A stretch of 64,000 nucleotides of DNA, taken from Marinobacter alexandrii. GTDB lineage: Bacteria; Bacteroidota; Bacteroidia; Cytophagales; Cyclobacteriaceae. Of the stretch, positions 1-64,000 are shown one piece after another (the stretch's first letter is position 1; each line of letters starts with the position of its first letter). The notes under the pieces are model-generated. The model ran no database searches and was not told the DNA's origin. It saw only the letters and a program-made list of their open reading frames with translations. The translations under genes and the position numbers were made by a program. The stretch covers positions 2,488,501-2,552,500 of the forward strand of contig JBDWTN010000007.1 in assembly GCA_039984955.1 (NCBI GenBank), given 5' to 3'.

Positions 1-833
1 GACTGAGTCACTTAATTCCGCGGCTACTCATTGTTACATTATTGTTGAGTGGGTTTAATTATACCTACCTCCTTGTTATAGATTTTTTTACGGATACGGT
101 AGCAAAATCAGAGTTGATGCTTTTTACTGTATTGATAAATACGGTGGTTTATTGGGCTATTTATTTTATCTGGACGATTTTTTACTTTGCATTTCATTAC
201 GTTCAGAGATACAATAAGTCACTAAAAGCAGAAACTGCAGCAAGAGAAGTAGAGCTAAATAACCTGAAAGCCCAGCTAAATCCTCACTTCATTTTTAATG
301 CCTTGAATAGTATAAGAGCGTTAGTTGATGAAAACCCCAGAAAATCTAAAGAATCAATAACACAGCTTTCTCACATCTTAAGGAACTCGCTCATTAGCGA
401 TAGAAAAAAGCTAATTCCTTTTATGGAAGAGCTAAAAACCGTGATGGACTATTTGGCACTGGAATCAATAAGATACGAAGAGCGGCTGACTACCAAGTTT
501 GATATTGATCGAAATTCAGGAAAATACATGATCCCACCATTGATGCTTCAAACACTCGTGGAAAATGGGATAAAACATGGAATATCGAATTTGAAAAATG
601 GTGGTGAAATAAGTATTTCAACGACAGTCCGAAGAAAACAACTTCACCTACAAATCCGTAATACCGGACAGTTATCGAGAGAAAAAGATGTTTCAAAAGG
701 ATTTGGTCTTGCAAATACAAAGAAGAGACTGGAATTGATTTTTGGAGAAGGTGCTACTTTTGAAATAAAGAATGAATCAAAAAACACAGTTTTAACTTCT
801 ATTTCGATACCTTCAAGCGACAGATTGATGTAG
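1..833 (+). CDS. LytS/YehU-type sensor histidine kinase, 5' partial
   Basis: The reading frame is open from the first bases of the window, so the N-terminus lies outside; about 276 residues are visible. A hydrophobic membrane segment (about bases 115-200) is followed by a short coiled linker and the His_kinase H-box QLNPHFIFNALN, with the phospho-acceptor His codon at 285-287. The C-terminal ATPase has the N-box (VENGIKHG) and a G-box (GFGLANTKKRL). This is the short kinase architecture that pairs with LytTR regulators, and such a regulator follows 41 bases downstream, so the two very likely form one two-component system. The stimulus cannot be told because the sensor part is cut off. A TTG at 42 could be read as a start, but the upstream codons continue in frame and look coding. 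Confidence 0.9.
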   Translation, partial: LSHLIPRLLIVTLLLSGFNYTYLLVIDFFTDTVAKSELMLFTVLINTVVYWAIYFIWTIFYFAFHYVQRYNKSLKAETAAREVELNNLKAQLNPHFIFNALNSIRALVDENPRKSKESITQLSHILRNSLISDRKKLIPFMEELKTVMDYLALESIRYEERLTTKFDIDRNSGKYMIPPLMLQTLVENGIKHGISNLKNGGEISISTTVRRKQLHLQIRNTGQLSREKDVSKGFGLANTKKRLELIFGEGATFEIKNESKNTVLTSISIPSSDRLM

Positions 834-874
834 TTAAAAGGATATTTTCCACTAAGAAACCTGATCTATAAAGT

Positions 875-1585
875 ATGAAAGCAATTATTGTTGATGACGA
901 AAGGCTAGCTCGGAAGGAGTTAATGTCACTTTTGTCCAATCATCCTGAAATAGAAGTAATAGATGAAGCTGCGAATGCAGATGAGGCCATAGAAAAAATT
1001 GAAAAACAAGAACCGGATGTGGTTTTTCTTGATGTTCAAATGCCAGGTAAAACTGGGTTTGAAATGCTGGAAGGAATGGAAAGAGTTCCTCAAGTCATCT
1101 TTACGACAGCTTATGATGAATTTGCCTTAAAGGCGTTTGACTACAATGCCCTCGATTATTTGCTAAAACCTATTCAGCCAGAAAGATTGGCTGAGAGCCT
1201 AAATAAAGTTTCCACAAAGGCATCTAAAAAATCAGCCAAAGATCAAAAGTTGAGTAGTACCGATCAAGTGTTTGTAAAGGATGGAGATAAGTGTTGGTTC
1301 GTGAAATTAGAAGACGTAAGGCTATTTGAATCAGACGGAAATTATATCAAAGTCTACTTTGATAAATTCAAGCCAATGATTCACAAGTCATTAAATGCAC
1401 TAGATGAAAGACTAGACGATCGTCACTTTTTTAGAGCAAGCCGAAAACACATCATTAATTTAGGTTGGGTAGAGTCCATTGATACATGGTTTAACGGAGG
1501 GCTTTTGGTGCAATTAAAAGGAGGAGAAAAAATAGAAGTAAGCCGAAGACAATCTGCAAGATTTAGAGAAATGATGAGCCTTTAG
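875..1585 (+). CDS. LytTR-family response regulator
   Basis: A 236-residue cytoplasmic response regulator. Residues 1-115 form a receiver domain with the acidic pair D7-D8, phospho-acceptor D53 (FLDVQMPG), the TT switch residues (IFTTAYDEFA) and the conserved Lys in LLKPIQP. Residues about 130-236 form a LytTR DNA-binding domain (FESDGNYIKVYF, FFRASRKHIINL). It lies directly downstream of the LytS-type kinase, the expected cognate. Its stop overlaps by 4 bases the stop of the convergent gene on the other strand. LytTR proteins bind paired direct repeats; the target genes are not evident here. Confidence 0.93.
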   Translation: MKAIIVDDERLARKELMSLLSNHPEIEVIDEAANADEAIEKIEKQEPDVVFLDVQMPGKTGFEMLEGMERVPQVIFTTAYDEFALKAFDYNALDYLLKPIQPERLAESLNKVSTKASKKSAKDQKLSSTDQVFVKDGDKCWFVKLEDVRLFESDGNYIKVYFDKFKPMIHKSLNALDERLDDRHFFRASRKHIINLGWVESIDTWFNGGLLVQLKGGEKIEVSRRQSARFREMMSL

Positions 1586-1947
1586 TCCTTTACTACTTCG
1601 AGAAACTGTTTTTCGACTTGCCAGTCTTTTGAGAGAGTAAGGATGGCGGTGGTCTCCATCTCGGTGACATATCCTTTTTTATGTGTTTCTTCCCACACCT
1701 CCATCAAATGCTTGAGCCGATCTTGCTCACTCATTTTAACAAAAATTTTGGAGAGAAATTCACGAGATCTTTCAAAGGCGGATAAGTAATCTTCAGAAAT
1801 GAATCTATTAGCCCACTCCATTTCTTCCTTTGCTTGAAACTTCAAAGCAGTTTCTTCTAGCATAGCTTTTTCTTCCTCATCTAGTCCATGATAATGGAAA
1901 ATGAGAGATTTCAGCAGAAGCGTGGCTTTTTTTGTCGTAGCGTCCAT
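1582..1947 (-). CDS. conserved hypothetical protein, small helical
   Basis: A 121-residue, charged, probably all-helical cytoplasmic protein without signal peptide or membrane segment. I do not recognise the family. It follows hemW on the same strand with 20 bases between them, so both are probably in one transcript. It is convergent with the LytTR regulator, sharing 4 bases at the stops. An ATG start at 1947 and reading-frame length support a real gene; function unknown. Confidence 0.65.
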   Translation of the reverse strand: MDATTKKATLLLKSLIFHYHGLDEEEKAMLEETALKFQAKEEMEWANRFISEDYLSAFERSREFLSKIFVKMSEQDRLKHLMEVWEETHKKGYVTEMETTAILTLSKDWQVEKQFLEVVKD

Positions 1948-1967
1948 TGGAGCTGCAAAAGTAGGCG

Positions 1968-3095
1968 TTATTCGGGAAAAAACAGGCGCAAAGCTATTTC
2001 ATCTGCAACAAGAAACCCATGAGGCTTTAAGCGGATGTGCTTGTTGTCTATTTCCACAAGATTCTGCGAAACCATTTCTCGAATTAGAGCATCATGATGA
2101 GCCATAAAATTGATCAGTAATCCTTGATCAATTTCTTCAATCAATAGGCCTTGATTAGTCCTTAGCTGCGTAAGTATTTTTTCATTGACAAGCTGAACTT
2201 TAGATAAGGTTTCAGTTTCTGAATATGGTTCATTTTTATGTAAAGCTCTGAGGTATTGCGCATTGTTGCGCATATTGAAGCGCCTTGATGTACTATTAAA
2301 TGAGTGTGCCCCAGGACCAACACCTAAATAGGGGACCCCATTCCAATAAGCGTTATTGTGTCTTGAAGAGAATCCGGCCTTACCGAAATTGGATACTTCA
2401 TACTGAATAAATCCATTAGATGTTAAAAAATCTATTGCGAACAAATACTGTTTTGCTGCCTCATCTTCTGGAACTTCTATAAGCTTTTGTTCACGTTCCC
2501 ATTTTCCAAAGACAGTTTTATCCTCTATTGTCAATCCATATAATGAAATATGCTCTGGTTCTAAATCACTTAGAGTAGCTAAATCGGTCTCCCACTCTTT
2601 TCTGTTATGATCTGGGATCGCATAAATAAGATCTAGAGAAATGTTTTTGAATCCTACTTTTCTGGCATTTTCATACGCAGAGATTGATTGATTAGAATTG
2701 TGCGCACGATTCATCCAGTTGAGCTTTTCTGAGTTGAATGTTTGTATGCCTATACTCAAACGATTGATGCCATTATCAAAAATTGAATTTGCTTGATCTA
2801 AAGTAAGATCTTCTGGATTTGCCTCTAATGTTATTTCAGCTTCATTATCTATTTCATAATGATCTTGCAGAGAAGCCATTATTTTTTTTAATTGAACTTC
2901 TTTGAGCAAAGAAGGTGTTCCTCCGCCAAAATAGATAGTCTTTACAGGCTCTTCTAAGTAATCTTCTCTTTCTTTCAATTCCAGTATGATTGCATCGACC
3001 ATTTCATCTTGCTTGGAGAGATTAGTGCTGAAATGAAAATCACAATAATGACATGCCTGTCTGCAAAAAGGAATATGAATGTAAATGCCTGCCAT
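1968..3095 (-). CDS. hemW: radical SAM heme chaperone HemW (CPO-III-like)
   Basis: A 375-residue protein of the HemN/HemW radical SAM family. The N-terminus has the cluster motif C11-x3-C15-x2-C18 (FCRQACHYCDF), then the glycine-rich SAM motif YFGGGTPS and the family signature GIQTFNSEKL. A C-terminal HemW domain follows (about residues 270-375). The length and the cysteines at the extreme N-terminus fit HemW, a heme-binding chaperone often misannotated as coproporphyrinogen III oxidase, rather than true HemN, which is longer. It is divergent from the Omp85-like gene, with only 26 bases between starts. Nearby hemD (5829) also concerns tetrapyrroles, but they are in different transcripts. Confidence 0.9.
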   Translation of the reverse strand: MAGIYIHIPFCRQACHYCDFHFSTNLSKQDEMVDAIILELKEREDYLEEPVKTIYFGGGTPSLLKEVQLKKIMASLQDHYEIDNEAEITLEANPEDLTLDQANSIFDNGINRLSIGIQTFNSEKLNWMNRAHNSNQSISAYENARKVGFKNISLDLIYAIPDHNRKEWETDLATLSDLEPEHISLYGLTIEDKTVFGKWEREQKLIEVPEDEAAKQYLFAIDFLTSNGFIQYEVSNFGKAGFSSRHNNAYWNGVPYLGVGPGAHSFNSTSRRFNMRNNAQYLRALHKNEPYSETETLSKVQLVNEKILTQLRTNQGLLIEEIDQGLLINFMAHHDALIREMVSQNLVEIDNKHIRLKPHGFLVADEIALRLFFPE

Positions 3096-3121
3096 GATTT
3101 GGAGCTAAATTGCAAAGACCG

Positions 3122-4735
3122 ATGCAAAGAATTCTGATTCTGTTGGTTTTTATGCTTGCTTTTTCTGCCAAGGCTCAAATTAATGCTGAAATATTTGAGG
3201 ATGGAGACCCTTATGATGCGAGGGTTTTTTCGGATTCCCTTCAGTTATCTGAATTTGTGACTGACCTTCAGTTGAGCTGGATAAACAAAGGATATTTTTT
3301 CTCAGGAGTTGATTCAATAAATGTATCATCACAAACTATAAGAATTTATCTCCATAAAGGGGATATGATGAACGCTAGATTCGAAGGATTTAAGGGTAAG
3401 AACCTTGATAAACACCTACAAAGGGAGTTAAGCTCATATGCCAATAGAGGCTATCCATTTGCTAGTTTCGAATTGGATTCGCTAAAATTTTTAAATAAAA
3501 ATACGCTTGCTGGGAAAATTCGGATAACCTCTGGACCTGAGATTATTTATGACTCAGCCTTTTTTTTCACAAAACCTAAAACGAGTACATCATATATATA
3601 TCAGCTTTTGGATATGGTTCCTGGAGATTTATTTAGTGAGAAAAATCATAAAGAAATTTCACGTAAAATCGAGCGATCACCCTTTCTTTTGATAAATCGT
3701 CCACCCGATCTGTCATTTAAGAAAAATAGAGCAATTACTTTCTTAGATATAAAAGAAGAAGCGTCAAGTACATTTCAAGGGGTTGTAGGACTTCAACAAG
3801 GTAGTGAGGGGAGAACAACGGCTGTTGGAAGCGTGGAATTAGATATTCAGAACTTATTTAGATCAGGTAAACAATTTAAATTTTCTTGGGAGAGCTTTTC
3901 CGAATCTTCACAGGAGTTAAATGTTTATTATAAGCATCCATTTTTTCTTGATTCTAAGCTATCACCTTCTTTTAGATTCGAATTACTTAAACAAGATACA
4001 ACATTCCTGACTCGCCTTGTTGGAATTGGTATTCACACCTTTATTTCACCAAGGACTCAACTCTTTCTTGAATATGAAAGAACAGGTGGGACTCTTTTAT
4101 CAACAGATATAGAACTGTTGTCTATATCAGGTTTAGCGGACTTCACCCGAACTAATTATTTAATTCAATTTTCAAGAGGAGTATTTTCCAGTCTTGGGAA
4201 ATTTAAAAAAGCGATGGCATGGAATATATCATCCGCTGTAGGAAGAAAATCAATAGATAGGAATTTGAATTTGCCAGACTCTTATTACGATACTATTCAG
4301 TTTCAAACAAATGCATACAGATTAGAAGGACATATTGCATATCAATTGCCGGTATTAAAACGTCAAGCTTTTTTTCATTCTGTCAGAGTTGGTGTCTTGG
4401 AAAATGATGAGCTCCTAAGAAATGAACTTTATCGCATCGGAGGATTGAGGTCGCTTAGAGGGTTTAACGAAAAATCAATTTTTGCTGAGCAATTTCTTCT
4501 AAGCAGATTTGAGTTCCGATCATTTTTTGAAAATAACAGCTATGCGTATGTTTTGTATGACCAATTAGTATATAGTGGATCATTATCTGACCAACCTTTT
4601 GGTGTAGGTTTAGGGTTTGCTCTTGCAACTTCGTCAGGTCAATTTAGTTTTGCACTTGCTGTGGGAAAATCAATTGATCAAGCAATATCTTTTTCTACTA
4701 TGAAAGCTCATTTTGGATACGTCGCAAAATTCTAA
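3122..4735 (+). CDS. Omp85/BamA-TamA-like outer-membrane protein
   Basis: A 537-residue outer-membrane protein. The ATG at 3122 gives a clean signal peptide (MQRILILLVFMLAFSAKAQ); an in-frame TTG four codons earlier is less likely. Residues about 40-200 look like POTRA-type periplasmic domains, and about 220-537 a 16-strand-type bacterial surface antigen barrel. The Omp85 hallmark in loop L6 is visible as GGLRSLRGFNE, and the protein ends in an aromatic residue (VAKF). It is shorter than BamA, closer to TamA or accessory Omp85 members, so translocation or insertion of outer-membrane components is likely but the client is unknown. Its stop overlaps the next start in TAATG. Confidence 0.85.
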   Translation: MQRILILLVFMLAFSAKAQINAEIFEDGDPYDARVFSDSLQLSEFVTDLQLSWINKGYFFSGVDSINVSSQTIRIYLHKGDMMNARFEGFKGKNLDKHLQRELSSYANRGYPFASFELDSLKFLNKNTLAGKIRITSGPEIIYDSAFFFTKPKTSTSYIYQLLDMVPGDLFSEKNHKEISRKIERSPFLLINRPPDLSFKKNRAITFLDIKEEASSTFQGVVGLQQGSEGRTTAVGSVELDIQNLFRSGKQFKFSWESFSESSQELNVYYKHPFFLDSKLSPSFRFELLKQDTTFLTRLVGIGIHTFISPRTQLFLEYERTGGTLLSTDIELLSISGLADFTRTNYLIQFSRGVFSSLGKFKKAMAWNISSAVGRKSIDRNLNLPDSYYDTIQFQTNAYRLEGHIAYQLPVLKRQAFFHSVRVGVLENDELLRNELYRIGGLRSLRGFNEKSIFAEQFLLSRFEFRSFFENNSYAYVLYDQLVYSGSLSDQPFGVGLGFALATSSGQFSFALAVGKSIDQAISFSTMKAHFGYVAKF

Positions 4736-5808
4736 TGAAAATACTTTTTACGTGCCTTCTACTACCTGTATGCTTGTTGACCTTTAGTCAGCAAGACACA
4801 ATTGTCATCACTGATTACACGAAAATACTGGTCGAGATTGACAATGATGGTGATATTTCACCTATAGCTTCGCTTGATATTGAAAAAGCAGGTTTTTTCA
4901 TCAACGCAAAGCCACAAGGACAAATTAGAATTTGTCATCCAGATCTTTTCGTTTGGGTCAATGGAAGATTGTTTGATAAGATTTCTGGTTGTAAAATCTA
5001 TGATCCAGATTCTTTACTAGGGGGATCTAAAATGGATACACTTTATCTCTCTTTAAGTTCGAAATCAAGTCTGGATCAACTCGTATGTGAGCTTATTATT
5101 TATGAAGAATTGTTGGTCGTTAAGGAGGAGGTTTCTGCCCCAAGAAATAGTAGAAGTATACTCTCTGAATTTGTGATTATTAGCCTTATCTTTTTATTGA
5201 TACTACTTGGGGTTATTGTTAGCTCGCAATCTTCCCGTGTGTCTTATATGGCAAGTAAAACATTCACTTTTAAAATAAGTGCATATGAGTTTGTAAATAC
5301 GAATTTTTATAGTGGTTCAAGCATGTATTTGCTTTCTTTCTTTTCAGTAGCATTAGCATTTCTGGGGATCTATCTAAGTAACCTATTAGGTCTTGGCTGG
5401 GTAGAGCAAAAATCTATCTTTGGACTACTCTGGATTTGGTTACAATTCTCTGTTGTAATTTTTCTGATCATCATTATGAAATGGATTGTGGTTTCTCTGA
5501 TTGCAAAACTCTTCTATTTCAAAGGGCTTAAAAATTTTCAACTTTTTGATTTCTTGAATTTTAATTTAGTTCTGCTTATTCCTGTATTGGGGTTTATTGC
5601 ACTGGATTTTGTTCTAAATAATGAATATTCTTCGTGGGTATCTTCAGGCTTTGTTATTGTCTTCCCGATCATATTAATCTTATTCGTTTTATGGTTCACT
5701 TTAAAATTTGTTAATAATTCTCCACGTAAAAAACTTGTTATTATTTCCTACCTTTGTGCCACAGAAATCATCCCTGCCACGATTTTGCTTGGATGGTTCT
5801 TTAAATAA
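4735..5808 (+). CDS. DUF4271-type membrane protein
   Basis: A 357-residue protein with a signal peptide (MKILFTCLLLPVCLLTFSQ), an exported soluble region of about 120 residues, and six or so hydrophobic segments (first near residues 144-163, the rest from about 195 to the C-terminus). This layout, and its place immediately before hemD, match the Bacteroidota family DUF4271, whose function is unknown. It is translationally coupled to the Omp85-like gene by a 1-base TAATG overlap, and hemD begins 20 bases later, suggesting one operon. Family assignment is from recollection of pattern and context, not from a search. Confidence 0.7.
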   Translation: MKILFTCLLLPVCLLTFSQQDTIVITDYTKILVEIDNDGDISPIASLDIEKAGFFINAKPQGQIRICHPDLFVWVNGRLFDKISGCKIYDPDSLLGGSKMDTLYLSLSSKSSLDQLVCELIIYEELLVVKEEVSAPRNSRSILSEFVIISLIFLLILLGVIVSSQSSRVSYMASKTFTFKISAYEFVNTNFYSGSSMYLLSFFSVALAFLGIYLSNLLGLGWVEQKSIFGLLWIWLQFSVVIFLIIIMKWIVVSLIAKLFYFKGLKNFQLFDFLNFNLVLLIPVLGFIALDFVLNNEYSSWVSSGFVIVFPIILILFVLWFTLKFVNNSPRKKLVIISYLCATEIIPATILLGWFFK

Positions 5809-5828
5809 TCATAAAAGCAGAAATTTAC

Positions 5829-6620
5829 ATGAGTGCGATTGATGACCTTTTGGTAATGGATAAAGAGCGTTTGAAGAGTGTAAAAAACATTTTAGTATCA
5901 CAGCCCGAGCCGTCCGAGCCGAATTCTCCATATCAAAAATTAGCGGAAAAATGCAAAGTGAAAATTGACTTTCGTCAATTCATTGAAATTGATCCAGTAG
6001 AGATAAAAGAGTTCCGAAAGCAAAAAGTCAACATACTTGATCATACAGCTGTAATTTTTACCAGTAGAAATGCAGTAGATCACTTTTTCAGACTTGCCAC
6101 AGAAAGTAAGATTGAAATCCCTACGGATATGAAGTACTTCTGTATTTCAGAGACAACTGCTAATTATCTTCAGAAGTATATAGTCATACGGAAAAGAAAG
6201 ATTTTCACAGGAGAGCGTACTGCTGCTGATTTGCTTAATGTTATTAAAAAGCATAAATCGGAGAAATTTATTTTCCCATGCTCAAATATCAGAACTGAAC
6301 ATATCCCTGATTTTTTAAATGAGAATGGATATGATTGGTCAGAGGCTACTATCTACCGAACTGTGGCATCAGATTTATCTGACCTTGACGATGTCACCTA
6401 TGATGTGATCGCTTTCTTTAGTCCTTCAGGTATTGAGTCTCTACTTCAAAATTTCCCTGATTTTAAGCAAAACAATACAAGGATAGCAGCTTTTGGCCCC
6501 ACTACATCAAAGGCAGTGAAAGACGCAGGGTTAATTCTGGATATTCAAGCACCTTTGCCAAATGCCCCATCGATGACTGGAGCTTTAGAGGTATATATCA
6601 AAGAAGCAAATAACCTTTAG
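5829..6620 (+). CDS. hemD: uroporphyrinogen-III synthase family protein
   Basis: A 263-residue cytoplasmic protein of the HemD family, which closes hydroxymethylbilane to uroporphyrinogen III in tetrapyrrole synthesis. HemD is poorly conserved; the recognisable parts are the first half-domain (VIFTSRNAVDHFF), the hinge, and the second half-domain with VIAFFSPSGIESLL and AAFGPTTSKAVKDAGL. The N-terminal stretch of about 20 residues is longer than in Enterobacteria. It ends the three-gene run that begins with the Omp85-like gene, and porP starts 47 bases later. Confidence 0.85.
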   Translation: MSAIDDLLVMDKERLKSVKNILVSQPEPSEPNSPYQKLAEKCKVKIDFRQFIEIDPVEIKEFRKQKVNILDHTAVIFTSRNAVDHFFRLATESKIEIPTDMKYFCISETTANYLQKYIVIRKRKIFTGERTAADLLNVIKKHKSEKFIFPCSNIRTEHIPDFLNENGYDWSEATIYRTVASDLSDLDDVTYDVIAFFSPSGIESLLQNFPDFKQNNTRIAAFGPTTSKAVKDAGLILDIQAPLPNAPSMTGALEVYIKEANNL

Positions 6621-6667
6621 TACTTTTTAAATAAGGGTATGTAAATTGTAGGGGTTATACTTACAAT

Positions 6668-7621
6668 ATGAAAAATAACCTTCGACAGTTATTTATTCTG
6701 ATCTTAATTCTTGTAGGTCAAAATGTTTTTGGACAGAATGATTTTTTCTTCAATCATTACATGTTCAATCCATCGTACTACAACCCAGGTTGGATTGGGA
6801 CAGAGAAGCAGGCTTTTGTAGCTGCGCATCACAGAACACAGTGGGCTGGTTATGACGCTTCCTTTGATCCAGAAGGAGCTCCAACGACTCAGCTTGTATC
6901 TCTAGTGGTTCCTGTAAAAAGTGCCATATCTGGATTTGGCGTATCAGTTTCCAATGATCGAACAGGACCATTAAGTTCCTTACAAGCAAGGTTTTCAGTT
7001 TCTTACAGTAAAAAAGTTGGTTTCGGAGAATTTTCACTAGGAATCATGCCTGCACTTAATTTTTTGTCTACAAATAGCAATTATCGATTTGAAGATGGAG
7101 GAGATAGGCTTATACCTGTAGAAGGAGAGTCTCAGTTAAAACCTAATCTTCATGCAGGCTTATACTTTCTATCAAATAGAAATTATTTCATTGGTGCATC
7201 AGTTGAAAATATTATAGAGCCTGGATTTGATTTTGGTACTGATGCTGCCAACATAATTCCAATCAACTACATTTTAATGGCTGGTACAACAATGGGGCTT
7301 ACAAGAGATTTAATTCTCAATCCAACTATTCTTATTCGTTCAGATCTAAATTCGTATACCTATGATATAAGTGCGGTAGCCATTTATCAAGAAAGAATGT
7401 GGGGAGGGCTTGCTTTCAGAAGAGGAGAATCCTTAAGTCTATTACTTGGATATTCTTTTTTAGAAAACAATAAGCTTAAGGCAGGATACTCATTCGATTA
7501 TGTAATAAAGAACAGAGATGCGAAGCAGCCGACATCTCATGAAGTGTTTTTGAGGTACGATTTGCCAGATTTAGTATTTGGCGGAAGAAAGGCTGTAAAA
7601 ACCCCGAGATTCACTTTTTAG
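6668..7621 (+). CDS. porP: PorP/SprF-family type IX secretion outer-membrane protein
   Basis: A 317-residue exported protein: signal peptide MKNNLRQLFILILILVGQNVFGQ, then the family start NDFFFNHYMFNPSYYNPGWIG. The remainder is a beta-barrel-like sequence of alternating hydrophobic strands (for example VGFGEFSLGIMPALNFLS). PorP/SprF proteins are outer-membrane parts of the T9SS; in Porphyromonas gingivalis porP heads the porPKLMN operon, and here it likewise precedes gldK. The last segment (VKTPRFTF) ends in the Phe typical of outer-membrane barrels. Paralogues are common in Bacteroidota; the gldKLMN linkage makes this the core-system copy. Confidence 0.92.
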   Translation: MKNNLRQLFILILILVGQNVFGQNDFFFNHYMFNPSYYNPGWIGTEKQAFVAAHHRTQWAGYDASFDPEGAPTTQLVSLVVPVKSAISGFGVSVSNDRTGPLSSLQARFSVSYSKKVGFGEFSLGIMPALNFLSTNSNYRFEDGGDRLIPVEGESQLKPNLHAGLYFLSNRNYFIGASVENIIEPGFDFGTDAANIIPINYILMAGTTMGLTRDLILNPTILIRSDLNSYTYDISAVAIYQERMWGGLAFRRGESLSLLLGYSFLENNKLKAGYSFDYVIKNRDAKQPTSHEVFLRYDLPDLVFGGRKAVKTPRFTF

Positions 7622-7766
7622 TCATAAGGATAAAAGCCTTCATCCAAAATTGAAAGCAAAACTTGTCCAGTCTCAGGATATGATTATATATTTAGGCAGA
7701 ATATCGTGCAATAATTCTTGTTAAAGTTTGTTTATTTTACATACTTGCATGTTGAATAAAGGTGTT

Positions 7767-8801
7767 ATGAATAAAATGCGTGTTTTTACAATATCAAATT
7801 GTACTGTCCTTTGCTGTGCCATAATTCTAACAGGTTGTGGTCTTTTTGGCGGAGATCAAGGTGACAGAGGTGAGCTTATAGGAGCTCCGGATAGATTAGG
7901 TTGGGAAATGACTAGGCCATTTGGTATGGTCTCAGTTCCTTCTGGAACATTCCATATGGGTCAAGCTGATGAAGATGTAGCTGCTACCCAGATAAATTTT
8001 AATAAACAGGTTACCATCGGAGGTTTCTTTATGGATGATACTGAAATCACCAATAACGAATACCGACAGTTCACTCAAAATCTTCAGGAAAGTTCAGAGA
8101 TCGATTTACCAACAGGGTATTCAATTGCTGACCTGATACCTGATACAACTGTTTGGACAAGAGATTATACTCATCATATGGGTGATCCTTTAGTAGTATA
8201 CTATTGGTCTCATCCTGCATTTGATGATTATCCTGTTGTTGGGGTTGATTGGAATGCTGCGAAATATTTCAGCGAATGGAGAACCAACTATCTTAATGAT
8301 TACAGATCAAGTGTAGGTTTGCCTGTTATGCCAAACTTCCGATTGCCTTCTGAAGCAGAATGGGAATATGCCTCTCGAGGTGGAAGAGACATGGCTAAGT
8401 ATCCTTGGGGTAATCCATATATAAGAAATGCAAAAGGTTGCCTTTTGGCAAACTTTAAACCTGGAAGAGGTAACTATTTTGATGATGGGTATGCTTACAC
8501 CTCTCCTATTGGAACCTATTTTGCAAACGAGTATGGCCTCTACGATATGGCAGGAAATGTTGCTGAATGGTGTGAAGATGCATATAACCCTTCAGCAATG
8601 CCATTAACATGGGATTTGAACCCAACTTATTTTGATGATAATATTCCTTTCAAAGTGATCCGAGGAGGGTCATGGAAAGATATAGCATATTTCTTGGAGA
8701 CTGGTACTCGTTCTTATGAGCATCAGGATACTACCAGAGCGTCAATCGGATTTAGATGCGCAATGACATATCTAGGAAGATCATCAGGATACGAATTTTA
8801 A
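7767..8801 (+). CDS. gldK: GldK/PorK type IX secretion lipoprotein
   Basis: A 344-residue outer-membrane lipoprotein that, with GldN, forms the periplasmic ring of the T9SS. From the chosen ATG (7767) the signal peptide ends in the lipobox ILTGC with Cys24; ATGs at 7749 and 7776 are alternatives. The body is a formylglycine-generating-enzyme (SUMF1) fold: MVSVPSGTFHMGQAD, DDTEITNNEYRQF, LPSEAEWEYASRGG, MAGNVAEWCEDAY and VIRGGSWKD, ending in GFRCAM. In GldK the fold is structural. The gene is 145 bases after porP and 43 before gldL. Confidence 0.95.
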   Translation: MNKMRVFTISNCTVLCCAIILTGCGLFGGDQGDRGELIGAPDRLGWEMTRPFGMVSVPSGTFHMGQADEDVAATQINFNKQVTIGGFFMDDTEITNNEYRQFTQNLQESSEIDLPTGYSIADLIPDTTVWTRDYTHHMGDPLVVYYWSHPAFDDYPVVGVDWNAAKYFSEWRTNYLNDYRSSVGLPVMPNFRLPSEAEWEYASRGGRDMAKYPWGNPYIRNAKGCLLANFKPGRGNYFDDGYAYTSPIGTYFANEYGLYDMAGNVAEWCEDAYNPSAMPLTWDLNPTYFDDNIPFKVIRGGSWKDIAYFLETGTRSYEHQDTTRASIGFRCAMTYLGRSSGYEF

Positions 8802-8844
8802 TAAAACCAAAAACGAATAAATTACTAACCTAAATATTATAACA

Positions 8845-9654
8845 ATGAGTAAAAAAGGCGGATTTCAGGAGCTACTCTATTCCACTATAATGCCTAAAAT
8901 TTATGGGATAGGAGCTGCGGTTGTAATCGTAGGAGCGATGTTTAAAATACTTCATATGCCTGGTGCAGCCCTTATGTTAGGGGTTGGTCTCTCTGTTGAA
9001 GCAGTTATTTTCTTTTTGAGTGCATTCGAACCGAAGCACGCTGAGCCAGATTGGGCTAAAGTTTATCCAGAGTTAGCGGATGATTATGATGGTCCTTCTG
9101 CTGCTCCAAGGAAAGCTGTGCCACAAGCAACTGGTGCTTCTGCTCAAATGGATAAAATGCTTGCAGACGCAAAAGTAGGTCCAGAACTTATCAAAAGTCT
9201 TGGTGACGGCATGAGAAGTATGGCTTCTTCAGCTAAAAACATGGCTAATCTTAGTGATGCGGCTTCTGCTACTAACGATTATGCTAAAAATGTAAAATCA
9301 GCATCTAATTCTCTAACTGAGATGAACAAGTCTTATGCTTCTGCAATGGAGGCAATGTCTGGAATGGCTGACGCAACTAAAGACACGAAGGAATATCATG
9401 GCCAAGTTCAAAATGTGACTAAGAGTCTAGGTGCTTTGAATGCCGTTTATGAAATGGAATTGAAAGATGCTCAAAGTCATACAAAAGCATTGAATAAATT
9501 CTATTCAAACATTAGTGGTGCGCTTGAAAGTATGGCTGATGCAGGAAAAGAAACTTCTGCATTCCAAGCTGAGCTTAACAAGCTTACTTCGAACATTTCT
9601 GCTCTTAATAAAGTATACGGTAATATGCTTACCGCAATGAGAGGTAATCAATAA
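8845..9654 (+). CDS. gldL: GldL/PorL inner-membrane motor protein of T9SS
   Basis: A 269-residue inner-membrane protein. Two transmembrane helices lie at about 17-37 and 42-61. The second carries E52 (LSVEAVIFFLSAF), corresponding to the membrane glutamate of GldL needed for proton-driven rotation around the GldM dimer. The cytoplasmic part (about 105-269) is a long helical region with two or three degenerate repeats whose core resembles SLGALNAVYEMEL, ISALNKVYGNML and SLTEMNKSYASAM. Expected complex: a GldL pentamer around two GldM. Position between gldK and gldM confirms identity. Confidence 0.95.
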   Translation: MSKKGGFQELLYSTIMPKIYGIGAAVVIVGAMFKILHMPGAALMLGVGLSVEAVIFFLSAFEPKHAEPDWAKVYPELADDYDGPSAAPRKAVPQATGASAQMDKMLADAKVGPELIKSLGDGMRSMASSAKNMANLSDAASATNDYAKNVKSASNSLTEMNKSYASAMEAMSGMADATKDTKEYHGQVQNVTKSLGALNAVYEMELKDAQSHTKALNKFYSNISGALESMADAGKETSAFQAELNKLTSNISALNKVYGNMLTAMRGNQ

Positions 9655-9678
9655 TTAACCCTTTAAAGAATTTAAATT

Positions 9679-11313
9679 ATGGCAGGAGGAAAAGAAACGC
9701 CACGGCAGAAAATGATCGGCATGATGTATTTGGTGCTTACTGCATTGTTGGCACTAAATGTTAGCTCCACGGTCTTGGACAAATTCGCCTTTATCAATGA
9801 GAGCTTAGAACGAGCAAATGCTGAAACATCTGAACGAAATGCTCGAACGATTACTGGAATGAAATCTGCCGCAAAAGATAAGGGTAATCGTGATGACGAT
9901 TTAAAAGTAGTTTCTGATGCTGAGACATTGCGTGCGGAAACAATGAAAATCTTTTCAGAACTCGAAGAGTACAAAGAAACTTTTGTTGAAATCACTGGTG
10001 ATTACATGGAAGGCCACAAAGGTGATCGCAGATTCATTAATGGCAAGACTGATTATGATAAGGTTGGTAATTATATGATGCCTATTGAAGAAGGTGGGGA
10101 CGGAAACGGTGCACGAATGAAAGAACTACTAAATGGTTATGCAAATTACATTCAAAAAGTTCTGAAAGAGAATGGTGCAGACGATTCTAAACTAAAGCAA
10201 TACCACAAGATAGCGCTAGACGCTGAAGAAGATCCTATTTACAGTAAAGATGAAAATCAGAACGGTAAAAAATGGTCACAATTAGCGTTTGAAAGTTCTC
10301 CAACTCATGCGGGACTTGCGACAGTTAGTGAATTTCAGGCAAATGTTCTGGCTTTCGAAACGTCTGCATTGGACTTCTTAGTAAAAAGAGTTGGATTGAA
10401 GGATATTACATTCGATCAAATTAAGCCTGTAGTTATGCCTGAGTCACAGTATGTGGCTGCCGGTACTAAGTACAAAGCAGATATGTTCATTGCGGCATCC
10501 GCTTCTGGTCTAAATGATAAGTTAGTGATGACCTACAATGGAGAAGACGCTCCAGTGGTTGCTGGAGTTGGTAAAGTAGAATTTACTGCAACTCCAGGAA
10601 AATACGATAAGAATGGAAATGCGAAGAAACAAATTGTTGCTTCTATTAAAGTGCCTCAAGGAGGAGGAACTGATACCACATTCACAGATACTATAGATTA
10701 TTATGTAGTACGACCGGTAATCCAAATCCAGTCACAATCAGTTAATGCACTATACTTCAATTGTGGAAACGCTTTAGACGTTCAAGTTCCTGCTTTGGGA
10801 ACAGCATATAACCCGTCATTCTCTGCAAGTGGAGGAGATGCTATTAAGGGCTCTCAGACAGGTCAGGTGACTATTGTTCCAAAAACTCTAAGAAAGGTTA
10901 TTTTAACTGTTTCTTCAAATGGAAATAAAATAGGGACAAGAGAATTTGGCGTAAGAGGGATTCCAGCTCCTGATATTAAGGTATTCACAAGTGCTGGAGA
11001 AGTGAACCAGAAAGATGGTATTCCTTCGGGAACTCCAGAGTTGTTTTTGAAGGCCATTCCTGATGAAAGTTTCGCGCAATTTTTGCCTAATGATTCAAAA
11101 TTTAGAATAGCAGAAGCGGAAATTACGCTAGTTAGTGGAGGTCTTGGGCGTGGGTCAGTTAGAGCTAGTGAAACAGTAAACTTACGAGGGATGAGAGGAA
11201 GAAAAGGAGACCAACTTGTAATTGAGATAAAGAAAGTTCAAAGACAGAACTTTAGAAAACAAGTGGAGGATTTTAAAAAATTCCAACGCTTTATCAACTT
11301 GTCGTTGAAATAA
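9679..11313 (+). CDS. gldM: GldM/PorM T9SS motor shaft protein
   Basis: A 544-residue protein anchored by one N-terminal transmembrane helix (GMMYLVLTALLALNVSS, about residues 14-30). A large periplasmic part of four domains follows; the last is about residues 450-544. GldM dimers pass the torque made by GldL in the inner membrane to the GldK-GldN ring at the outer membrane, energising secretion and gliding. The N-terminal helical bundle (residues 35-220) and later beta domains can be told from composition. Length is normal. 24 bases separate it from gldL and 23 from gldN. Confidence 0.95.
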   Translation: MAGGKETPRQKMIGMMYLVLTALLALNVSSTVLDKFAFINESLERANAETSERNARTITGMKSAAKDKGNRDDDLKVVSDAETLRAETMKIFSELEEYKETFVEITGDYMEGHKGDRRFINGKTDYDKVGNYMMPIEEGGDGNGARMKELLNGYANYIQKVLKENGADDSKLKQYHKIALDAEEDPIYSKDENQNGKKWSQLAFESSPTHAGLATVSEFQANVLAFETSALDFLVKRVGLKDITFDQIKPVVMPESQYVAAGTKYKADMFIAASASGLNDKLVMTYNGEDAPVVAGVGKVEFTATPGKYDKNGNAKKQIVASIKVPQGGGTDTTFTDTIDYYVVRPVIQIQSQSVNALYFNCGNALDVQVPALGTAYNPSFSASGGDAIKGSQTGQVTIVPKTLRKVILTVSSNGNKIGTREFGVRGIPAPDIKVFTSAGEVNQKDGIPSGTPELFLKAIPDESFAQFLPNDSKFRIAEAEITLVSGGLGRGSVRASETVNLRGMRGRKGDQLVIEIKKVQRQNFRKQVEDFKKFQRFINLSLK

Positions 11314-11336
11314 AACTTGTCAGTTAAAACAGTGTT

Positions 11337-12197
11337 ATGAGAAAATTAGGTTATGTAATTGTTTTTAGTCTTGCAATTTCTTTCGGATATGCGCAAGAGG
11401 AACTATCTCCTCTTATTAAGCCGGAGGTAGATCAGACTCAGGTGATGTTTAAAAAATCAGTCTGGAGGAGAATGGATATGAAAGAAAAGCAAAATAGGCC
11501 TTTCTTTTCGTTAAATGGAGAGGTTTCCCGCCTATTAATACAGGCGGTAGACGAAGGCCTTTTGACGCCATATCGTTCTGATTCATGTATCAATTTTATG
11601 CCGGATATCATTTTTATTTCTAATATATCGGTAGAAAGAGAGCAGAACCCATTTGTAGGTGGAGGTTTTAATTCCGGGGGATTTGATTCGTTTGGTGATG
11701 ACTCAAGTGCTGATGAAGCGACTGAAGAACAGGCGGATGAGGCAAGGCAAGAAGCTATACCTGAGGAATATTTCTCTGTATTGTACATTAAAGAAGATGT
11801 AATCTTTGACAGAAATAGATCCAGAATGTACAATTACATTAGATCTTTAAGTATAGCATTACCAAGAGAAGCTGGTTCATTGTATAATCCTGCTGGTTTC
11901 GAGAGAAAGGTCGCTCACTTTAGATATGATGATGTAGTTGCATTATTTAGAGGTCCGTATGCTGACAAAGCAAAGTACTATAATAATAATAATTCAGGTC
12001 AGCATATGAATATGAGCGATGCTTTTGAGCTTAGACTTTTCAGTGCTCCAATAATCAAATTATCAAATGCACAAGACTTGGATATACGACAACTCTATGC
12101 TGATGAAATGGCTAATGATCCTATGAGTGTAATCGTTATTCAACAGAAATATGAATACGACCTGATGGAATATGAATCAGAACTATGGGAATATTAA
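11337..12197 (+). CDS. gldN: GldN/PorN T9SS periplasmic ring protein
   Basis: A 286-residue periplasmic protein with signal peptide MRKLGYVIVFSLAISFGYAQ. Conserved family features are SVWRRMDMKEKQNRPFF near residue 41, DIIFISNIS near 90 and the C-terminal YADEMANDPMSVI-type ending. GldN binds GldK to build the large ring facing the outer membrane. Odd feature: residues about 104-143 are a Gly/Ser/Asp/Glu-rich low-complexity insertion (GGGFNSGGFDSFGDDSSADE) that looks disordered. The gene ends the gldKLMN block. Confidence 0.94.
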   Translation: MRKLGYVIVFSLAISFGYAQEELSPLIKPEVDQTQVMFKKSVWRRMDMKEKQNRPFFSLNGEVSRLLIQAVDEGLLTPYRSDSCINFMPDIIFISNISVEREQNPFVGGGFNSGGFDSFGDDSSADEATEEQADEARQEAIPEEYFSVLYIKEDVIFDRNRSRMYNYIRSLSIALPREAGSLYNPAGFERKVAHFRYDDVVALFRGPYADKAKYYNNNNSGQHMNMSDAFELRLFSAPIIKLSNAQDLDIRQLYADEMANDPMSVIVIQQKYEYDLMEYESELWEY

Positions 12198-12230
12198 TAT
12201 GATTTGAACCTAACCCTAATCCACTCAAAT

Positions 12231-12815
12231 ATGAATATTAGAATTTTACTCTCCTTATTTTTAACTGCTGGTTTTTTACTTGGGCATACCCAAGAGTTCG
12301 GAGAGTTAACGGATTCCAGAGATGAGAAGACGTATAAGACAGTGACTATTGACATTCAGCTTGAAGGAGGCGTTTCAGTGAAACGCACTTGGATGGCTGA
12401 AAACTTGGCTTACGAAGTGCCAGAGTCTTTTTGTTATAAAAATGAGCCTGCTTATTGCGAAGCATACGGTAGACTTTATACATTTCAGGCGGCTAAAGAG
12501 GCCTGTCCTGATGGTTGGCATGTTCCTACTATTGCAGAATGGAAACTATTATTCCGAACATATGGTGGAATCCACGATGCTGGAATTGCATTGCAAAAAG
12601 GAGGAGAGAGCGGGATCGATCTAGGATTGGCCGGATTTGGTGATCCTGGAAGAGTTTTTAAGAATATTGGTATCAGCGGTAATTACTGGGACGCAGAAAA
12701 AAAATCGGATAATACGTCTGGTCTGGTGTCTGTCCAAAAAGGCTCTAAAGAAATCTTCCATAGCGTAATAGGTGATTGGCACAGAAACAGTTGTAGATGT
12801 GTGAAAGATTATTAA
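12231..12815 (+). CDS. FISUMP-domain exported protein
   Basis: A 194-residue protein with signal peptide (MNIRILLSLFLTAGFLLGHTQ) from the ATG at 12231; a TTG at 12204 is in frame but would bury the signal. The body is the Fibrobacter succinogenes major paralogous (FISUMP) domain: SRDEKTYKTVTI, RTWMAENLAYE, AYGRLYTFQAAKEACPDGWH, VPTIAEWKLLF, and NSCRCVKD at the end. The fold is C-type-lectin/SUMF1-related, so it is distantly like GldK. Function of the family is unknown. It is 33 bases after gldN and before the operon terminator, so is likely co-transcribed; a T9SS accessory role is only inference. No T9SS sorting domain is visible. Confidence 0.82.
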   Translation: MNIRILLSLFLTAGFLLGHTQEFGELTDSRDEKTYKTVTIDIQLEGGVSVKRTWMAENLAYEVPESFCYKNEPAYCEAYGRLYTFQAAKEACPDGWHVPTIAEWKLLFRTYGGIHDAGIALQKGGESGIDLGLAGFGDPGRVFKNIGISGNYWDAEKKSDNTSGLVSVQKGSKEIFHSVIGDWHRNSCRCVKDY

Positions 12816-12841
12816 CGTAATCAGTTCAAAAAAGATAATTG

Positions 12842-12868
12842 AAAGGAGACTATAGGTCTCCTTTTTTT
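12842..12868 (+). terminator. intrinsic terminator of the porP-gldKLMN operon
   Basis: Perfect 9-bp stem AAAGGAGAC / GTCTCCTTT (12842-12850 and 12856-12864) with a 5-base loop, followed by a run of seven T (12862-12868). It lies 26 bases after the FISUMP gene stop. The hairpin also contains the stop codon of the converging uvrC (12850-12852). Confidence 0.9.
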
Positions 12869-14646
12869 ATGGCCATTAAAATTGTATTAGCTTTTGATTG
12901 TCCTATCAGATCTATGAGATCCTTTTCTGAACTTTCCTTTAGCCTTTTAATACTGCCAAATTCATTCATCAATTTATCTCGAGTTGTACTTCCTATACCA
13001 TTAATAGAATCTAATGATGATGTGATTGATGATTTACTCCTTTTTTGACGATGGAATGTTATGGCAAACCTATGTGCTTCGTCACGCAGCTGTTGAATGA
13101 TCTTTAAGGACGGTGACTTCTTACTGATGTAAATTGGGATAGAATCTTCTGGGAAATAGATTTCTTCAAGTCTCTTTGCTATTCCGATAATAGGAATTTG
13201 ACCATAAATAGATAATTCTCTTAGTGCATCACAGGCAGCACTCAGTTGACCTTTACCGCCATCAATGACAATAAGGTTTGGGAAATCAAGATTTTCCTTT
13301 TTGAGATGCTTATATCTTCTCCCAACTACTTCTCTCATTGAAGCGAAATCATCAGGGCCGATTACGGTTTTTATATTAAATTTTCTATAATTGGATTTTG
13401 AAGGCTTACCATTTTTAAAGCATACCATTGAGGCTACAGGGTTAGTGCCTTGTATGTTTGAGTTATCAAAACATTCAATATGTATAGGTAGCTCGGTGAG
13501 TCTTAAATCTTCCTGTAACTTCAATAATACACTTTCGTTTGGCTGTGTAGAATTCTGGGAAAATTTCTCTTTCTTAAAATAAAGAGCATTTCGTAGAGAT
13601 AATTCTACTAATTTTTTTTTGTCACCAATCTTAGGCAATAAGACTTCAATGCCTTCCCATGCCTCTACTTCTTTGTTAGTTAAGATGACTGAGCTTTCAC
13701 TATTGTATTTCTTTCGAAGATCAAACATTGAAAAACGAAAAACTTCATTGTCATCTTCTTCTATTTTTTTCTTTACTTCTATAGTTTCAGAATTCACAAT
13801 AGCGCCGTTTTCTATTCGCATGAAGTTGATGAAAAGTGATTTTTCTCCTTCAGGAGTCATCGTGAAAACATCTGTGTTTGTGATTTTTTGATTTACGATA
13901 AGTGACTTAGATTGAAATTTCTCAAGAAGATCAGTTTTCTCTTTATATGATTGTGCGATTTCAAATTTTAGTTGTGAAGATGCGTGTTGCATATTTTCCT
14001 TGTAGGATCTTCTAACGACACTTACCTTTCCTTTCAAAATTTTCCTCGCTTCTTCAATATCCTTCATATAATCATTCTCTGATTGTAACCCTTCGCATGG
14101 GCCAAGGCAGTTTCCGATATGATATTCCAGGCAAACCTTAAATTTCTTTTTGCTTATGTTTTCTTCTGAAAGATTGAATTTACAAGTACGGATTTTGTGT
14201 AATTTCCGAATAAGATCAAGTACCCCATTCATAGCCTTTACGCTAGTATAAGGGCCGAAGTATTCACCTTTCGTGTGGTCAATTCTCCTAGTGGAGTAAA
14301 TCCTAGGGAACCTTTCTTTTGTGATACAGATACTGGGGAAGCTTTTATCATCCTTTAGAAGAATATTGTATCGGGGTTGATTCTCTTTGATTAAGTTATT
14401 CTCGAGTAATAAGGCATCAAATTCTGAAGAGACAATTACAAATTCGATATGCTTTATTTCAGCAACGAGCTTATAAGTTTTTCGATTGTCTAGGTTAGTT
14501 TTTGTGAAATAACTTGAAACTCTCTTTTTAAGATTTTTAGCTTTCCCAACGTATATGATATTATCTTCTGAATCAAAGAATTTGTAAATACCAGGTTTAC
14601 CAGGGAGACTTAGATATTCCTCTCTTGAGTAGCGCTGAAATTGCAT
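12850..14646 (-). CDS. uvrC: excinuclease ABC subunit C
   Basis: A 598-residue nucleotide-excision-repair nuclease that makes the dual incision in the UvrB-DNA complex. The N-terminal GIY-YIG nuclease shows G19-I20-Y21 and Y32-V33-G34 (IIYVGKAKNLKKRV). A UVR motif lies in the middle (about 200-240). The C-terminal RNase H-like nuclease starts at IECFDNSNIQG and includes VIDGGKGQLSAA. The tail is a double helix-hairpin-helix (SINGIGSTTRDKLMNEFG). Length is normal. Its ATG overlaps the PBP stop in TAATG, so its translation is coupled to a cell-wall gene. Confidence 0.96.
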   Translation of the reverse strand: MQFQRYSREEYLSLPGKPGIYKFFDSEDNIIYVGKAKNLKKRVSSYFTKTNLDNRKTYKLVAEIKHIEFVIVSSEFDALLLENNLIKENQPRYNILLKDDKSFPSICITKERFPRIYSTRRIDHTKGEYFGPYTSVKAMNGVLDLIRKLHKIRTCKFNLSEENISKKKFKVCLEYHIGNCLGPCEGLQSENDYMKDIEEARKILKGKVSVVRRSYKENMQHASSQLKFEIAQSYKEKTDLLEKFQSKSLIVNQKITNTDVFTMTPEGEKSLFINFMRIENGAIVNSETIEVKKKIEEDDNEVFRFSMFDLRKKYNSESSVILTNKEVEAWEGIEVLLPKIGDKKKLVELSLRNALYFKKEKFSQNSTQPNESVLLKLQEDLRLTELPIHIECFDNSNIQGTNPVASMVCFKNGKPSKSNYRKFNIKTVIGPDDFASMREVVGRRYKHLKKENLDFPNLIVIDGGKGQLSAACDALRELSIYGQIPIIGIAKRLEEIYFPEDSIPIYISKKSPSLKIIQQLRDEAHRFAITFHRQKRSKSSITSSLDSINGIGSTTRDKLMNEFGSIKRLKESSEKDLIDLIGQSKANTILMAIKKGDL

Positions 14647-16913
14647 TACATAAAATCGTCTTCTTCTACTACATCATAGTCGATAGTATCTGACGGGTTT
14701 GTGTTCTCCTGATATAGCTCACAATCTATAACTGTTCGTAAAGGCTTAGTCGATTTTTCAAAATATCCTTTTTCGTAACCTAAAGTCTCATCCGCATAGA
14801 CTTTAAGCATATATTTTTCCCAAATTGGGAGTGCAGTTCTAGCCCCTTGCCCCATAGCCCAGTTTCGAAAACGAATACTTCTGTCATCACCGCCTACCCA
14901 AGCGCCCGAAACTAAGTCTTTGCTAACACCAATGAACCAACCATCCGAAGCATTTTGAGTTGTTCCAGTCTTAGCTCCCAATTCGTTATCAAGTTTTAAG
15001 GAGTAGTCTAAAATTCTTCCAGTACCTAATTCTACAGTTCCTTTAAGCATGTGAAGCATTAGGTAAGCTGTCTCTTCATTGATTGCTTCTTTTTCATCAG
15101 GAACAAACTGTTGAATGACATTTCCATTTTTGTCTTCTATTCTTGAAATAAAAAATGGGCGAATAAAAGTGCCTTTGTTGACAAAAGTTGAATAAGCACC
15201 TATCATTTCATAAATAGAAACATCACCACCTGCTCCCAAACAGAGTGATGGAACAGGATCTAATCTGCTTTCTATTCCTAATTTTTTAGCGTAATCAACT
15301 ACTGTATTCGGACCTATACGATTCATCATATAAGCTGTTATACTATTTACAGATTGAGCCATTGCTCGTCTTATGGTCATTACCTCACCTGTGAATCTTC
15401 CACTAGAATTTTGAGGCACCCAAGTAGGAGGATCTTGGCCAGGAAGACTAAAAGAAACTGGAGCATCGACTACTGGAAAGCATGGTGAATATCCATTATC
15501 TATCGCAGCGGTATAAACAATAGGCTTGAAAGTTGAACCAGGTTGCCTTTTACTTTGCTTAACATGATCATATTTGAAATATTTGTGATTAATTCCTCCA
15601 ACCCACGCTTTAATATAGCCAGTTCTTGGATCCATGGACATAAAACCAGTTTGAAGAAACCTCTTATAATAGTTAAGTGAATCATATGAACTAAATGTGG
15701 TATCAATTTCTCCTTTCCAGGAGAAAATTGTCATTTTCTTTTTTCTATTGAGATAGTATTCAATTGAGTCAGCCTGATCTTCATAACGTGACACTAATGC
15801 TTTGTAAGCACTAGTACGTTTGATCGCGTTATCAAGAAATTCTGGAATTTCATTGTTTTCATCATCGATCCAAGGGTTCTGATCTGACCAGTGCTCGTTG
15901 AAAACCTGTTGAAGTGTATCCATACTTTCAAATACCGCTTCTTCAGCATACTTCTGCATTCTACTGTCTATCGTAGTATAGATTTTCAAACCATCTTCAA
16001 AAAGGTCATATCCATTTTCACTAGCCCAGCTGACAAGATAGTTTTTTGCTACCGTTCTAAAATATGTAGCCAAACCTTCGTTTTGACTTTCTACCAAATA
16101 ATTAAGCTCAAGTTCTTTATTATTTAGTGAATCATATAAGAAGCGATCTATCAATCCGTACTTATGAACATTCCAAAGCACTTCTGTTCTTTTACTCTTG
16201 GCTCTTTCAGGGTTGTAAGCAGGGTTAAAGGCCGTTGGTTTATTTATTGATCCCACTAAACTTGCGGATTCCTGATAATCTAATTGTGATGGAAGTTTAT
16301 TAAAAAACGTATTTGCGGCAACTTTAATCCCATATGAGTTGCTTCCGTATTCAATAGTATTAAGATACATCGCTAGAATTTCTTCCTTAGTGTATGATTG
16401 TTCAAGTTGAACTGCAATAATCCATTCCTTGATTTTTGTGATTAGTTGGCCTATTGAAGGATATTTATATAGTGATCCTTTTTGAGTGCTATTGGTACTA
16501 TACAGGTTTTCTGCTAACTGCATGGTGATCGTGCTGCCACCACCCTGAAAACTAAAAGTAAGTTTACCTATTACAGCTCTTGTAAAACCTCTGAGATCAA
16601 TCCCTGAATGATCCTTGAATCTTATGTCTTCTGTGACAAGTAAGGTGTTGATGAGCTCTGGTGACAATTCATCATAAGAAACGGGTGTCCTATTTTTTCT
16701 AAAATATTTCCCTAAAGACACGCCATCCGTACTGATCAATTCAGAGGATAAATCTGGATCAGGTCTTTCCAATGCTTCTAAACTTGGGAGTCCTCCGAAC
16801 CAGCCTAAGGCATCATTTTTCACCATTAGAAAAATTGACGGAATACCTAAAATCCCTAGTATAAAAAAAATCCAAATAGTTCTTAAAATGTATTTAGTAA
16901 GCTTTTGTCGCAT
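14646..16913 (-). CDS. bifunctional penicillin-binding protein 1A
   Basis: A 755-residue class A PBP. One N-terminal membrane anchor (about 10-30) precedes a GT51 glycosyltransferase with catalytic E95 (VTEDIRFKDHSG), GGGSTITMQLAENLY (about 124-138) and NTIEYGSNSYGIKVAA (185-200). The transpeptidase has the active-site S460-TFK463 (GSTFKP), the SVN triad at 521-523 and the KTG motif in GAKTGTTQ (about 656). It polymerises and crosslinks peptidoglycan in the periplasm. It is linked by 1-base overlaps to sprE upstream and uvrC downstream. The tail (about 740-755) is acidic. Confidence 0.95.
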   Translation of the reverse strand: MRQKLTKYILRTIWIFFILGILGIPSIFLMVKNDALGWFGGLPSLEALERPDPDLSSELISTDGVSLGKYFRKNRTPVSYDELSPELINTLLVTEDIRFKDHSGIDLRGFTRAVIGKLTFSFQGGGSTITMQLAENLYSTNSTQKGSLYKYPSIGQLITKIKEWIIAVQLEQSYTKEEILAMYLNTIEYGSNSYGIKVAANTFFNKLPSQLDYQESASLVGSINKPTAFNPAYNPERAKSKRTEVLWNVHKYGLIDRFLYDSLNNKELELNYLVESQNEGLATYFRTVAKNYLVSWASENGYDLFEDGLKIYTTIDSRMQKYAEEAVFESMDTLQQVFNEHWSDQNPWIDDENNEIPEFLDNAIKRTSAYKALVSRYEDQADSIEYYLNRKKKMTIFSWKGEIDTTFSSYDSLNYYKRFLQTGFMSMDPRTGYIKAWVGGINHKYFKYDHVKQSKRQPGSTFKPIVYTAAIDNGYSPCFPVVDAPVSFSLPGQDPPTWVPQNSSGRFTGEVMTIRRAMAQSVNSITAYMMNRIGPNTVVDYAKKLGIESRLDPVPSLCLGAGGDVSIYEMIGAYSTFVNKGTFIRPFFISRIEDKNGNVIQQFVPDEKEAINEETAYLMLHMLKGTVELGTGRILDYSLKLDNELGAKTGTTQNASDGWFIGVSKDLVSGAWVGGDDRSIRFRNWAMGQGARTALPIWEKYMLKVYADETLGYEKGYFEKSTKPLRTVIDCELYQENTNPSDTIDYDVVEEDDFM

Positions 16914-19480
16914 TAATAATTTTTTTCAAAAAATGTGATATATGCTGATACATCTTTCGTTTTATAGAAAATATCAAAGTTATCTTCTGTGATGACAAAA
17001 ACATCAATTTTTTGTCCTTTAAACTTATTCTTTAATTCAACACTTTCCATGAATGAACTCATAAAATTGAGGGCAGTCCCCTTTCCAGGAAAAATATTGA
17101 CTAACAGCATTGATTTTTCTTCACTTAAAATGAGGTTGCCCGTTTTTAACGTTGAAAGATTTTTTTCTTCTAAAAACGTATCAATTAATGGAGGAATTGA
17201 CTCTGTGAGTTCTGATTCAAGATTATATACAATGACAAACAAATGCTTTTGATTAAAGTCCTTGATAAATCGAGCTTTCGCACTATTATATCTTTTTTGT
17301 TGAAAATTTTCTGATGCTTCAAGTAAAGACATGGCGTAAGTGTTAAGCTCACTTTCGGGGTAATTTTTAATAAATTCTCCAAGTTCAAATTGATATCTAT
17401 GGTCTTCCTCCATATGGCCAACAGTGAGAGCTCTGAGGAGGGCTATGTTGTCACTAAATTCATTATCAGGATGCTTAGCCAGTGAGCTGTCTGCAGCAAA
17501 CAAGACTTCATCAAACTTTTTGATTCTATACATTTCGTATAGATTTTTATATAGCTTTTTTAGTTGTTCACTTGTAGCAAAGCTCTCTTCTCTATAATTA
17601 GGATTGTCTACCAACTTAGCATAAATGGTTTCCGGATACTTCTTTTTAAGAATACTTCCTTTTTCAAAAGATCTGGATGCATTAGCTTCTTTATAGAGAA
17701 GATAGAGTTGATAGAGTACCTCGGGTTCATATTCCGTCTCTGGAAACCTTTTGAGTAGTTTTTCAAAGGAGTCAGCGGCATTTTCATCCTCTTCAAGCCT
17801 CAAATTATATATGTTACCAAGATTATAGAGCGCGTCTTCAATCTCATCTAGGAGTATGCGCTTATTCTCTTCTTCATACGGAACGCCCGACATTAATTTT
17901 TTTGCTTCATCCTCTGCGGATTCACTTACAGTTTCCTCACCAGTAGACTCGGATATATCTTCGGAAATTATTTTTTCCTCTTTGATTAAATTGACTGTTT
18001 CTTTATTTTTTCTTCTCCAGTGATCCTCAAGTGCACGATCACCCCATTTTCTCACAAATTCACCAGAACCTCTGCTAAGAGCATTGCTATTATTAAAATA
18101 CCAGTCAGAGCCCTTGGAAGTAGTCGTTATGATGTTTTCACCACCGTTTTGATTAATATTTCTAGCTCGATTGATTGCAACTTGTTTTTCTCTCTTTTTC
18201 TTCTCTGCAGCATTTTCTCTCTCTTTTGCAATTTCATTGGTGAGCATTGATATCACAGAATCTCTAGGCAAGGTTGCCAAATGAAGTAAGCTATCATTCT
18301 TTTGAATGACAACTACTTGTTTAACAAAATCGACAAGAATTTCTTGTCGTTCCTTGATTTCCTGATAATTTTCTTCGTCTTGCGGCATGGTAGCCACCGT
18401 GCTATCATAATAATTTTTAGCAAGGACAAAGTTTTTTAATGTGTCGTAATAAATCTTGCCTAGACTCAAGTAAGAATAAGCTTTCTGTCGGTTGTTGTTC
18501 GAGCTATTTTTGATAGAGAGCTTGTAGCTTTTGATAGCCTCATCTATGTTTCCATTTTTTAGTTCAAAACCAGCCAATTCATAATAAATCTTATCTTGGT
18601 ATTCTTTGTTTTTAGGATCCTTTAAGAGATTCCTAAAATATCGTTGAATTTTTTTTAAGTCATTTCCCTCAGCAAGTTCAGTCACTTGTGCCATGTAGAG
18701 CTTGGAGTAAAATTCTAGCTCATACGAAGGGTTGTTTTTTAATACATTTTTATAATACCTGAATGCTTCACTTTCAAAATTCAATTCATGAAAAGTCTGG
18801 CCAATAATGAAATTTATTCGAGCCTTGTCTGAAGAGGTCAACAATTCCTCTGCTTTTACCAAACTGCCCACCATTTTACTCTGATCTCCCTTTTTTTGAT
18901 AGAGATATGCGGTATTAATATGTAATCTTCTTTGATTGTCTTTATTAAGTTTTTCTTTGGCTAGATAATCTGTTACTGCAATAGCATTGTTGTATTCATC
19001 GAATTCTGTGAAACTCCTGATTAATTCCGTTAAGGCCTGATGCCTCGCATTATCATCTTCGCTATGGGTATTAACATATTTGAATGTTTCGATAGCATCG
19101 GGGAACTCCATTGCATAGTATCGAGCTTTGCCTACCAAAATATAGCTATCATCTTCCCATTTACTGTTTGGGTGTCTTTGAATCGCAATAGATGCTTTTT
19201 GAATACAATCTTCTATTTGTGTATTTAATGATGCCGATTTGATTGAGTCAAATTGTGAATAGATGGGTAATACTTTGTTGTAATTCCACTCTTGATCTTC
19301 AAATATGGAAGCTTCAATTTCCTTGATTCGCTCTTTTGCGATGAAATAGGCATTATAATGAGCCGTAAGATCATGAAATGAGCCACTGAGCGGATTGTTT
19401 TTGTAGGGAGAACAACCTGCAATCAAAACTATTAAATATGCTATAAGAATTTTCTTCAAAATGGAATTAGACTGATTCAA
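16913..19480 (-). CDS. sprE: SprE/PorW-type TPR lipoprotein of T9SS
   Basis: An 855-residue lipoprotein with lipobox LIAGC and a long series of TPR-like helical repeats (about 60-370 and 540-720), separated by a charged region (about 400-530; KERENAAEKKKREKQ). The N-terminal pattern GSFHDLTAHYNAYF followed by LPIYSQFDS resembles SprE/PorW, which helps link the T9SS outer-membrane translocon to its ring complex. There is no ATG start: TTG at 19480 or TTG at 19459 (then MKKILIAYLIVLIAGC) are the candidates, the second giving a tidier lipoprotein signal. Family call is from pattern; a different TPR lipoprotein is possible. Confidence 0.72.
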   Translation of the reverse strand: MNQSNSILKKILIAYLIVLIAGCSPYKNNPLSGSFHDLTAHYNAYFIAKERIKEIEASIFEDQEWNYNKVLPIYSQFDSIKSASLNTQIEDCIQKASIAIQRHPNSKWEDDSYILVGKARYYAMEFPDAIETFKYVNTHSEDDNARHQALTELIRSFTEFDEYNNAIAVTDYLAKEKLNKDNQRRLHINTAYLYQKKGDQSKMVGSLVKAEELLTSSDKARINFIIGQTFHELNFESEAFRYYKNVLKNNPSYELEFYSKLYMAQVTELAEGNDLKKIQRYFRNLLKDPKNKEYQDKIYYELAGFELKNGNIDEAIKSYKLSIKNSSNNNRQKAYSYLSLGKIYYDTLKNFVLAKNYYDSTVATMPQDEENYQEIKERQEILVDFVKQVVVIQKNDSLLHLATLPRDSVISMLTNEIAKERENAAEKKKREKQVAINRARNINQNGGENIITTTSKGSDWYFNNSNALSRGSGEFVRKWGDRALEDHWRRKNKETVNLIKEEKIISEDISESTGEETVSESAEDEAKKLMSGVPYEEENKRILLDEIEDALYNLGNIYNLRLEEDENAADSFEKLLKRFPETEYEPEVLYQLYLLYKEANASRSFEKGSILKKKYPETIYAKLVDNPNYREESFATSEQLKKLYKNLYEMYRIKKFDEVLFAADSSLAKHPDNEFSDNIALLRALTVGHMEEDHRYQFELGEFIKNYPESELNTYAMSLLEASENFQQKRYNSAKARFIKDFNQKHLFVIVYNLESELTESIPPLIDTFLEEKNLSTLKTGNLILSEEKSMLLVNIFPGKGTALNFMSSFMESVELKNKFKGQKIDVFVITEDNFDIFYKTKDVSAYITFFEKNY

Positions 19481-19562
19481 TAAATAACGCTCTGAAATTC
19501 AAATTGGTGTAAAGATAAAACATGAGGCGATTGCATAACTTTACCGCCTTAAATTGCAATAC

Positions 19563-20429
19563 ATGGCCGCAAGAAAGACATTAAGCAACTGGCTAACGAA
19601 TAAATACTTACTCATTATTCGTAATGAGGAGAATTTTGCCGAGAAAACTACATTTAGCTTCAATTATGCAAGGCTATTTCTCCTAATGGCCGGAATAGGA
19701 ATTCTTTTACTGACTTTGGCAGTATATCTGGTGACTGTAGCCCTAGAGCAATGGCTGGATCCACGCCATGCTCAGATGGAAGCCAATAGACAAGTACTGG
19801 AATTATCTATGACAATAGATTCTCTGGAGCAGGAAGTAAGTAATAAAAATATTTATATTGAAAATGTACGCAGGGTCATTGCGGGAGAGCAGATAGATCA
19901 AAGTGAAGAAATAAGCCTTGAGTCTGACTTGCAACCTGCGGAGTTGAAACAAACTATACAGCCTTTAGATTCTCAATTTCGTGCTGAATTTGAGGATTCT
20001 GAATTAGCCGATATCACGGCGCTCCCTATTGCTGTTTCTTCCAATGTGTATGAGCTAAGGGATATTTATTTATTCAGTCCATTAGATGGAATAATTACAG
20101 ATGGATTTAATCCGAAAACCGATCATTATGGCATTGATATGGTAGCTCAAGAAAATGAGCCCGTTAGATCGGTGGCAGATGGAGTTGTGATTATGTCTTC
20201 TTGGACACTTGATGGAGGGTATATATTAGCAATTCAGCATCCAGGCAATTTAATTTCGGTTTACAAGCACAATTCGGAATTATTTAAAAACGTTGGTAAT
20301 TTTGTAGCCGCTGGGGAAGTAGTGGCCACAATAGGAAATACGGGCGAACTTACTTCTGGGCCTCATTTGCATTTGGAATTGTGGCACAATGGCAACCCTG
20401 TAAATCCTCAGGAGTATATTGCACTATAA
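19563..20429 (+). CDS. M23 family metallopeptidase (LytM), membrane-anchored
   Basis: A 288-residue protein with a cytoplasmic N-terminus, one transmembrane helix (about residues 42-62), a coiled linker (about 75-110) and a periplasmic M23/LytM domain (about 175-285). The zinc motifs are intact: HYGID and GPHLHLELWH, so a working peptidoglycan endopeptidase is expected. The ATG at 19563 is preferred to an in-frame TTG three codons before. A bactofilin gene follows 9 bases downstream; bactofilin with M23 peptidase is a recurring pair in cell-shape control. Divergent from sprE. Confidence 0.92.
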   Translation: MAARKTLSNWLTNKYLLIIRNEENFAEKTTFSFNYARLFLLMAGIGILLLTLAVYLVTVALEQWLDPRHAQMEANRQVLELSMTIDSLEQEVSNKNIYIENVRRVIAGEQIDQSEEISLESDLQPAELKQTIQPLDSQFRAEFEDSELADITALPIAVSSNVYELRDIYLFSPLDGIITDGFNPKTDHYGIDMVAQENEPVRSVADGVVIMSSWTLDGGYILAIQHPGNLISVYKHNSELFKNVGNFVAAGEVVATIGNTGELTSGPHLHLELWHNGNPVNPQEYIAL

Positions 20430-20438
20430 AATCATGCT

Positions 20439-20852
20439 ATGTTGAACAAGAATCAAAAAGAAGTAGAAGAGTTGAGTAACTCAAGTAATATAATTGGGAA
20501 AGGCACGATTGTAAATGGAAGTATCGAAACTTTTGGAAATATTCGTGTAGAAGGCAAAGTGGTAGGAGATATTAAGACTAAATCAAAAGCAGCTTTTGGA
20601 CACTCGTCTCAAGTAGATGGAAGCGTGCTGGCACAGAATGCCGAGGTTGCAGGACATATTACTGGCACCATTGAAGTTACCGAGCAATTGGTTTTGAAAG
20701 CAACGGCTACAATAGACGGAGATATTATCACAAACAAGCTTTTGGTTGAGTCTGGCGCCACTTTCAACGGAAAATGTAAAATGGGCGTAAAAAGTAAGGA
20801 GATCAAAATTGGGAAGCTCGAAGACACAGAACAACAAGCCCTCAAAGCTTAA
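20439..20852 (+). CDS. bactofilin (polymer-forming cytoskeletal protein)
   Basis: A 137-residue protein with a central right-handed beta-helix of the bactofilin family (about residues 18-115), seen as repeating short hydrophobic strands: IIGKGTIVNGSIETFGNIRVEG, broken here by glycine turns, then GSVLAQNAEVAGHITG. Bactofilins polymerise without nucleotide at the inner membrane and place cell-wall enzymes; the M23 peptidase just upstream is the likely partner. Its 3' end overlaps the proposed atpZ start by 44 bases. Confidence 0.92.
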   Translation: MLNKNQKEVEELSNSSNIIGKGTIVNGSIETFGNIRVEGKVVGDIKTKSKAAFGHSSQVDGSVLAQNAEVAGHITGTIEVTEQLVLKATATIDGDIITNKLLVESGATFNGKCKMGVKSKEIKIGKLEDTEQQALKA

Positions 20853-21051
20853 TCAATCAGACCCAGCACCTGAGAAGAGGCCTTTCATGCGATTTTATGC
20901 ACTAGCATTTGAGATGGTGATATTAAATCTCGCGCTAATTCTGGGAGGATATTACTTGGACAATTATTTAGGATCTAGCCCAATAGCTATATTGATTGGA
21001 ACTTTCCTAGCAATGGCGGGCACTATTTGGCTACTTTTAAAATTCCTTTAA
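20809..21051 (+). CDS. atpZ: AtpZ/AtpI-family ATP synthase accessory membrane protein
   Basis: An 80-residue protein (from TTG 20809) with two membrane helices: about 30-50 (LAFEMVILNLALILGGYYLD) and about 57-78. The glycine-rich helices joined by DNYLG are typical of AtpZ/ATP synthase protein I-like subunits placed before atpB. The start is uncertain: TTG 20809 overlaps bactofilin by 44 bases and gives a polar N-terminal tail, while ATG 20887 would give 54 residues. The family usually has a short polar tail, favouring the longer form. Its stop overlaps the next start in TAATG. Confidence 0.75.
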   Translation: MGSSKTQNNKPSKLNQSDPAPEKRPFMRFYALAFEMVILNLALILGGYYLDNYLGSSPIAILIGTFLAMAGTIWLLLKFL

Positions 21052-21398
21052 TGAAAAAATGGATTGCCTTAGGTGCGATAGCAATTTTATTGCTTGTATT
21101 AGGCTATTTCTTTGAAGAAGAATTAGCGCTGCACTCATCTTTCCAAGTGATGATTTTTTTCTTTGTCAGTCAAGCATTTGTGCTTTTTCGAATAGACCAT
21201 TGGGCGCCAAAAGAATGGTCAGTACAGATGTCCATGGTTAAGATTGTCATCAGACTTTTGTCATCATTGGTTTTCATCCTTATCCTTATTTATTCACAAT
21301 CGGATCACTTTAATCTGGTAGTACAATTTATTGTCCTCTATTTGGTATTCATGATCTTTGAAATAGTTACGTCATTGACTAACTTGCGCCGAAATTGA
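21051..21398 (+). CDS. small four-helix membrane protein in the ATP synthase operon
   Basis: A 115-residue protein starting at ATG 21051, coupled by one base to atpZ, and ending 18 bases before atpB. Four hydrophobic helices are visible (about 5-22, 30-50, 62-82, 88-108), joined by short polar loops (FRIDHWAPKEWSVQMS). Four-helix topology and position are those of AtpI, the c-ring assembly factor, but I see no clear sequence similarity. An AtpI-like role is inference from place and shape. Confidence 0.65.
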   Translation: MKKWIALGAIAILLLVLGYFFEEELALHSSFQVMIFFFVSQAFVLFRIDHWAPKEWSVQMSMVKIVIRLLSSLVFILILIYSQSDHFNLVVQFIVLYLVFMIFEIVTSLTNLRRN

Positions 21399-21416
21399 GG
21401 AACGAACGAATATCCG

Positions 21417-22460
21417 ATGAAAATAGGCTCTATGTTGAAGCGATCTAACTTTCTGAGAATCAACAAGTTTTTAGCAATATTACTGCTCGTAATGCCTAGT
21501 ATGGTTTGGGCTGGGGGCGGTTCTGAAAAGGAAGGAGAAAAATTTGACCCTAGTGAGTTAATTAATCACCACATCTCTGATTCCCATGTATGGGAAATTT
21601 ATCATGGTCTCACCGTTCATCTACCAATAATTGTATACACAAAAGAAAAAGGAATAGATGTTTTTTCATCGCATCATTTTTTTGATGAGAACCATGAGCT
21701 AGTTAGTTACAATGGCTATATCATGGATCATGATCATATCAATTTAGAAAGTGGAGGCCATGTTTTTGATATATCTATTACAAAAAACGTTCTATTTCTA
21801 TTCATAGACGCGTCGCTTTTACTTCTAGTCTTTTTAGCCGTAGCTAGAGGATACAAGAAAAATGTAGGCAGAGCGCCGAAAGGAATTCAGTCATTATTTG
21901 AACCAATCATTCTCTTTATCAGAGATGATATAGCTAAAGAAAACATTGGACCAAAGTATGAGAAGTTCATGCCATTTATGCTTACAGTTTTCTTTTTCAT
22001 ATGGTTTGGGAACTTACTTGGACTATTGCCAGGTGCAGCAAATCTCACTGGTAATATTTCTGTGACATTGACACTTGCCGTAATAACATTGTTAATAACA
22101 ACTTTTTCTGGAAGAAAGACATACTGGCTTCATATCGTGGATCCTTTGGGAAAATCTATGCCATGGGCCGGAAAGATCTTACTTTATCTTATACTTTGGC
22201 CGGTAGAAATCATTGGGATTTTTACTAAGCCATTTTCATTGATGATTCGACTATTTGCAAACATCACTGCAGGACACATTCTGATACTTAGTATTATCAG
22301 CTTGGCCTTCATTTTTGAAAGCTTAACGATCGGTGTAGTAGGGGCTGTTTTTGCAACTGTTATGAATATGTTAGAACTTTTCGTGGCAGTACTACAAGCG
22401 TACGTTTTTACGCTTTTATCTGCTTTGTATTTTGGACAAGCAGTAGAAGAGCATCATTAA
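21417..22460 (+). CDS. atpB: F0F1 ATP synthase subunit a
   Basis: A 347-residue F0 subunit a. An N-terminal signal-like segment (about 12-32) and a roughly 90-residue extracytoplasmic extension rich in His and Asp (SHHFFDENHE) precede the membrane core, an arrangement usual in Bacteroidota. The half-channel arginine lies in SLMIRLFANITAGH, and the last helix is VLQAYVFTLLSALYF. It forms the proton half-channels against the c-ring. Followed 37 bases later by atpE. Confidence 0.95.
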   Translation: MKIGSMLKRSNFLRINKFLAILLLVMPSMVWAGGGSEKEGEKFDPSELINHHISDSHVWEIYHGLTVHLPIIVYTKEKGIDVFSSHHFFDENHELVSYNGYIMDHDHINLESGGHVFDISITKNVLFLFIDASLLLLVFLAVARGYKKNVGRAPKGIQSLFEPIILFIRDDIAKENIGPKYEKFMPFMLTVFFFIWFGNLLGLLPGAANLTGNISVTLTLAVITLLITTFSGRKTYWLHIVDPLGKSMPWAGKILLYLILWPVEIIGIFTKPFSLMIRLFANITAGHILILSIISLAFIFESLTIGVVGAVFATVMNMLELFVAVLQAYVFTLLSALYFGQAVEEHH

Positions 22461-22491
22461 TTTAGAAACTAATTTTTTAAACTATAAATAA

Positions 22492-22701
<210 letters not shown>

Positions 22702-22714
22702 TCCTTATTCAAAT

Positions 22715-22746
22715 CTGGCTATGACCACATTAGGTGGCATGGCCAG
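22715..22746 (+). promoter_or_regulatory. intercistronic hairpin between atpE and atpF
   Basis: CTGGCTATG plus CCAC on the left arm pairs with GTGG plus CATGGCCAG on the right: 13 pairs (one G-U) with one bulged A and a 5-base loop, followed by the T-rich GTTTATTT. It lies 13 bases after the atpE stop and 36 bases before the atpF GTG. It could be a leaky terminator or a 3'-end stabiliser that raises subunit c over the other subunits, which the c-ring needs in many copies. The role is inferred. Confidence 0.6.
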
Positions 22747-22782
22747 GTTTATTTAGACATTTACATTTAAAAAATATATACA

Positions 22783-23277
22783 GTGGCATTAGTTACCCCA
22801 GACATAGGATTGATCATTTGGCAACTGATCATATTTGGAATTGTACTTTTTATTCTTCGTGCTTTCGTATGGAGACCTATATTAAGTGCACTGAAAGCTC
22901 GTGAACATCAAATTGAAGATTCACTTAGAGCTGCAGACAATGCGAAAGTTGAGATGGAGCAAATCAAAGCTGACAATGAGTACCTCCTTCAAGAGGCCAG
23001 AATTGAGCGAGATGCCATTTTAAAAGAAGCTAAGGAAGAATCTGTTCATATTGTAGAACATGCCAAAGCGGAGACATCAGATATTACCTCTAAAATGATT
23101 CAGGATGCTAGGGAAGCAATTGAAGTTGAAAAGAAAGCAGCCCTTACAGAAGTAAAGGATTTGGTGGCAACACTATCATTGGAGATTGCTGAAAAGGTGC
23201 TCAGAGAAAAGCTTTCTGATGACAAGTCTCAAAAAGCTTTGGTTGATAAGTTTATCAAGGACGTAAAAGTTAACTAA
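22783..23277 (+). CDS. atpF: F0F1 ATP synthase subunit b
   Basis: A 164-residue stator subunit starting with GTG (22783; no ATG is suitable). One N-terminal membrane helix (LIIWQLIIFGIVLFILRAFVW, broken by none, about residues 8-28) is followed by RPILSALKAREHQI and a long charged coiled coil to the end. It holds F1 to subunit a. The 81-base gap after atpE, containing the hairpin, is the largest in the atp block. Two bases separate it from atpH. Confidence 0.95.
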   Translation: MALVTPDIGLIIWQLIIFGIVLFILRAFVWRPILSALKAREHQIEDSLRAADNAKVEMEQIKADNEYLLQEARIERDAILKEAKEESVHIVEHAKAETSDITSKMIQDAREAIEVEKKAALTEVKDLVATLSLEIAEKVLREKLSDDKSQKALVDKFIKDVKVN

Positions 23278-23279
23278 GA

Positions 23280-23816
23280 ATGTCAATAGGCAGAATAGCA
23301 ACGAGATATGCCAAGCCAATACTAGAATTGGCCGAAGAGATGAAAGTGGTTGATAAGGTGAAAGCGGACATGGAAGCTTTTTCTAATGTATGCGAGGAGA
23401 GTAGAGATTTTGCATTGATGCTAAAAAGCCCAATCATTCCGCATCAGAGAAAAGGAGAAATTTTGAAGAAAATATTTACGGGTAAAGTAAATGACTTAAC
23501 TCTTCAAGCTTTTGATGTTATTACTCGCAAGAATCGAGAAAATCTTTTAGAAGATATTGCTGAAGAATTTCTTCATCTATACAATGTTCAGAAAGGTTTT
23601 GAAGAGGTCTCCGTAACAACGAGTATCAAGTTGGATGCTGACATGAGAAAAGCATTTGAAAAACTAGCAAAAGAAATTACAGGTAAAGAACCTATTCTGA
23701 AGGAGAAAGTAGACTCTGAAATTGTAGGAGGTTACATTATGCGACTTGGCGATCGTCAGCTTGATGAGAGCATAAGCGGGCAGTTAAAAGATTTAAAACT
23801 TAAGTTTTCAAAATAA
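23280..23816 (+). CDS. atpH: F0F1 ATP synthase subunit delta
   Basis: A 178-residue OSCP/delta subunit. The N-terminal helical domain starts ATRYAKPILELAEEM; the C-terminal domain has the signature VDSEIVGGYIMRLGDRQLDE. It links the top of the alpha3-beta3 head to the b stalk. Position between atpF and atpA is standard. Start ATG 23280 is 2 bases after the atpF stop. Confidence 0.95.
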   Translation: MSIGRIATRYAKPILELAEEMKVVDKVKADMEAFSNVCEESRDFALMLKSPIIPHQRKGEILKKIFTGKVNDLTLQAFDVITRKNRENLLEDIAEEFLHLYNVQKGFEEVSVTTSIKLDADMRKAFEKLAKEITGKEPILKEKVDSEIVGGYIMRLGDRQLDESISGQLKDLKLKFSK

Positions 23817-23850
23817 TAACATTAAGCCGACAGGCTAAACAGATAAAATT

Positions 23851-25431
23851 ATGGCACAAGTAAGACCTGATGAGGTTTCAGCAATTTTAAGAGAGCAGCT
23901 GTCCAATCATAAAACAGAAGCTGAACTTGAAGAAGTGGGTACTGTACTACAGGTAGGTGATGGTGTAGCCAGAATCTACGGACTAAGAAATGCACAAGCT
24001 GGAGAACTTTTAGAATTTGAAAACGGACTAAACGCGCTTGTTTTAAATCTTGAAGAAGATAACGTTGGAGCGGTATTGCTAGGAGATTCTAGTGATGTAA
24101 ATGAGGGCGATACGGTTAAAAGAACTGGTAAAATCGCTTCCATCCAAACAGGTGATGGTATGTGTGGAAGAGTCGTCGATACATTAGGCAAACCGATTGA
24201 TGGAAAAGGACCAATCCAAGGTGAGCTGTTCGAAATGCCACTTGAAAGAAAAGCACCAGGAGTAATCTTCAGAGAGCCAGTAAGTGAACCTCTTCAAACA
24301 GGTATTACTGCCATAGATTCGATGATCCCTGTAGGAAGAGGTCAGCGAGAGTTGGTGATTGGTGATCGTCAGACTGGAAAAACAGCTGTCGTTATCGATA
24401 CCATTATTAACCAAAAAGAATTTTACGATAAAGGAGAACCTGTATTCTGTATCTATGTTGCTATCGGTCAGAAAGCATCAACAGTAGCAGGGATCGTAGC
24501 TCAACTTGAAAAAGCAGGAGCGATGGATTATACGGTGATTGTAAATGCATCTGCTTCAGATCCTGCCCCAATGCAATTCTTCGCCCCATTTACAGGTGCA
24601 GCTATTGGGGAATATTTCAGAGATACAGGACGTCCAGCATTGGTTGTTTATGATGATTTATCTAAACAGGCAGTTTCATACAGAGAAGTCTCTCTTCTTC
24701 TAAGAAGACCTCCTGGACGTGAAGCATATCCAGGTGATGTATTCTACCTTCACTCAAGACTCTTAGAGCGTGCAGCGAAAGTTATTAATGACGATTCTAT
24801 TGCAAGCCAAATGAATGACCTTCCTCCTTCATTGAAAGGAAAAGTTAAGGGGGGTGGATCATTGACTGCTCTTCCAATCATTGAAACACAAGCTGGCGAT
24901 GTATCTGCATATATTCCAACTAACGTAATTTCAATTACAGATGGCCAGATCTTCTTGGAAACCAATCTATTTAACTCAGGCATTAGACCGGCGATTAACG
25001 TAGGTATTTCCGTATCTCGAGTGGGAGGTAACGCACAGATCAAATCAATGAAGAAAGTATCTGGTACATTGAAGCTTGATCAAGCTCAATTCCGTGAACT
25101 TGAAGCATTTGCCAAGTTTGGTTCCGATCTTGATGCGGCCACACAAAGAACGATTGATAGAGGCAGAAAAAATCAAGAGATTCTGAAGCAGCCACAATTC
25201 TCTCCAGTACCAGTTGAGGAACAAGTAGCTACAATTTATGCATCTACAAAAGGATTCCTTGATCCAGTACCTGTTAATCAAGCACGTGAGTTTCAAACTG
25301 AATTCATCAACGCGATGAGAACAACCGGTAAGGACGCTTTAGCAGATTTCAAAGCAGGTAAGCTAAGTGAAGAGGCGGTCTCTAAGACAGAAGAAATTGC
25401 TAAGGATATTGCATCAAGATTTAAGAAGTAA
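23851..25431 (+). CDS. atpA: F0F1 ATP synthase subunit alpha
   Basis: A 526-residue F1 alpha subunit. Beta-barrel N-domain (to about 95), nucleotide-binding domain with the P-loop GDRQTGKT (about 172-179), the alpha signature [14 protein letters not shown], and a C-terminal helical domain. Alpha carries non-catalytic nucleotide sites and the arginine finger in the VSRVGG region. Length is normal. atpD (beta) and atpC (epsilon) are not in this window, a split usual in Bacteroidota. Confidence 0.97.
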
Positions 25432-25449
25432 ATAAGATAAGAAAATAGG

Positions 25450-26340
25450 ATGGCCAATCTTAAAGAGGTAAAGGGTAGGATTCAGTCAGTTGTATCAACA
25501 CAGCAGATCACCAAAGCTATGAAAATGGTGGCGGCTGCAAAGTTGAGAAGAGCACAAGATCGTATCATTCAAATGAGGCCATATTCTCAAAAACTTTCTG
25601 AAATTATTCAGAATGTTTCTGCCGGAGATTCTGATTCTGGAGATAATCCATATTCAGAAGAAAGGACAATCGATCGTGTATTGATTGTTGTGGTTTCCTC
25701 TGACAGAGGATTGTGTGGAGCGTTTAATAGCAGTGTATTCAAAGGGGTGAAATCGTTAGTTGCAGAGCATTACAGCGATTTAGAGGCTACTGGGAATTTG
25801 GAAATTTTGCCAATAGGTAAGAAGGCATTTGAACATTTCGCTAAGAGGAAATACAAAGTGATTGACACATATTCTAACTTGATTGAGAAGTTGAATTTTG
25901 CCGATGCAAAGGAGGCTGCAGAAATGGTAATGACCAATTTTGTTAGCAACAAATATGACAGGGTAGATATTGTTTATAATGAGTTCAAAAACGTTGCTAC
26001 GCAAAATGTAAAAAAAGAACAATTTCTGCCAATCAAAGAAGTTGTGGTTGAAGAGAGTGAAGAAGTGTTTGCTCCTGTAGATTATTTATATGAGCCATCT
26101 AAAGATTTTATCTTTAATGAGCTTGTTCCGAAATCTTTAAAGATTCAGTTTTACAAAACATTGTTGGAATCAAATGCATCAGAGCATGGAGCTCGAATGA
26201 CGGCAATGGATAAGGCAACAGAGAATGCAGATGAGCTTCTCAAAGAACTACGATTAACTTATAATAGAACTCGACAAGCCGCTATTACTAAGGAAATTCT
26301 TGAAATAGTAGGTGGAGCTGAAGCATTGGCTCAGGCGTAA
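25450..26340 (+). CDS. atpG: F0F1 ATP synthase subunit gamma
   Basis: A 296-residue central shaft subunit. N-terminal helix ANLKEVKGRIQSVVSTQQIT and C-terminal helix with YNRTRQAAITKEILEIVGG form the antiparallel coiled coil; the middle Rossmann-like domain has SSDRGLCGAFNS. The stop overlaps the ATG of the next gene (TAATG), so a membrane enzyme-like gene is translationally coupled to it. Confidence 0.96.
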   Translation: MANLKEVKGRIQSVVSTQQITKAMKMVAAAKLRRAQDRIIQMRPYSQKLSEIIQNVSAGDSDSGDNPYSEERTIDRVLIVVVSSDRGLCGAFNSSVFKGVKSLVAEHYSDLEATGNLEILPIGKKAFEHFAKRKYKVIDTYSNLIEKLNFADAKEAAEMVMTNFVSNKYDRVDIVYNEFKNVATQNVKKEQFLPIKEVVVEESEEVFAPVDYLYEPSKDFIFNELVPKSLKIQFYKTLLESNASEHGARMTAMDKATENADELLKELRLTYNRTRQAAITKEILEIVGGAEALAQA

Positions 26341-27128
26341 TGATCAATCGAGCATATCGTATTGCTCAAATTTTATCAATAGACATTGTAATCGGAGCAG
26401 TTATTCTGCTCCGATTTTTTTGTGTCCAGATGGATGTGAAAGTAGGTTGGCCTGTTTACATCTTACTGGGAATAACCGTATGGCTGATATATACAACAGA
26501 TCATTTAAATGATGCTGAGAAAGCTAAAAAATCAGTTCGTGATAGGTATGTTTTTCATAGGAATCATCGAAAAAAGCTTCTTTTCGTAGCTATTATACTA
26601 TTGATTATACTTTTTGTACTAGTATTTTTTATTCCTGTAGTCATCATGATTGGAGGGATATTCCTTGGTGGGTTTTCGTTTCTCTATCTGATTATTCAAC
26701 ATAAACTTTCAAACTTTTTTTTCAAGGAGTTTTATGTATCTATGGTATATACATCTGGAATATTGATGGTTCCTTTTTCTATGAGTGGGTCAATTCGGTA
26801 TGAATATCTAATACTTCTATTCTTGTTGACTTTTTTAAACCTCATCATATTTAGCTGGTACGAGAAAGATGCAGATCTAAAAGATGGATTTAAGTCAATA
26901 GCAACTCAAAGTAGGAGGAGTTTCTTAGAGAGATTAATTTTCATCGTCGTAAGCTTTGGACTTGGAATATCCATATTAGATTCCAATGTGGTCGCACTTT
27001 ATTTTATTTTAGGATTTTTAGTCTATGGATTGATGGTTATCTATTCTAGTTGGTTTAAGAAATCCTTTCGTTATCGTTTTGTAGGTGATGGTGTATTTTT
27101 GATGCCAATGCTATTAGAATGGCTGTAA
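26340..27128 (+). CDS. divergent UbiA-like prenyltransferase family membrane protein
   Basis: A 262-residue protein with about eight transmembrane helices. Two polar loops resemble the UbiA aspartate motifs: residues 53-58 (TDHLND) followed by KKSVRDRYVFHRNHRK, and residues 178-183 (DADLKD) followed by GFKSIATQSRR, like the DxxxD-G-K-T part. The first motif departs from NDxxD, so activity is uncertain. UbiA enzymes attach prenyl chains to aromatic rings (quinones, hemes, lipids). It overlaps atpG by one base and the next gene, a UbiE-like methyltransferase, by ten. Confidence 0.55.
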   Translation: MINRAYRIAQILSIDIVIGAVILLRFFCVQMDVKVGWPVYILLGITVWLIYTTDHLNDAEKAKKSVRDRYVFHRNHRKKLLFVAIILLIILFVLVFFIPVVIMIGGIFLGGFSFLYLIIQHKLSNFFFKEFYVSMVYTSGILMVPFSMSGSIRYEYLILLFLLTFLNLIIFSWYEKDADLKDGFKSIATQSRRSFLERLIFIVVSFGLGISILDSNVVALYFILGFLVYGLMVIYSSWFKKSFRYRFVGDGVFLMPMLLEWL

Positions 27129-27721
27129 ATGACTTTAATCGTATTGCTCCCATCTATGATCAAATTGCACATTTGGTTTTTGGCGACAGATTACTAAAAG
27201 CTCAAACTCATTTCTTAGATCAAATTAAGCCGGATGATAAAGTATTAATTCTGGGTGGAGGTACGGGGGCGTTATTGGAATATTTGCCAATTTGTAAGCA
27301 AATTCATTATGTAGAAAAGTCAGATAAAATGATCCAGCGAGCTCGAAAAAGAAATAGTAAGAGCGAAGTGCAATTCATCAATCAAGATTTTTTAGCTTTC
27401 AAATCGCCAAATCAATATGATGTAATACTATGTCCATTTTTTCTTGATTGTTTTGCTGAAAGAAAACTAGAAACGGTCCTTCATAAAGTATCAGCAATGA
27501 TTGCTAAGGATGGCTGGATGATGATTGCGGATTTCGATGTTCAATCTACCTCGATTTTTTTAAGTCAAATGATGCATCTCTTTTTCAGACTTTTTGCGTC
27601 ACTTGGTTCAAGTAAACTTCTAGACATTCGGAAGCATATTGTGCGGAAGGGGTTCGATGAATCCTCACTCCAAAAATTCAAAAATGGAATTTTCAGCACT
27701 ATTTACAAAGTGGAACAGTAA
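27119..27721 (+). CDS. UbiE-like class I SAM methyltransferase
   Basis: A 200-residue cytoplasmic methyltransferase. It opens FNRIAPIYDQIAHLVFGDRL, a start typical of UbiE/quinone-type and related enzymes, then motif I VLILGGGTGALLEYL, acidic motif II (YVEKSDKMIQRARK) and a post-I block INQDFLAF, with YDVILCPFFLDCF as motif IV region. Substrate unknown. Coupling to the UbiA-like gene (10-base overlap) suggests a shared small-molecule pathway. Its 3' end overlaps the convergent kinase gene by 23 bases. Confidence 0.82.
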   Translation: MAVNDFNRIAPIYDQIAHLVFGDRLLKAQTHFLDQIKPDDKVLILGGGTGALLEYLPICKQIHYVEKSDKMIQRARKRNSKSEVQFINQDFLAFKSPNQYDVILCPFFLDCFAERKLETVLHKVSAMIAKDGWMMIADFDVQSTSIFLSQMMHLFFRLFASLGSSKLLDIRKHIVRKGFDESSLQKFKNGIFSTIYKVEQ

Positions 27722-29609
27722 AAGAAACGATCGTTCCTTTTTGAATTTTTATATCCAAAGAACCGCCATTCTTTTCTACGAAATCCTTGCACATCAAGAG
27801 ACCTATGCCTGAACCTTTTTCTTGTTCTGTGCCATTTCTTGTAAACCCTTCACCTTTGTTCAAGATTTGGACAATCATTTGATTGGTCATCCCTATTCCG
27901 CTATCTTCAATGGAGATATTTGAGAGATTATTTATGCTTCTGGCAGCTATCTTAACCTGCCCATGTTTTGGTGTGAATTTGATCGAATTATGCAGAAGAT
28001 TTCTAATCACAAATTCTAGCATATCCTTATCAGCCATTAAAATGGTATCATCAACTTCATGTTCGATCTTCAGCTTTATTTTCTTTTGCTCCAATAGGAG
28101 TGAGAAAAGCTTGACTGACTTATCAACAACTTTTCTTAGATCAATTTCTATTGGATTAAAAGTAAGATTGTCTTGTTGAAGTCTGGACCAAAGTAGAAGA
28201 TTATCCATTAATAGCGTAAGATTCTGAAGAGAAAATCGGGTTTTGTCGCTGAGGTCTGATAGTTCTTCCTGCGAGAGTTTGTTGTAGTGATTGATAAAAA
28301 GGTTGAGGTATGAATCTACAGTTGTCAAAGGGCTCTTCAGCTCATGCGATATGATGGAAAAAAGTCTTGATTTTACCTCATTTAGTTCGCGTAAGTCACT
28401 CGCAGAAATTTTAAGCTGTGTCAGGGTTTCCTCAAGTTCTTTAGTTCTTTCTGTCACCTGTTGCTCCAATTCATTCCGTTGCAGTTCGATCAGTCTTTTT
28501 TTCTCTATCTCCTTTTCACGGGCGAGTTTTTCTTTTTCAATTTTTTCACTGGCGAGCATTTTCCGAGTACGGTTGAGTCTGTCAGAAAGACCAAGAGAAA
28601 ATAAGACTACCTGCGCAACTGCGCCAATCTGAATGACATAGCGAGTAAGAAAATTATCCGGCAAATAATTCAACTCCCTGAAGATGAAAAGAATCCCACC
28701 AATATTAAATAGCGCAAACGCTACCAGAAACCATAGTGCAGGTTTGTAACCACGCAAATAAACGATTATGCTTGTCAACGTGATAGCAGTCATGGTCATG
28801 GTTCCAAGAAAACCAATAACATAGTTTGTCTCAATGAGCCAATCCCTAATTTGCAACCAGCTCATTAGCCACATACCAATCGGGACCAGATAGGAAATTA
28901 AAATCATTCGAAAGAACAGATTCCACTTGGGTACATATTGATCTGTATGAAGATATGTCTGTGTAAAAAGAATTCTACAAATGTTGGTAAAAGGTATTAT
29001 CAAAGCAAAGAAATAGGCATTCCAATGTGGATTCGAGGGCCAAAAATGCTCAAAAGTAAATCCATAGTAGAACCCCATATACAGCCCAAAACCTACAATA
29101 GAGAGCACATACCAAAGGTAACTTTGGTCTTTCACAGCGAAGTAAATCATCAGGTTATAAAGTGCCATTACGATCAGAATGCCAAAGAAGAGCCCATGAG
29201 CAAGAAGTCTCTGACGTTCTTCAAGACGCCATTCCTGTGATGTATATTCGATCGTAGTTGTTTGATCCAGCTCAAACAATGGATGTGCTCCCCGCATCTT
29301 TAATAGCAAAGTATTCTGATCTGGCTTTTCGATTATATTTCTGAAGGAGTAGTAGCTTTTTGAATGGCCAGACAGCATGGTTCCTGTCACTTGTTTTTCT
29401 TCTTCACTATATGCCACGACATGGCTCCAACCCGGCAACTCAATGTACGCCGAAGAAGAGGATAAAACTATCTCTGACCAATACCATTGATCATTTGATA
29501 TCAATGAAGAATCTGCTGGTTTTTGCAAGAGGCTATCAAGAAATAACCCTTGAGCATACATGTCTAGCCCAATAACAAGTAAACCCCCCCAAAGTATAAA
29601 TCGTCGCAT
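27699..29609 (-). CDS. 7TMR-DISM sensor histidine kinase
   Basis: A 636-residue kinase. Start chosen at ATG 29609; a TTG one codon upstream is less likely. Signal peptide (MRRFILWGGLLVIGLDMYAQ), a periplasmic domain (about 21-130), seven membrane helices (about 135-345) of the 7TMR-DISM type, a coiled coil rich in Glu/Lys (about 350-400), then HisKA with the H-box ISHELKSPLT and HATPase with N-box RNLLHNSIKF, G1 DSGIGM and G2 GSGIGLLMCKDF. The divergent LytTR regulator 68 bases away is the likely partner, and the genes beyond it are possible targets. Confidence 0.93.
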   Translation of the reverse strand: MRRFILWGGLLVIGLDMYAQGLFLDSLLQKPADSSLISNDQWYWSEIVLSSSSAYIELPGWSHVVAYSEEEKQVTGTMLSGHSKSYYSFRNIIEKPDQNTLLLKMRGAHPLFELDQTTTIEYTSQEWRLEERQRLLAHGLFFGILIVMALYNLMIYFAVKDQSYLWYVLSIVGFGLYMGFYYGFTFEHFWPSNPHWNAYFFALIIPFTNICRILFTQTYLHTDQYVPKWNLFFRMILISYLVPIGMWLMSWLQIRDWLIETNYVIGFLGTMTMTAITLTSIIVYLRGYKPALWFLVAFALFNIGGILFIFRELNYLPDNFLTRYVIQIGAVAQVVLFSLGLSDRLNRTRKMLASEKIEKEKLAREKEIEKKRLIELQRNELEQQVTERTKELEETLTQLKISASDLRELNEVKSRLFSIISHELKSPLTTVDSYLNLFINHYNKLSQEELSDLSDKTRFSLQNLTLLMDNLLLWSRLQQDNLTFNPIEIDLRKVVDKSVKLFSLLLEQKKIKLKIEHEVDDTILMADKDMLEFVIRNLLHNSIKFTPKHGQVKIAARSINNLSNISIEDSGIGMTNQMIVQILNKGEGFTRNGTEQEKGSGIGLLMCKDFVEKNGGSLDIKIQKGTIVSFTVPLCK

Positions 29610-29665
29610 CAAATGAAATTATTGATTGCAATATAAACCTGACTGATTTAGTTGTGAATTGCATT

Positions 29666-29673
29666 TACATTTG
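29666..29673 (+). promoter_or_regulatory. candidate -7 element for the LytTR gene
   Basis: TACATTTG matches the Bacteroidota -7 consensus TAnnTTTG exactly and ends 4 bases before the ATG at 29678. If used, transcription would start at or next to the start codon, giving a leaderless or nearly leaderless mRNA. No good -33 TTTG is found at the usual distance, so this is weak. Confidence 0.35.
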
Positions 29674-29677
29674 AAGA

Positions 29678-30406
29678 ATGTCAGATGGTAAAACCAAAGT
29701 GCTTGTAGCTGAAGATGATTTTGTAGTTGCGAAAAATCTCAGCATTACGCTAGAGGAAAGAGGCTATCATATCCTGGGTATAAACGAATCAGGAGAAGAA
29801 CTACTTCAATCTTTGAGTCAAAATCAACCTGATATCATTATTATGGATATCAATTTGGCTGGTTTGATGGACGGTGTTGAAGTCACAGCCTTGATAAAGA
29901 ATAAGACGAATATTCCGGTTTTGTATTTAACCTCGGATAGAGATCAAACAACGCTCGAACGGGCTAAATTGACAAACCCTGATGGCTATCTTATCAAACC
30001 CTTTGACGCTGATGAGTTGGTATCCGCTATTGAAATTGCCTTGCATAGGCATCATCTTTCTTCAGGTAATCAAAAGGAGGGCACAGTCGTCAGTGACTCT
30101 CACCTGTTTGTCAAAGTGAGAAATCGCCTCGAAAAAGTGATGTTTGAAGATGTAAGGTATCTGGAGGCGAATGACATTTATTCCATACTTGTCACTCATC
30201 AAAACAATTTCATACTTAGCTATTCGCTTAAAACTCTGGAAGAGAAGTTACCTAGTCGTCAATTTATGAGAGTGCACAGGTCTTACATTGTAAATGTGGA
30301 GCATATCAATGCGATAGAAGATAATTATATTCTGATTTCAGATAAGAACATTCCCATCGGGAAAACCTATCGGGAGGATTTAATGAGGCGATTATCAATA
30401 ATTTGA
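29678..30406 (+). CDS. LytTR-family response regulator
   Basis: A 242-residue regulator: receiver domain with E12-D13-D14, phospho-acceptor D57 (IIIMDINLAG) and switch/lysine region (YLTSDRD, YLIKPFDADEL), then a LytTR DNA-binding domain (about 140-240; YLEANDIYSILVTH, FMRVHRSYIVNVEH). It is divergent from the 7TM kinase. The transporter and esterase locus begins 188 bases downstream on the same strand, making it a candidate regulator of that locus; this is inference from position. Confidence 0.93.
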   Translation: MSDGKTKVLVAEDDFVVAKNLSITLEERGYHILGINESGEELLQSLSQNQPDIIIMDINLAGLMDGVEVTALIKNKTNIPVLYLTSDRDQTTLERAKLTNPDGYLIKPFDADELVSAIEIALHRHHLSSGNQKEGTVVSDSHLFVKVRNRLEKVMFEDVRYLEANDIYSILVTHQNNFILSYSLKTLEEKLPSRQFMRVHRSYIVNVEHINAIEDNYILISDKNIPIGKTYREDLMRRLSII

Positions 30407-30594
30407 AAATTCAAAAAAATAGACCGAATTAGCAAGCTATTTTGACGCTTTTATAAAAATCGGGGATTTTATTGGAGATTTTCCTTTTACCACGACAATA
30501 CCAACGTTCACCTAAAAAAAAGCATCCTTCACCAGTATTCATTTTTAATAACCCATTTCTAAGTAAAAATTGGAGCTTGTAAAAGCGAAAATCA

Positions 30595-32091
30595 ATGGCT
30601 TCTGAGAGTTTTACGGGATATGTATGGATTGCAATTGGTGCCTATATGGCTTTGATTTTGTATTTTGTGATTAGAGGAGCAATCAAAACCAAAAATATTT
30701 CAGATTATGCGCTGGGCAATATTGCTTTCTCACCTATAGCAGTAGGGTTAGCTCTGGCAGCATCGATGACTAGCGCCGCAACATTCATAATCAATCCCGG
30801 ATTTATAGCGTATTACGGCATAAGTGGATTCATTTCATTCGGGCTAGTTCTTTCCTTTGCTTCCCTCTTTTCATTGATCATTATTACAAAAGGGTTTCGA
30901 AAAATAGGTGCTTCGGTGGAGGCGCTTACTATGGCACAGTGGATTGGAAATAGATATCAAAACAAGTACTATGCATTATTTTTTGGTTTTGTTTCATTAT
31001 TACTTGTAACATTCATTGTTCTAATCTGTGTAGGCCTGAGCAAGCTTTTATCCAAAGCACTTAATGTGGATGAAGTAGTGGTGCTGATATCTGCCATCAT
31101 TTTTGTATTTGGATACATGATGTTTGGGGGTGCCAATTCCATGGTTTACACTAACATGGTTCAGGCTTCATTGATGATCATTGTAGCGTTTATTTTACTT
31201 ACCTCAGGTGCGGAGCATTTTGAAAATGGCATATCAGGTTTCCTTGCCAAGCTTAACGCCATTGATCCAGCACTTTCGCAGACGCGGAATAGCGGGAGTC
31301 CTTTATTCAGAGACTATTTTGAGATCATTTTTTGTCAAGTAGTTGTAGGTATTGCCATAGTCTGTCAGCCGCATATTATTACGAAATCACTTTTGCTGAA
31401 AAATGATAAACAAGTCAACACTTACCTTATCGTAGGCGTAGTTGTAGAATCTCTCTTTTTTCTCGTGGTTTTTGCAGGTTTGTACGCAAGGCTGGAATTT
31501 CCGGATCTTACAGTAGATGGCAGTCTGCTTAGCCTTGATGGAGTACTTTCCGCATATGTGGTTAAGAAATTCACAATTGGTATTGGCGTGATAGTAGTGA
31601 TGGGATTAATCTCCGCTGGCCTTTCCACATTGGAAGGCTTAATCCAGAGCTTAAGCACAACAATTACGCAAGATGTAATTCAGCCAATCTTTGGGGAACT
31701 CAGGATTCAACCGGTCATTCTTAATAGATTAACAATCGTTTTTCTTGCTGGAATTTCCGGTGTATTCAGCTATCAGCAGCTTGTGGCACCTGATTTGAGC
31801 GTAGGTATTTTTGCTCAAAATGGTGTCTACGCATATTTTTCTGCGGCTTTTGTACCCGTGTTATTTGGAACATTTATGAAGCGAATGCCTTTATATGTTC
31901 CATTCACAAGTTCCACTGCAGCCATTTTTATTCACTTTTCGGTGTACTATGGAAGACTCACACCCTACATGCAAGAAGAAATAAGAAACCCGGCGATAGC
32001 ATCTACCATGGCTATTTTAGGTTCATTAGTCATTGGCCTGATACTTTTTGCCTTTGCAAAATCAAAAGAACGAAAGGTCTCGATTGTATGA
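30595..32091 (+). CDS. sodium:solute symporter family (SSS) transporter
   Basis: A 498-residue inner-membrane transporter with about 13 helices of the LeuT-like SSS family: AASMTSAATFIINPGF early (about residues 59-74), GGANSMVYTNMVQASLM (about 178-194) and GLISAGLSTLEGLIQSLSTT near helix 8 (the Ser/Thr sodium site). Family substrates include monocarboxylates, sugars, proline and pantothenate; the substrate here is not readable. Its stop overlaps the next start by 4 bases (ATGA), so it belongs to the following hydrolase-receptor-activation operon, where import of a carboxylic acid would make sense. Confidence 0.88.
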   Translation: MASESFTGYVWIAIGAYMALILYFVIRGAIKTKNISDYALGNIAFSPIAVGLALAASMTSAATFIINPGFIAYYGISGFISFGLVLSFASLFSLIIITKGFRKIGASVEALTMAQWIGNRYQNKYYALFFGFVSLLLVTFIVLICVGLSKLLSKALNVDEVVVLISAIIFVFGYMMFGGANSMVYTNMVQASLMIIVAFILLTSGAEHFENGISGFLAKLNAIDPALSQTRNSGSPLFRDYFEIIFCQVVVGIAIVCQPHIITKSLLLKNDKQVNTYLIVGVVVESLFFLVVFAGLYARLEFPDLTVDGSLLSLDGVLSAYVVKKFTIGIGVIVVMGLISAGLSTLEGLIQSLSTTITQDVIQPIFGELRIQPVILNRLTIVFLAGISGVFSYQQLVAPDLSVGIFAQNGVYAYFSAAFVPVLFGTFMKRMPLYVPFTSSTAAIFIHFSVYYGRLTPYMQEEIRNPAIASTMAILGSLVIGLILFAFAKSKERKVSIV

Positions 32092-33020
32092 AAAAATTGA
32101 TAATCATATTAACTATTACTTCAAGTCATATTTTATCTGCTCAAGATGATGAAATGATACCCTCATATAAATACAACACAGAAAAAGTCACTATCTCAGA
32201 AGGAATCGAATTGGCCTATGTAAATGAGGGCCCCCAAGATGCTCCGGTGATACTCATGGTTCATGGCTTGGGTGGTTACATCAAAAATTGGTACCCCACC
32301 ATTGATGGTTTGAAAGAGACCTACCGATGCATTGCTTTGGATCTTCCCGGATATGGTCAGTCCACAATTCGCGACTTTGAGAAAGAAGACTACATGCAGT
32401 TCTTTGCCAACTCAGTGAATGAATTTGCCGAAAAGCTTGAGCTCAATAAAGTGATTCTGATGGGTCATTCCATGGGAGGTCAGGTAAGTATTGTGATGGC
32501 ACTACAAAACCCAAAATGGCTGGAACGACTAATCTTGGCAGCTCCTGCTGGTTTTGAAACCTTCACAGAAGCTGAAGGTACTTTATTGAAGCAGTTCTCA
32601 ACAGCTTCTGCATTGATGAGTCATACGGAAGAGCAAATTTATGCAGCCTATCAGGCCAATTTTGTGAGCATGCCTGCTTTGGCGGAAGAAATGATACAGG
32701 ACAGATTAAAAGCAAAGGAGGCGATGTGGTTTGCAGACTATGCGCTTATAAGAGAAATGGGAGTCAAAGGAATGCTTAGGCACTCGGTGAAAGAAGATTT
32801 ATCTAAGATTAAAATACCTACGGTGGTGCTGTTCGGGAAGAATGACTTTTTGATTCCAAATAAATACCTACATCCCAGTTTAACAACTAGTCAAATTGCA
32901 GAAATAGGAAAAGAAATACCAAATGTAAAAATTAAATTGATTGAAACGGCCGGGCACATGTTGCAAATGGATAACCCGACCAGCTTCAATCTTGCTGTTA
33001 AACAATTGCTAACATATTAA
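32088..33020 (+). CDS. exported alpha/beta hydrolase
   Basis: A 310-residue protein with an N-terminal signal peptide (about 1-19, ending ILSAQ) and an alpha/beta-hydrolase fold: oxyanion region HGLGGYIKNW, nucleophile S128 in GHSMGGQ, acid in FGKNDFLIP and catalytic His in TAGHMLQMD. Probably a periplasmic esterase or lipase-like enzyme. Placed between the symporter (4-base overlap) and the TonB receptor (4-base gap), it could cut imported oligomers or esters before transport across the inner membrane. Specificity is inferred from context only. Confidence 0.88.
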   Translation: MKKLIIILTITSSHILSAQDDEMIPSYKYNTEKVTISEGIELAYVNEGPQDAPVILMVHGLGGYIKNWYPTIDGLKETYRCIALDLPGYGQSTIRDFEKEDYMQFFANSVNEFAEKLELNKVILMGHSMGGQVSIVMALQNPKWLERLILAAPAGFETFTEAEGTLLKQFSTASALMSHTEEQIYAAYQANFVSMPALAEEMIQDRLKAKEAMWFADYALIREMGVKGMLRHSVKEDLSKIKIPTVVLFGKNDFLIPNKYLHPSLTTSQIAEIGKEIPNVKIKLIETAGHMLQMDNPTSFNLAVKQLLTY

Positions 33021-33024
33021 AGTT

Positions 33025-35481
33025 ATGAAAAACTTGTACTTAAACATTTTGTTTTCTCTTCTTTCGATGGCATTATTCGCCCAGAAAGGGAGTATTACCG
33101 GAACAGTTACTGATAGCAGTACCGGTGAAAAATTGATTGGAGCTAACATAGTTGTAAAAGGAACTCTCAACGGAGATGTCACCGACATAAATGGAAAATT
33201 TAGCATAGGAAGTCTATCAGATGGTTCATATATCATAGTAGTAAGTTACGTGGGCTATGAAGCACAGGAGCAGTCCGTTACCGTAAGCGGATCGGTAGCT
33301 ACTGTTGATTTTCAACTTATAGAGGGAACCGTTTTTGGTGAAGAAATAGTGGTCTCCGGTACCCGAAGGCCTGAAAAGATCACCGAGTCTCCTGCGACTA
33401 TCGAGGTAATCTCTAAAAAGGACCTGGAAAACTGGGGTTCATTTAATACCGGTGAGTTACTGTCTAGACTGAAAGGTGTGGATTACGTACGTTCTGGAGT
33501 AGTGGGAACGGGCATTAACGTTCGAGGATTCAATAGCAATTTCAATGCAAAAAATACTCAGGTGACAGACGGTCGCTTTTCTAGCCTCGTTGCAACAGGA
33601 TTGCCATTTGGACCATTAAGTCCTCAAATAAAGGAAGACATTGAGCGTGTTGAAGTTATTCTTGGACCAAACTCTGCACTCTACGGACCCAATGCTCATA
33701 ATGGATTGGTAAATATCATCACCAAGGATCCAAGATCCTCACAGGGGACAACCTTCGCCTTAGGCGCTGGGAATCAAGGTGTTTTTACTGCACGTGGTAG
33801 ACATGCTCAAGTACTGAACAATAAGTTTGCCTTCAAGCTGAATTTTGAATATACAAGGGGTGAAGAATTCCAGTTTGCAGATTCAGTTTACATCGATCGA
33901 ACAGATAACGCAGGCAATGGTGGGCCAGACGGGATCAAAGAAGGTTACGAAGAGCTGGACCTAAACAATGACTTTGAATTCTTCAAAGGAGGTGCAAGTC
34001 TTTACTATACGCTAAACGATGACTCAGACGTGATCTTTTCATATGACGCAAGCAATAGCACATATCTTTCACCAACCAACGTGGGACGAAATGAAATCGT
34101 AGATTGGAAAATTCAAACCTTTCACCTTAGATATGTATCACCTAGAATTTTTGCCCAGGCCTATCTTAGTCTAAGTGATACAAGGGATACACACTCATTA
34201 GACGATCGAACAAAAGCATATTATGTAGCCTTAGATGGAGGAGCAACACCTGAGCAGGCATTTGCTACATCTCTTGATGGCGGAGCGCGGTTCATAGACG
34301 ACTCTAAACGATGGAATGGCGAAGTACAATATAACAATACATGGGGAAACTTCAGCTTTGTAACCGGAGTACAGTATCAGAGAGACATGGCAAACTCACA
34401 TGGAACTTACCTTTTAGATGAAGATGAGAATGATTTCATCACAGTAGATCAAGTTGGATTGTATGGTCAGGGACAATACAACATTGGAAAAGGGTTTAAA
34501 GGAACAGTTGCTGTAAGAGCGGACAATCATGAAGTTTATGGATTCAATTTTGTGCCTAAGGTAGGTTTCACCAAGACGATAAAAAGTGGAACCTTCCGAG
34601 CAACTTATGGTCAGGGAGTTGCAGCTCCAACTATTCTCAACATGTATGGTGACTTGTTTGGCGGCTTGATTCTTGGAAACGCCGAAGGGTTTACGTTAGC
34701 AGATGGATCGTTAGTTGAAAAACAATCAATAGAAAAACTTCAAACCTATGAAGTAGGCTATAAGGGATCTATTGGATCAAAAAAATTGTATGCAGATGTA
34801 AACGCTTACTACAATATTTCTGAAGACTTCTTAAGCCCAGTTACAGTAGTAGGTGTTACCACACAAAGAGGATCGACTCCAATTGATGAAGTACAATCAG
34901 CTTTTGGCGTATATGGAGGTTTGGTTGCTACATATGTGAACTTTGGTAAGTTAAACACCTATGGGTTTGATGTCGGACTAAACTACCTTCTAAACAAAGA
35001 CATCACGCTTGATTTCAATTACTCATACTTTGACTATCCTATAGATGAAAATGACTTAGAGAATGACTTTGACGGAGATGGTACAGTTACTAAGCTGGAT
35101 GTTTTGGTAAATGCGCCTAAAAACAAGGCAAGCTTTGGAGTCAACTATAGCAAAAACAAAATCTTCGGAAACGTATTTGTCCGCTGGGTACAAGAGTATG
35201 ATTACTTTTCGAGTTTCCAAATTGCTGCGGCCACTCAGGACCTTACCTATAGAGGAACGCCAATCGTAGAAAATGAGCGAAGCACCGATTCATTTAACTA
35301 TGGACCATTGGCTGGATTTGTGAACGTAGACCTGGGATTTGGGTATAAGATCACCGATAACTTCACAGGGTCCGTTGCTGTCACCAACCTGTTTGACAGT
35401 GAATATCGAGAATTTACCGCATCACCATTTATAGGAAGACTCTACAGTGTGGAGTTGAGAATGAATATTCCAAATAAATAA
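33025..35481 (+). CDS. TonB-dependent receptor with carboxypeptidase-regulatory-like N-domain
   Basis: An 818-residue outer-membrane receptor: signal peptide (to about 19), CarboxypepD_reg-like domain (about 22-108; GSITGTVTDSSTGEKLIGAN), plug (about 120-230; PATIEVISKKDLENWGS, RVEVILGPNSALYGPNAHNG), and a 22-strand-type barrel ending with SVELRMNIPNK. It has no SusD partner, so it is not a SusC-type glycan receptor pair. It takes up a ligand using TonB energy. Context (secreted esterase, periplasmic hydrolase, acyl-CoA ligase) suggests ester oligomers or acids as the cargo; that is inference. Confidence 0.93.
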   Translation: MKNLYLNILFSLLSMALFAQKGSITGTVTDSSTGEKLIGANIVVKGTLNGDVTDINGKFSIGSLSDGSYIIVVSYVGYEAQEQSVTVSGSVATVDFQLIEGTVFGEEIVVSGTRRPEKITESPATIEVISKKDLENWGSFNTGELLSRLKGVDYVRSGVVGTGINVRGFNSNFNAKNTQVTDGRFSSLVATGLPFGPLSPQIKEDIERVEVILGPNSALYGPNAHNGLVNIITKDPRSSQGTTFALGAGNQGVFTARGRHAQVLNNKFAFKLNFEYTRGEEFQFADSVYIDRTDNAGNGGPDGIKEGYEELDLNNDFEFFKGGASLYYTLNDDSDVIFSYDASNSTYLSPTNVGRNEIVDWKIQTFHLRYVSPRIFAQAYLSLSDTRDTHSLDDRTKAYYVALDGGATPEQAFATSLDGGARFIDDSKRWNGEVQYNNTWGNFSFVTGVQYQRDMANSHGTYLLDEDENDFITVDQVGLYGQGQYNIGKGFKGTVAVRADNHEVYGFNFVPKVGFTKTIKSGTFRATYGQGVAAPTILNMYGDLFGGLILGNAEGFTLADGSLVEKQSIEKLQTYEVGYKGSIGSKKLYADVNAYYNISEDFLSPVTVVGVTTQRGSTPIDEVQSAFGVYGGLVATYVNFGKLNTYGFDVGLNYLLNKDITLDFNYSYFDYPIDENDLENDFDGDGTVTKLDVLVNAPKNKASFGVNYSKNKIFGNVFVRWVQEYDYFSSFQIAAATQDLTYRGTPIVENERSTDSFNYGPLAGFVNVDLGFGYKITDNFTGSVAVTNLFDSEYREFTASPFIGRLYSVELRMNIPNK

Positions 35482-35503
35482 ATATAGGTTGTTCAATGCA
35501 AGG

Positions 35504-35530
35504 ACCGATGGCACTACAGTTATCGGTTTT
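35504..35530 (+). promoter_or_regulatory. hairpin with short T run between receptor and SDR genes
   Basis: ACCGAT / ATCGGT (35504-35509 and 35522-35527) form a 6-bp stem with a 12-base loop, followed by TTTT. It is too weak for a confident terminator, but lies in the only sizeable gap (61 bases) inside the receptor-SDR-KAS-ligase run and could reduce read-through or mark an mRNA end. Confidence 0.35.
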
Positions 35531-35542
35531 CAATAAAATTTT

Positions 35543-36271
35543 ATGAAAAGACTTGAAGGTAGAATAGCCATTATTACTGGTGGCTCAAACGGAATTGGGA
35601 AAGCAACCTGCAAAAAATTTGCAGCTGAGGGTGCTAAAGTCCTCATATGGGACTTAAATGAAGAAGCTGGAGATCAACTGGCGAAAGAGCTTGACGGCCA
35701 TTTCGAAAAGGTAGACACGGCCGATTATGATGCAGTGAAGAAAGCCACCGCCAACACAGTTTCAAAATATGACAAGATTGATATTCTGGTTAACAATGCG
35801 GGCATCACACGAGATGCAACCTTAAAAAAAATGACATCAGAGCAGTGGAAACAGGTGATAGATGTAAACCTCACAGGAGTATTCAATTGCGGGAAACACG
35901 TTCAAGAATACATGGTAGAAGCGGGTTATGGCAGAATTATAAATACCTCTTCTGTAGTAGGAATCTATGGAAATTTCGGGCAAACTAACTATGTAGCCAC
36001 GAAAGCAGGAGTTATTGGAATGACCAAAGTATGGGCAAGAGAGTTAGGTAGGAAAGGGATTACTGTCAATGCAGTAGCACCTGGATTCATTGCAACAGAT
36101 ATGGTAATGGCAATGCCTGAAAAAACCATTGATATGATGCAGTCCAAAGTTCCAACTGGAACACTGGGAAGACCAGAAGACATAGCTAATGCTTATTGTT
36201 TCCTGGCTTCTGGTGAAGCTGGATACATCAATGGAGCTACAATTAGTGTGGATGGTGGAATGACAGTATAG
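35543..36271 (+). CDS. FabG/PhaB-like short-chain dehydrogenase
   Basis: A 242-residue SDR. NAD(P)-binding TGGSNGIG (12-19), NNAG (84-87), catalytic S137, Y150 and K154 (TSSVVGIYG, NYVATKAG), and the C-terminal GYINGATISVDGGMTV of the 3-oxoacyl-(ACP/CoA) reductase group. It reversibly reduces 3-oxoacyl to 3-hydroxyacyl thioesters, or oxidises 3-hydroxy acids. The absence of an adjacent fabD/acpP/fabF cluster and the tight link (2 bases) to the KAS III-like gene and acyl-CoA ligase argue for a catabolic or accessory role rather than housekeeping FabG. Confidence 0.88.
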   Translation: MKRLEGRIAIITGGSNGIGKATCKKFAAEGAKVLIWDLNEEAGDQLAKELDGHFEKVDTADYDAVKKATANTVSKYDKIDILVNNAGITRDATLKKMTSEQWKQVIDVNLTGVFNCGKHVQEYMVEAGYGRIINTSSVVGIYGNFGQTNYVATKAGVIGMTKVWARELGRKGITVNAVAPGFIATDMVMAMPEKTIDMMQSKVPTGTLGRPEDIANAYCFLASGEAGYINGATISVDGGMTV

Positions 36272-36273
36272 AT

Positions 36274-37263
36274 ATGAGAAACGCAAAGATTATATCTACA
36301 GGAATGTATGTTCCGGAGAACATTATTCCTAATAGTTATTTCGATGAAATTCTCGGAGAGAATGTGTCAGAATGGTTGGAAGCCAATGTGCACATACGCA
36401 ATAGGCGTTGGTGTTCAGATAATCAGTCAACAGCTAATTTGTGTGGAGAAGCTGCCAAGATCAACCTTAAGCGAGCAGGACTAAGACCAGAAGATATTGA
36501 TTTGCTGATTGTATGCACAGATACTCCGGAATATATCTCACCGTCAACAGCATCAAAAGTTCAGCATCGAATGGGTATGACGAATGCAGGTACTTTCGAT
36601 CTTAACTCCGCTTGTGCCGGCTTTGTCATTGGATTGGATACGGCTGTTAAGTATATAAAGGCTGATGAGAACTATACCAATGTGATGGTAATAGGAGCCT
36701 ATGCTATGAGTAAATATCTCAATGAGCTAGATAAGAAAACATGCAATCTGTTTGCCGATGGAGCGGGTGCAGTTATCCTTTCTTTAACAGATGACGAAAA
36801 TGAAGGCTATCTCGCGAGTGAACTTAGAACAAAAGGTGAATATTGCGATTGGATGGGAATATATGCGGGGGGAACACATCAGCCGGTAACTAAAGAAGTT
36901 GTTGAAAATAATGACCATCTGCTAAAGTTTGTCAAACGATTTCCTTCAGAGTTAAATCCGGATGTTTGGTCAGATATGGCACGAACACTAGCCAGTCGCT
37001 CAGCCACTAAGATTGAAGAAGTAGATCAATTTATATTTACTCAAATCAATATTAATAGTATTTGGGCCACTCTTGAGAAACTGGATATTTCCAGAGACAA
37101 AGCACATACTGTAATGCATGAATACGGATATACCGGTTCTGCCTGCATCCCGATGGCACTAGATGAAGCGGTCCAGCTGGGGAAAGTGAAGAAAGGAGAT
37201 CTCATCTATTTTATTGGTTCAGGTGGAGGTTTAGCTTTTGCAAGTGCGGCATTTAGATTTTGA
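36274..37263 (+). CDS. KAS III (FabH)-like thiolase-fold protein with altered active site
   Basis: A 329-residue protein of the FabH/KAS III fold. The nucleophile C114 is present in DLNSACAGFVIG. The other two triad residues are not: the PHQAN histidine position reads FTQIN (T256), and the GNTSAA asparagine position reads GYTGSA (Y286). Flanking sequence (CIPMALDEAVQLGKVKKGD) aligns well, so this is substitution and not misreading. Decarboxylative condensation needs His and Asn, so acyl transfer, thioester hydrolysis or another reaction is more likely. It sits 2 bases after the SDR and 3 before the ligase. Confidence 0.85.
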   Translation: MRNAKIISTGMYVPENIIPNSYFDEILGENVSEWLEANVHIRNRRWCSDNQSTANLCGEAAKINLKRAGLRPEDIDLLIVCTDTPEYISPSTASKVQHRMGMTNAGTFDLNSACAGFVIGLDTAVKYIKADENYTNVMVIGAYAMSKYLNELDKKTCNLFADGAGAVILSLTDDENEGYLASELRTKGEYCDWMGIYAGGTHQPVTKEVVENNDHLLKFVKRFPSELNPDVWSDMARTLASRSATKIEEVDQFIFTQININSIWATLEKLDISRDKAHTVMHEYGYTGSACIPMALDEAVQLGKVKKGDLIYFIGSGGGLAFASAAFRF

Positions 37264-37266
37264 CCT

Positions 37267-38766
37267 ATGAACTTTCGAAAAGATTGGATGGATAGATGGG
37301 CAACATATGCTCCAATTAAAATGGCAGTAAATGATGCGGATACGGGAGAGAATTATACCTATCAGCAATTAAACAGTCAATCCAATTACCTTGCCCAAAG
37401 CCTCGAAGAAATGGGGCTAACTAAAGGTGATCGGGTGGCGGTACTTTCGGAGTATCGATTGGAATATATTGTCTTGCTTGGTGCTGCTATGAAGCTTGGA
37501 ATCACCATCGTCCCGCTCAACTATCGACTGTCTTCCAGGGAACTTGCCTACATGATCAATAATTGTGAACCTAAGCTAATTGTAAGTGAAGAGAAGTATG
37601 AGAACCTATATAGTCCAGAGCTCATAGAATGTGATATTCAAAGCGTCATATTAATGGATGAGTTTGCTTCTGATTTAAGTAAAAAAATAAACGTCTCCTA
37701 TACATATGAAGCGAAAGAAATAGAAGATGATCATCCACTTTTTATCATTTATACTTCGGGAACTACAGGATTCCCTAAGGGAGCTATTTATACACATAAA
37801 ATGGCTTTTTGGAATGCTGTTAACACACAGGCCAGGCTCGATCTTACGTCAAGAGATCATACCATAATCTGTATGCCCCCATTTCACACAGGAGGATGGA
37901 ATGTTCTGCTCATGCCATTTCTACTGCAAGGAGGATCGTTTACGCTTTTAAGAAAATTTGATGCGAGCATTGTAATGAAGCTTTTGGGAGATGAGGAGGC
38001 AACCCTTTTCATGGGAGTTCCCACCATGCTGAAAATGATGTCAGAGGTACCCGAGTTTGAAAGTATCTCACTTGATTCTCTCAGATACTTCATTGTAGGC
38101 GGAGAAGCTATGCCACTCCCCTTAATTCAGCAGTGGCAGAAAAAAGGCACTCCAATCCGACAAGGCTTTGGACTGACTGAGGTAGGACCAAATGTTTTCT
38201 CACTTCATCAAGATGATGCTATTAGAAAAATAGGCTCAATAGGGACACCTAATTTCTTTATTGAAACTAAACTTATGAAAAGTGATGGAACGGAGGCAGA
38301 TGCAAATGAGGAGGGTGAACTCTGGCTTAAGGGGCCTGTAACCACTCCAGGTTATTGGGAAAATATTGAAGCAACTCTAAAATCTTTTACAGAAGGTTGG
38401 TTCAAAACAGGTGATATTCTAGTTAGGGATGAGGGGGGATATTACTTCGTCAAGGACAGGATCAAGAATATGTTTATTTCTGGAGGAGAGAATGTTTATC
38501 CTGCCGAGGTAGAACGCTTCTTGCAGACTCATCCTGAGATAAATGAGGTAGCAGTGATAGCTATTCAAGATGATAAGTGGGGTGAGGCAGGAAAAGCGAT
38601 CATTATAAAGAAAGATACATCCCTTTCTAAGGATCTTGTCATCCATTTTTGTAAGGGGAGTCTTGCAAAATATAAAATACCGAAGGAGGTGGAGTTTGTG
38701 ACTGAGCTTCCTAAAACTGCTAGCGGAAAAATCGATAGAAAGAAACTAAAAGCATCCTATGCATAA
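37267..38766 (+). CDS. acyl-CoA synthetase (AMP-dependent ligase)
   Basis: A 499-residue ANL-superfamily ligase. Motifs: P-loop IIYTSGTTGFPKGA (about 157-170), GFGLTEVGPN (about 299-308), the hinge DRIKNMFISGGENVYPAEVE (about 398-417) and the catalytic lysine in KTASGKIDRKKLK near the C-terminus. Such enzymes activate a carboxylic acid to acyl-AMP and then acyl-CoA in the cytoplasm. It is 3 bases after the KAS III-like gene. The acid may be medium-chain, 3-hydroxy or aromatic; sequence alone does not decide. Confidence 0.92.
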   Translation: MNFRKDWMDRWATYAPIKMAVNDADTGENYTYQQLNSQSNYLAQSLEEMGLTKGDRVAVLSEYRLEYIVLLGAAMKLGITIVPLNYRLSSRELAYMINNCEPKLIVSEEKYENLYSPELIECDIQSVILMDEFASDLSKKINVSYTYEAKEIEDDHPLFIIYTSGTTGFPKGAIYTHKMAFWNAVNTQARLDLTSRDHTIICMPPFHTGGWNVLLMPFLLQGGSFTLLRKFDASIVMKLLGDEEATLFMGVPTMLKMMSEVPEFESISLDSLRYFIVGGEAMPLPLIQQWQKKGTPIRQGFGLTEVGPNVFSLHQDDAIRKIGSIGTPNFFIETKLMKSDGTEADANEEGELWLKGPVTTPGYWENIEATLKSFTEGWFKTGDILVRDEGGYYFVKDRIKNMFISGGENVYPAEVERFLQTHPEINEVAVIAIQDDKWGEAGKAIIIKKDTSLSKDLVIHFCKGSLAKYKIPKEVEFVTELPKTASGKIDRKKLKASYA

Positions 38767-38868
38767 GTTCCGCCTCGGATAATACTGTTTTCTCATCTTT
38801 TGAATTGAATGAAGGCGCGTAAATCCTTATTCTATGGAAACAACATTTTAACCCTAAATAATACAATT

Positions 38869-41118
38869 ATGAAGAAAAAATTGATTCTCTTAATAGGTAT
38901 GGCATGCTCATTCCTATCTAGTGCTCAACTTACCCAAGTAAATGGTTTCGGGTCGAACCCGGGAAATCTTGATATGTACATTTATGTACCGTCCGGGATA
39001 GGTTCGGATGCGTCGGTGGTTCTGGTAATGCATGGTTGCACACAAAACGCTAGTTCTTACTCAAATGATTCTGAATGGAATGATCTGGCTGATGAGTACA
39101 AATTTTATGTGATATATGCTGATCAACCATCTTCTAATAATTCCTCGAACTGCTTCAACTGGTTTGAAAATGGAGATCAAAATAGAGGTGTTGGAGAAGC
39201 CGCTTCCTTAAAAAGCATGGTGGACTACATGAAGTCGAACTATTCTATTGACAATGATAAAGTGTTTGTTGCTGGTTTTTCTGCTGGAGGTGCCATGACT
39301 ACAGTTATGCTTGCAGCATATCCGGAAGTATTTAGTTCAGGTGCTGTTATGTCAGGACTACCCTATGATGTAGCTACCGGGACAATTGAAGCTTTCCAAG
39401 CCATGTTCGGTAATGTCAATCTTTCTCCTGCACAACTAGGCAACAATGTAAGAAATGCATCCAGTTACTCAGGCTCATGGCCTACGGTAGCTGTATTTCA
39501 TGGTGGATCAGATTTTATTGTTTATACCGTCAATGAGACGGAAATTATGGAGCAATGGACAAATGTTCATGGTATTGATCAAACACCAGAACTGGACGAT
39601 CAAGCATATTTAGGAAATGCTAATGTTCGGAAAAGGGAGTATAAAGATAACTCTGGAAATGCTCGGGTAGTCACCTACAGTTTTAATGGAATGGGTCATG
39701 CTATTGCGGTAGATCCGGGAGCAGGACCTACTCAAGGAGGAAATACAGGATCTTATGCCACAGATATCAATTTTTGGTCTTCATATTATGCTGCTGAGTT
39801 TTTCGGTATTCTAGATGCAAGTACCAGCTTGGACGCTCCAACCGCCATTACCGCTTCAGCTAACTCGTTCTCTCAAATTGATCTGAATTGGACTGATAAC
39901 GAGACTAATGAGACTGGCTATATTGTGGAAAGAGCTGGAAATGCCAATGGGCCATTCACTACAATTGCTAACTTGGGTATTAATGCTACGACTTACAGTG
40001 ATACAGGGCTCGATCAATTGACAACTTACTTTTATCGAGTCTCCGTGACAAATGTAACATCCACTGCATCAGGAAATATTGTAAATGAGACTACTCCATC
40101 TGATGGAACACCTACTCCACCAGCCTCACCATCAGATTTGAATGCTACCTCTAATGGCCTCACTTCCATTAATTTGTTGTGGGATGATAATTCAAATAAT
40201 GAAGAATTTTTTATTCTGGAAAGATCGGAAGAAGATGAATCGAATTATACTGAAATAGCCGTAATATCGAGCAATACCACCTCCTATACGGATCAAGGGT
40301 TAATAAGTGCCACTACATACTTTTACCGAATAAAAGCTCAAAATGCTGTCGGAGTTTCACCTTACTCCTCTTCTGTCAGTGCTTCTACTGATAACGAGGT
40401 AACTCTTCAGACGATTGAACAAACATCCGGTTCAGGTATTCTAAGCTATTTCAACTTTAACGATATGGGACAATCATTCACTCCATCGTTTAGTGGAGAG
40501 ATCGTTTCAATAGATGTTAATTTAGTTAATACGATTTCAGGATCTACCCTGAGAATTTTCTCAGGGAATACGGTTTCCGGAACTCCAATTTATGAGCAGT
40601 CTAATATCTCTGTAGGAAGCGGATGGCAAACAGTTTCTTTAAGTAATCCTCTCACGATACAAAATGGACAGCAGTACACTTTCCAGTTGACAAATGCTTC
40701 TATTAGATATAGTTTTACTGACATTTATAGCGGAGGGAACTTTTGGTACAATAGTATTTCATATTCAGTTTTTGATGCTGCTTTTATCGTTACAACAAGC
40801 TCGAATTCTGGAGCACGCACCAGTTCCAATCAACCTAATCTTCAAAATCAAAAAATTGTTTCTGATTTTGAGGATAGTAAACCATTAGAAGCAAATGTAT
40901 ATCCCAATCCTTCTCAGAATGAAATTGTAGTTGAGTTTAATGAATCATCATTAATTAGATGGATAGAGGTTTTTGGTATCGATGGGAAAAAGTATTTAAA
41001 CATTGAGACACAAAACAAGAGGGAGAGGCTAGACTTATCCACCTTTGGTAGTGGGATCTTTCTTATTAAAGTAAGTGATGCGAAGCAATCGATATTTAAG
41101 AAAGTTATAGTGAAATGA
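38869..41118 (+). CDS. secreted PHB-depolymerase-family esterase with FN3 domains and T9SS sorting domain
   Basis: A 749-residue secreted enzyme; ATG 38869 gives signal peptide MKKKLILLIGMACSFLSSAQ, while an ATG at 38809 would bury it. Residues 30-315 form an Esterase_phd domain: HGCTQ (H55-C57), CFNWF (95-99), RGVGEAASL, nucleophile S138 in GFSAGG, D215 in HGGSDF and H277 in GMGHA. Two fibronectin III domains follow (about 321-408, 417-507), then a beta-sandwich, possibly substrate-binding (about 511-645), and a type A T9SS sorting domain (about 675-749; EANVYPNPSQNEI, ending IFKKVIVK). FN3 linkers are usual in extracellular PHB depolymerases; acetylxylan and feruloyl esterases share the fold. 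Confidence 0.92.
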   Translation: MKKKLILLIGMACSFLSSAQLTQVNGFGSNPGNLDMYIYVPSGIGSDASVVLVMHGCTQNASSYSNDSEWNDLADEYKFYVIYADQPSSNNSSNCFNWFENGDQNRGVGEAASLKSMVDYMKSNYSIDNDKVFVAGFSAGGAMTTVMLAAYPEVFSSGAVMSGLPYDVATGTIEAFQAMFGNVNLSPAQLGNNVRNASSYSGSWPTVAVFHGGSDFIVYTVNETEIMEQWTNVHGIDQTPELDDQAYLGNANVRKREYKDNSGNARVVTYSFNGMGHAIAVDPGAGPTQGGNTGSYATDINFWSSYYAAEFFGILDASTSLDAPTAITASANSFSQIDLNWTDNETNETGYIVERAGNANGPFTTIANLGINATTYSDTGLDQLTTYFYRVSVTNVTSTASGNIVNETTPSDGTPTPPASPSDLNATSNGLTSINLLWDDNSNNEEFFILERSEEDESNYTEIAVISSNTTSYTDQGLISATTYFYRIKAQNAVGVSPYSSSVSASTDNEVTLQTIEQTSGSGILSYFNFNDMGQSFTPSFSGEIVSIDVNLVNTISGSTLRIFSGNTVSGTPIYEQSNISVGSGWQTVSLSNPLTIQNGQQYTFQLTNASIRYSFTDIYSGGNFWYNSISYSVFDAAFIVTTSSNSGARTSSNQPNLQNQKIVSDFEDSKPLEANVYPNPSQNEIVVEFNESSLIRWIEVFGIDGKKYLNIETQNKRERLDLSTFGSGIFLIKVSDAKQSIFKKVIVK

Positions 41119-41120
41119 TT

Positions 41121-41154
41121 AAAAAAAGCCCTTCAATTAATGAAGGGCTTTTTA
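41121..41154 (+). terminator. strong intrinsic terminator after the esterase gene
   Basis: AAAAAGCCCTTCA pairs with TGAAGGGCTTTTT (41123-41135 and 41141-41153), a perfect 13-bp stem with a 5-base loop, A-rich before and T-rich after. It starts 2 bases after the esterase stop and closes the locus that began at 30595. Confidence 0.95.
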
Positions 41155-41365
41155 ATAACTCATGTATTGTTACCACTGCTTTTTAAATTAAATAATGTCT
41201 GCAGTTAACATAAAGTTTAATTAGTACTACTGTACATGGAGGTTTTTAGAAAATAGCCTTTTTCTGATAACTGATTTTCATTCAGAATAACTCTAAATTA
41301 ATTGAGTTTTCAGAGATGAATCCAAAAAATTACATCGAAATCAACTTTTTTCACGTCTTTATAGA

Positions 41366-41383
41366 AACCTTTGGCAAAAGGTT
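41366..41383 (+). promoter_or_regulatory. perfect inverted repeat in the sigma-factor leader
   Basis: AACCTTT-GGCA-AAAGGTT is a perfect 7-bp inverted repeat 11 bases before the sigma-factor ATG (41395). Its left half includes CCTTTGG, partly matching a -7 element (AACCTTTG, 41366-41373). It may be an operator or an RNA hairpin close to the ribosome site. The rest of the gap 41155-41365 is AT-rich with nothing I can name. Confidence 0.45.
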
Positions 41384-41394
41384 CTGTCATTATT

Positions 41395-41958
41395 ATGAAC
41401 GTGAGCACCACACACACCATCCACAAGCACCTAATTGTGCAAAGTCAGCAAGGAGATCAAGCGTCCATGTCTTCGCTTTATGGTCTATATGCTAAGGCTA
41501 TGTACAATATTTGCCGTAGGATGATGGGTGATGAGGAAGAGGCGAAGGACATGTTACAAGAATCGTTTATAGATGCGTTTCAGAAATTGCCTTCCTTGAG
41601 AGAGGTAAATACATTCAGCTCATGGATCAAACGTATAGTTATAAATAATTGCATTAATGCAATCCGAAAAAAGAAGTTGGATACAGCTGAACTGGAAGAA
41701 GGGGCTGATTTTATTGAAGAAGAGGAGGATGATTTTGAATATGCGCAATTTCAAGCTACTCAGATAATGCAGGTAGTAGATTTATTACCTGAGGGATGCA
41801 AAACAGTATTGAACTTGTATTTATTTGAAGGGTACGACCATAAAGAAATAGGTGAAATATTGGGTGTTACAGAATCAGCATCTAAAGCGCAATATTGTAA
41901 GGCAAAAGCGAGAATAAGGAAAATTCTAGTTGAAGAAAAAAGTCAAAATGCGGGATAA
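41395..41958 (+). CDS. ECF-type RNA polymerase sigma factor
   Basis: A 187-residue sigma factor from ATG 41395 (a TTG at 41371 is in frame). Region 2 spans about residues 22-90 (ALYGLYAKAMYNICRRMMG, FIDAFQKLPSL, FSSWIKRIVINNCIN) and region 4 about 120-180 (LLPEGCKTVLNLYLFEGYDH, KEIGEILGVTESASKAQYCK). The 11-base overlap with the next gene, a one-helix membrane protein, is the usual sigma/anti-sigma order. The group controls envelope functions, judging from the downstream genes. Confidence 0.92.
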   Translation: MNVSTTHTIHKHLIVQSQQGDQASMSSLYGLYAKAMYNICRRMMGDEEEAKDMLQESFIDAFQKLPSLREVNTFSSWIKRIVINNCINAIRKKKLDTAELEEGADFIEEEEDDFEYAQFQATQIMQVVDLLPEGCKTVLNLYLFEGYDHKEIGEILGVTESASKAQYCKAKARIRKILVEEKSQNAG

Positions 41959-42427
41959 TCTGAAGGACCATATAGAAAGCTTGAGAGAGGATTTTGAAGT
42001 ATATCCCATCGAATTAGATAATGAGTGGGGCAAAGTTTCTAACAAAATTAACCCTAGTATTAAGAGCGAAAGTCGATGGAGAATTGCCGGAATGGCTGCC
42101 TGTTTTGCAGCAGTAATAGGTTGTACAGTATTTTTTATGAATACAAGATCAACAGATACTGGTGAAATGGTGGAGCTTGAACATTTTTATAATAGTGAGA
42201 TTAATCAGAAAATTACTTTAATAAAAACTCAACTGACTGATGATCATATCTTGCAAGATCTTGAAGATATGGATAATGCTTTTGCAGAATTAAAAGCAGA
42301 TCTAAAGGAAAATGTGGATAATGAGGAAGTAGTTACAGCAATGATGGAAAATTATCGACTTAAACTTCAAATTTTAGAGGAAATTCTATCAGAATTGGAA
42401 AAAGAAAGAAGTGAAGAAATACTTTAA
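41948..42427 (+). CDS. putative anti-sigma factor / single-helix membrane protein
   Basis: A 159-residue protein: cytoplasmic part (1-38), one membrane helix (about 41-60; GMAACFAAVIGCTVFFM), and an acidic helical extracytoplasmic part. The start at ATG 41948 lies inside the end of the sigma-factor gene. No zinc-binding anti-sigma motif (HxxxCxxC) is seen, so the anti-sigma role rests on position and topology. The GTG of the next gene lies 17 bases inside its 3' end. Confidence 0.68.
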   Translation: MRDNLKDHIESLREDFEVYPIELDNEWGKVSNKINPSIKSESRWRIAGMAACFAAVIGCTVFFMNTRSTDTGEMVELEHFYNSEINQKITLIKTQLTDDHILQDLEDMDNAFAELKADLKENVDNEEVVTAMMENYRLKLQILEEILSELEKERSEEIL

Positions 42428-43514
42428 CATATTATTTACCATCATTATCATGACGCCACTCTTCTCGCAAGTGAGGCAGGAGCGTGATTATGAAAGATCC
42501 TTTACTGTGCCTGAAAATGCTAAAGTAGAAGTTATCAGTAAATATGGGGAGGTCATTGTTCGTACATGGAATTATGATTCTATTCGGTTTGAAGTGTTGG
42601 TGAGAGCAGAAGGTAAAAATTCATCAGCAGTTGCCAAATCAATGTCTAGAGTTGATGTAAGATTTAGGAAAGTGGGAAGCGTGATTTCAGCAGTTACTGA
42701 AATCAGCAAAGGGGGAGGATTTTTTGGCAATGTTCTGAGTGAAGTGGAAGGTGTGATGGGTAATAACAAACTTAAAATTGATTATCAGGTATGGTTGCCG
42801 AAAGACGTGATGTTAAGTGTAGAAAACAAGTTTGGAGACCTGTATCTAACTAATCACGATGGTAAAGTTGATTTAGATGTATCGCACGGTGATATTAAAG
42901 CCAACGATTTATCTCAATCTCTTAACTTAAAGCATAGTTTCGGGAAGTCATCTTTCGGAAAAATAAATGATGGTATTTTCACTTTGCGAGGGTCAGAGAT
43001 TAGAGTAGATGAAGCTAAAGAATTGAACATTGAGAGCGGTAGCTCTGAAATCCGTGTTGATAAAATTGATAGAATACAGCTGAATTCAAGAAATGACAAA
43101 ATTCACTTACTTGAAGCTAGAGAAATAATGTGTGAGGGTTCATTTACCAACTTGACATCAGATTTATTGAAAGGCTCTGCGAGATTGGATTTTAGTTATG
43201 GTGATATTTATTTAAGCCGGATCGTTAAGAACTTCAACAGTATTGATATCACTGGTAAATCGACTGATATCAACCTGATTCTAAACCAAGCATCTTACAC
43301 GAAAACATACATCAAAGGGCCAGAAGATCGTATGATTCTACCTAATAGTATGCTAACAATGCAAAAAGAACAATTTGTAGATGAGGGTAAGATTTCACTT
43401 TCTGGTTTCGTTGGAAACACTAACACACGCCATAGCCAACTTCTTATCGAAGCTGACGGTGGAGAATTGATTGTATCGATTAAAGAAACTCCAATTTTTG
43501 TAGACAAAAACTAA
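42411..43514 (+). CDS. DUF4097-type exported beta-rich protein
   Basis: A 367-residue exported protein starting with GTG 42411, which gives signal peptide MKKYFNILFTIIIMTPLFSQ; the first ATG downstream would lose it. The body is repetitive beta sequence of the DUF4097/putative adhesin kind: AKVEVISKYGEVIVRTWN, VENKFGDLYLTNHDGKVD, and repeated short DIxL/GDI turns, giving a beta-helix-like fold. Genes of this kind often follow ECF sigma/anti-sigma pairs. Function unknown; cell-envelope location likely. Confidence 0.72.
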   Translation: MKKYFNILFTIIIMTPLFSQVRQERDYERSFTVPENAKVEVISKYGEVIVRTWNYDSIRFEVLVRAEGKNSSAVAKSMSRVDVRFRKVGSVISAVTEISKGGGFFGNVLSEVEGVMGNNKLKIDYQVWLPKDVMLSVENKFGDLYLTNHDGKVDLDVSHGDIKANDLSQSLNLKHSFGKSSFGKINDGIFTLRGSEIRVDEAKELNIESGSSEIRVDKIDRIQLNSRNDKIHLLEAREIMCEGSFTNLTSDLLKGSARLDFSYGDIYLSRIVKNFNSIDITGKSTDINLILNQASYTKTYIKGPEDRMILPNSMLTMQKEQFVDEGKISLSGFVGNTNTRHSQLLIEADGGELIVSIKETPIFVDKN

Positions 43515-43543
43515 ATCATGCCCGTCACCACCGGAAGACCCAT

Positions 43544-44053
43544 ATGAAACAGTTCATATTATTCATTTCCATTCTGATTTGTTTCTCGGCAGCAGGACAA
43601 CAGCTGTATGAAAAATCTGCAGGTCTTCGATTAGGACATACTTCCGGACTTACATTTAAGAAGTTCGTCAACGAAGATGAAGCTGTAGAGATGATTTTAA
43701 GTGGCAGAAATGAGGGAATGCAGTTTACAGCTCAATATCTATTCCATGAGCCAATGGAGTTCTCATTCAATGACCGCTTTTATCTTCACTATGGAGTGGG
43801 CGGGCATATGGGATATGAGAAATTTAGTGATATATCTAAGACTCTTTCTAATGCAGCTGGTGATGCATTTATTTATGAGGATAAAACATTTTTCACAATG
43901 GGTGTAGATGCAAGTTTAGGTATTGAATATAGGTGGCTTGAGGTTCCAGCTACTTTTGGATTTGATATTAAGCCCTACTTCAATTTTATAGGTATGCGGT
44001 ATACTAAAGCACAATTTTGGGATGCTGCTATTTCTTTTAAGTATGTTTTTTGA
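43544..44053 (+). CDS. probable small outer-membrane beta-barrel protein
   Basis: A 169-residue protein with signal peptide (to about 19, AAGQQ) and alternating strands typical of an eight-strand barrel (LRLGHTSGLTFKKF, MQFTAQYLFH, FYLHYGVGGHMGYE, ASLGIEYRW), ending in Phe (SFKYVF). No named family recognised. It is 29 bases after the DUF4097 gene and 4 bases before the next, so is part of the sigma-factor operon. Confidence 0.7.
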   Translation: MKQFILFISILICFSAAGQQLYEKSAGLRLGHTSGLTFKKFVNEDEAVEMILSGRNEGMQFTAQYLFHEPMEFSFNDRFYLHYGVGGHMGYEKFSDISKTLSNAAGDAFIYEDKTFFTMGVDASLGIEYRWLEVPATFGFDIKPYFNFIGMRYTKAQFWDAAISFKYVF

Positions 44054-44057
44054 GCAA

Positions 44058-44708
44058 ATGAGGATATTCATCTTAGTTACATTAGTCCTTAGCTCGATAA
44101 CCATTTTCGGCCAAAAATATGTGGATACCAATGACCCAAAGGATGAGGAGGTAAAATCATTGCTGAGCAAGAAGAATGATATTAATGCATTTGGTGCAGC
44201 AGATCTAAAGATTGGGGATCTTAAAGGTGAACGAGGATTGTTAGTAGGAGCATATGGGGGGTTCATTATTAATAGAAGATATTTATTTGGTGTCGCTGGA
44301 TACGGATTAGTCACTCAACTAAGGTTTGATGGAGTGGTACCTGGACAAACTGAATCTAAGCCACTTAACCTTCATGGTGGGTATGGAGGCATTATAATAG
44401 GAGGAACCATAGCTCATAAAGAATTGATCCACATAAGCATTCCAATAATACTAGGAGCAGGCTCGATGGAAATCGTCGATAAAGATTTTTTTTTAAATAA
44501 TCCTGCAGATTCTGAATTTACTGTAGAGAATTCAGTGTTTTTTGTTGCCGAACCTGGTATTGAACTTGAATTTAATATTACCAAATACTTCAGATTGGGA
44601 GCAGGAATGTCCTATCGCTATATTTCAGGCACTAAACTTGAAAATGTTAAAGATGAAGATGTTTCAGGTACTACAGCAATGATAAGTTTTCGATTTGGAA
44701 GGTTCTGA
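44058..44708 (+). CDS. probable outer-membrane protein, unknown function
   Basis: A 216-residue exported protein; ATG 44058 gives signal MRIFILVTLVLSSITIFGQ, whereas a TTG at 44022 would overlap the previous gene. Many Gly/aromatic strands (RGLLVGAYGGFIINRRYLFG, LHGGYGGIIIGGTIAH) and the terminal SFRFGRF suggest a barrel. I do not recognise a family. It ends the sigma-factor operon. The last bases carry the -33 part of the next gene's probable promoter. Confidence 0.68.
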   Translation: MRIFILVTLVLSSITIFGQKYVDTNDPKDEEVKSLLSKKNDINAFGAADLKIGDLKGERGLLVGAYGGFIINRRYLFGVAGYGLVTQLRFDGVVPGQTESKPLNLHGGYGGIIIGGTIAHKELIHISIPIILGAGSMEIVDKDFFLNNPADSEFTVENSVFFVAEPGIELEFNITKYFRLGAGMSYRYISGTKLENVKDEDVSGTTAMISFRFGRF

Positions 44709-44723
44709 TTTGTGCTATCTTTG
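44694..44723 (+). promoter_or_regulatory. Bacteroidota-type promoter for the TPR kinase gene
   Basis: TTTG at 44694-44697 (-33) and TATCTTTG at 44716-44723 (-7, exact TAnnTTTG) are 18 bases apart. Transcription would begin near 44729, about 23 bases before the TTG start at 44752. The -33 box lies inside the end of the preceding gene. Confidence 0.6.
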
Positions 44724-44751
44724 ATGTTGTCTGAAACGCACATCTCAACTT

Positions 44752-46566
44752 TTGAAACTCACTATTTACTTTTTTTTGATATTTGGATTTCTGTCTATTA
44801 ATCCAGCAAGCTCTCAAGATTCTAGCATGTTCAAGGTGTTGAAACTTGTAGAAGACTGTGATTCATTATTATACGATCAGCCTCAACTTAGCCTTGACTT
44901 TGCAGAACGAGCCAATCTATATGCGAATGAGCTAGAAAATGATTCTCTAATTGCAATAACCCTTAATCGTATCGGTAGTGCCCATTGGTCTCTTGGAAAT
45001 CAAATGGCTGCACTCGAGAAGATACAAGAGTCTCTTCAGCTCTCGGAATCAAATAGATACCAAGAAATCGGAGCAAAAAATCTAGGGAATATTGGAGACA
45101 TTTATGCAGCATCAGGATTAGACCTTGATGCTATCGGGTATTACAAATCTGAATTAGATATTCAAAAAAAGGTAAATAATCGATTTAGGCTATTTACTGT
45201 CAACAACAGTCTAGGCCAAGCCTTTTTAGGCTTGAATAATTACGATTCTGCACATTTTTACTTGGATCAGGCGTCAAATTATCTGGATAAAGAGTTTGAG
45301 CATTTACATTCGATTTTCTTTTTTAATCAAGCCGAATTGAATTTTAAGGAGGGTAAAACTTTGGAAGCAGATTCTTTGATTAACCTAACCTATCAGAGCT
45401 CTACAAATTTTGACAGCAGGAGAGGAAAAGTACGTGCAAATCAACTGAGAGCAGAGTTATATAGAAGTAATGGAAAACTTGAACAAGCATTAAATCATGC
45501 ACGTATTGCTTTTGACCTGGCTGATCAGAGTGGAGTGAAGGAGCTTATTTATATCACAAGTAAAACACTATCAAACTGCTATGGAGAATTGGGCAGGTAT
45601 AAGCAAGCCTTTGAAAAACAAAAGCTTCATGAATTGTACATGGACAGTGTAAGAAATGTGTCGATAATTAACGAATTGGAGCTTCTTTCGTACTATCAAA
45701 GATTATTTCGAATGAGAGTGCTAGAGTCTAAGAATACGACGAATAAGGAAATGGCTGAGCAGCGGCAAATGGTAATTTATGGGCTCATTATTATCCTTTT
45801 GATTGCGGCCATTATGATTTCCGTAATTATCCGAAGAGGAAAGAAAATTCGAAAGCAGAAGCGAAAACTAGAAGAACTGGATGTATTTAAGTCTAAAATC
45901 TTTGCGATTGTATCCCATGATTTAAAGTCTCCAATCCAGTCTGTTTCTTCTGTAATAGAATTGTTCAACAAAAAATTGATTAGTAAAGAGGAGATAGAGC
46001 CATTTCTTCCTGAAGTAAAAGAGAAGACCTCAAATCTGATGAATTTACTGAACAACGTCTTTCAATGGGCCGAGGGCCAAATGGTGGGGGAAAACTTAAG
46101 TAAGGATATATTTTCTTTAACTCAAGTGATCAGTGATTTAAAAAGTGAATTAAATGATCGTTTAAAAGAGAAGAATATTAAGCTAAGTTTTGATAAATCT
46201 AAAGAGTATCAACTTGAATCAAATGGTGGTATAGTAAGAATACTGCTCAGGAACCTTATAGTAAATGCGATCAAATTTTCTCAGAGAGACTCAGAGATAC
46301 GTATCAATATTATAGAAGGAAAGCTCCAAACCGTGTTAGAGGTGATAGATCAAGGAGTAGGGATGAATGAAGAAATGTGTAAAAGGATTTTCAATGGAGG
46401 TTTGACTAGTACTATTGGAACCGAAGGTGAAAAAGGAAATGGCTTAGGTCTTGCGCTTTGTAGCGACTTTGTGAAAGGCCTTGGAGGAAAAATAGAAGTT
46501 GAAAGTGAGGTTGGAAAAGGATCGATATTTAGAGTTACGCTTAAGGATTCATCTTCCGGACAATAA
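44752..46566 (+). CDS. TPR-containing sensor histidine kinase
   Basis: A 604-residue kinase starting with TTG 44752, the only start that keeps the signal peptide (MKLTIYFFLIFGFLSINPAS). Periplasmic TPR repeats fill about 30-320 (ITLNRIGSAHWSLGNQMAAL, ALNHARIAFDLADQSG), a membrane helix lies at about 343-361, then a short coil and HisKA (AIVSHDLKSPIQSVSS) and HATPase (LLRNLIVNAIKFS, DQGVGM, GLGLALCSDFVKGLGG). No response regulator is adjacent, so the partner is elsewhere. Its 3' end overlaps the convergent methyltransferase gene by 26 bases. Confidence 0.9.
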   Translation: MKLTIYFFLIFGFLSINPASSQDSSMFKVLKLVEDCDSLLYDQPQLSLDFAERANLYANELENDSLIAITLNRIGSAHWSLGNQMAALEKIQESLQLSESNRYQEIGAKNLGNIGDIYAASGLDLDAIGYYKSELDIQKKVNNRFRLFTVNNSLGQAFLGLNNYDSAHFYLDQASNYLDKEFEHLHSIFFFNQAELNFKEGKTLEADSLINLTYQSSTNFDSRRGKVRANQLRAELYRSNGKLEQALNHARIAFDLADQSGVKELIYITSKTLSNCYGELGRYKQAFEKQKLHELYMDSVRNVSIINELELLSYYQRLFRMRVLESKNTTNKEMAEQRQMVIYGLIIILLIAAIMISVIIRRGKKIRKQKRKLEELDVFKSKIFAIVSHDLKSPIQSVSSVIELFNKKLISKEEIEPFLPEVKEKTSNLMNLLNNVFQWAEGQMVGENLSKDIFSLTQVISDLKSELNDRLKEKNIKLSFDKSKEYQLESNGGIVRILLRNLIVNAIKFSQRDSEIRINIIEGKLQTVLEVIDQGVGMNEEMCKRIFNGGLTSTIGTEGEKGNGLGLALCSDFVKGLGGKIEVESEVGKGSIFRVTLKDSSSGQ

Positions 46567-47734
46567 CCATTTGAGCTTTTTCTTCCTTATCTCTGAATGC
46601 AATCAAGAAGTTATTTCCGCCATCTTTTAGTTTCCATTTTTTCTTTAACTCATTCGCATTTAATGAGTAATTACGAGTAATCACGTTGATCTTTTCATTG
46701 TCTGCATAATGAGAGATTTCTTTTTTCTTAGCGTGTGTTAAAATTTCAAAAACTTTTCCTGGAAAATCAAACAACTTCTCGTCTGAGGTATAGAGGTGAG
46801 TGTTTGGGGCAATTTTAGCCAACCCAAAATCAGCTCCTATTTTCTTGAATGCACCACTTTTCATGATGGAACTATTGGGCTCGTATAAATATTTCAGGCA
46901 AGTATTGAATTCGGAATGAATCTTGGCCTCCTCCGAACGAAAAAAAGAGTATGCGGACTGTCCACTTTCAAGGTTAACAGTTATTATTTTGGTATCGATC
47001 TGTTCATTAAAGTTGATGATTAATAAGATCTCTTTGCAATCATTTTTTACTGAAACAATATGAATTTCTGATGTTTCTGGGATTGCTTTGTCAATAGCTT
47101 GAATATCGAGAACCGGAGAAAGTTTGATCAAAACCCTGCTCGATTTTCCTTTAAGAGTTGGAATTAATTGGATGAGATTTGGGGAACAGTCTTCAATTTT
47201 AAACACACGATTTTTTTGATTATCTCGCCTAGCTGGATCTAGGTAAATGACTGTGTTTTCAGGCTCTGAGTCTAGGGTACTAAGGTATTCCTCCGCCGAT
47301 TTATTGATGATGTCAATATTGCTCCACAATACTCTGGAGTTGTGTTGAAATATTTCGCAGAGTTTCGATTGCTCCTCCACATAAGTAGTTTGCCGGAATT
47401 GAGTACTTAGTGCCAAGCAATCAATTCCCATACCACCGGTTAAGTCAATTAATCTATCTCCCGAAATAAGCGGCTGCTTATATTGGCTGGTGGTTAAGGA
47501 AGAAGCTTGTTCTATCGAAAGAGGAGGAGGCATAATCAAATCAAAATTCTTTGCCCAATTATCCAGTTTCCCACGTGCTTTTTGACGAGCCAAAATCTGA
47601 TTTGAAATTCCTTTGATTTGATTCTTAAAATCCTTTGGAGGATTCAGAATTAATTTTTTTGTATCAACATTGATATTTTGTTGGATGAAATCCTTTACAT
47701 CTTCTCGGATTATAAAATCAAAAGAATCGTCCAT
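46541..47734 (-). CDS. class I SAM methyltransferase with THUMP-like domain
   Basis: A 397-residue protein. Residues about 95-215 form a SAM-binding Rossmann domain (LIDLTGGMGIDCLALS as motif I, VIYLDPARRDNQKNRV as the DPxR/K catalytic-like region). The C-terminal part (about 325-395) is a THUMP-like RNA-binding domain (ITRNYSLNANELKKKWKLKDGG). Probably an RNA methyltransferase; the substrate is not known to me. It lies 8 bases after asd on the same strand. Confidence 0.8.
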   Translation of the reverse strand: MDDSFDFIIREDVKDFIQQNINVDTKKLILNPPKDFKNQIKGISNQILARQKARGKLDNWAKNFDLIMPPPLSIEQASSLTTSQYKQPLISGDRLIDLTGGMGIDCLALSTQFRQTTYVEEQSKLCEIFQHNSRVLWSNIDIINKSAEEYLSTLDSEPENTVIYLDPARRDNQKNRVFKIEDCSPNLIQLIPTLKGKSSRVLIKLSPVLDIQAIDKAIPETSEIHIVSVKNDCKEILLIINFNEQIDTKIITVNLESGQSAYSFFRSEEAKIHSEFNTCLKYLYEPNSSIMKSGAFKKIGADFGLAKIAPNTHLYTSDEKLFDFPGKVFEILTHAKKKEISHYADNEKINVITRNYSLNANELKKKWKLKDGGNNFLIAFRDKEEKAQMVIVRKMNP

Positions 47735-47742
47735 GTTTTAGC

Positions 47743-48735
47743 TTAGTAAACCAGACTGTGCTCTAGCATATATTCAGCAATCTGGATCGTGTTGGTTGCG
47801 GCACCTTTTCTAAGATTGTCAGAGACTACCCACATATTCAATGTTTTAGGTTGCGTCTCATCTCGTCTGATTCTACCCACGAATACATCATCTTTGTCAT
47901 GCGCATTGATAGGCATTGGGTATTCGTTTTTTGAAGGATCATCCACAACAGTTATACCAGGTGCTTTTGATAGAATAGAGTGGACTTGCTCCAACGTGTA
48001 TTCGTTTTCAAACTCTACATTTATCGCTTCAGAATGCCCTCCGGCTGTGGGGATACGCACACAAGTAGATGTTACCTGAATGGAGTCGTCACCCATGATT
48101 TTTTTGGTTTCCAAGACCATTTTCATTTCCTCTTTCGTGTACCCATTTTCTTGAAATACATCGATATGAGGAAGCGCATTCATGTCGATTTTATGTGGAT
48201 AGACTTTCTGAATGTCTTTGCCGGCACGCTCACCTTCTAACTGATCAACAGCTGCTTTGCCCGAACCAGTAACAGATTGATAGGTAGACACTACAATACG
48301 TTTGATTTTAAAATGATCATGCAGTGGTTTTAAAGCAACAACCATTTGTATAGTTGAACAATTAGGGTTAGCAATTATACGATCGTCGATTCGTAAAATA
48401 TATCCGTTTACTTCCGGAACTATCAATTTCTTAGAAGTATCCATTCTCCAGGCGGAGGAATTATCAATAACTACAGTGCCTACTTCAGCAAATTTTGGAG
48501 CATATTCTAGCGATACAGATCCGCCAGCAGAAAAAATGGCAATATCAGGTTTTGCTGTAATGGCATCTTCCATTGAAATGATTGAATATTCCTTCCCTTT
48601 GAATGGGATTTTCTTGCCAATGGAACGCTCAGAAGCAACCAATAAGAGCTCATCAATGGGAAAATTTCTTTCAGATAAAATCTGGAGCATTTTTTGGCCC
48701 ACCAGCCCACTAGCTCCAACAACAGCAATCTTCAT
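47743..48735 (-). CDS. asd: aspartate-semialdehyde dehydrogenase
   Basis: A 330-residue enzyme reducing aspartyl phosphate to aspartate semialdehyde with NADPH, feeding lysine/diaminopimelate, threonine and methionine synthesis. N-terminal nucleotide fold VVGASGLVGQKML (5-17), catalytic C126 (ANPNCSTIQ), and the His in TAGGHSEAINVE. Length and motifs are those of the bacterial Asd of the Gram-positive-like group. The 201-base gap upstream (48736-48936) separates it from a divergent gene. Confidence 0.96.
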   Translation of the reverse strand: MKIAVVGASGLVGQKMLQILSERNFPIDELLLVASERSIGKKIPFKGKEYSIISMEDAITAKPDIAIFSAGGSVSLEYAPKFAEVGTVVIDNSSAWRMDTSKKLIVPEVNGYILRIDDRIIANPNCSTIQMVVALKPLHDHFKIKRIVVSTYQSVTGSGKAAVDQLEGERAGKDIQKVYPHKIDMNALPHIDVFQENGYTKEEMKMVLETKKIMGDDSIQVTSTCVRIPTAGGHSEAINVEFENEYTLEQVHSILSKAPGITVVDDPSKNEYPMPINAHDKDDVFVGRIRRDETQPKTLNMWVVSDNLRKGAATNTIQIAEYMLEHSLVY

Positions 48736-48936
48736 ATTGTATTAAAGTAAGATTCTAATTATTCTATTACAAAACTACTAATTTTATATATCGACGAAGA
48801 TAAATACAGGATGATTGGATGCCTTTCAATTTTCCGAAAAAGACCACCAAATAGCATATAAAAGGTAACTAGTGTAGTGAGATATACATATAGTAAAAAC
48901 TGAGTGGCCATTTCAAAAAAATAATCCTAAAAGATC
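48736..48936. other. divergent intergenic region between asd and the propeller gene
   Basis: This 201-base AT-rich gap must hold promoters for asd (minus) and the Y_Y_Y propeller gene (plus). On the minus strand TTTTG and TACTTTAA lie about 20 bases apart just before the asd start, a partial match to -33/-7. I see no convincing plus-strand promoter, RNA gene or repeat. Confidence 0.35.
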
Positions 48937-51738
48937 ATGAAGATTGTTTTTAATCAATTCAAGAAAACGTTAATTTTTAGTACTGCTTTACTTGTTAGCA
49001 TGCTTTGTTTCGCTCAAACAGGGGACTTTATTTTAACACACCATTCCCCGAAGCACTCTGAAATTGATAATATCAATTTTGAGATAAAAGCGGACAAGAA
49101 TGGGATCATTTGCATTGCAAATCGATTCGGAGTATTGAAATATGATGGTATAGATTGGGATTTTTATAGAACCAGTTCTTCTGCTCTTTCATTAGCGATC
49201 TCAGAAGACAACACAGTATATGTAGGTTGTCTGGGGGGATTTGGTAAATTGGATTTTGCCAACAATGCATATGCATATATCCCTATTTTAGAAAGCGATT
49301 CACTGTCAGATCATTTTTTGCAAACCTTCGCTACTGCAGAATACATTTACTTTTTGAGTGATAATAGCTTATATGAGTATTCTCCAAAGGAAGATGCTTT
49401 TAATAGGCTTGCCGAAGGAGATTTTTTAAATGGATATTTATCCGAAGACACCTTATTCGTAAATACGTATGATGATCTAGTAATTAAAGCAAAAAATGGA
49501 AGTATTGATACACTCTCAAACACAACCAAGCAATGGGGGTTGATTAGCGCTTCCCCAAAAGGAGAGCATGAGTTTGCTGTTGATATGGAAGGTGGATTAT
49601 ATCAACGAAAAAATGCTCAAATGAAGCCTCATCACCATTATGACAGATTGCAAGAGGCTGACGTTGTTATCACGGATTTGGAATGGGTCAATGATTCACT
49701 TGTTGCTTGTTCTACCATTGAATCAGGTGTATTCTTTTTGCATGTAGACGATTCATCTTATTTTGAAGTAACTGATTATCATTCAGGGCTTCCTGATAAT
49801 GAAATTCACGACCTCTATGCGGACAATAACCAAGGAGTATGGGTAGCACATGAATTTGGACTGACTCGTATTGCTCCATTGTTCCCAGCCTACAGCTATA
49901 CCAATTTTCCCGGTTTGGAGGGGAATCTGATAGAAGTTCAGCGGATTAGAGACGATTTATGGATCAATACCAGTCTGGGTGTTTATTATTTTTCACAGGA
50001 CACCTCTTACAGAAGTAGAGTATACATTCAAAAGGTTGATAAAAAACCATCAAAAAGGACTACACCTACAAAAACGGTTGCAGAGTCACCAAAACAGAAG
50101 AAACAAGAGGCTGAGTCAGAGCAAAATGTAGAAGAGGAGGAAAAAAGCAAGAAGAAAAAGAGGAAGAAGAAGGGATTCTTAAATGGACTTTTTAAGAAAA
50201 AGGACCGGGCCAGCGATTCGGAAAAATCAGATGAAAAGTCAGGGTCTTTCAAGAAAAAATTCACTTCTCAAATACAAGAAAATGCGACATCTACTTCAAA
50301 ACCAGTTGATAGATCTCAATATATCAGAAGGGTTGAAAAAGTGGTCACTGGAGTGAGCTATCAATTTCACCACGTGCCTGGCACAGATGGGAAATTTAAG
50401 CAATTGCTGAAGGCAAAAGATCGGATTTTAGCCACCAGCCATACAGGAATCTATGAGATCACAAGAAACTCAGCCCAACTGGTCATTAATGAAGCAATCA
50501 AGTATGCTTATCTCATTCCAGGAAGCAATCAATTAATAATTAGTACCGAGAGAGGAATCCTCAAATATTATGAACTCTTGAACAATATTTGGACTGAAAT
50601 TTCAGGACAGGGCTTTGAGGATATTATATTGAATGTCTATATGGATCACAAAGGTGATATATGGATGGCTGGGACATCTCATATCTATCAGGGATCTATT
50701 ACCTCACAAGGATTTGAAATTTTGCACAGCTATGAAATTAACAATAGATTTTATGATGAATTGAGTATCTGGGAACACGCCAATGCACTCTACTTCATAA
50801 ATTCTCAAGGATACTTTAAGCTGGATAGAGATAAAGATAGGATTGTAAAAGACCGAGAATTAGAGAAAGAATTAGGAAGCCCTCATCATCATTTACATAA
50901 CGAAAAAAGTAGAGTCTGGCTCTATAATGGCAAGATATGGCACTTGTTGCTTCCTGATGGGAGCATTAATGAATTTCAGTATCTGGGTGTTTTTCCAAAT
51001 CTTAAGTACATAAACTATGATGATAAACTTGACAGGTATTGGTTGATTACGGACGATAATCAACTTCTGGCTTACTCAGCGGATAAAATACCTGAAATGA
51101 ATAAGTCATATTCGATTTTTGTAAAGCGGCTTGTAAGTAGCAGTGGAGAGATGAAAGTGACGGAGAGTATTGCACTTTCGCATGACCAAAATACATTGAG
51201 TGTTGAACTTCTTAAGCCGGATTATGTCGGACTTTTAAATCCTGAATATCAATATAAGTTGGAAGGGCTAAATCCCGAATGGTCAAATTGGACTCATGCT
51301 AATCTAATTGACTACAGTTACCTGCCTCCAGGTGATTACAAGCTAAAGGTTAGAGTTCGCGATGCATTGGATCAAATTGATGAGGCTACTTTATTACAGT
51401 TTACTGTTGCAACACCGTATTGGCAAAAACCATGGTTTTATGCTATCCAAGTATTAATACTTGCGATGATGATAGGTATTTCGTCGAGGTTAAGTGAATC
51501 AAAATCAGTCAATAGATTTATTAAGCATGGCTTGAGTATTCTTACACTGGTTATTATCATTCAGTTCATGCAAGCAATCATCAATACCTTTATATCTTTT
51601 CAAAGTACACCAGTTGTTGAGTTTTTGTTCGATGTGGGGATTGCAGTCATGGTCTTCCCTCTAGAATTTATTTTACGCAAACTCATATTAAAAGGTGGGC
51701 TCAAGGTTTCAGGAACAACGGCTACAACTGAACTTTAA
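48937..51738 (+). CDS. two-component-regulator-type propeller / Y_Y_Y protein without output domain
   Basis: A 933-residue exported membrane protein: signal peptide (to about 29), propeller blades (reg_prop-like, for example GLPDNEIHDLYADNNQGVWV, about 275-310) on both sides of an insert, a Y_Y_Y domain (about 745-825; YKLEGLNPEWSNWTHANL, LPPGDYKLKVRVRDA), then three membrane helices to the C-terminus. Unlike hybrid two-component sensors it has no kinase, receiver or helix-turn-helix. Residues about 365-460 are a very Lys/Glu/Ser-rich insert (KSKKKKRKKKGF) interrupting the propeller. Function unknown; signalling through a partner is possible. Confidence 0.8.
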   Translation: MKIVFNQFKKTLIFSTALLVSMLCFAQTGDFILTHHSPKHSEIDNINFEIKADKNGIICIANRFGVLKYDGIDWDFYRTSSSALSLAISEDNTVYVGCLGGFGKLDFANNAYAYIPILESDSLSDHFLQTFATAEYIYFLSDNSLYEYSPKEDAFNRLAEGDFLNGYLSEDTLFVNTYDDLVIKAKNGSIDTLSNTTKQWGLISASPKGEHEFAVDMEGGLYQRKNAQMKPHHHYDRLQEADVVITDLEWVNDSLVACSTIESGVFFLHVDDSSYFEVTDYHSGLPDNEIHDLYADNNQGVWVAHEFGLTRIAPLFPAYSYTNFPGLEGNLIEVQRIRDDLWINTSLGVYYFSQDTSYRSRVYIQKVDKKPSKRTTPTKTVAESPKQKKQEAESEQNVEEEEKSKKKKRKKKGFLNGLFKKKDRASDSEKSDEKSGSFKKKFTSQIQENATSTSKPVDRSQYIRRVEKVVTGVSYQFHHVPGTDGKFKQLLKAKDRILATSHTGIYEITRNSAQLVINEAIKYAYLIPGSNQLIISTERGILKYYELLNNIWTEISGQGFEDIILNVYMDHKGDIWMAGTSHIYQGSITSQGFEILHSYEINNRFYDELSIWEHANALYFINSQGYFKLDRDKDRIVKDRELEKELGSPHHHLHNEKSRVWLYNGKIWHLLLPDGSINEFQYLGVFPNLKYINYDDKLDRYWLITDDNQLLAYSADKIPEMNKSYSIFVKRLVSSSGEMKVTESIALSHDQNTLSVELLKPDYVGLLNPEYQYKLEGLNPEWSNWTHANLIDYSYLPPGDYKLKVRVRDALDQIDEATLLQFTVATPYWQKPWFYAIQVLILAMMIGISSRLSESKSVNRFIKHGLSILTLVIIIQFMQAIINTFISFQSTPVVEFLFDVGIAVMVFPLEFILRKLILKGGLKVSGTTATTEL

Positions 51739-51786
51739 ACTCTCCCATTTCAAACCACTACTTTTACATTGATAATGAGTTGAATT

Positions 51787-54700
51787 ATGAAAGGTATTCT
51801 TTGTCTGATTTGTTTGGGTTTAGGTTTTTCGGTACTAGCACAGATAAACTCTTTCCCCGAAAATGAAGGTTTTGAAGACTCTTTCGTAGAAGGATCCGAT
51901 ATTGAGTTTGTTACTAATTGGATTGGTAATACTGTGGCATCTACAAATCGAATTTTTCAAACGAGTGATTTTAGAACAGGAGCAAATGCCTTAGCAGTCC
52001 AACCAATAACTAGTTTTGATGGGGAGATCTTGATTACTCTGAATTTAACAGGTTTTGAAGACTGTGAAATTAATTTTTATGCTAAATCAAACCAAAATGG
52101 CTCTGGAAATAGGTCAGCTTTAGTCTTTTTCTCAACCTCCATTGATGGAGGAATGAATTACGGAACTCCAATACAAATTGGAGATGAAAGCACATTTCCT
52201 AACTTACCCGGACAGTCCTATAACCAATACTCCTACACGCTTGATGCCGTCTCAGATAATCAATCTAATGTATTTGTGAAATTATTTGTAGAAAGAAATG
52301 AAACTGGTTCTGGTAGTGCTGCTGAATTTTTGATTGATGATGTCGAAATAATAGCAGACCCTTTAACAGACTCAGATCCCCCCACTATTCAATCGGTGAC
52401 GGCTATCTCATTAACAGAAGTAGATGTCAAGTTCAATGAAAGTGTTGATGTGACGACCTCACAGAATTCAAATAATTATGGAATTGATGGCGCTATTGAC
52501 GTAACCAATGCAGTAGTAGATGGAATTGACAATTCGATCGTGCACTTGACCACTGATGCATTGACAAATGGCACAACTTACGCTATCACCATTAATAATG
52601 TAGAAGATGAGAATGGAAATATAATTGCTTCAAATAGTCAGGAGAGCTTCCAATACCTGGTTTTTGAAGAAGCGGAAGAATTCGATGTGGTGATTAATGA
52701 ATTCATGCCGGATCCTAATCCAGTAGTCACAACCTTGCCGGATGCAGAGTATGTAGAATTATTTAATAGATCGTCCAAGTACTTTAATTTGGAAAACTGG
52801 TCGTTGGATGGAGAAAGCTTGCCAGTGTTTACATTGGCCCCTGGAGGATATGTCATTATCGTAGACGATGATGACTTAGGGTTGTTTAGTGGCTTCTCGA
52901 ATGTGCTGACCATTAGTTCATTCAGCTTAAATAATTCTACAGTAGATAATATTTCCCTACTAGATGATAATGCCACCACTATTCATGCAATTTCCTTTGT
53001 AGGATCTACAGGAGGAGTATCCACAGAACTTATCAACCCCAATGGTCCTGATTATTCGCAAAACAATTTTGGATTGAGCATTGATCCAGATGGAGGGACG
53101 CCCGGAGAACAAAACTCGATCTTTGACGATACACCAGATACCACAGCTCCACAAATAGAATCTATCAATGTGATTTCTATGACAGAACTTGATGTTACGT
53201 TTAGTGAAGTACTGGAAGAATCGTCAGCTGAAACAAGTGCCAACTACTCGATAGATGGAGGAGTCTCCATAAATGCTGTTGCATTAGATGACATGGATGG
53301 GAGTTTGGTTCATATAGTTGTTAGTCCACTAGTTTCGGGCGAAGTAAGAACTTTGTCAGTCAATGATGTGCAGGATCTATCAGCTAATTCAGCTTCTGAT
53401 ACAGAACCGTTTGAATATTTAGAAACTGAAGAAGCTGTTGCAGGAGATGTCGTCATCAATGAATTTCTATCTAATCCAGTAAACAATAGCGACGATTTTA
53501 TAGAGTTATTCAACAACTCTGAGAAGTTTATAGACGTGGAAGGTTGGAACATCATAGATGCTTCGGATACTTCTAATAACCTTCCTTCATTTATCATTCG
53601 ACCGGGGGAGTATTTGATTGTTTATGATGATGGATCAACGATAGATTATGCTGCATTTGGAAACGCACTAACAATCTCAAGTCTCACACTCAACAACTCA
53701 GATGATCAAATAGAAATTGTTAATGGATCAGATAATCAAATTGCTTTCATAGCGTATGAAGATGAGCAAGATGATGGGGTTTCATTAGAACTGATTAATC
53801 CTGATGATCCTTGCTTATCACTTGACAGCTACTCTACTTCGATAGACCCATCAGGTAACACTCCCGGTAGTCAAAATTCTGTTTTTGATGATACTCCAGA
53901 TACTGAAGCCCCAACGGTGAGCTCCTTTGGCTATTCCACATCCTTAGCCATCAACTTCTCAGAAAAGATGGATGCTTCCAGTTTAATGACAGGTGAATAT
54001 ACTGTTTCAGGAGGGTTAACAATCGATGATATCATAATCAACGGTGATTATCCAACCTCGATAAATGTGGTATTCATACAGGGAATAGAGAAAGGAATTA
54101 TTTACCAGTTTACCCTCTCAGATGTGAGCGATTGTGCAGGTAATGCGATAGTAGAAACAACTTTTAGTTTTAGCATGGGAAGAGCTCCTTCTTTCAACGA
54201 AGTGTTTATTACAGAAATCCTATTTGATCCAGATCCATCTGTTGGTCTGCCAGAGGTTGAATTTCTTGAAATTCATAATATCGCCGGAGATGTGATATCC
54301 ACAGAAGGAATGTTTTTAATCGATGCAAGTTCCACTGTTGAATTGCCATCAATTAACCTGCAACCAAAATCATACACTATCTTAACATCAACTGCAGGAG
54401 CTAATGAATTCACTCAAGGCGCAGTTGGAATATCGAATTTTCCCTCACTAAATAATACAGGAGAACAACTCATTTTGACATTTCAAGAGAGTCTTATCTC
54501 TTCTATCGATTATGATCCTGCCTGGCACGAAGACTCTAAGTCTGATGGAGGTTATTCATTAGAAATGGTTGACATTACAAATCCCTGCACTGCAAGCGGA
54601 GCAAACTGGAATAGTTCTATCAATCTGAATGGAGGAACACCTGGGGCTGTAAATTCAATTAACAATGAAGGAAGTGTTCCTGACAATCTAGGTCCAGAAC

Positions 54701-55824
54701 TTCAAAAAGTTACCGCAATTTCGAGCGATATGATTAGGTTAGATTTTTCGGAAAAAATTGATCCACTAAATGTGGAGACTATTAATTTGGAGTTCGAGCC
54801 TGAAGTAGAGATCGAGAGACTCTATCAAGACTTTCAAAATCCAATATCAGTATTTGTAGTTTTAACGCAAGACCTGGAAGAAAATATTGCTTACCAACTC
54901 AATGCATTTAATGTTGCAGATTGTAACGGCAATTTGAGTGAAGCTGATGAGATCACTTTTGCCCTCCCGATAGAGGCTCAAGCAAATCAAATTCTTATCA
55001 GCGAAGTACTCTTCAATCCGCGCACAAATGGTGTCGATTTCGTAGAGCTTTATAATAATTCCGATGATTTCATTACTCTAAAAAATTGGCAATTGGCAAG
55101 ATTAGATCTAGAAGGATTGGATGATCAAGTGATACTCTCCGATGAGGAGTTGGTGCTAAATCCAAGAGATTTCATTGTCCTAACTGAATACGCAAATGTT
55201 CTGCTTAATAATTACCCGAAAGGGATCTTCTCTAAATTCTTTGAAACTTCCACATTTCCAACCTATGCTCAAGATACTGGAAATGTCATTATACTAAATG
55301 CTATGGGAGAAATACACGAGCGAGTCTTTTATGATGCAGACTATCATTATGACTTGTTGGAGAGTGTAAAAGGAATCTCGCTTGAAAGAGTCTCGTATGA
55401 TGAATCCGCGAATAACTCGAGCAACTGGCGTTCTGCTTCTAGTACCGAAGGTTTTGCTACGCCGGGTTATGCCAACTCGCAATCTTTCGAAAATGATACA
55501 CCAGTGGGAAGAGTTACTGCCAGTCCGGAAGTATTCATTCCTGGAAATGTTGGTTCTGGACGTGATTTCACCACTATCAATTACCAATTTGATGAACCCG
55601 GACAATTTGCGAACGTAAACATCTATGATCAAAACGGGAGGTTAGTGAAAAATCTGGCACAAGGTGCATCACTTGCAACTTCCGGATTTTTCCGATGGGA
55701 TGGCGACACAGATGGTGGAAGCATGGCCAGAGTTGGTTATTATATCATCATTTTTGAAATATACGATGCTAGCGGAAATTCTGAGACGATAAAAGAGACA
55801 GTGGCAGTAGGGCGCGATTTTTAG
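51787..55824 (+). CDS. large exported lamin-tail-domain repeat protein
   Basis: A 1345-residue secreted or surface protein. Signal peptide (to about 19), an N-terminal jelly-roll-like domain (about 25-195), then four tandem modules, each an Ig-like SwmB/Big_5 domain followed by a lamin-tail domain (LTD): Ig about 197, 450, 704, 965; LTD about 298 (VVINEFMPDPNP), 553 (VVINEFLSNPV), 804 (VFITEILFDPDPS), 1067 (ILISEVLFNPRTNG). Module joints share GTPGxxNS and FDDTPDT. The C-terminus (about 1240-1345; NVNIYDQNGRLVKNL, GYYIIIFEIYDASGN) is FlgD-like Ig and may serve as the sorting signal. No enzyme domain is visible. Function unknown. Confidence 0.88.
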   Translation: MKGILCLICLGLGFSVLAQINSFPENEGFEDSFVEGSDIEFVTNWIGNTVASTNRIFQTSDFRTGANALAVQPITSFDGEILITLNLTGFEDCEINFYAKSNQNGSGNRSALVFFSTSIDGGMNYGTPIQIGDESTFPNLPGQSYNQYSYTLDAVSDNQSNVFVKLFVERNETGSGSAAEFLIDDVEIIADPLTDSDPPTIQSVTAISLTEVDVKFNESVDVTTSQNSNNYGIDGAIDVTNAVVDGIDNSIVHLTTDALTNGTTYAITINNVEDENGNIIASNSQESFQYLVFEEAEEFDVVINEFMPDPNPVVTTLPDAEYVELFNRSSKYFNLENWSLDGESLPVFTLAPGGYVIIVDDDDLGLFSGFSNVLTISSFSLNNSTVDNISLLDDNATTIHAISFVGSTGGVSTELINPNGPDYSQNNFGLSIDPDGGTPGEQNSIFDDTPDTTAPQIESINVISMTELDVTFSEVLEESSAETSANYSIDGGVSINAVALDDMDGSLVHIVVSPLVSGEVRTLSVNDVQDLSANSASDTEPFEYLETEEAVAGDVVINEFLSNPVNNSDDFIELFNNSEKFIDVEGWNIIDASDTSNNLPSFIIRPGEYLIVYDDGSTIDYAAFGNALTISSLTLNNSDDQIEIVNGSDNQIAFIAYEDEQDDGVSLELINPDDPCLSLDSYSTSIDPSGNTPGSQNSVFDDTPDTEAPTVSSFGYSTSLAINFSEKMDASSLMTGEYTVSGGLTIDDIIINGDYPTSINVVFIQGIEKGIIYQFTLSDVSDCAGNAIVETTFSFSMGRAPSFNEVFITEILFDPDPSVGLPEVEFLEIHNIAGDVISTEGMFLIDASSTVELPSINLQPKSYTILTSTAGANEFTQGAVGISNFPSLNNTGEQLILTFQESLISSIDYDPAWHEDSKSDGGYSLEMVDITNPCTASGANWNSSINLNGGTPGAVNSINNEGSVPDNLGPELQKVTAISSDMIRLDFSEKIDPLNVETINLEFEPEVEIERLYQDFQNPISVFVVLTQDLEENIAYQLNAFNVADCNGNLSEADEITFALPIEAQANQILISEVLFNPRTNGVDFVELYNNSDDFITLKNWQLARLDLEGLDDQVILSDEELVLNPRDFIVLTEYANVLLNNYPKGIFSKFFETSTFPTYAQDTGNVIILNAMGEIHERVFYDADYHYDLLESVKGISLERVSYDESANNSSNWRSASSTEGFATPGYANSQSFENDTPVGRVTASPEVFIPGNVGSGRDFTTINYQFDEPGQFANVNIYDQNGRLVKNLAQGASLATSGFFRWDGDTDGGSMARVGYYIIIFEIYDASGNSETIKETVAVGRDF

Positions 55825-55925
55825 TAAAATTTTCGTCGAGTTGGATTTGTCTAATTATTTATTGTGCATCAACCTGCGTATTTTCGCTTGATTTTTACGT
55901 TTTTAGAATAATAATCTCTACTACT

Positions 55926-56300
55926 ATGAGCGAAAAGACAAGATATTCTGATGAAGAGCTAAAAGAATTCGAAGAATTAATTCTTCAGAAACTGGAAAAA
56001 GCTAAAGAAGAGCTTAATACATTGAAATCTTCTTTGACAAGAGAATCTGACGATAGCGGTGACAACTTTGCATCTGTAAAAACGCTTGAGGATGGTGCTG
56101 ATACAGCAGAAAAGGAGCATTTGAGTCAACTTGCTGGACGGCAGCAAAAATTCATCAATAATCTAGAAAATGCCTTAGTGAGAATTAAAAATGGGACGTA
56201 CGGAATTTGTGTTGATACGGGAAATTTGATCTCAAAAGAAAGACTCAAAGCGGTACCTCACACCACCCAAAGCATTGATGCAAAGCTGAATAGGTCTTAA
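55926..56300 (+). CDS. TraR/DksA-family protein lacking the C4 zinc finger
   Basis: A 124-residue protein with a coiled-coil N-part (about 8-85) and the DksA-type C-terminal signature: ALVRIKNGTYGICVDTGNLI, then SKERLKAVPHTTQSID. The usual four zinc cysteines are reduced to one (C95), the only Cys in the protein. DksA-like proteins bind the RNA polymerase secondary channel, so a transcription role is likely. Its stop overlaps the scpB start in TAATG. Confidence 0.85.
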   Translation: MSEKTRYSDEELKEFEELILQKLEKAKEELNTLKSSLTRESDDSGDNFASVKTLEDGADTAEKEHLSQLAGRQQKFINNLENALVRIKNGTYGICVDTGNLISKERLKAVPHTTQSIDAKLNRS

Positions 56301-56860
56301 TGGATTATTTGGCCAATCATATTCAAGCGCTGGTTTTTTGCTCTCCTAAACCCATAACAGAAGAGGAAATTCAAGATTGCCTTAAGGAAATGTTTGATGC
56401 AGATGTGCCTGGTGGGGACATCTCATCTGGAATTGATACTATTCGAGCGAAATTTGAGACAGATGACTTTTCGATCGAGTTGGTGAAATCAGGAGGAGGT
56501 TATCAATTCTTGACAAAACCAGCATATCAAGCAAGTATTGGTATTTTGCTTAAACAGCAGTCAAAGAAACGTCTATCTAATTCAGCTTTAGAAACACTGT
56601 CTATTATTGCATATAAACAGCCAATTACGAAGAGTGAGGCAGAACAGATTAGAGGAGTAAGTTGCGACTATTCAATTCAGAAACTTCTTGAGAAGGAGTT
56701 GGTAGAAATTAAAGGGAAATCTGAAGGAGTTGGCCGCCCGATACTATACGGAACAAGTCAGAAATTCATGGATTATTTTGGCATCAATGACTTGAAAGAA
56801 CTCCCCACCCCTAAAGATTTCAGTACTGAAGAGAACGCTATAGGCGAAGAGAACGAATAA
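56300..56860 (+). CDS. scpB: segregation and condensation protein B
   Basis: A 186-residue ScpB: two winged-helix domains, the second recognised by SALETLSIIAYKQPITKSEA and IRGVSCDYSIQKLLEKEL, then GRPILYGTSQKFMDYFGI. It is the kleisin-associated subunit of the SMC-ScpAB condensin in chromosome segregation. Coupled to the DksA-like gene by one base; the pseudouridine synthase follows 20 bases later, a common scpB-rluB neighbourhood. scpA is not nearby. Confidence 0.95.
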   Translation: MDYLANHIQALVFCSPKPITEEEIQDCLKEMFDADVPGGDISSGIDTIRAKFETDDFSIELVKSGGGYQFLTKPAYQASIGILLKQQSKKRLSNSALETLSIIAYKQPITKSEAEQIRGVSCDYSIQKLLEKELVEIKGKSEGVGRPILYGTSQKFMDYFGINDLKELPTPKDFSTEENAIGEENE

Positions 56861-56880
56861 AGGCGATCCCCGCCAGTTTA

Positions 56881-57624
56881 ATGAAACGACCTAATAAAAA
56901 GGAAATAACAAAACCTGCTGAGATCAGATTGAATCGATTTATGGCCAATGCCGGAGTTTGTTCAAGAAGAGAGGCGGATAACCTCATTGCCTCAGGCAAA
57001 ATAAAGGTCAATGGGAAAGTAGTGACTGAGATGGGCTATAAAGTCAAGAAAACGGATTCTGTTGAATATAAAGGTCAAAAACTAAAATCTGAAACTCATC
57101 AATATGTTCTCCTAAATAAACCAAAAGGTTTTGTCACCACTACAAAAGACCCTCACGCAAAGCGTACTGTTATGGAGTTGGTCTCTAAAGCATGCGAAGA
57201 ACGAATTTATCCAGTAGGTCGGCTAGATAAAGAGACTACAGGCTTACTACTCTTTACTAATGATGGCGAATTAGCAAAAAAACTTACTCATCCATCTCAC
57301 CAAGTAAAAAAAATCTATCAAGTGGAGTTAGATAAGTCGATCACAAAGGAAGATTTTCAGAAAATATTGAAAGGAGTGACCTTAGATGATGGACCAGCTA
57401 CAGTCAATGAAATGGCTATTCTTGGAGATGACAATAAGGTGTTGGGAGTTGAAATTCATATCGGTAGAAATAGAATTGTTAGAAGAATATTTGAACATCT
57501 GGGGTACACAGTTAAAAAATTGGATCGTGTAATGTTCGCCTCGCTTACTAAAAAGAACCTTCCTCGTGGCAAATTCCGACACTTGGGCCCGAAGGAAGTA
57601 ATGGGTTTGAAAGGGGTTAAATAA
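56881..57624 (+). CDS. rluB: RluB/RsuA-family 23S rRNA pseudouridine synthase
   Basis: A 247-residue enzyme: S4 RNA-binding domain (about 15-65; RLNRFMANAGVCSRREADNL) and the pseudouridine synthase domain with catalytic D116 in PVGRLDKETTGLLLFTNDG, plus the later IGRNRIVRRIFEHLGY block. It converts a uridine in 23S rRNA, by analogy with RluB, to pseudouridine. The scpB linkage favours RluB over RsuA or RluE. Confidence 0.9.
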   Translation: MKRPNKKEITKPAEIRLNRFMANAGVCSRREADNLIASGKIKVNGKVVTEMGYKVKKTDSVEYKGQKLKSETHQYVLLNKPKGFVTTTKDPHAKRTVMELVSKACEERIYPVGRLDKETTGLLLFTNDGELAKKLTHPSHQVKKIYQVELDKSITKEDFQKILKGVTLDDGPATVNEMAILGDDNKVLGVEIHIGRNRIVRRIFEHLGYTVKKLDRVMFASLTKKNLPRGKFRHLGPKEVMGLKGVK

Positions 57625-57670
57625 CCTCCTCCCAAAATCAATGTCATTTTCTAAAAAAAATTGTTAAAAA

Positions 57671-57803
57671 TTATCTTTTTGATAATTGATGGATCATTTA
57701 TGTACTATCAATTATTCTTTTTGTAAAAATTCAATTCGAATGAGATAAAAAACTATCTTAAAAAGATATTATTTACGTAAATAGCTATCTTCATGGATCA
57801 TTT
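57671..57803 (+). promoter_or_regulatory. palindrome-rich leader of the ammonium transporter gene
   Basis: Within the 192-base gap before amt are three perfect inverted repeats: TTATC-TTTTT-GATAA (57671-57685), TATCTT-AAA-AAGATA (57754-57768) and ATTTACGTAAAT (57771-57782). An 11-base direct repeat, ATGGATCATTT, occurs at 57689-57699 and 57793-57803. They are good candidate operators for nitrogen-dependent control; the last repeat lies 14 bases before the ATG. Confidence 0.5.
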
Positions 57804-57816
57804 TTAATCCAATTTC

Positions 57817-59148
57817 ATGATAAAATTCAATTTTGACAAGAAATTTGCTTCAATTCTATTTCTTTTCTTACTTCCTGTTTTCTCTTTTGCTCAAAACGGA
57901 GATTCGATAGACACTGGCAATACCGCTTGGATGCTGATGTCAACAGCCTTGGTTATGTTGATGACACCTGCGGGCCTTGCTTTGTTTTATGGAGGATTGA
58001 CACAAAGCAAGAGCGTGCTTAATACGGTAGGGATGAGCTATGTTGCTTATTTGATTGGCTCGCTTATCTGGGTGATTATTGGCTATTCACTGGCATTCGC
58101 TTCAGGAAATGACTTTATTGGGGGGTTGGATTATGTTTTTCTTAGCGGCATAAATATTACAGACTTGGTGGATGGTGCTAATATCCCCAAGTTGTTAGAT
58201 GTTGCTTTTCAAGGAACTTTTGCTGCAATAGCTCTAGCCATTGTGAGTGGGTCTGTGATAGAACGGATACGATTCTCGACTTGGATATGGTTTTCCATCC
58301 TATGGATTATGGTGGTTTATGCACCCATCTGTCATTGGGTTTGGGGATCTGAAGGATTTTTGCATGGTGACTTGGACTTTGCTGGTGGCACAGTCATTCA
58401 TATTAATGCTGGTGTTTCAGGGCTCATATTAGCTTTGTTGGTAGGCAGGCGTGTCAATTTGCACGAAGAGAGGAAGCCATCTTCAATCAAGTTTATGGTG
58501 CTTGGTTCAGCTTTGTTATGGTTTGGTTGGTTCGGGTTTAACGGGGGTAGTGCGTATGGAGCAAATGCTTCGGCAGCAAACGCGATGCTGGTGACCAATG
58601 TTGCTGCTTGTGCGGGCGGCTTGGTTTGGTTGTTGATTGAAATGTTGATCATTAAAAAACCAACCTTGATAGGCGTTGCTTCAGGGGTGATTTCGGGCCT
58701 TGTATGTATTACACCAGCAGCCGGTTATGTTGGAGTTTCTGGCGCTCTGATTATTGGAGCGATTGGAAGTGTGATTGGATATATAGGTGTGGTAAAATTA
58801 AAAGATTACTTTGGACATGATGATACATTAGATGCTTTTGGCATGCACGGCCTGGTAGGTATTGCTGGTGCGTTACTCACAGGATTGTTAGCAAATCCTG
58901 CAATCGACCCGTCTTCTGCTGGGGTATTTTATGGTAATCCGGGGCAGTTTCTTATTCAATTGAAGTCCGTAGTAGCTACCATTGTCTACTCGGCAGCAGG
59001 AACATTCATTGTATTTAAAACGGTGGCGCTATTCACAAAAGGAGGGAGAATAACAGAAGATATGGAGCTCGAGGGAATGGACATTGGATATCATGGTGAA
59101 CAGCATATGGCCATTGAAAAAGAAATGGTAACTGACCTCACTAAATAA
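57817..59148 (+). CDS. amt: ammonium transporter (Amt family)
   Basis: A 443-residue inner-membrane channel with a cleavable-looking signal (LFLLPVFSFAQ) and 11 helices. Signatures: TPAGLALFYGGLTQSKSVLN, the first pore His in GGTVIHINAGVSG, FGWFGFNGGSA and the second pore His in DAFGMHGLVGIAG. It brings in ammonium when nitrogen is scarce. No glnK/PII gene lies beside it in this window. It converges on gltD-gltB, which assimilate ammonium-derived glutamine nitrogen. Confidence 0.96.
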   Translation: MIKFNFDKKFASILFLFLLPVFSFAQNGDSIDTGNTAWMLMSTALVMLMTPAGLALFYGGLTQSKSVLNTVGMSYVAYLIGSLIWVIIGYSLAFASGNDFIGGLDYVFLSGINITDLVDGANIPKLLDVAFQGTFAAIALAIVSGSVIERIRFSTWIWFSILWIMVVYAPICHWVWGSEGFLHGDLDFAGGTVIHINAGVSGLILALLVGRRVNLHEERKPSSIKFMVLGSALLWFGWFGFNGGSAYGANASAANAMLVTNVAACAGGLVWLLIEMLIIKKPTLIGVASGVISGLVCITPAAGYVGVSGALIIGAIGSVIGYIGVVKLKDYFGHDDTLDAFGMHGLVGIAGALLTGLLANPAIDPSSAGVFYGNPGQFLIQLKSVVATIVYSAAGTFIVFKTVALFTKGGRITEDMELEGMDIGYHGEQHMAIEKEMVTDLTK

Positions 59149-59160
59149 AAGAGCTTATAC

Positions 59161-60561
59161 TTAGGCCGTAAGATAATCATCTACGGCCTGAGCTGCTTTT
59201 CTGCCTTCAGCTATAGCCCAGACAACAAGAGATTGACCCCTTCGCATATCTCCGGCAGCAAATATTTTCTTTGAACTGGATTTAAAATTTTTGGTTTCTA
59301 CATTGCCTCTTTCATCTAATTCAATCTGAAGCTGTTCCAACAGCCCCTCTTTTTGCGGATGAACAAAACCAGCAGCGATGAGAGTGAGCTCAGCAGGGAT
59401 GATTCTTTCAGAGCCATCTTTTTCTACCAGTTTTCCATTTTTGAAAGCTACATCTACAACTTTCAATCCTTTGAGTTTTCCATTCTCACCTACAAATTCT
59501 TTTGTAAGAATAGCCCATTCACGATCACAGCCTTCCTCATGAGAAGTTGAAGTTCTCAAGGTCATTGGCCACTCTGGCCAAGGATTAGTTTCCACCCTTT
59601 CAAGTGGCGGCTTATCCATAATTTCTATTTGACGAACCGAATCGGCTCCTTGACGATTACTTGTGCCCACACAATCAGAACCAGTGTCCCCTCCTCCAAT
59701 GACTATAACATCTTTCTTGTTAGCGGAAATTTTATTTTTTACGCTGAGATTTCCGGCAACATCTCGGTTTTGTTGGGTGAGAAAATCCATGGCAAAGTGA
59801 ACGCCTTCCAAGTCTCTGCCAGGAATAGGGAGATCTCGAGGAATAGTGCTACCACCACAAAGAACAACAGCGTCAAAATTTTTGAGCAACTCACTACCTT
59901 TAATATCCTGACCTACATTCACATTAGTTTTAAAGCTAATACCTTCCTTCCCGAGGATAGTTACCCGCCGATCCACTACTACTTTATCTAACTTGAAATC
60001 GGGAATCCCGTACCTCAGTAGACCTCCTATCTCTGAATCTCTTTCAAAAACAGTTACTTCATGCCCTTTTTGATTGAGTGTATCTGCGACTGCCAATCCG
60101 GCAGGTCCTGAACCAACAATCGCTACCTTCTTTCCAGTCTGAATTTGTGGATGGCGAACGATTTCCCACCCCATTTCAAAGGCTTTTTCAGCGATGCTTT
60201 TTTCGATGTGCTCAATAGCTACAGGTGGATGATTGATTCCAAGAACACATGATCCTTCGCATGGCGCAGGACAGATACGTCCTGTGAATTCTGGAAAATT
60301 ATTGGTTGATTTTAAAATTTGATAGGCTTCCTTCCATTCGTTGCGGTAGACAGCATCATTGAAGTCTGGAATCTTGTTTCCAAGTGGGCAGCCGGAGTGA
60401 CAAAATGGGACACCACAATCCATGCATCGAGCTGCCTGCATCTCAGTCTTTTCTTCCGGGAAGCTTAATTCAAATTCTGTGTACTTCTTTAATCGCTTAG
60501 CTGTTGGCTCATTCTCCGGCAACTCTCTTTGAAACTCTATAAATCCTGTTGGCTTTCCCAT
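59161..60561 (-). CDS. gltD: glutamate synthase, small (beta) subunit
   Basis: A 466-residue flavoprotein that passes electrons from NADPH to GltB. The N-terminal ferredoxin-like cysteines (CMDCGVPFCHSGCPLGNKIPD reads C-x2-C-x4-C-x3-C; then CPAPCEGSC) bind 4Fe-4S clusters. FAD site: GSGPAGLAVAD; NADPH site: GGGDTGSDC; C-terminal FAD block: FAAGDMRRGQSLVVWAI. It follows gltB with 10 bases between. An 8-bp hairpin (59163-59189) lies over its last codons. Confidence 0.97.
   Translation of the reverse strand: MGKPTGFIEFQRELPENEPTAKRLKKYTEFELSFPEEKTEMQAARCMDCGVPFCHSGCPLGNKIPDFNDAVYRNEWKEAYQILKSTNNFPEFTGRICPAPCEGSCVLGINHPPVAIEHIEKSIAEKAFEMGWEIVRHPQIQTGKKVAIVGSGPAGLAVADTLNQKGHEVTVFERDSEIGGLLRYGIPDFKLDKVVVDRRVTILGKEGISFKTNVNVGQDIKGSELLKNFDAVVLCGGSTIPRDLPIPGRDLEGVHFAMDFLTQQNRDVAGNLSVKNKISANKKDVIVIGGGDTGSDCVGTSNRQGADSVRQIEIMDKPPLERVETNPWPEWPMTLRTSTSHEEGCDREWAILTKEFVGENGKLKGLKVVDVAFKNGKLVEKDGSERIIPAELTLIAAGFVHPQKEGLLEQLQIELDERGNVETKNFKSSSKKIFAAGDMRRGQSLVVWAIAEGRKAAQAVDDYLTA
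59163..59189 (-). promoter_or_regulatory. hairpin over the gltD 3' end
   Basis: AGGCCGTA and TACGGCCT (59163-59170 and 59182-59189) form a perfect 8-bp stem with an 11-base loop, between the convergent amt and gltD ends. It overlaps the final gltD codons and has no T run, so it may be an mRNA 3'-end stabiliser or may be chance. Confidence 0.35.
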
Positions 60562-60571
60562 CTCTTATGAT

Positions 60572-63500
60572 TTAATAAACTGGAGTCATTGGAATATTTG
60601 ATTTGGCTTCTTCTCTAATGCCCTTGTATTGTATGGGGATCACCTTCACCAGATGATTTAGATATCGATCCCAATCGAGAAGAATTTCTTGAGCAAGACT
60701 GCTAGATGTATGCCTTAGATGATTAACAATCAAAGTTTTGATAGTGGATACATCTTCTCCGTCAAGTCTATCAAAAACGACCATCTCCATGTTGCAATTT
60801 CTGTTCAATTCACCACTTACATCTAAAACATAGGCGATACCACCGCTCATACCTGCTGCAAAATTTTTCCCAGTCTCACCAAGTACAAGCACGGTTCCTC
60901 CGGTCATGTATTCACAACCATGGTCTCCAACACCCTCTACCACTGCTTTTGCACCAGAGTTTCTAACGGCGAATCGTTCTCCAGCTATTCCATTTATGTA
61001 GCATTCCCCACTTGTGGCTCCATACAAAGCTACATTTCCGATAATGGTATTTTCTCTGGCTTTGAAACGTACATTTCTTTGCGGATGAATAATGACTCTC
61101 CCACCAGAAAGCCCTTTTCCCACATAGTCATTGGCATCACCTTCAAGAATAAATTTTATTCCGTTGGCTAGGAATGCACCAAAACTTTGTCCTGCCGATC
61201 CTTTAAATTTTATTTTCAATAAACTTGAAGGGAGCCCCTCTACACCATATTTTTTGGAGATAAAACTCGATATGATAGCACCAGTGGTTCGATCTGTGTT
61301 TTTTATGTCATACTCATATGCAGCTACAAATTCTTTCTCTAATTCATCTTTTACATCACTCCATATCTTTCTGTCCAATACTGTATCCAACTGAGACTGT
61401 TGCCTTCTGGAATGATAGCGGGTATCATTTGTTTCTTCATACAGAAGAATTTTGGAAAGATCTAACCCTCTGGAATCGATATTTTTGTTCTGTTGTAATA
61501 CATGACTTTGTCCCACCATTTCGTTGATAGTCTTGAAGCCCAATTCGGCCATTATCTCGCGAAGCTCTTCTGCCATAAATCTGAAAAGAGTTATAACATG
61601 ATCTGGATCTCCAGTAAATAGTTTTCTGAGCTTTTCATCTTGTGTGGCAATTCCTACAGGACACGTATTGAGGTGACACTTACGCATCATGATACATCCT
61701 TCGGCAATTAGTGCAGCTGTTGAGACACCCCATTCTTCAGCTCCTAGCAGTGTTGCAATGGCGATATCTCTTCCGGTCATCATTTTACCATCCGATTGTA
61801 AAACCACTCGACTCCTTAATCTACTTTTGACTAAAGTTTGCTGTGCTTCCGAGAGCCCCATTTCCCATGGTAGGCCCGCATGCCGTATTGAACTAAGCGG
61901 AGATGCCCCTGTTCCACCATCGGCACCAGAGACAAGAATTGCATCTGCAAATCCTTTAGCTACCCCAGCTGCGATCGTTCCCACACCCGCCTGAGAGACA
62001 AGCTTTACATTGATGCGAGCATCGGGATTGGCATTTTTTAGATCAAAAATTAATTGAGCTAAATCTTCTATTGAGTAGATGTCGTGATGAGGTGGAGGAG
62101 AAATCAAGTCTACCCCGGGCGTAGACATTCGAACTTTTGCGATCCATTTATTTACCTTATGCCCTGGAAGTTGTCCTCCCTCACCAGGTTTTGCGCCTTG
62201 AGCAATTTTTATCTGAATCTCATCTGCATTGTTTAGATAATGCGAGGTAACACCAAACCTACCCGAGGCTACTTGCTTTATTCTTGATTTTTCTGAGTCG
62301 CCATTTTCTCTTAAAACAAATCGACTAATGTCTTCTCCTCCTTCACCACTGTTGCTTTTTCCTCCAATGCGATTCATTGCAATAGCAAGGGTGGTATGTG
62401 CTTCATGTGAAATGGATCCAAAAGACATAGCCCCAGTTGCAAATCTTTGAAGTATTCTATCTACAGATTCAACTGAGTCTAATGAGATTGATTTTCTTTT
62501 TTTAAATGACAGTAAGTGACGTATATAGAAATAACCTTCCTCTGGCTTACTGATGTGAGCAGCATACTTTTTGTAAAGTGAGTAGTCTTTTAACTTGGTC
62601 GCTTTTTGAAGCAAATGGATTGTTTCTGGATCTATTAAGTGTTTTTCCTGATCCTTTCGCCAGCTATACACCCCACCATGTTCAATAGGATTATTCGAAT
62701 AGGCGAGCATATGATTTTTGCGGATTCCTTCTTCGAAATGATCAAAACTATTCCCTTCAACTCTGGAAATGGTGCCATTGAAACATGTTTTAATGACCTT
62801 TGAAGATAATCCGATGGCTTCAAATATTTGAGCTCCTTGATAGGACTGAAGGGTGGAAATACCCATTTTGGACATAATCTTCAATAGTCCTTTCCCTATA
62901 GCTCTGGCATAATTGTCCGAAAGCTCATTGAAGTCAAGATCTTTAGATTTTGCATGGGCATTCATGTGGCTAAAGGCTAGATAGGGCATCACAGCACTAG
63001 CTCCAAAACCAATCAATGTGGCAAAATGATGAACTTCTATTATATCTGCACCATGGGCAATTAAACTGGTCTTGGCCCTTAGTTTTTTGTCAGTCAAGTA
63101 ATGCTGGACGGCACCAATTGAGAATAGTGATGGAATTGCAAAATGAGTTGCATCCTGTTTAGCATCACTAAGGATTAGGATTTTCGATCCACTTACTACG
63201 GCCTTCTCAGCTTCCTTGCATATTCGAATTAATGCTTTTTCCAGTGTCTCATTTTTTGAAAAAATACAATCAATTACTTGATGAGAAAATCCTTGATTTG
63301 AAAGTTCTAAAACTTTCTGAAATGTATTTGGTCGTAGAACAGGTCTGGTTATATGTATCTGATGGCAATGCTCAGGATCTTCGGACAAGATGTTGGCACC
63401 CTGACCTAATCTTGTAAAGAGTGACATCACCATTCGTTCGCGAATTGGATCAATAGGAGGGTTACTCACCTGAGCAAAAAACTGTTTCAAGAAGTTCGAT

Positions 63501-64000
63501 GGATGCTGCGATTTGGTGCTTAGCGCTGCTAAAGGTATTTCCAATCCCATGCTACCAATAGGCTCTTTGCCCTGCTCACACATGGGAATCAATATTTGGT
63601 CAATGGCTTCTCTTGTCCACCCATTGGCGATTTGGAGTTTACTGATTTGATCACTATCCAGAAATTCAGGGTCAGTGAAAGGCCCTGGTAAAAAGCGGAG
63701 TTTAATTCTGTGCTTTTTAATCCACTCCAAATAAGGCTTAGATCTAGATATTTCTTCTTTTATATCGGCATCAAATTTCACTTCACCTTTATCTAAATCA
63801 GCCACTATCATTTTTCCAGGTTGAAGTCTTCCTTTTTCTTTAATCATCTTTTGATCTATTGGTAAGGCTCCAGTTTCGCTGGAAACCACCAATCTGCCAT
63901 CAAAAGTGATTGAGTATCTGCATGGCCTCAGTCCATTTCGATCGAGAGTAGCTCCGATGACATCTCCATCTGTAAAACATAAAGCGGCAGGCCCGTCCCA
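60572..64000 (-). CDS. gltB: glutamate synthase, large (alpha) subunit, 5' partial
   Basis: The frame is open to the end of the window: the codons before a possible TTG at 63892 read WDGPAALCFTDG and GATLDRNGLRPCRYS, the end of the GltB glutaminase domain, so the real start lies beyond base 64000. Visible are the rest of that domain, the central domain, the FMN/glutamate synthase domain (SGEGGEDIS, GAKPGEGGQLPG), the 3Fe-4S cysteines (CIMMRKCHLNTCPVG, C-x5-C-x4-C) and the C-terminal glxGxG beta-helix (GLSGGRVIIHP). It makes two glutamates from glutamine and 2-oxoglutarate. About 1140 of some 1500 residues are here. Confidence 0.97.
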   Translation of the reverse strand, partial: WDGPAALCFTDGDVIGATLDRNGLRPCRYSITFDGRLVVSSETGALPIDQKMIKEKGRLQPGKMIVADLDKGEVKFDADIKEEISRSKPYLEWIKKHRIKLRFLPGPFTDPEFLDSDQISKLQIANGWTREAIDQILIPMCEQGKEPIGSMGLEIPLAALSTKSQHPSNFLKQFFAQVSNPPIDPIRERMVMSLFTRLGQGANILSEDPEHCHQIHITRPVLRPNTFQKVLELSNQGFSHQVIDCIFSKNETLEKALIRICKEAEKAVVSGSKILILSDAKQDATHFAIPSLFSIGAVQHYLTDKKLRAKTSLIAHGADIIEVHHFATLIGFGASAVMPYLAFSHMNAHAKSKDLDFNELSDNYARAIGKGLLKIMSKMGISTLQSYQGAQIFEAIGLSSKVIKTCFNGTISRVEGNSFDHFEEGIRKNHMLAYSNNPIEHGGVYSWRKDQEKHLIDPETIHLLQKATKLKDYSLYKKYAAHISKPEEGYFYIRHLLSFKKRKSISLDSVESVDRILQRFATGAMSFGSISHEAHTTLAIAMNRIGGKSNSGEGGEDISRFVLRENGDSEKSRIKQVASGRFGVTSHYLNNADEIQIKIAQGAKPGEGGQLPGHKVNKWIAKVRMSTPGVDLISPPPHHDIYSIEDLAQLIFDLKNANPDARINVKLVSQAGVGTIAAGVAKGFADAILVSGADGGTGASPLSSIRHAGLPWEMGLSEAQQTLVKSRLRSRVVLQSDGKMMTGRDIAIATLLGAEEWGVSTAALIAEGCIMMRKCHLNTCPVGIATQDEKLRKLFTGDPDHVITLFRFMAEELREIMAELGFKTINEMVGQSHVLQQNKNIDSRGLDLSKILLYEETNDTRYHSRRQQSQLDTVLDRKIWSDVKDELEKEFVAAYEYDIKNTDRTTGAIISSFISKKYGVEGLPSSLLKIKFKGSAGQSFGAFLANGIKFILEGDANDYVGKGLSGGRVIIHPQRNVRFKARENTIIGNVALYGATSGECYINGIAGERFAVRNSGAKAVVEGVGDHGCEYMTGGTVLVLGETGKNFAAGMSGGIAYVLDVSGELNRNCNMEMVVFDRLDGEDVSTIKTLIVNHLRHTSSSLAQEILLDWDRYLNHLVKVIPIQYKGIREEAKSNIPMTPVY

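Follow-up and report, generated by a model that had tools for sequence, protein, structure and literature searches.

A putative polyhydroxybutyrate utilisation operon in Marinobacter alexandrii, with a recurring cassette and an optional depolymerase

Organisation of the operon

The window analysed here is a stretch of 64,000 nucleotides from contig JBDWTN010000007.1 of Marinobacter alexandrii. ORF calling placed seven open reading frames between positions 30595 and 41118, all on the plus strand, with intergene spacings of -4, 4, 61, 2, 3 and 42 bp, in order. The last spacing, between ligase and esterase, grows to 102 bp when the signal-peptide Met at 38869 is taken as the start of the esterase. 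An earlier note on this DNA had described seven co-oriented genes separated by a 4-base overlap or gaps of 2-102 bases; coordinates and spacings were reproduced, the value of 102 presupposing the start at 38869. Its family assignments were confirmed for all seven genes by Pfam and profile matches: SSF symporter, Abhydrolase_1, TonB receptor, FabG-like SDR, ACP_syn_III, AMP-binding ligase, and Esterase_PHB with fn3 and Por_Secre_tail. No carbohydrate-active enzyme was found among the operon families in the Pfam search.

The presumed promoter lies in the intergenic region at 30407..30594 (+), which contains blocks conserved with relative G785. A promoter scan returned 28 sites, fewer than the shuffle mean of 38.5, and was not used. 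Downstream, the terminator claimed to close the operon was borne out by folding: the element at 41123..41153 (+) forms a 13-bp stem of -18.3 kcal/mol (z = -5.9), and 0 of 200 shuffles were equally stable. A simple terminator scan overlooked it; pairing of part of the T tract within the stem is the probable reason.

The exported esterase and its partner genes

The last gene (38809..41118, +; likely start 38869) encodes a predicted T9SS-type exported type-1 PHA depolymerase. The product scored 305.3 bits against the type-1 extracellular PHA depolymerase model NF050058 (cut-off 150; proteins near 150-180 bits, perhaps other esterases, pass this model too) and 233.7 bits against TIGR01840 (cut-off 107.9). 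A catalytic domain (residues ~47-332) is followed by Fn3-like repeats (339-530), a conserved domain (526-690) and a sorting tail (697-769). The N-terminus is hydrophobic and ends SSAQ, and the tail exceeded the cut-offs of both TIGR04183 (43.9 bits, cut-off 23) and Por_Secre_tail (43.5 bits, cut-off 27), so that the proposed T9SS export is matched by signals at both ends of the protein. Residues S120, D197 and H259 were invariant among the seven sequences of alignment A2, and correspond by alignment to S121, D197 and H270 of LtPHBase (8daj), a PHB hydrolase with PLA and PCL as further substrates. This was the best solved match, at 174 bits; feruloyl and acetylxylan esterases gave 124 and 123 bits.

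Catalytic domain and Ser/Asp/His class are thus shared with LtPHBase (PDB 8daj/9byu) and the type-1 scl-PHA depolymerases. The operon esterase differs from LtPHBase, a 302-residue chain, in its T9SS tail and accessory domain, and from type-1 depolymerases, including LtPHBase, in its location inside an uptake and catabolic operon. The general plan of type-1 PHA depolymerases, Fn3-type repeats followed by a C-terminal accessory domain, is nevertheless also that of the operon esterase. Its accessory domain (526-690) was 44-73% conserved in the 10 homologues extending that far; homologues L065 and L066 consist of the catalytic domain only, and two others end at contig ends. The domain gave a weak match to DUF4082 only (26 bits, cut-off 28.4) and is a candidate substrate-binding domain. 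A Por C-terminal domain is also found in PET27 and PET30, polyester hydrolases of Bacteroidota (PMC8767016). Those are PETase-type enzymes, and the main text of that paper uses neither the word TonB nor the words gene cluster.

Uptake functions are proposed for the first three genes. The SSS-family symporter (30595..32091, +; SSF 104 bits) may take up 3-hydroxybutyrate, every substrate-specific model scoring below its cut-off. The alpha/beta hydrolase (32088..33020, +; Abhydrolase_1) begins with a signal-type sequence that ends in SAQ; a crude hydropathy rule finds a similar N-terminus in 83 of 101 orthologues. Its best solved match was 8ynv, named a poly(3-hydroxybutyrate) depolymerase (83.5 bits, residues 31-159), and the hydrolases scored 80-117 as PHA depolymerase-like, far below the cut-off of 300; a periplasmic oligomer hydrolase is proposed. 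The TonB-dependent receptor (33025..35481, +; Pfam barrel, plug and CarbopepD_reg_2), a putative oligomer importer, had been described as lacking a SusD partner. No SusD gene occurs among the ORFs of the operon, and the SusC model gave 102 bits, far under its cut-off of 368.

The remaining two partners would act on the freed acid. The AMP-forming acyl-CoA ligase (37267..38766, +; AMP-binding 274 bits) is a candidate 3-hydroxybutyryl-CoA synthetase; its best solved matches were FadD13 (321 bits) and then feruloyl-CoA synthetase (306 bits), and, like those of the symporter, its matches are unspecific. The FabG-like SDR (35543..36271, +) fell just under the FabG model (293.8 bits, cut-off 296) and further below the acetoacetyl-CoA reductase model (264.5 bits, cut-off 302.1). 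In SDRs, an Asp at the position corresponding to the cofactor determinants at PhaB 37-41 favours NAD. Asp37 was present in 92 of 93 orthologues, and an NAD-dependent (R)-3-hydroxybutyryl-CoA dehydrogenase is proposed. The cofactor determinants of a PhaB lie between residues 37 and 41, according to PMC8904767. The residues put forward as catalytic in the SDR (S137/Y150/K154) and the hydrolase (S128) were kept in at least 95% of aligned orthologues.

The KAS III-fold protein (36274..37263, +) has an altered active site. It shares with FabH (KAS III) the fold, predicted with a TM of 0.88, and the catalytic Cys; solved FabH chains matched at 178 bits, PRK09352 was just exceeded (253.4 bits, cut-off 249), and TIGR00747 was not (226.2 bits, cut-off 292.1). 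The Cys-His-Asn triad of FabH, however, is absent. Across 107 aligned rows, which include some genomes present under two names, Cys114 was found in 107, Thr256 in 106 and Tyr286 in 107, such that the FabH His is replaced by Thr (Ser once) and the Asn by Tyr. The replacement extends across the operon KAS clade, and the host's three other FabH proteins retain His and Asn. We propose that the protein carries out a thiolase-like step on acetoacetyl-CoA. KAS is not simply a substitute for a thiolase, since 26 of the 102 loci contain both; thiolases of the acetyl-CoA acetyltransferase type are met repeatedly among these loci, and the host has three thiolases elsewhere in its genome.

A recurring cassette with an optional depolymerase

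Symporter, exported hydrolase, SDR, KAS III-like protein and ligase recur together as a cassette. Among 102 loci chosen by KAS, a ligase was labelled in 98, a hydrolase in 95, an SDR in 92 and an SSS symporter in 90, counting any family member within a stretch of up to ~20 kb. The SDR directly adjoins KAS in 69 of the 102, and the ligase lies no more than three genes from KAS in 98. These loci derive from 128 KAS-labelled ones, after removal of 9 repeated KAS sequences and of 17 loci in which fewer than five genes carried labels. In one mapping of 121 loci, 14 had no KAS-labelled ORF and were dropped (4 from the depolymerase search and 10 from KAS searches, where the gene was presumably lost to ORF calling or the cluster threshold); contigs C5 and C76 of G562 were presumed to adjoin. 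Conserved co-occurrence in relatives was one of the points on which the earlier note had staked its reading, and this was found: with the same gene families together in about 100 loci, the locus is more than a chance assembly. Pairwise identities of KAS, ligase and SDR were moderately correlated (Spearman 0.37-0.59, 80 loci), and the genes may therefore have been swapped between cassettes.

Individual parts are exchanged. Where a KAS locus has a depolymerase within the stretch, a TonB receptor was always present (8/8); of the loci lacking one, 42/94 had the receptor, a contrast with few independent pairs behind it. In about half of the cassettes the place of the receptor is taken by a barrel, predicted to have 18 strands, together with a lipoprotein; the one barrel representative scanned had no Pfam or NCBIfam match. 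An SCP2-type thiolase replaces KAS in G803, a CoA-transferase replaces the ligase in G254, and MFS replaces SSS in some cassettes. Since these three swaps fit the proposed pathway steps, they were counted in favour of PHB.

The depolymerase was linked to KAS in 8 of the 102 loci and not in the other 94. At E ≤ 0.001, NF050058 picked up 267 of 291 genomes, evidently because generic alpha/beta hydrolases match it; a threshold of 230 bits was therefore used, lying in a gap between 174 and 238 and picked after inspection of the order sample. In the host-family sample, KAS was found in 9/10 depolymerase genomes and 16/186 others (p = 2 × 10−8; by genus 6/7 and 9/77, p = 8 × 10−5), in the order sample in 5/6 and 9/285, and across the phylum, at the curated NF050058 cut-off, in 8/18 and 49/377 (p = 0.0016), all of these comparisons ignoring kinship. 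The tenth depolymerase genome of the family sample also has the operon, but a thiolase occupies the KAS position. G014 has a depolymerase without KAS, G682 and G796 have both unlinked, and the match in G803 is partial, at a contig end. The nearest relative found carries the same operon minus the depolymerase. On the KAS tree, depolymerase presence required at least 9 changes, 6 of them forced by well-supported branches; named-contig rows were scored negative unless a depolymerase lay in the stretch, and leaving them uncounted also gave 9. The depolymerase has repeatedly joined or left cassette-bearing lineages, and is an optional addition to a broader, widespread cassette.

Upstream of the operon lie a 7TMR-DISM sensor histidine kinase (27699..29612, -; Pfam 7TMR-DISM_7TM, HisKA, HATPase_c) and a LytTR response regulator (29678..30406, +; Response_reg and LytTR), both candidate regulators. 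Kinase homologues adjoin the cassette in G785, G691, G694, G682 and G803, and so do the best LytTR matches in G785 (86%), G701 (63%) and G691, G694 and G682 (42-44%). In four genomes of the same genus that lack KAS, the LytTR paralogues reach only 33-36%. The pair, found with the locus in some relatives, probably belongs to it.

Proposed function and competing explanations

These comparisons support the earlier polyester-utilisation reading, and suggest that the locus probably serves the utilisation of polyhydroxybutyrate (short-chain PHA). For the substrate, reactions, directions of transport and regulation we infer the following scheme. The T9SS-type exported depolymerase would cut PHB outside the cell, the TonB receptor would import soluble 3-hydroxybutyrate oligomers, the exported hydrolase would cleave them in the periplasm, and the sodium-type symporter would take up the acid. 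The ligase would then form (R)-3-hydroxybutyryl-CoA, the FabG-like SDR would oxidise this with NAD+ to acetoacetyl-CoA, and the KAS III-fold enzyme or a host thiolase would yield two acetyl-CoA, probably under control of the upstream kinase/LytTR pair. Cassettes without a depolymerase would scavenge oligomers or monomers. PhaC_N had no match in the host genome, so the polymer is probably foreign.

The scheme shares with SusC/SusD PULs of Bacteroidota the logic of an enzyme at the surface followed by TonB-dependent import, hydrolysis in the periplasm and transport across the inner membrane, with a linked regulator; it differs in having no SusD, a receptor below the SusC cut-off, no glycan enzymes and a polyester as the proposed substrate class. 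Classical PHB/3HB catabolism proceeds through BdhA, acetoacetyl-CoA transferase or synthetase, and thiolase. The end point of acetoacetyl-CoA and acetyl-CoA would be common to both, whereas in the operon CoA activation would precede oxidation, through a ligase and a CoA-level SDR.

Two alternatives concern the substrate. It is unlikely that the cassette serves other hydroxy- or oxo-acid esters (longer PHAs, other polyesters or lipid-derived), with the depolymerase a partial or opportunistic feeder. The many loci without a linked depolymerase, the fatty-acyl ligase as best solved ligase match and the promiscuity of LtPHBase agree with this, but the depolymerase was gained or lost repeatedly within cassette-bearing lineages, nearly all family-sample depolymerase genomes carry the cassette, and acetyl-CoA acetyltransferase-type thiolases recur. 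The earlier note had named a plant-type (feruloyl or acetyl) ester as the alternative to PHA; the operon would then handle the freed acids. Such esterases belong to the same fold family and feruloyl-CoA synthetase is the second-best ligase match, yet PHA is favoured by the score on the depolymerase model and by a best solved match that hydrolyses PHB, as well as by the SDR and the thiolase or thiolase-like enzymes, which plant esters would not obviously need and would leave unexplained; with no carbohydrate-active enzyme in the operon either, this substrate class is very improbable.

Two alternatives concern the KAS protein. Retention of Cys with loss of His and Asn, and the separate thiolases in a quarter of loci (26/102), would also suit an acyltransferase, one that moves an acyl group, for example, between CoA and a second carrier, whether in the PHB pathway or in another. 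This is a serious contender, falling somewhat short of even; against it, a thiolase-family protein sits between ligase and SDR in G803, which lacks KAS, and the operon has no evident acceptor. OleABCD sets comprise KAS, hydrolase, ligase and SDR classes, the OleA-type KAS having Cys-His-Asn. The same four classes meet in the operon, but a biosynthetic set of this kind, for a long-chain olefin or beta-lactone, is hardly credible: FabH chains fit the KAS far better than the chains we take to be OleA (78-79 bits), the hydrolase is exported in most orthologues by the hydropathy rule, and importers and a depolymerase are present. An Ole-type cluster was rejected on the Cys-Thr-Tyr site, the weak presumed-OleA matches and the exported hydrolase.

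To our knowledge, the passage of PHB fragments across the outer membrane of Gram-negative bacteria is poorly defined. The words TonB and periplasm were absent from the main text, as available, of a review from 2026 on PHA degradation in soil (PMC13372988), passages from PMC7889595, PMC13070388 and PMC10882806 contributed nothing decisive on the locus, and no PHA utilisation locus of this kind was found described in the portion of the open-licence literature consulted. Returning to PHB utilisation, a more ambitious proposal, plausible though on balance doubtful, is that this is a dedicated bioplastic locus within a cassette widespread in Bacteroidota and neighbouring phyla, built around a new Cys-Thr-Tyr KAS III-fold class that reverses the Claisen reaction on acetoacetyl-CoA. 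At the outer membrane, a TonB receptor and an unclassified 18-strand AlgE/OprD-like barrel with lipoprotein would be able to replace each other; the majority of carriers would be scavengers of 3HB or of oligomers that others release, and scavengers would repeatedly have become primary degraders by gaining a depolymerase. The cassette supplies candidate parts for every step of PHB use, and offers a testable enzyme activity and, in the barrel, an outer-membrane protein family new to Pfam and NCBIfam as judged from the representative scanned. The Cys-Thr-Tyr KAS III may serve as a sequence marker for possible PHB-oligomer users in genomes.

The operon and its predicted depolymerase

ORF calling and domain search reproduced the order, strand, spacing and domains described earlier for the seven ORFs (window 30595-41118, + strand: SSS symporter, exported alpha/beta hydrolase, TonB receptor, SDR, KAS III-like protein (KAS), acyl-CoA ligase, esterase), and folding confirmed the terminator (13-bp stem; 0/200 shuffles equally stable). 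The esterase scored 305 bits against the NCBIfam model for type-1 extracellular short-chain-length PHA depolymerases (cut-off 150). A T9SS sorting-model score of 43.9 bits (cut-off 23) agrees with the T9SS export proposed in the earlier note. The top match among solved structures was 8daj (174 bits), followed by a feruloyl esterase (124 bits) and an acetylxylan esterase (123 bits). Both 8daj and 9byu are LtPHBase, an enzyme with PHB as well as PLA and PCL among its substrates (PMC11544428).

Residues 526-690, which precede the sorting tail, showed 44-73% identity in the 10 homologues extending that far; two more were cut by contig ends. Homologues at two further loci (L065, L066) comprised the catalytic domain alone, without a sorting tail. 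The esterase was the sole Esterase_PHB match in the 4.88 Mb host genome at E ≤ 0.001. PhaC_N had no match there at the same threshold, so PHB synthesis by that enzyme family is probably not to be expected in the host.

A recurring cassette with an optional depolymerase

With KAS as marker, the same gene set recurred in relatives. It was counted in 102 loci that each had their own KAS sequence and five or more labelled genes. The ligase occurred in 98 of them, the hydrolase in 95, the SDR in 92 and the SSS symporter in 90; the TonB receptor was present in 50, an outer-membrane protein of ~515 residues in 47, a thiolase in 26 and the depolymerase in 8. KAS was patchily distributed at E ≤ 1e-60, occurring in 57/395 genomes of the phylum sample, 14/291 of the order sample and 25/196 of the family sample. 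A scan of named genomes gave at least 80 KAS loci; carriers among the matches listed were Lewinella, Phaeodactylibacter, Maribacter, Arenibacter, Robertkochia and Lentimicrobium, and, in wider groups, Ignavibacteria, Chlorobi, Kapaibacteria and a KSB1 bacterium. The cassette also occurred on a contig titled as a Thalassovita (Alphaproteobacteria) MAG (L191), probably mis-binned, whose KAS grouped among Bacteroidota in the KAS tree. Another recurring cassette member, seen in 34 loci (L187:225-1619 and relatives), was a protein of ~470 residues that matched TPR models weakly; its gene often lay next to that of the SDR in divergent orientation, or else separated the hydrolase from the TonB receptor.

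Depolymerase and KAS were associated in all three samples, with relatedness ignored throughout. KAS occurred in 9/10 depolymerase genomes of the family sample (E ≤ 1e-55) versus 16/186 others (Fisher p = 2e-8), or by genus in 6/7 versus 9/77 (p = 8e-5); in 5/6 genomes above 230 bits versus 9/285 in the order sample (p = 7e-7); and, at the curated cut-off, in 8/18 versus 49/377 in the phylum sample (p = 0.0016). Counter-cases were one genome with depolymerase and no KAS (G014) and two in which both were present at separate sites (G682, G796). The majority of cassettes had no linked depolymerase. On a FastTree KAS tree of 119 rows, 13 with depolymerase, its presence needed at least nine changes, six forced by well-supported branches; thus gains or losses recurred. 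The same-genus genome G785 had the window's arrangement, including both flanks, with the depolymerase missing and a 133-codon ORF in its place (L229:14502-14903), which resembled SpoIIAA only weakly (22.8 bits, cut-off 25).

In Kapaibacterium G562, one contig carried a depolymerase, TonB receptor, two ligases, MFS carrier, chemoreceptor and two hydrolases, the latter with an intracellular PHA depolymerase model as top NCBIfam match (117 and 80 bits, cut-off 300); KAS and SDR lay at the end of another contig. The chemoreceptor of this depolymerase-bearing Kapaibacterium cassette has a Cache domain (L225:14682-16730) and perhaps serves chemotaxis toward products.

The KAS III-like protein and the proposed pathway

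At 253 bits, KAS was barely above the cut-off of the PRK09352 subfamily model (249), and it fell below that of TIGR00747 (226 of 292). Its predicted fold was that of FabH (pLDDT 87; 2ebd, TM 0.88). Cys114 was invariant in 107/107 aligned orthologues, whereas Thr replaced His in 106 (Ser once) and Tyr replaced Asn in all 107, positions being assigned via alignments to solved FabHs. The three other FabH-type proteins of the host, in contrast, scored 372-381 against TIGR00747 and retained Cys-His-Asn. Since His and Asn of FabH have known roles in decarboxylating condensation, that reaction is unlikely for KAS.

The family-sample exception with depolymerase and no KAS (G803, 82% completeness) had the gene row kinase, regulator, SSS symporter, TonB receptor, ligase, thiolase-family protein, SDR and depolymerase, its thiolase-family protein scoring 400 bits against PRK07516, slightly below the cut-off of 412. 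Together with pathway logic, this protein suggests that KAS may carry out acetoacetyl-CoA thiolysis. Acyl transfer, or another role, is a possible alternative, in keeping with the thiolase present besides KAS in 26/102 loci. Some cassettes have a second KAS III-like protein (L072:4367-5389 and relatives, nine loci; PRK06840 447 bits, cut-off 315), encoded between the ligase and the lipoprotein.

In the proposed order of steps, polymer would be depolymerised outside the cell, oligomers imported via the TonB receptor and hydrolysed in the periplasm, and 3-hydroxybutyrate taken up by symport, activated with CoA, oxidised and finally split at a carbon-carbon bond. The direct basis is limited to gene content, conservation, export-type signals and an altered active site, from which we infer the activities. 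An export-type N-terminus was found, by a crude hydropathy rule, in 83/101 orthologues of the exported hydrolase and 0/8 of a second hydrolase type, ABH2. SDR Asp37 was present in 92/93 orthologues; Asp at such a position favours NAD. The top solved match of the SDR was 4nbu (294 bits). A genome with a distant KAS (G254, 38%) had a CoA-transferase-family protein at the ligase's place, which fits a step that activates an acid. The matches obtained for the ligase and the symporter were uninformative on substrate.

The depolymerase, the transport families and the logic of PULs are each familiar from known systems. Por-tailed polyesterases of Bacteroidota are on record (PET27/PET30; PMC8767016). 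The open-licence papers searched yielded no description of a polyester locus combining the three elements, of a depolymerase-optional cassette, or of a Cys-Thr-Tyr KAS clade.

Proposed outer-membrane routes and regulation

In 55 loci (L085:14565-16112, L168:14880-16427 and relatives) the ~515-residue outer-membrane protein, with a lipoprotein beside it, takes the TonB receptor's place; the two outer-membrane types occurred together in 1/102 loci and neither in 6/102. One representative had no match in Pfam or NCBIfam. Its AlphaFold model (pLDDT 77) had 18 long strands by our own count, a predicted barrel with AlgE and then OprD/Occ-type porins as nearest folds (TM 0.43-0.56 by query length). 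Given this fold and the near-exclusivity, channel-like and TonB routes seem interchangeable at the outer membrane. Of two lipoproteins scanned, one had no match and the other carboxypeptidase-regulatory domains (Pfam). The TonB receptor was present in 8/8 depolymerase loci versus 42/94 without depolymerase (p = 0.0024).

Domain search placed a 7TMR-DISM kinase (27699-29612) and a LytTR regulator (29678-30406) upstream of the operon. Their best matches adjoined the cassette in five genomes (G785, G691, G694, G682, G803); in G701 the regulator was at the cassette and the stretch ended short of any kinase position. Four same-genus genomes without KAS had regulator paralogues at 33-36% at most. 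No match to either was found beside the cassette in G740, G796, G253 or G268, and a MarR-like gene or TPR protein recurred at other loci, so cassette regulation varies.

Elsewhere in the window, the 1345-residue product of 51787-55824 contains four lamin-tail-domain stretches and also matches Big_5 and FlgD_ig, and 60572-63892 encodes a glutamate synthase large subunit, its N-terminal part seemingly past the window end.
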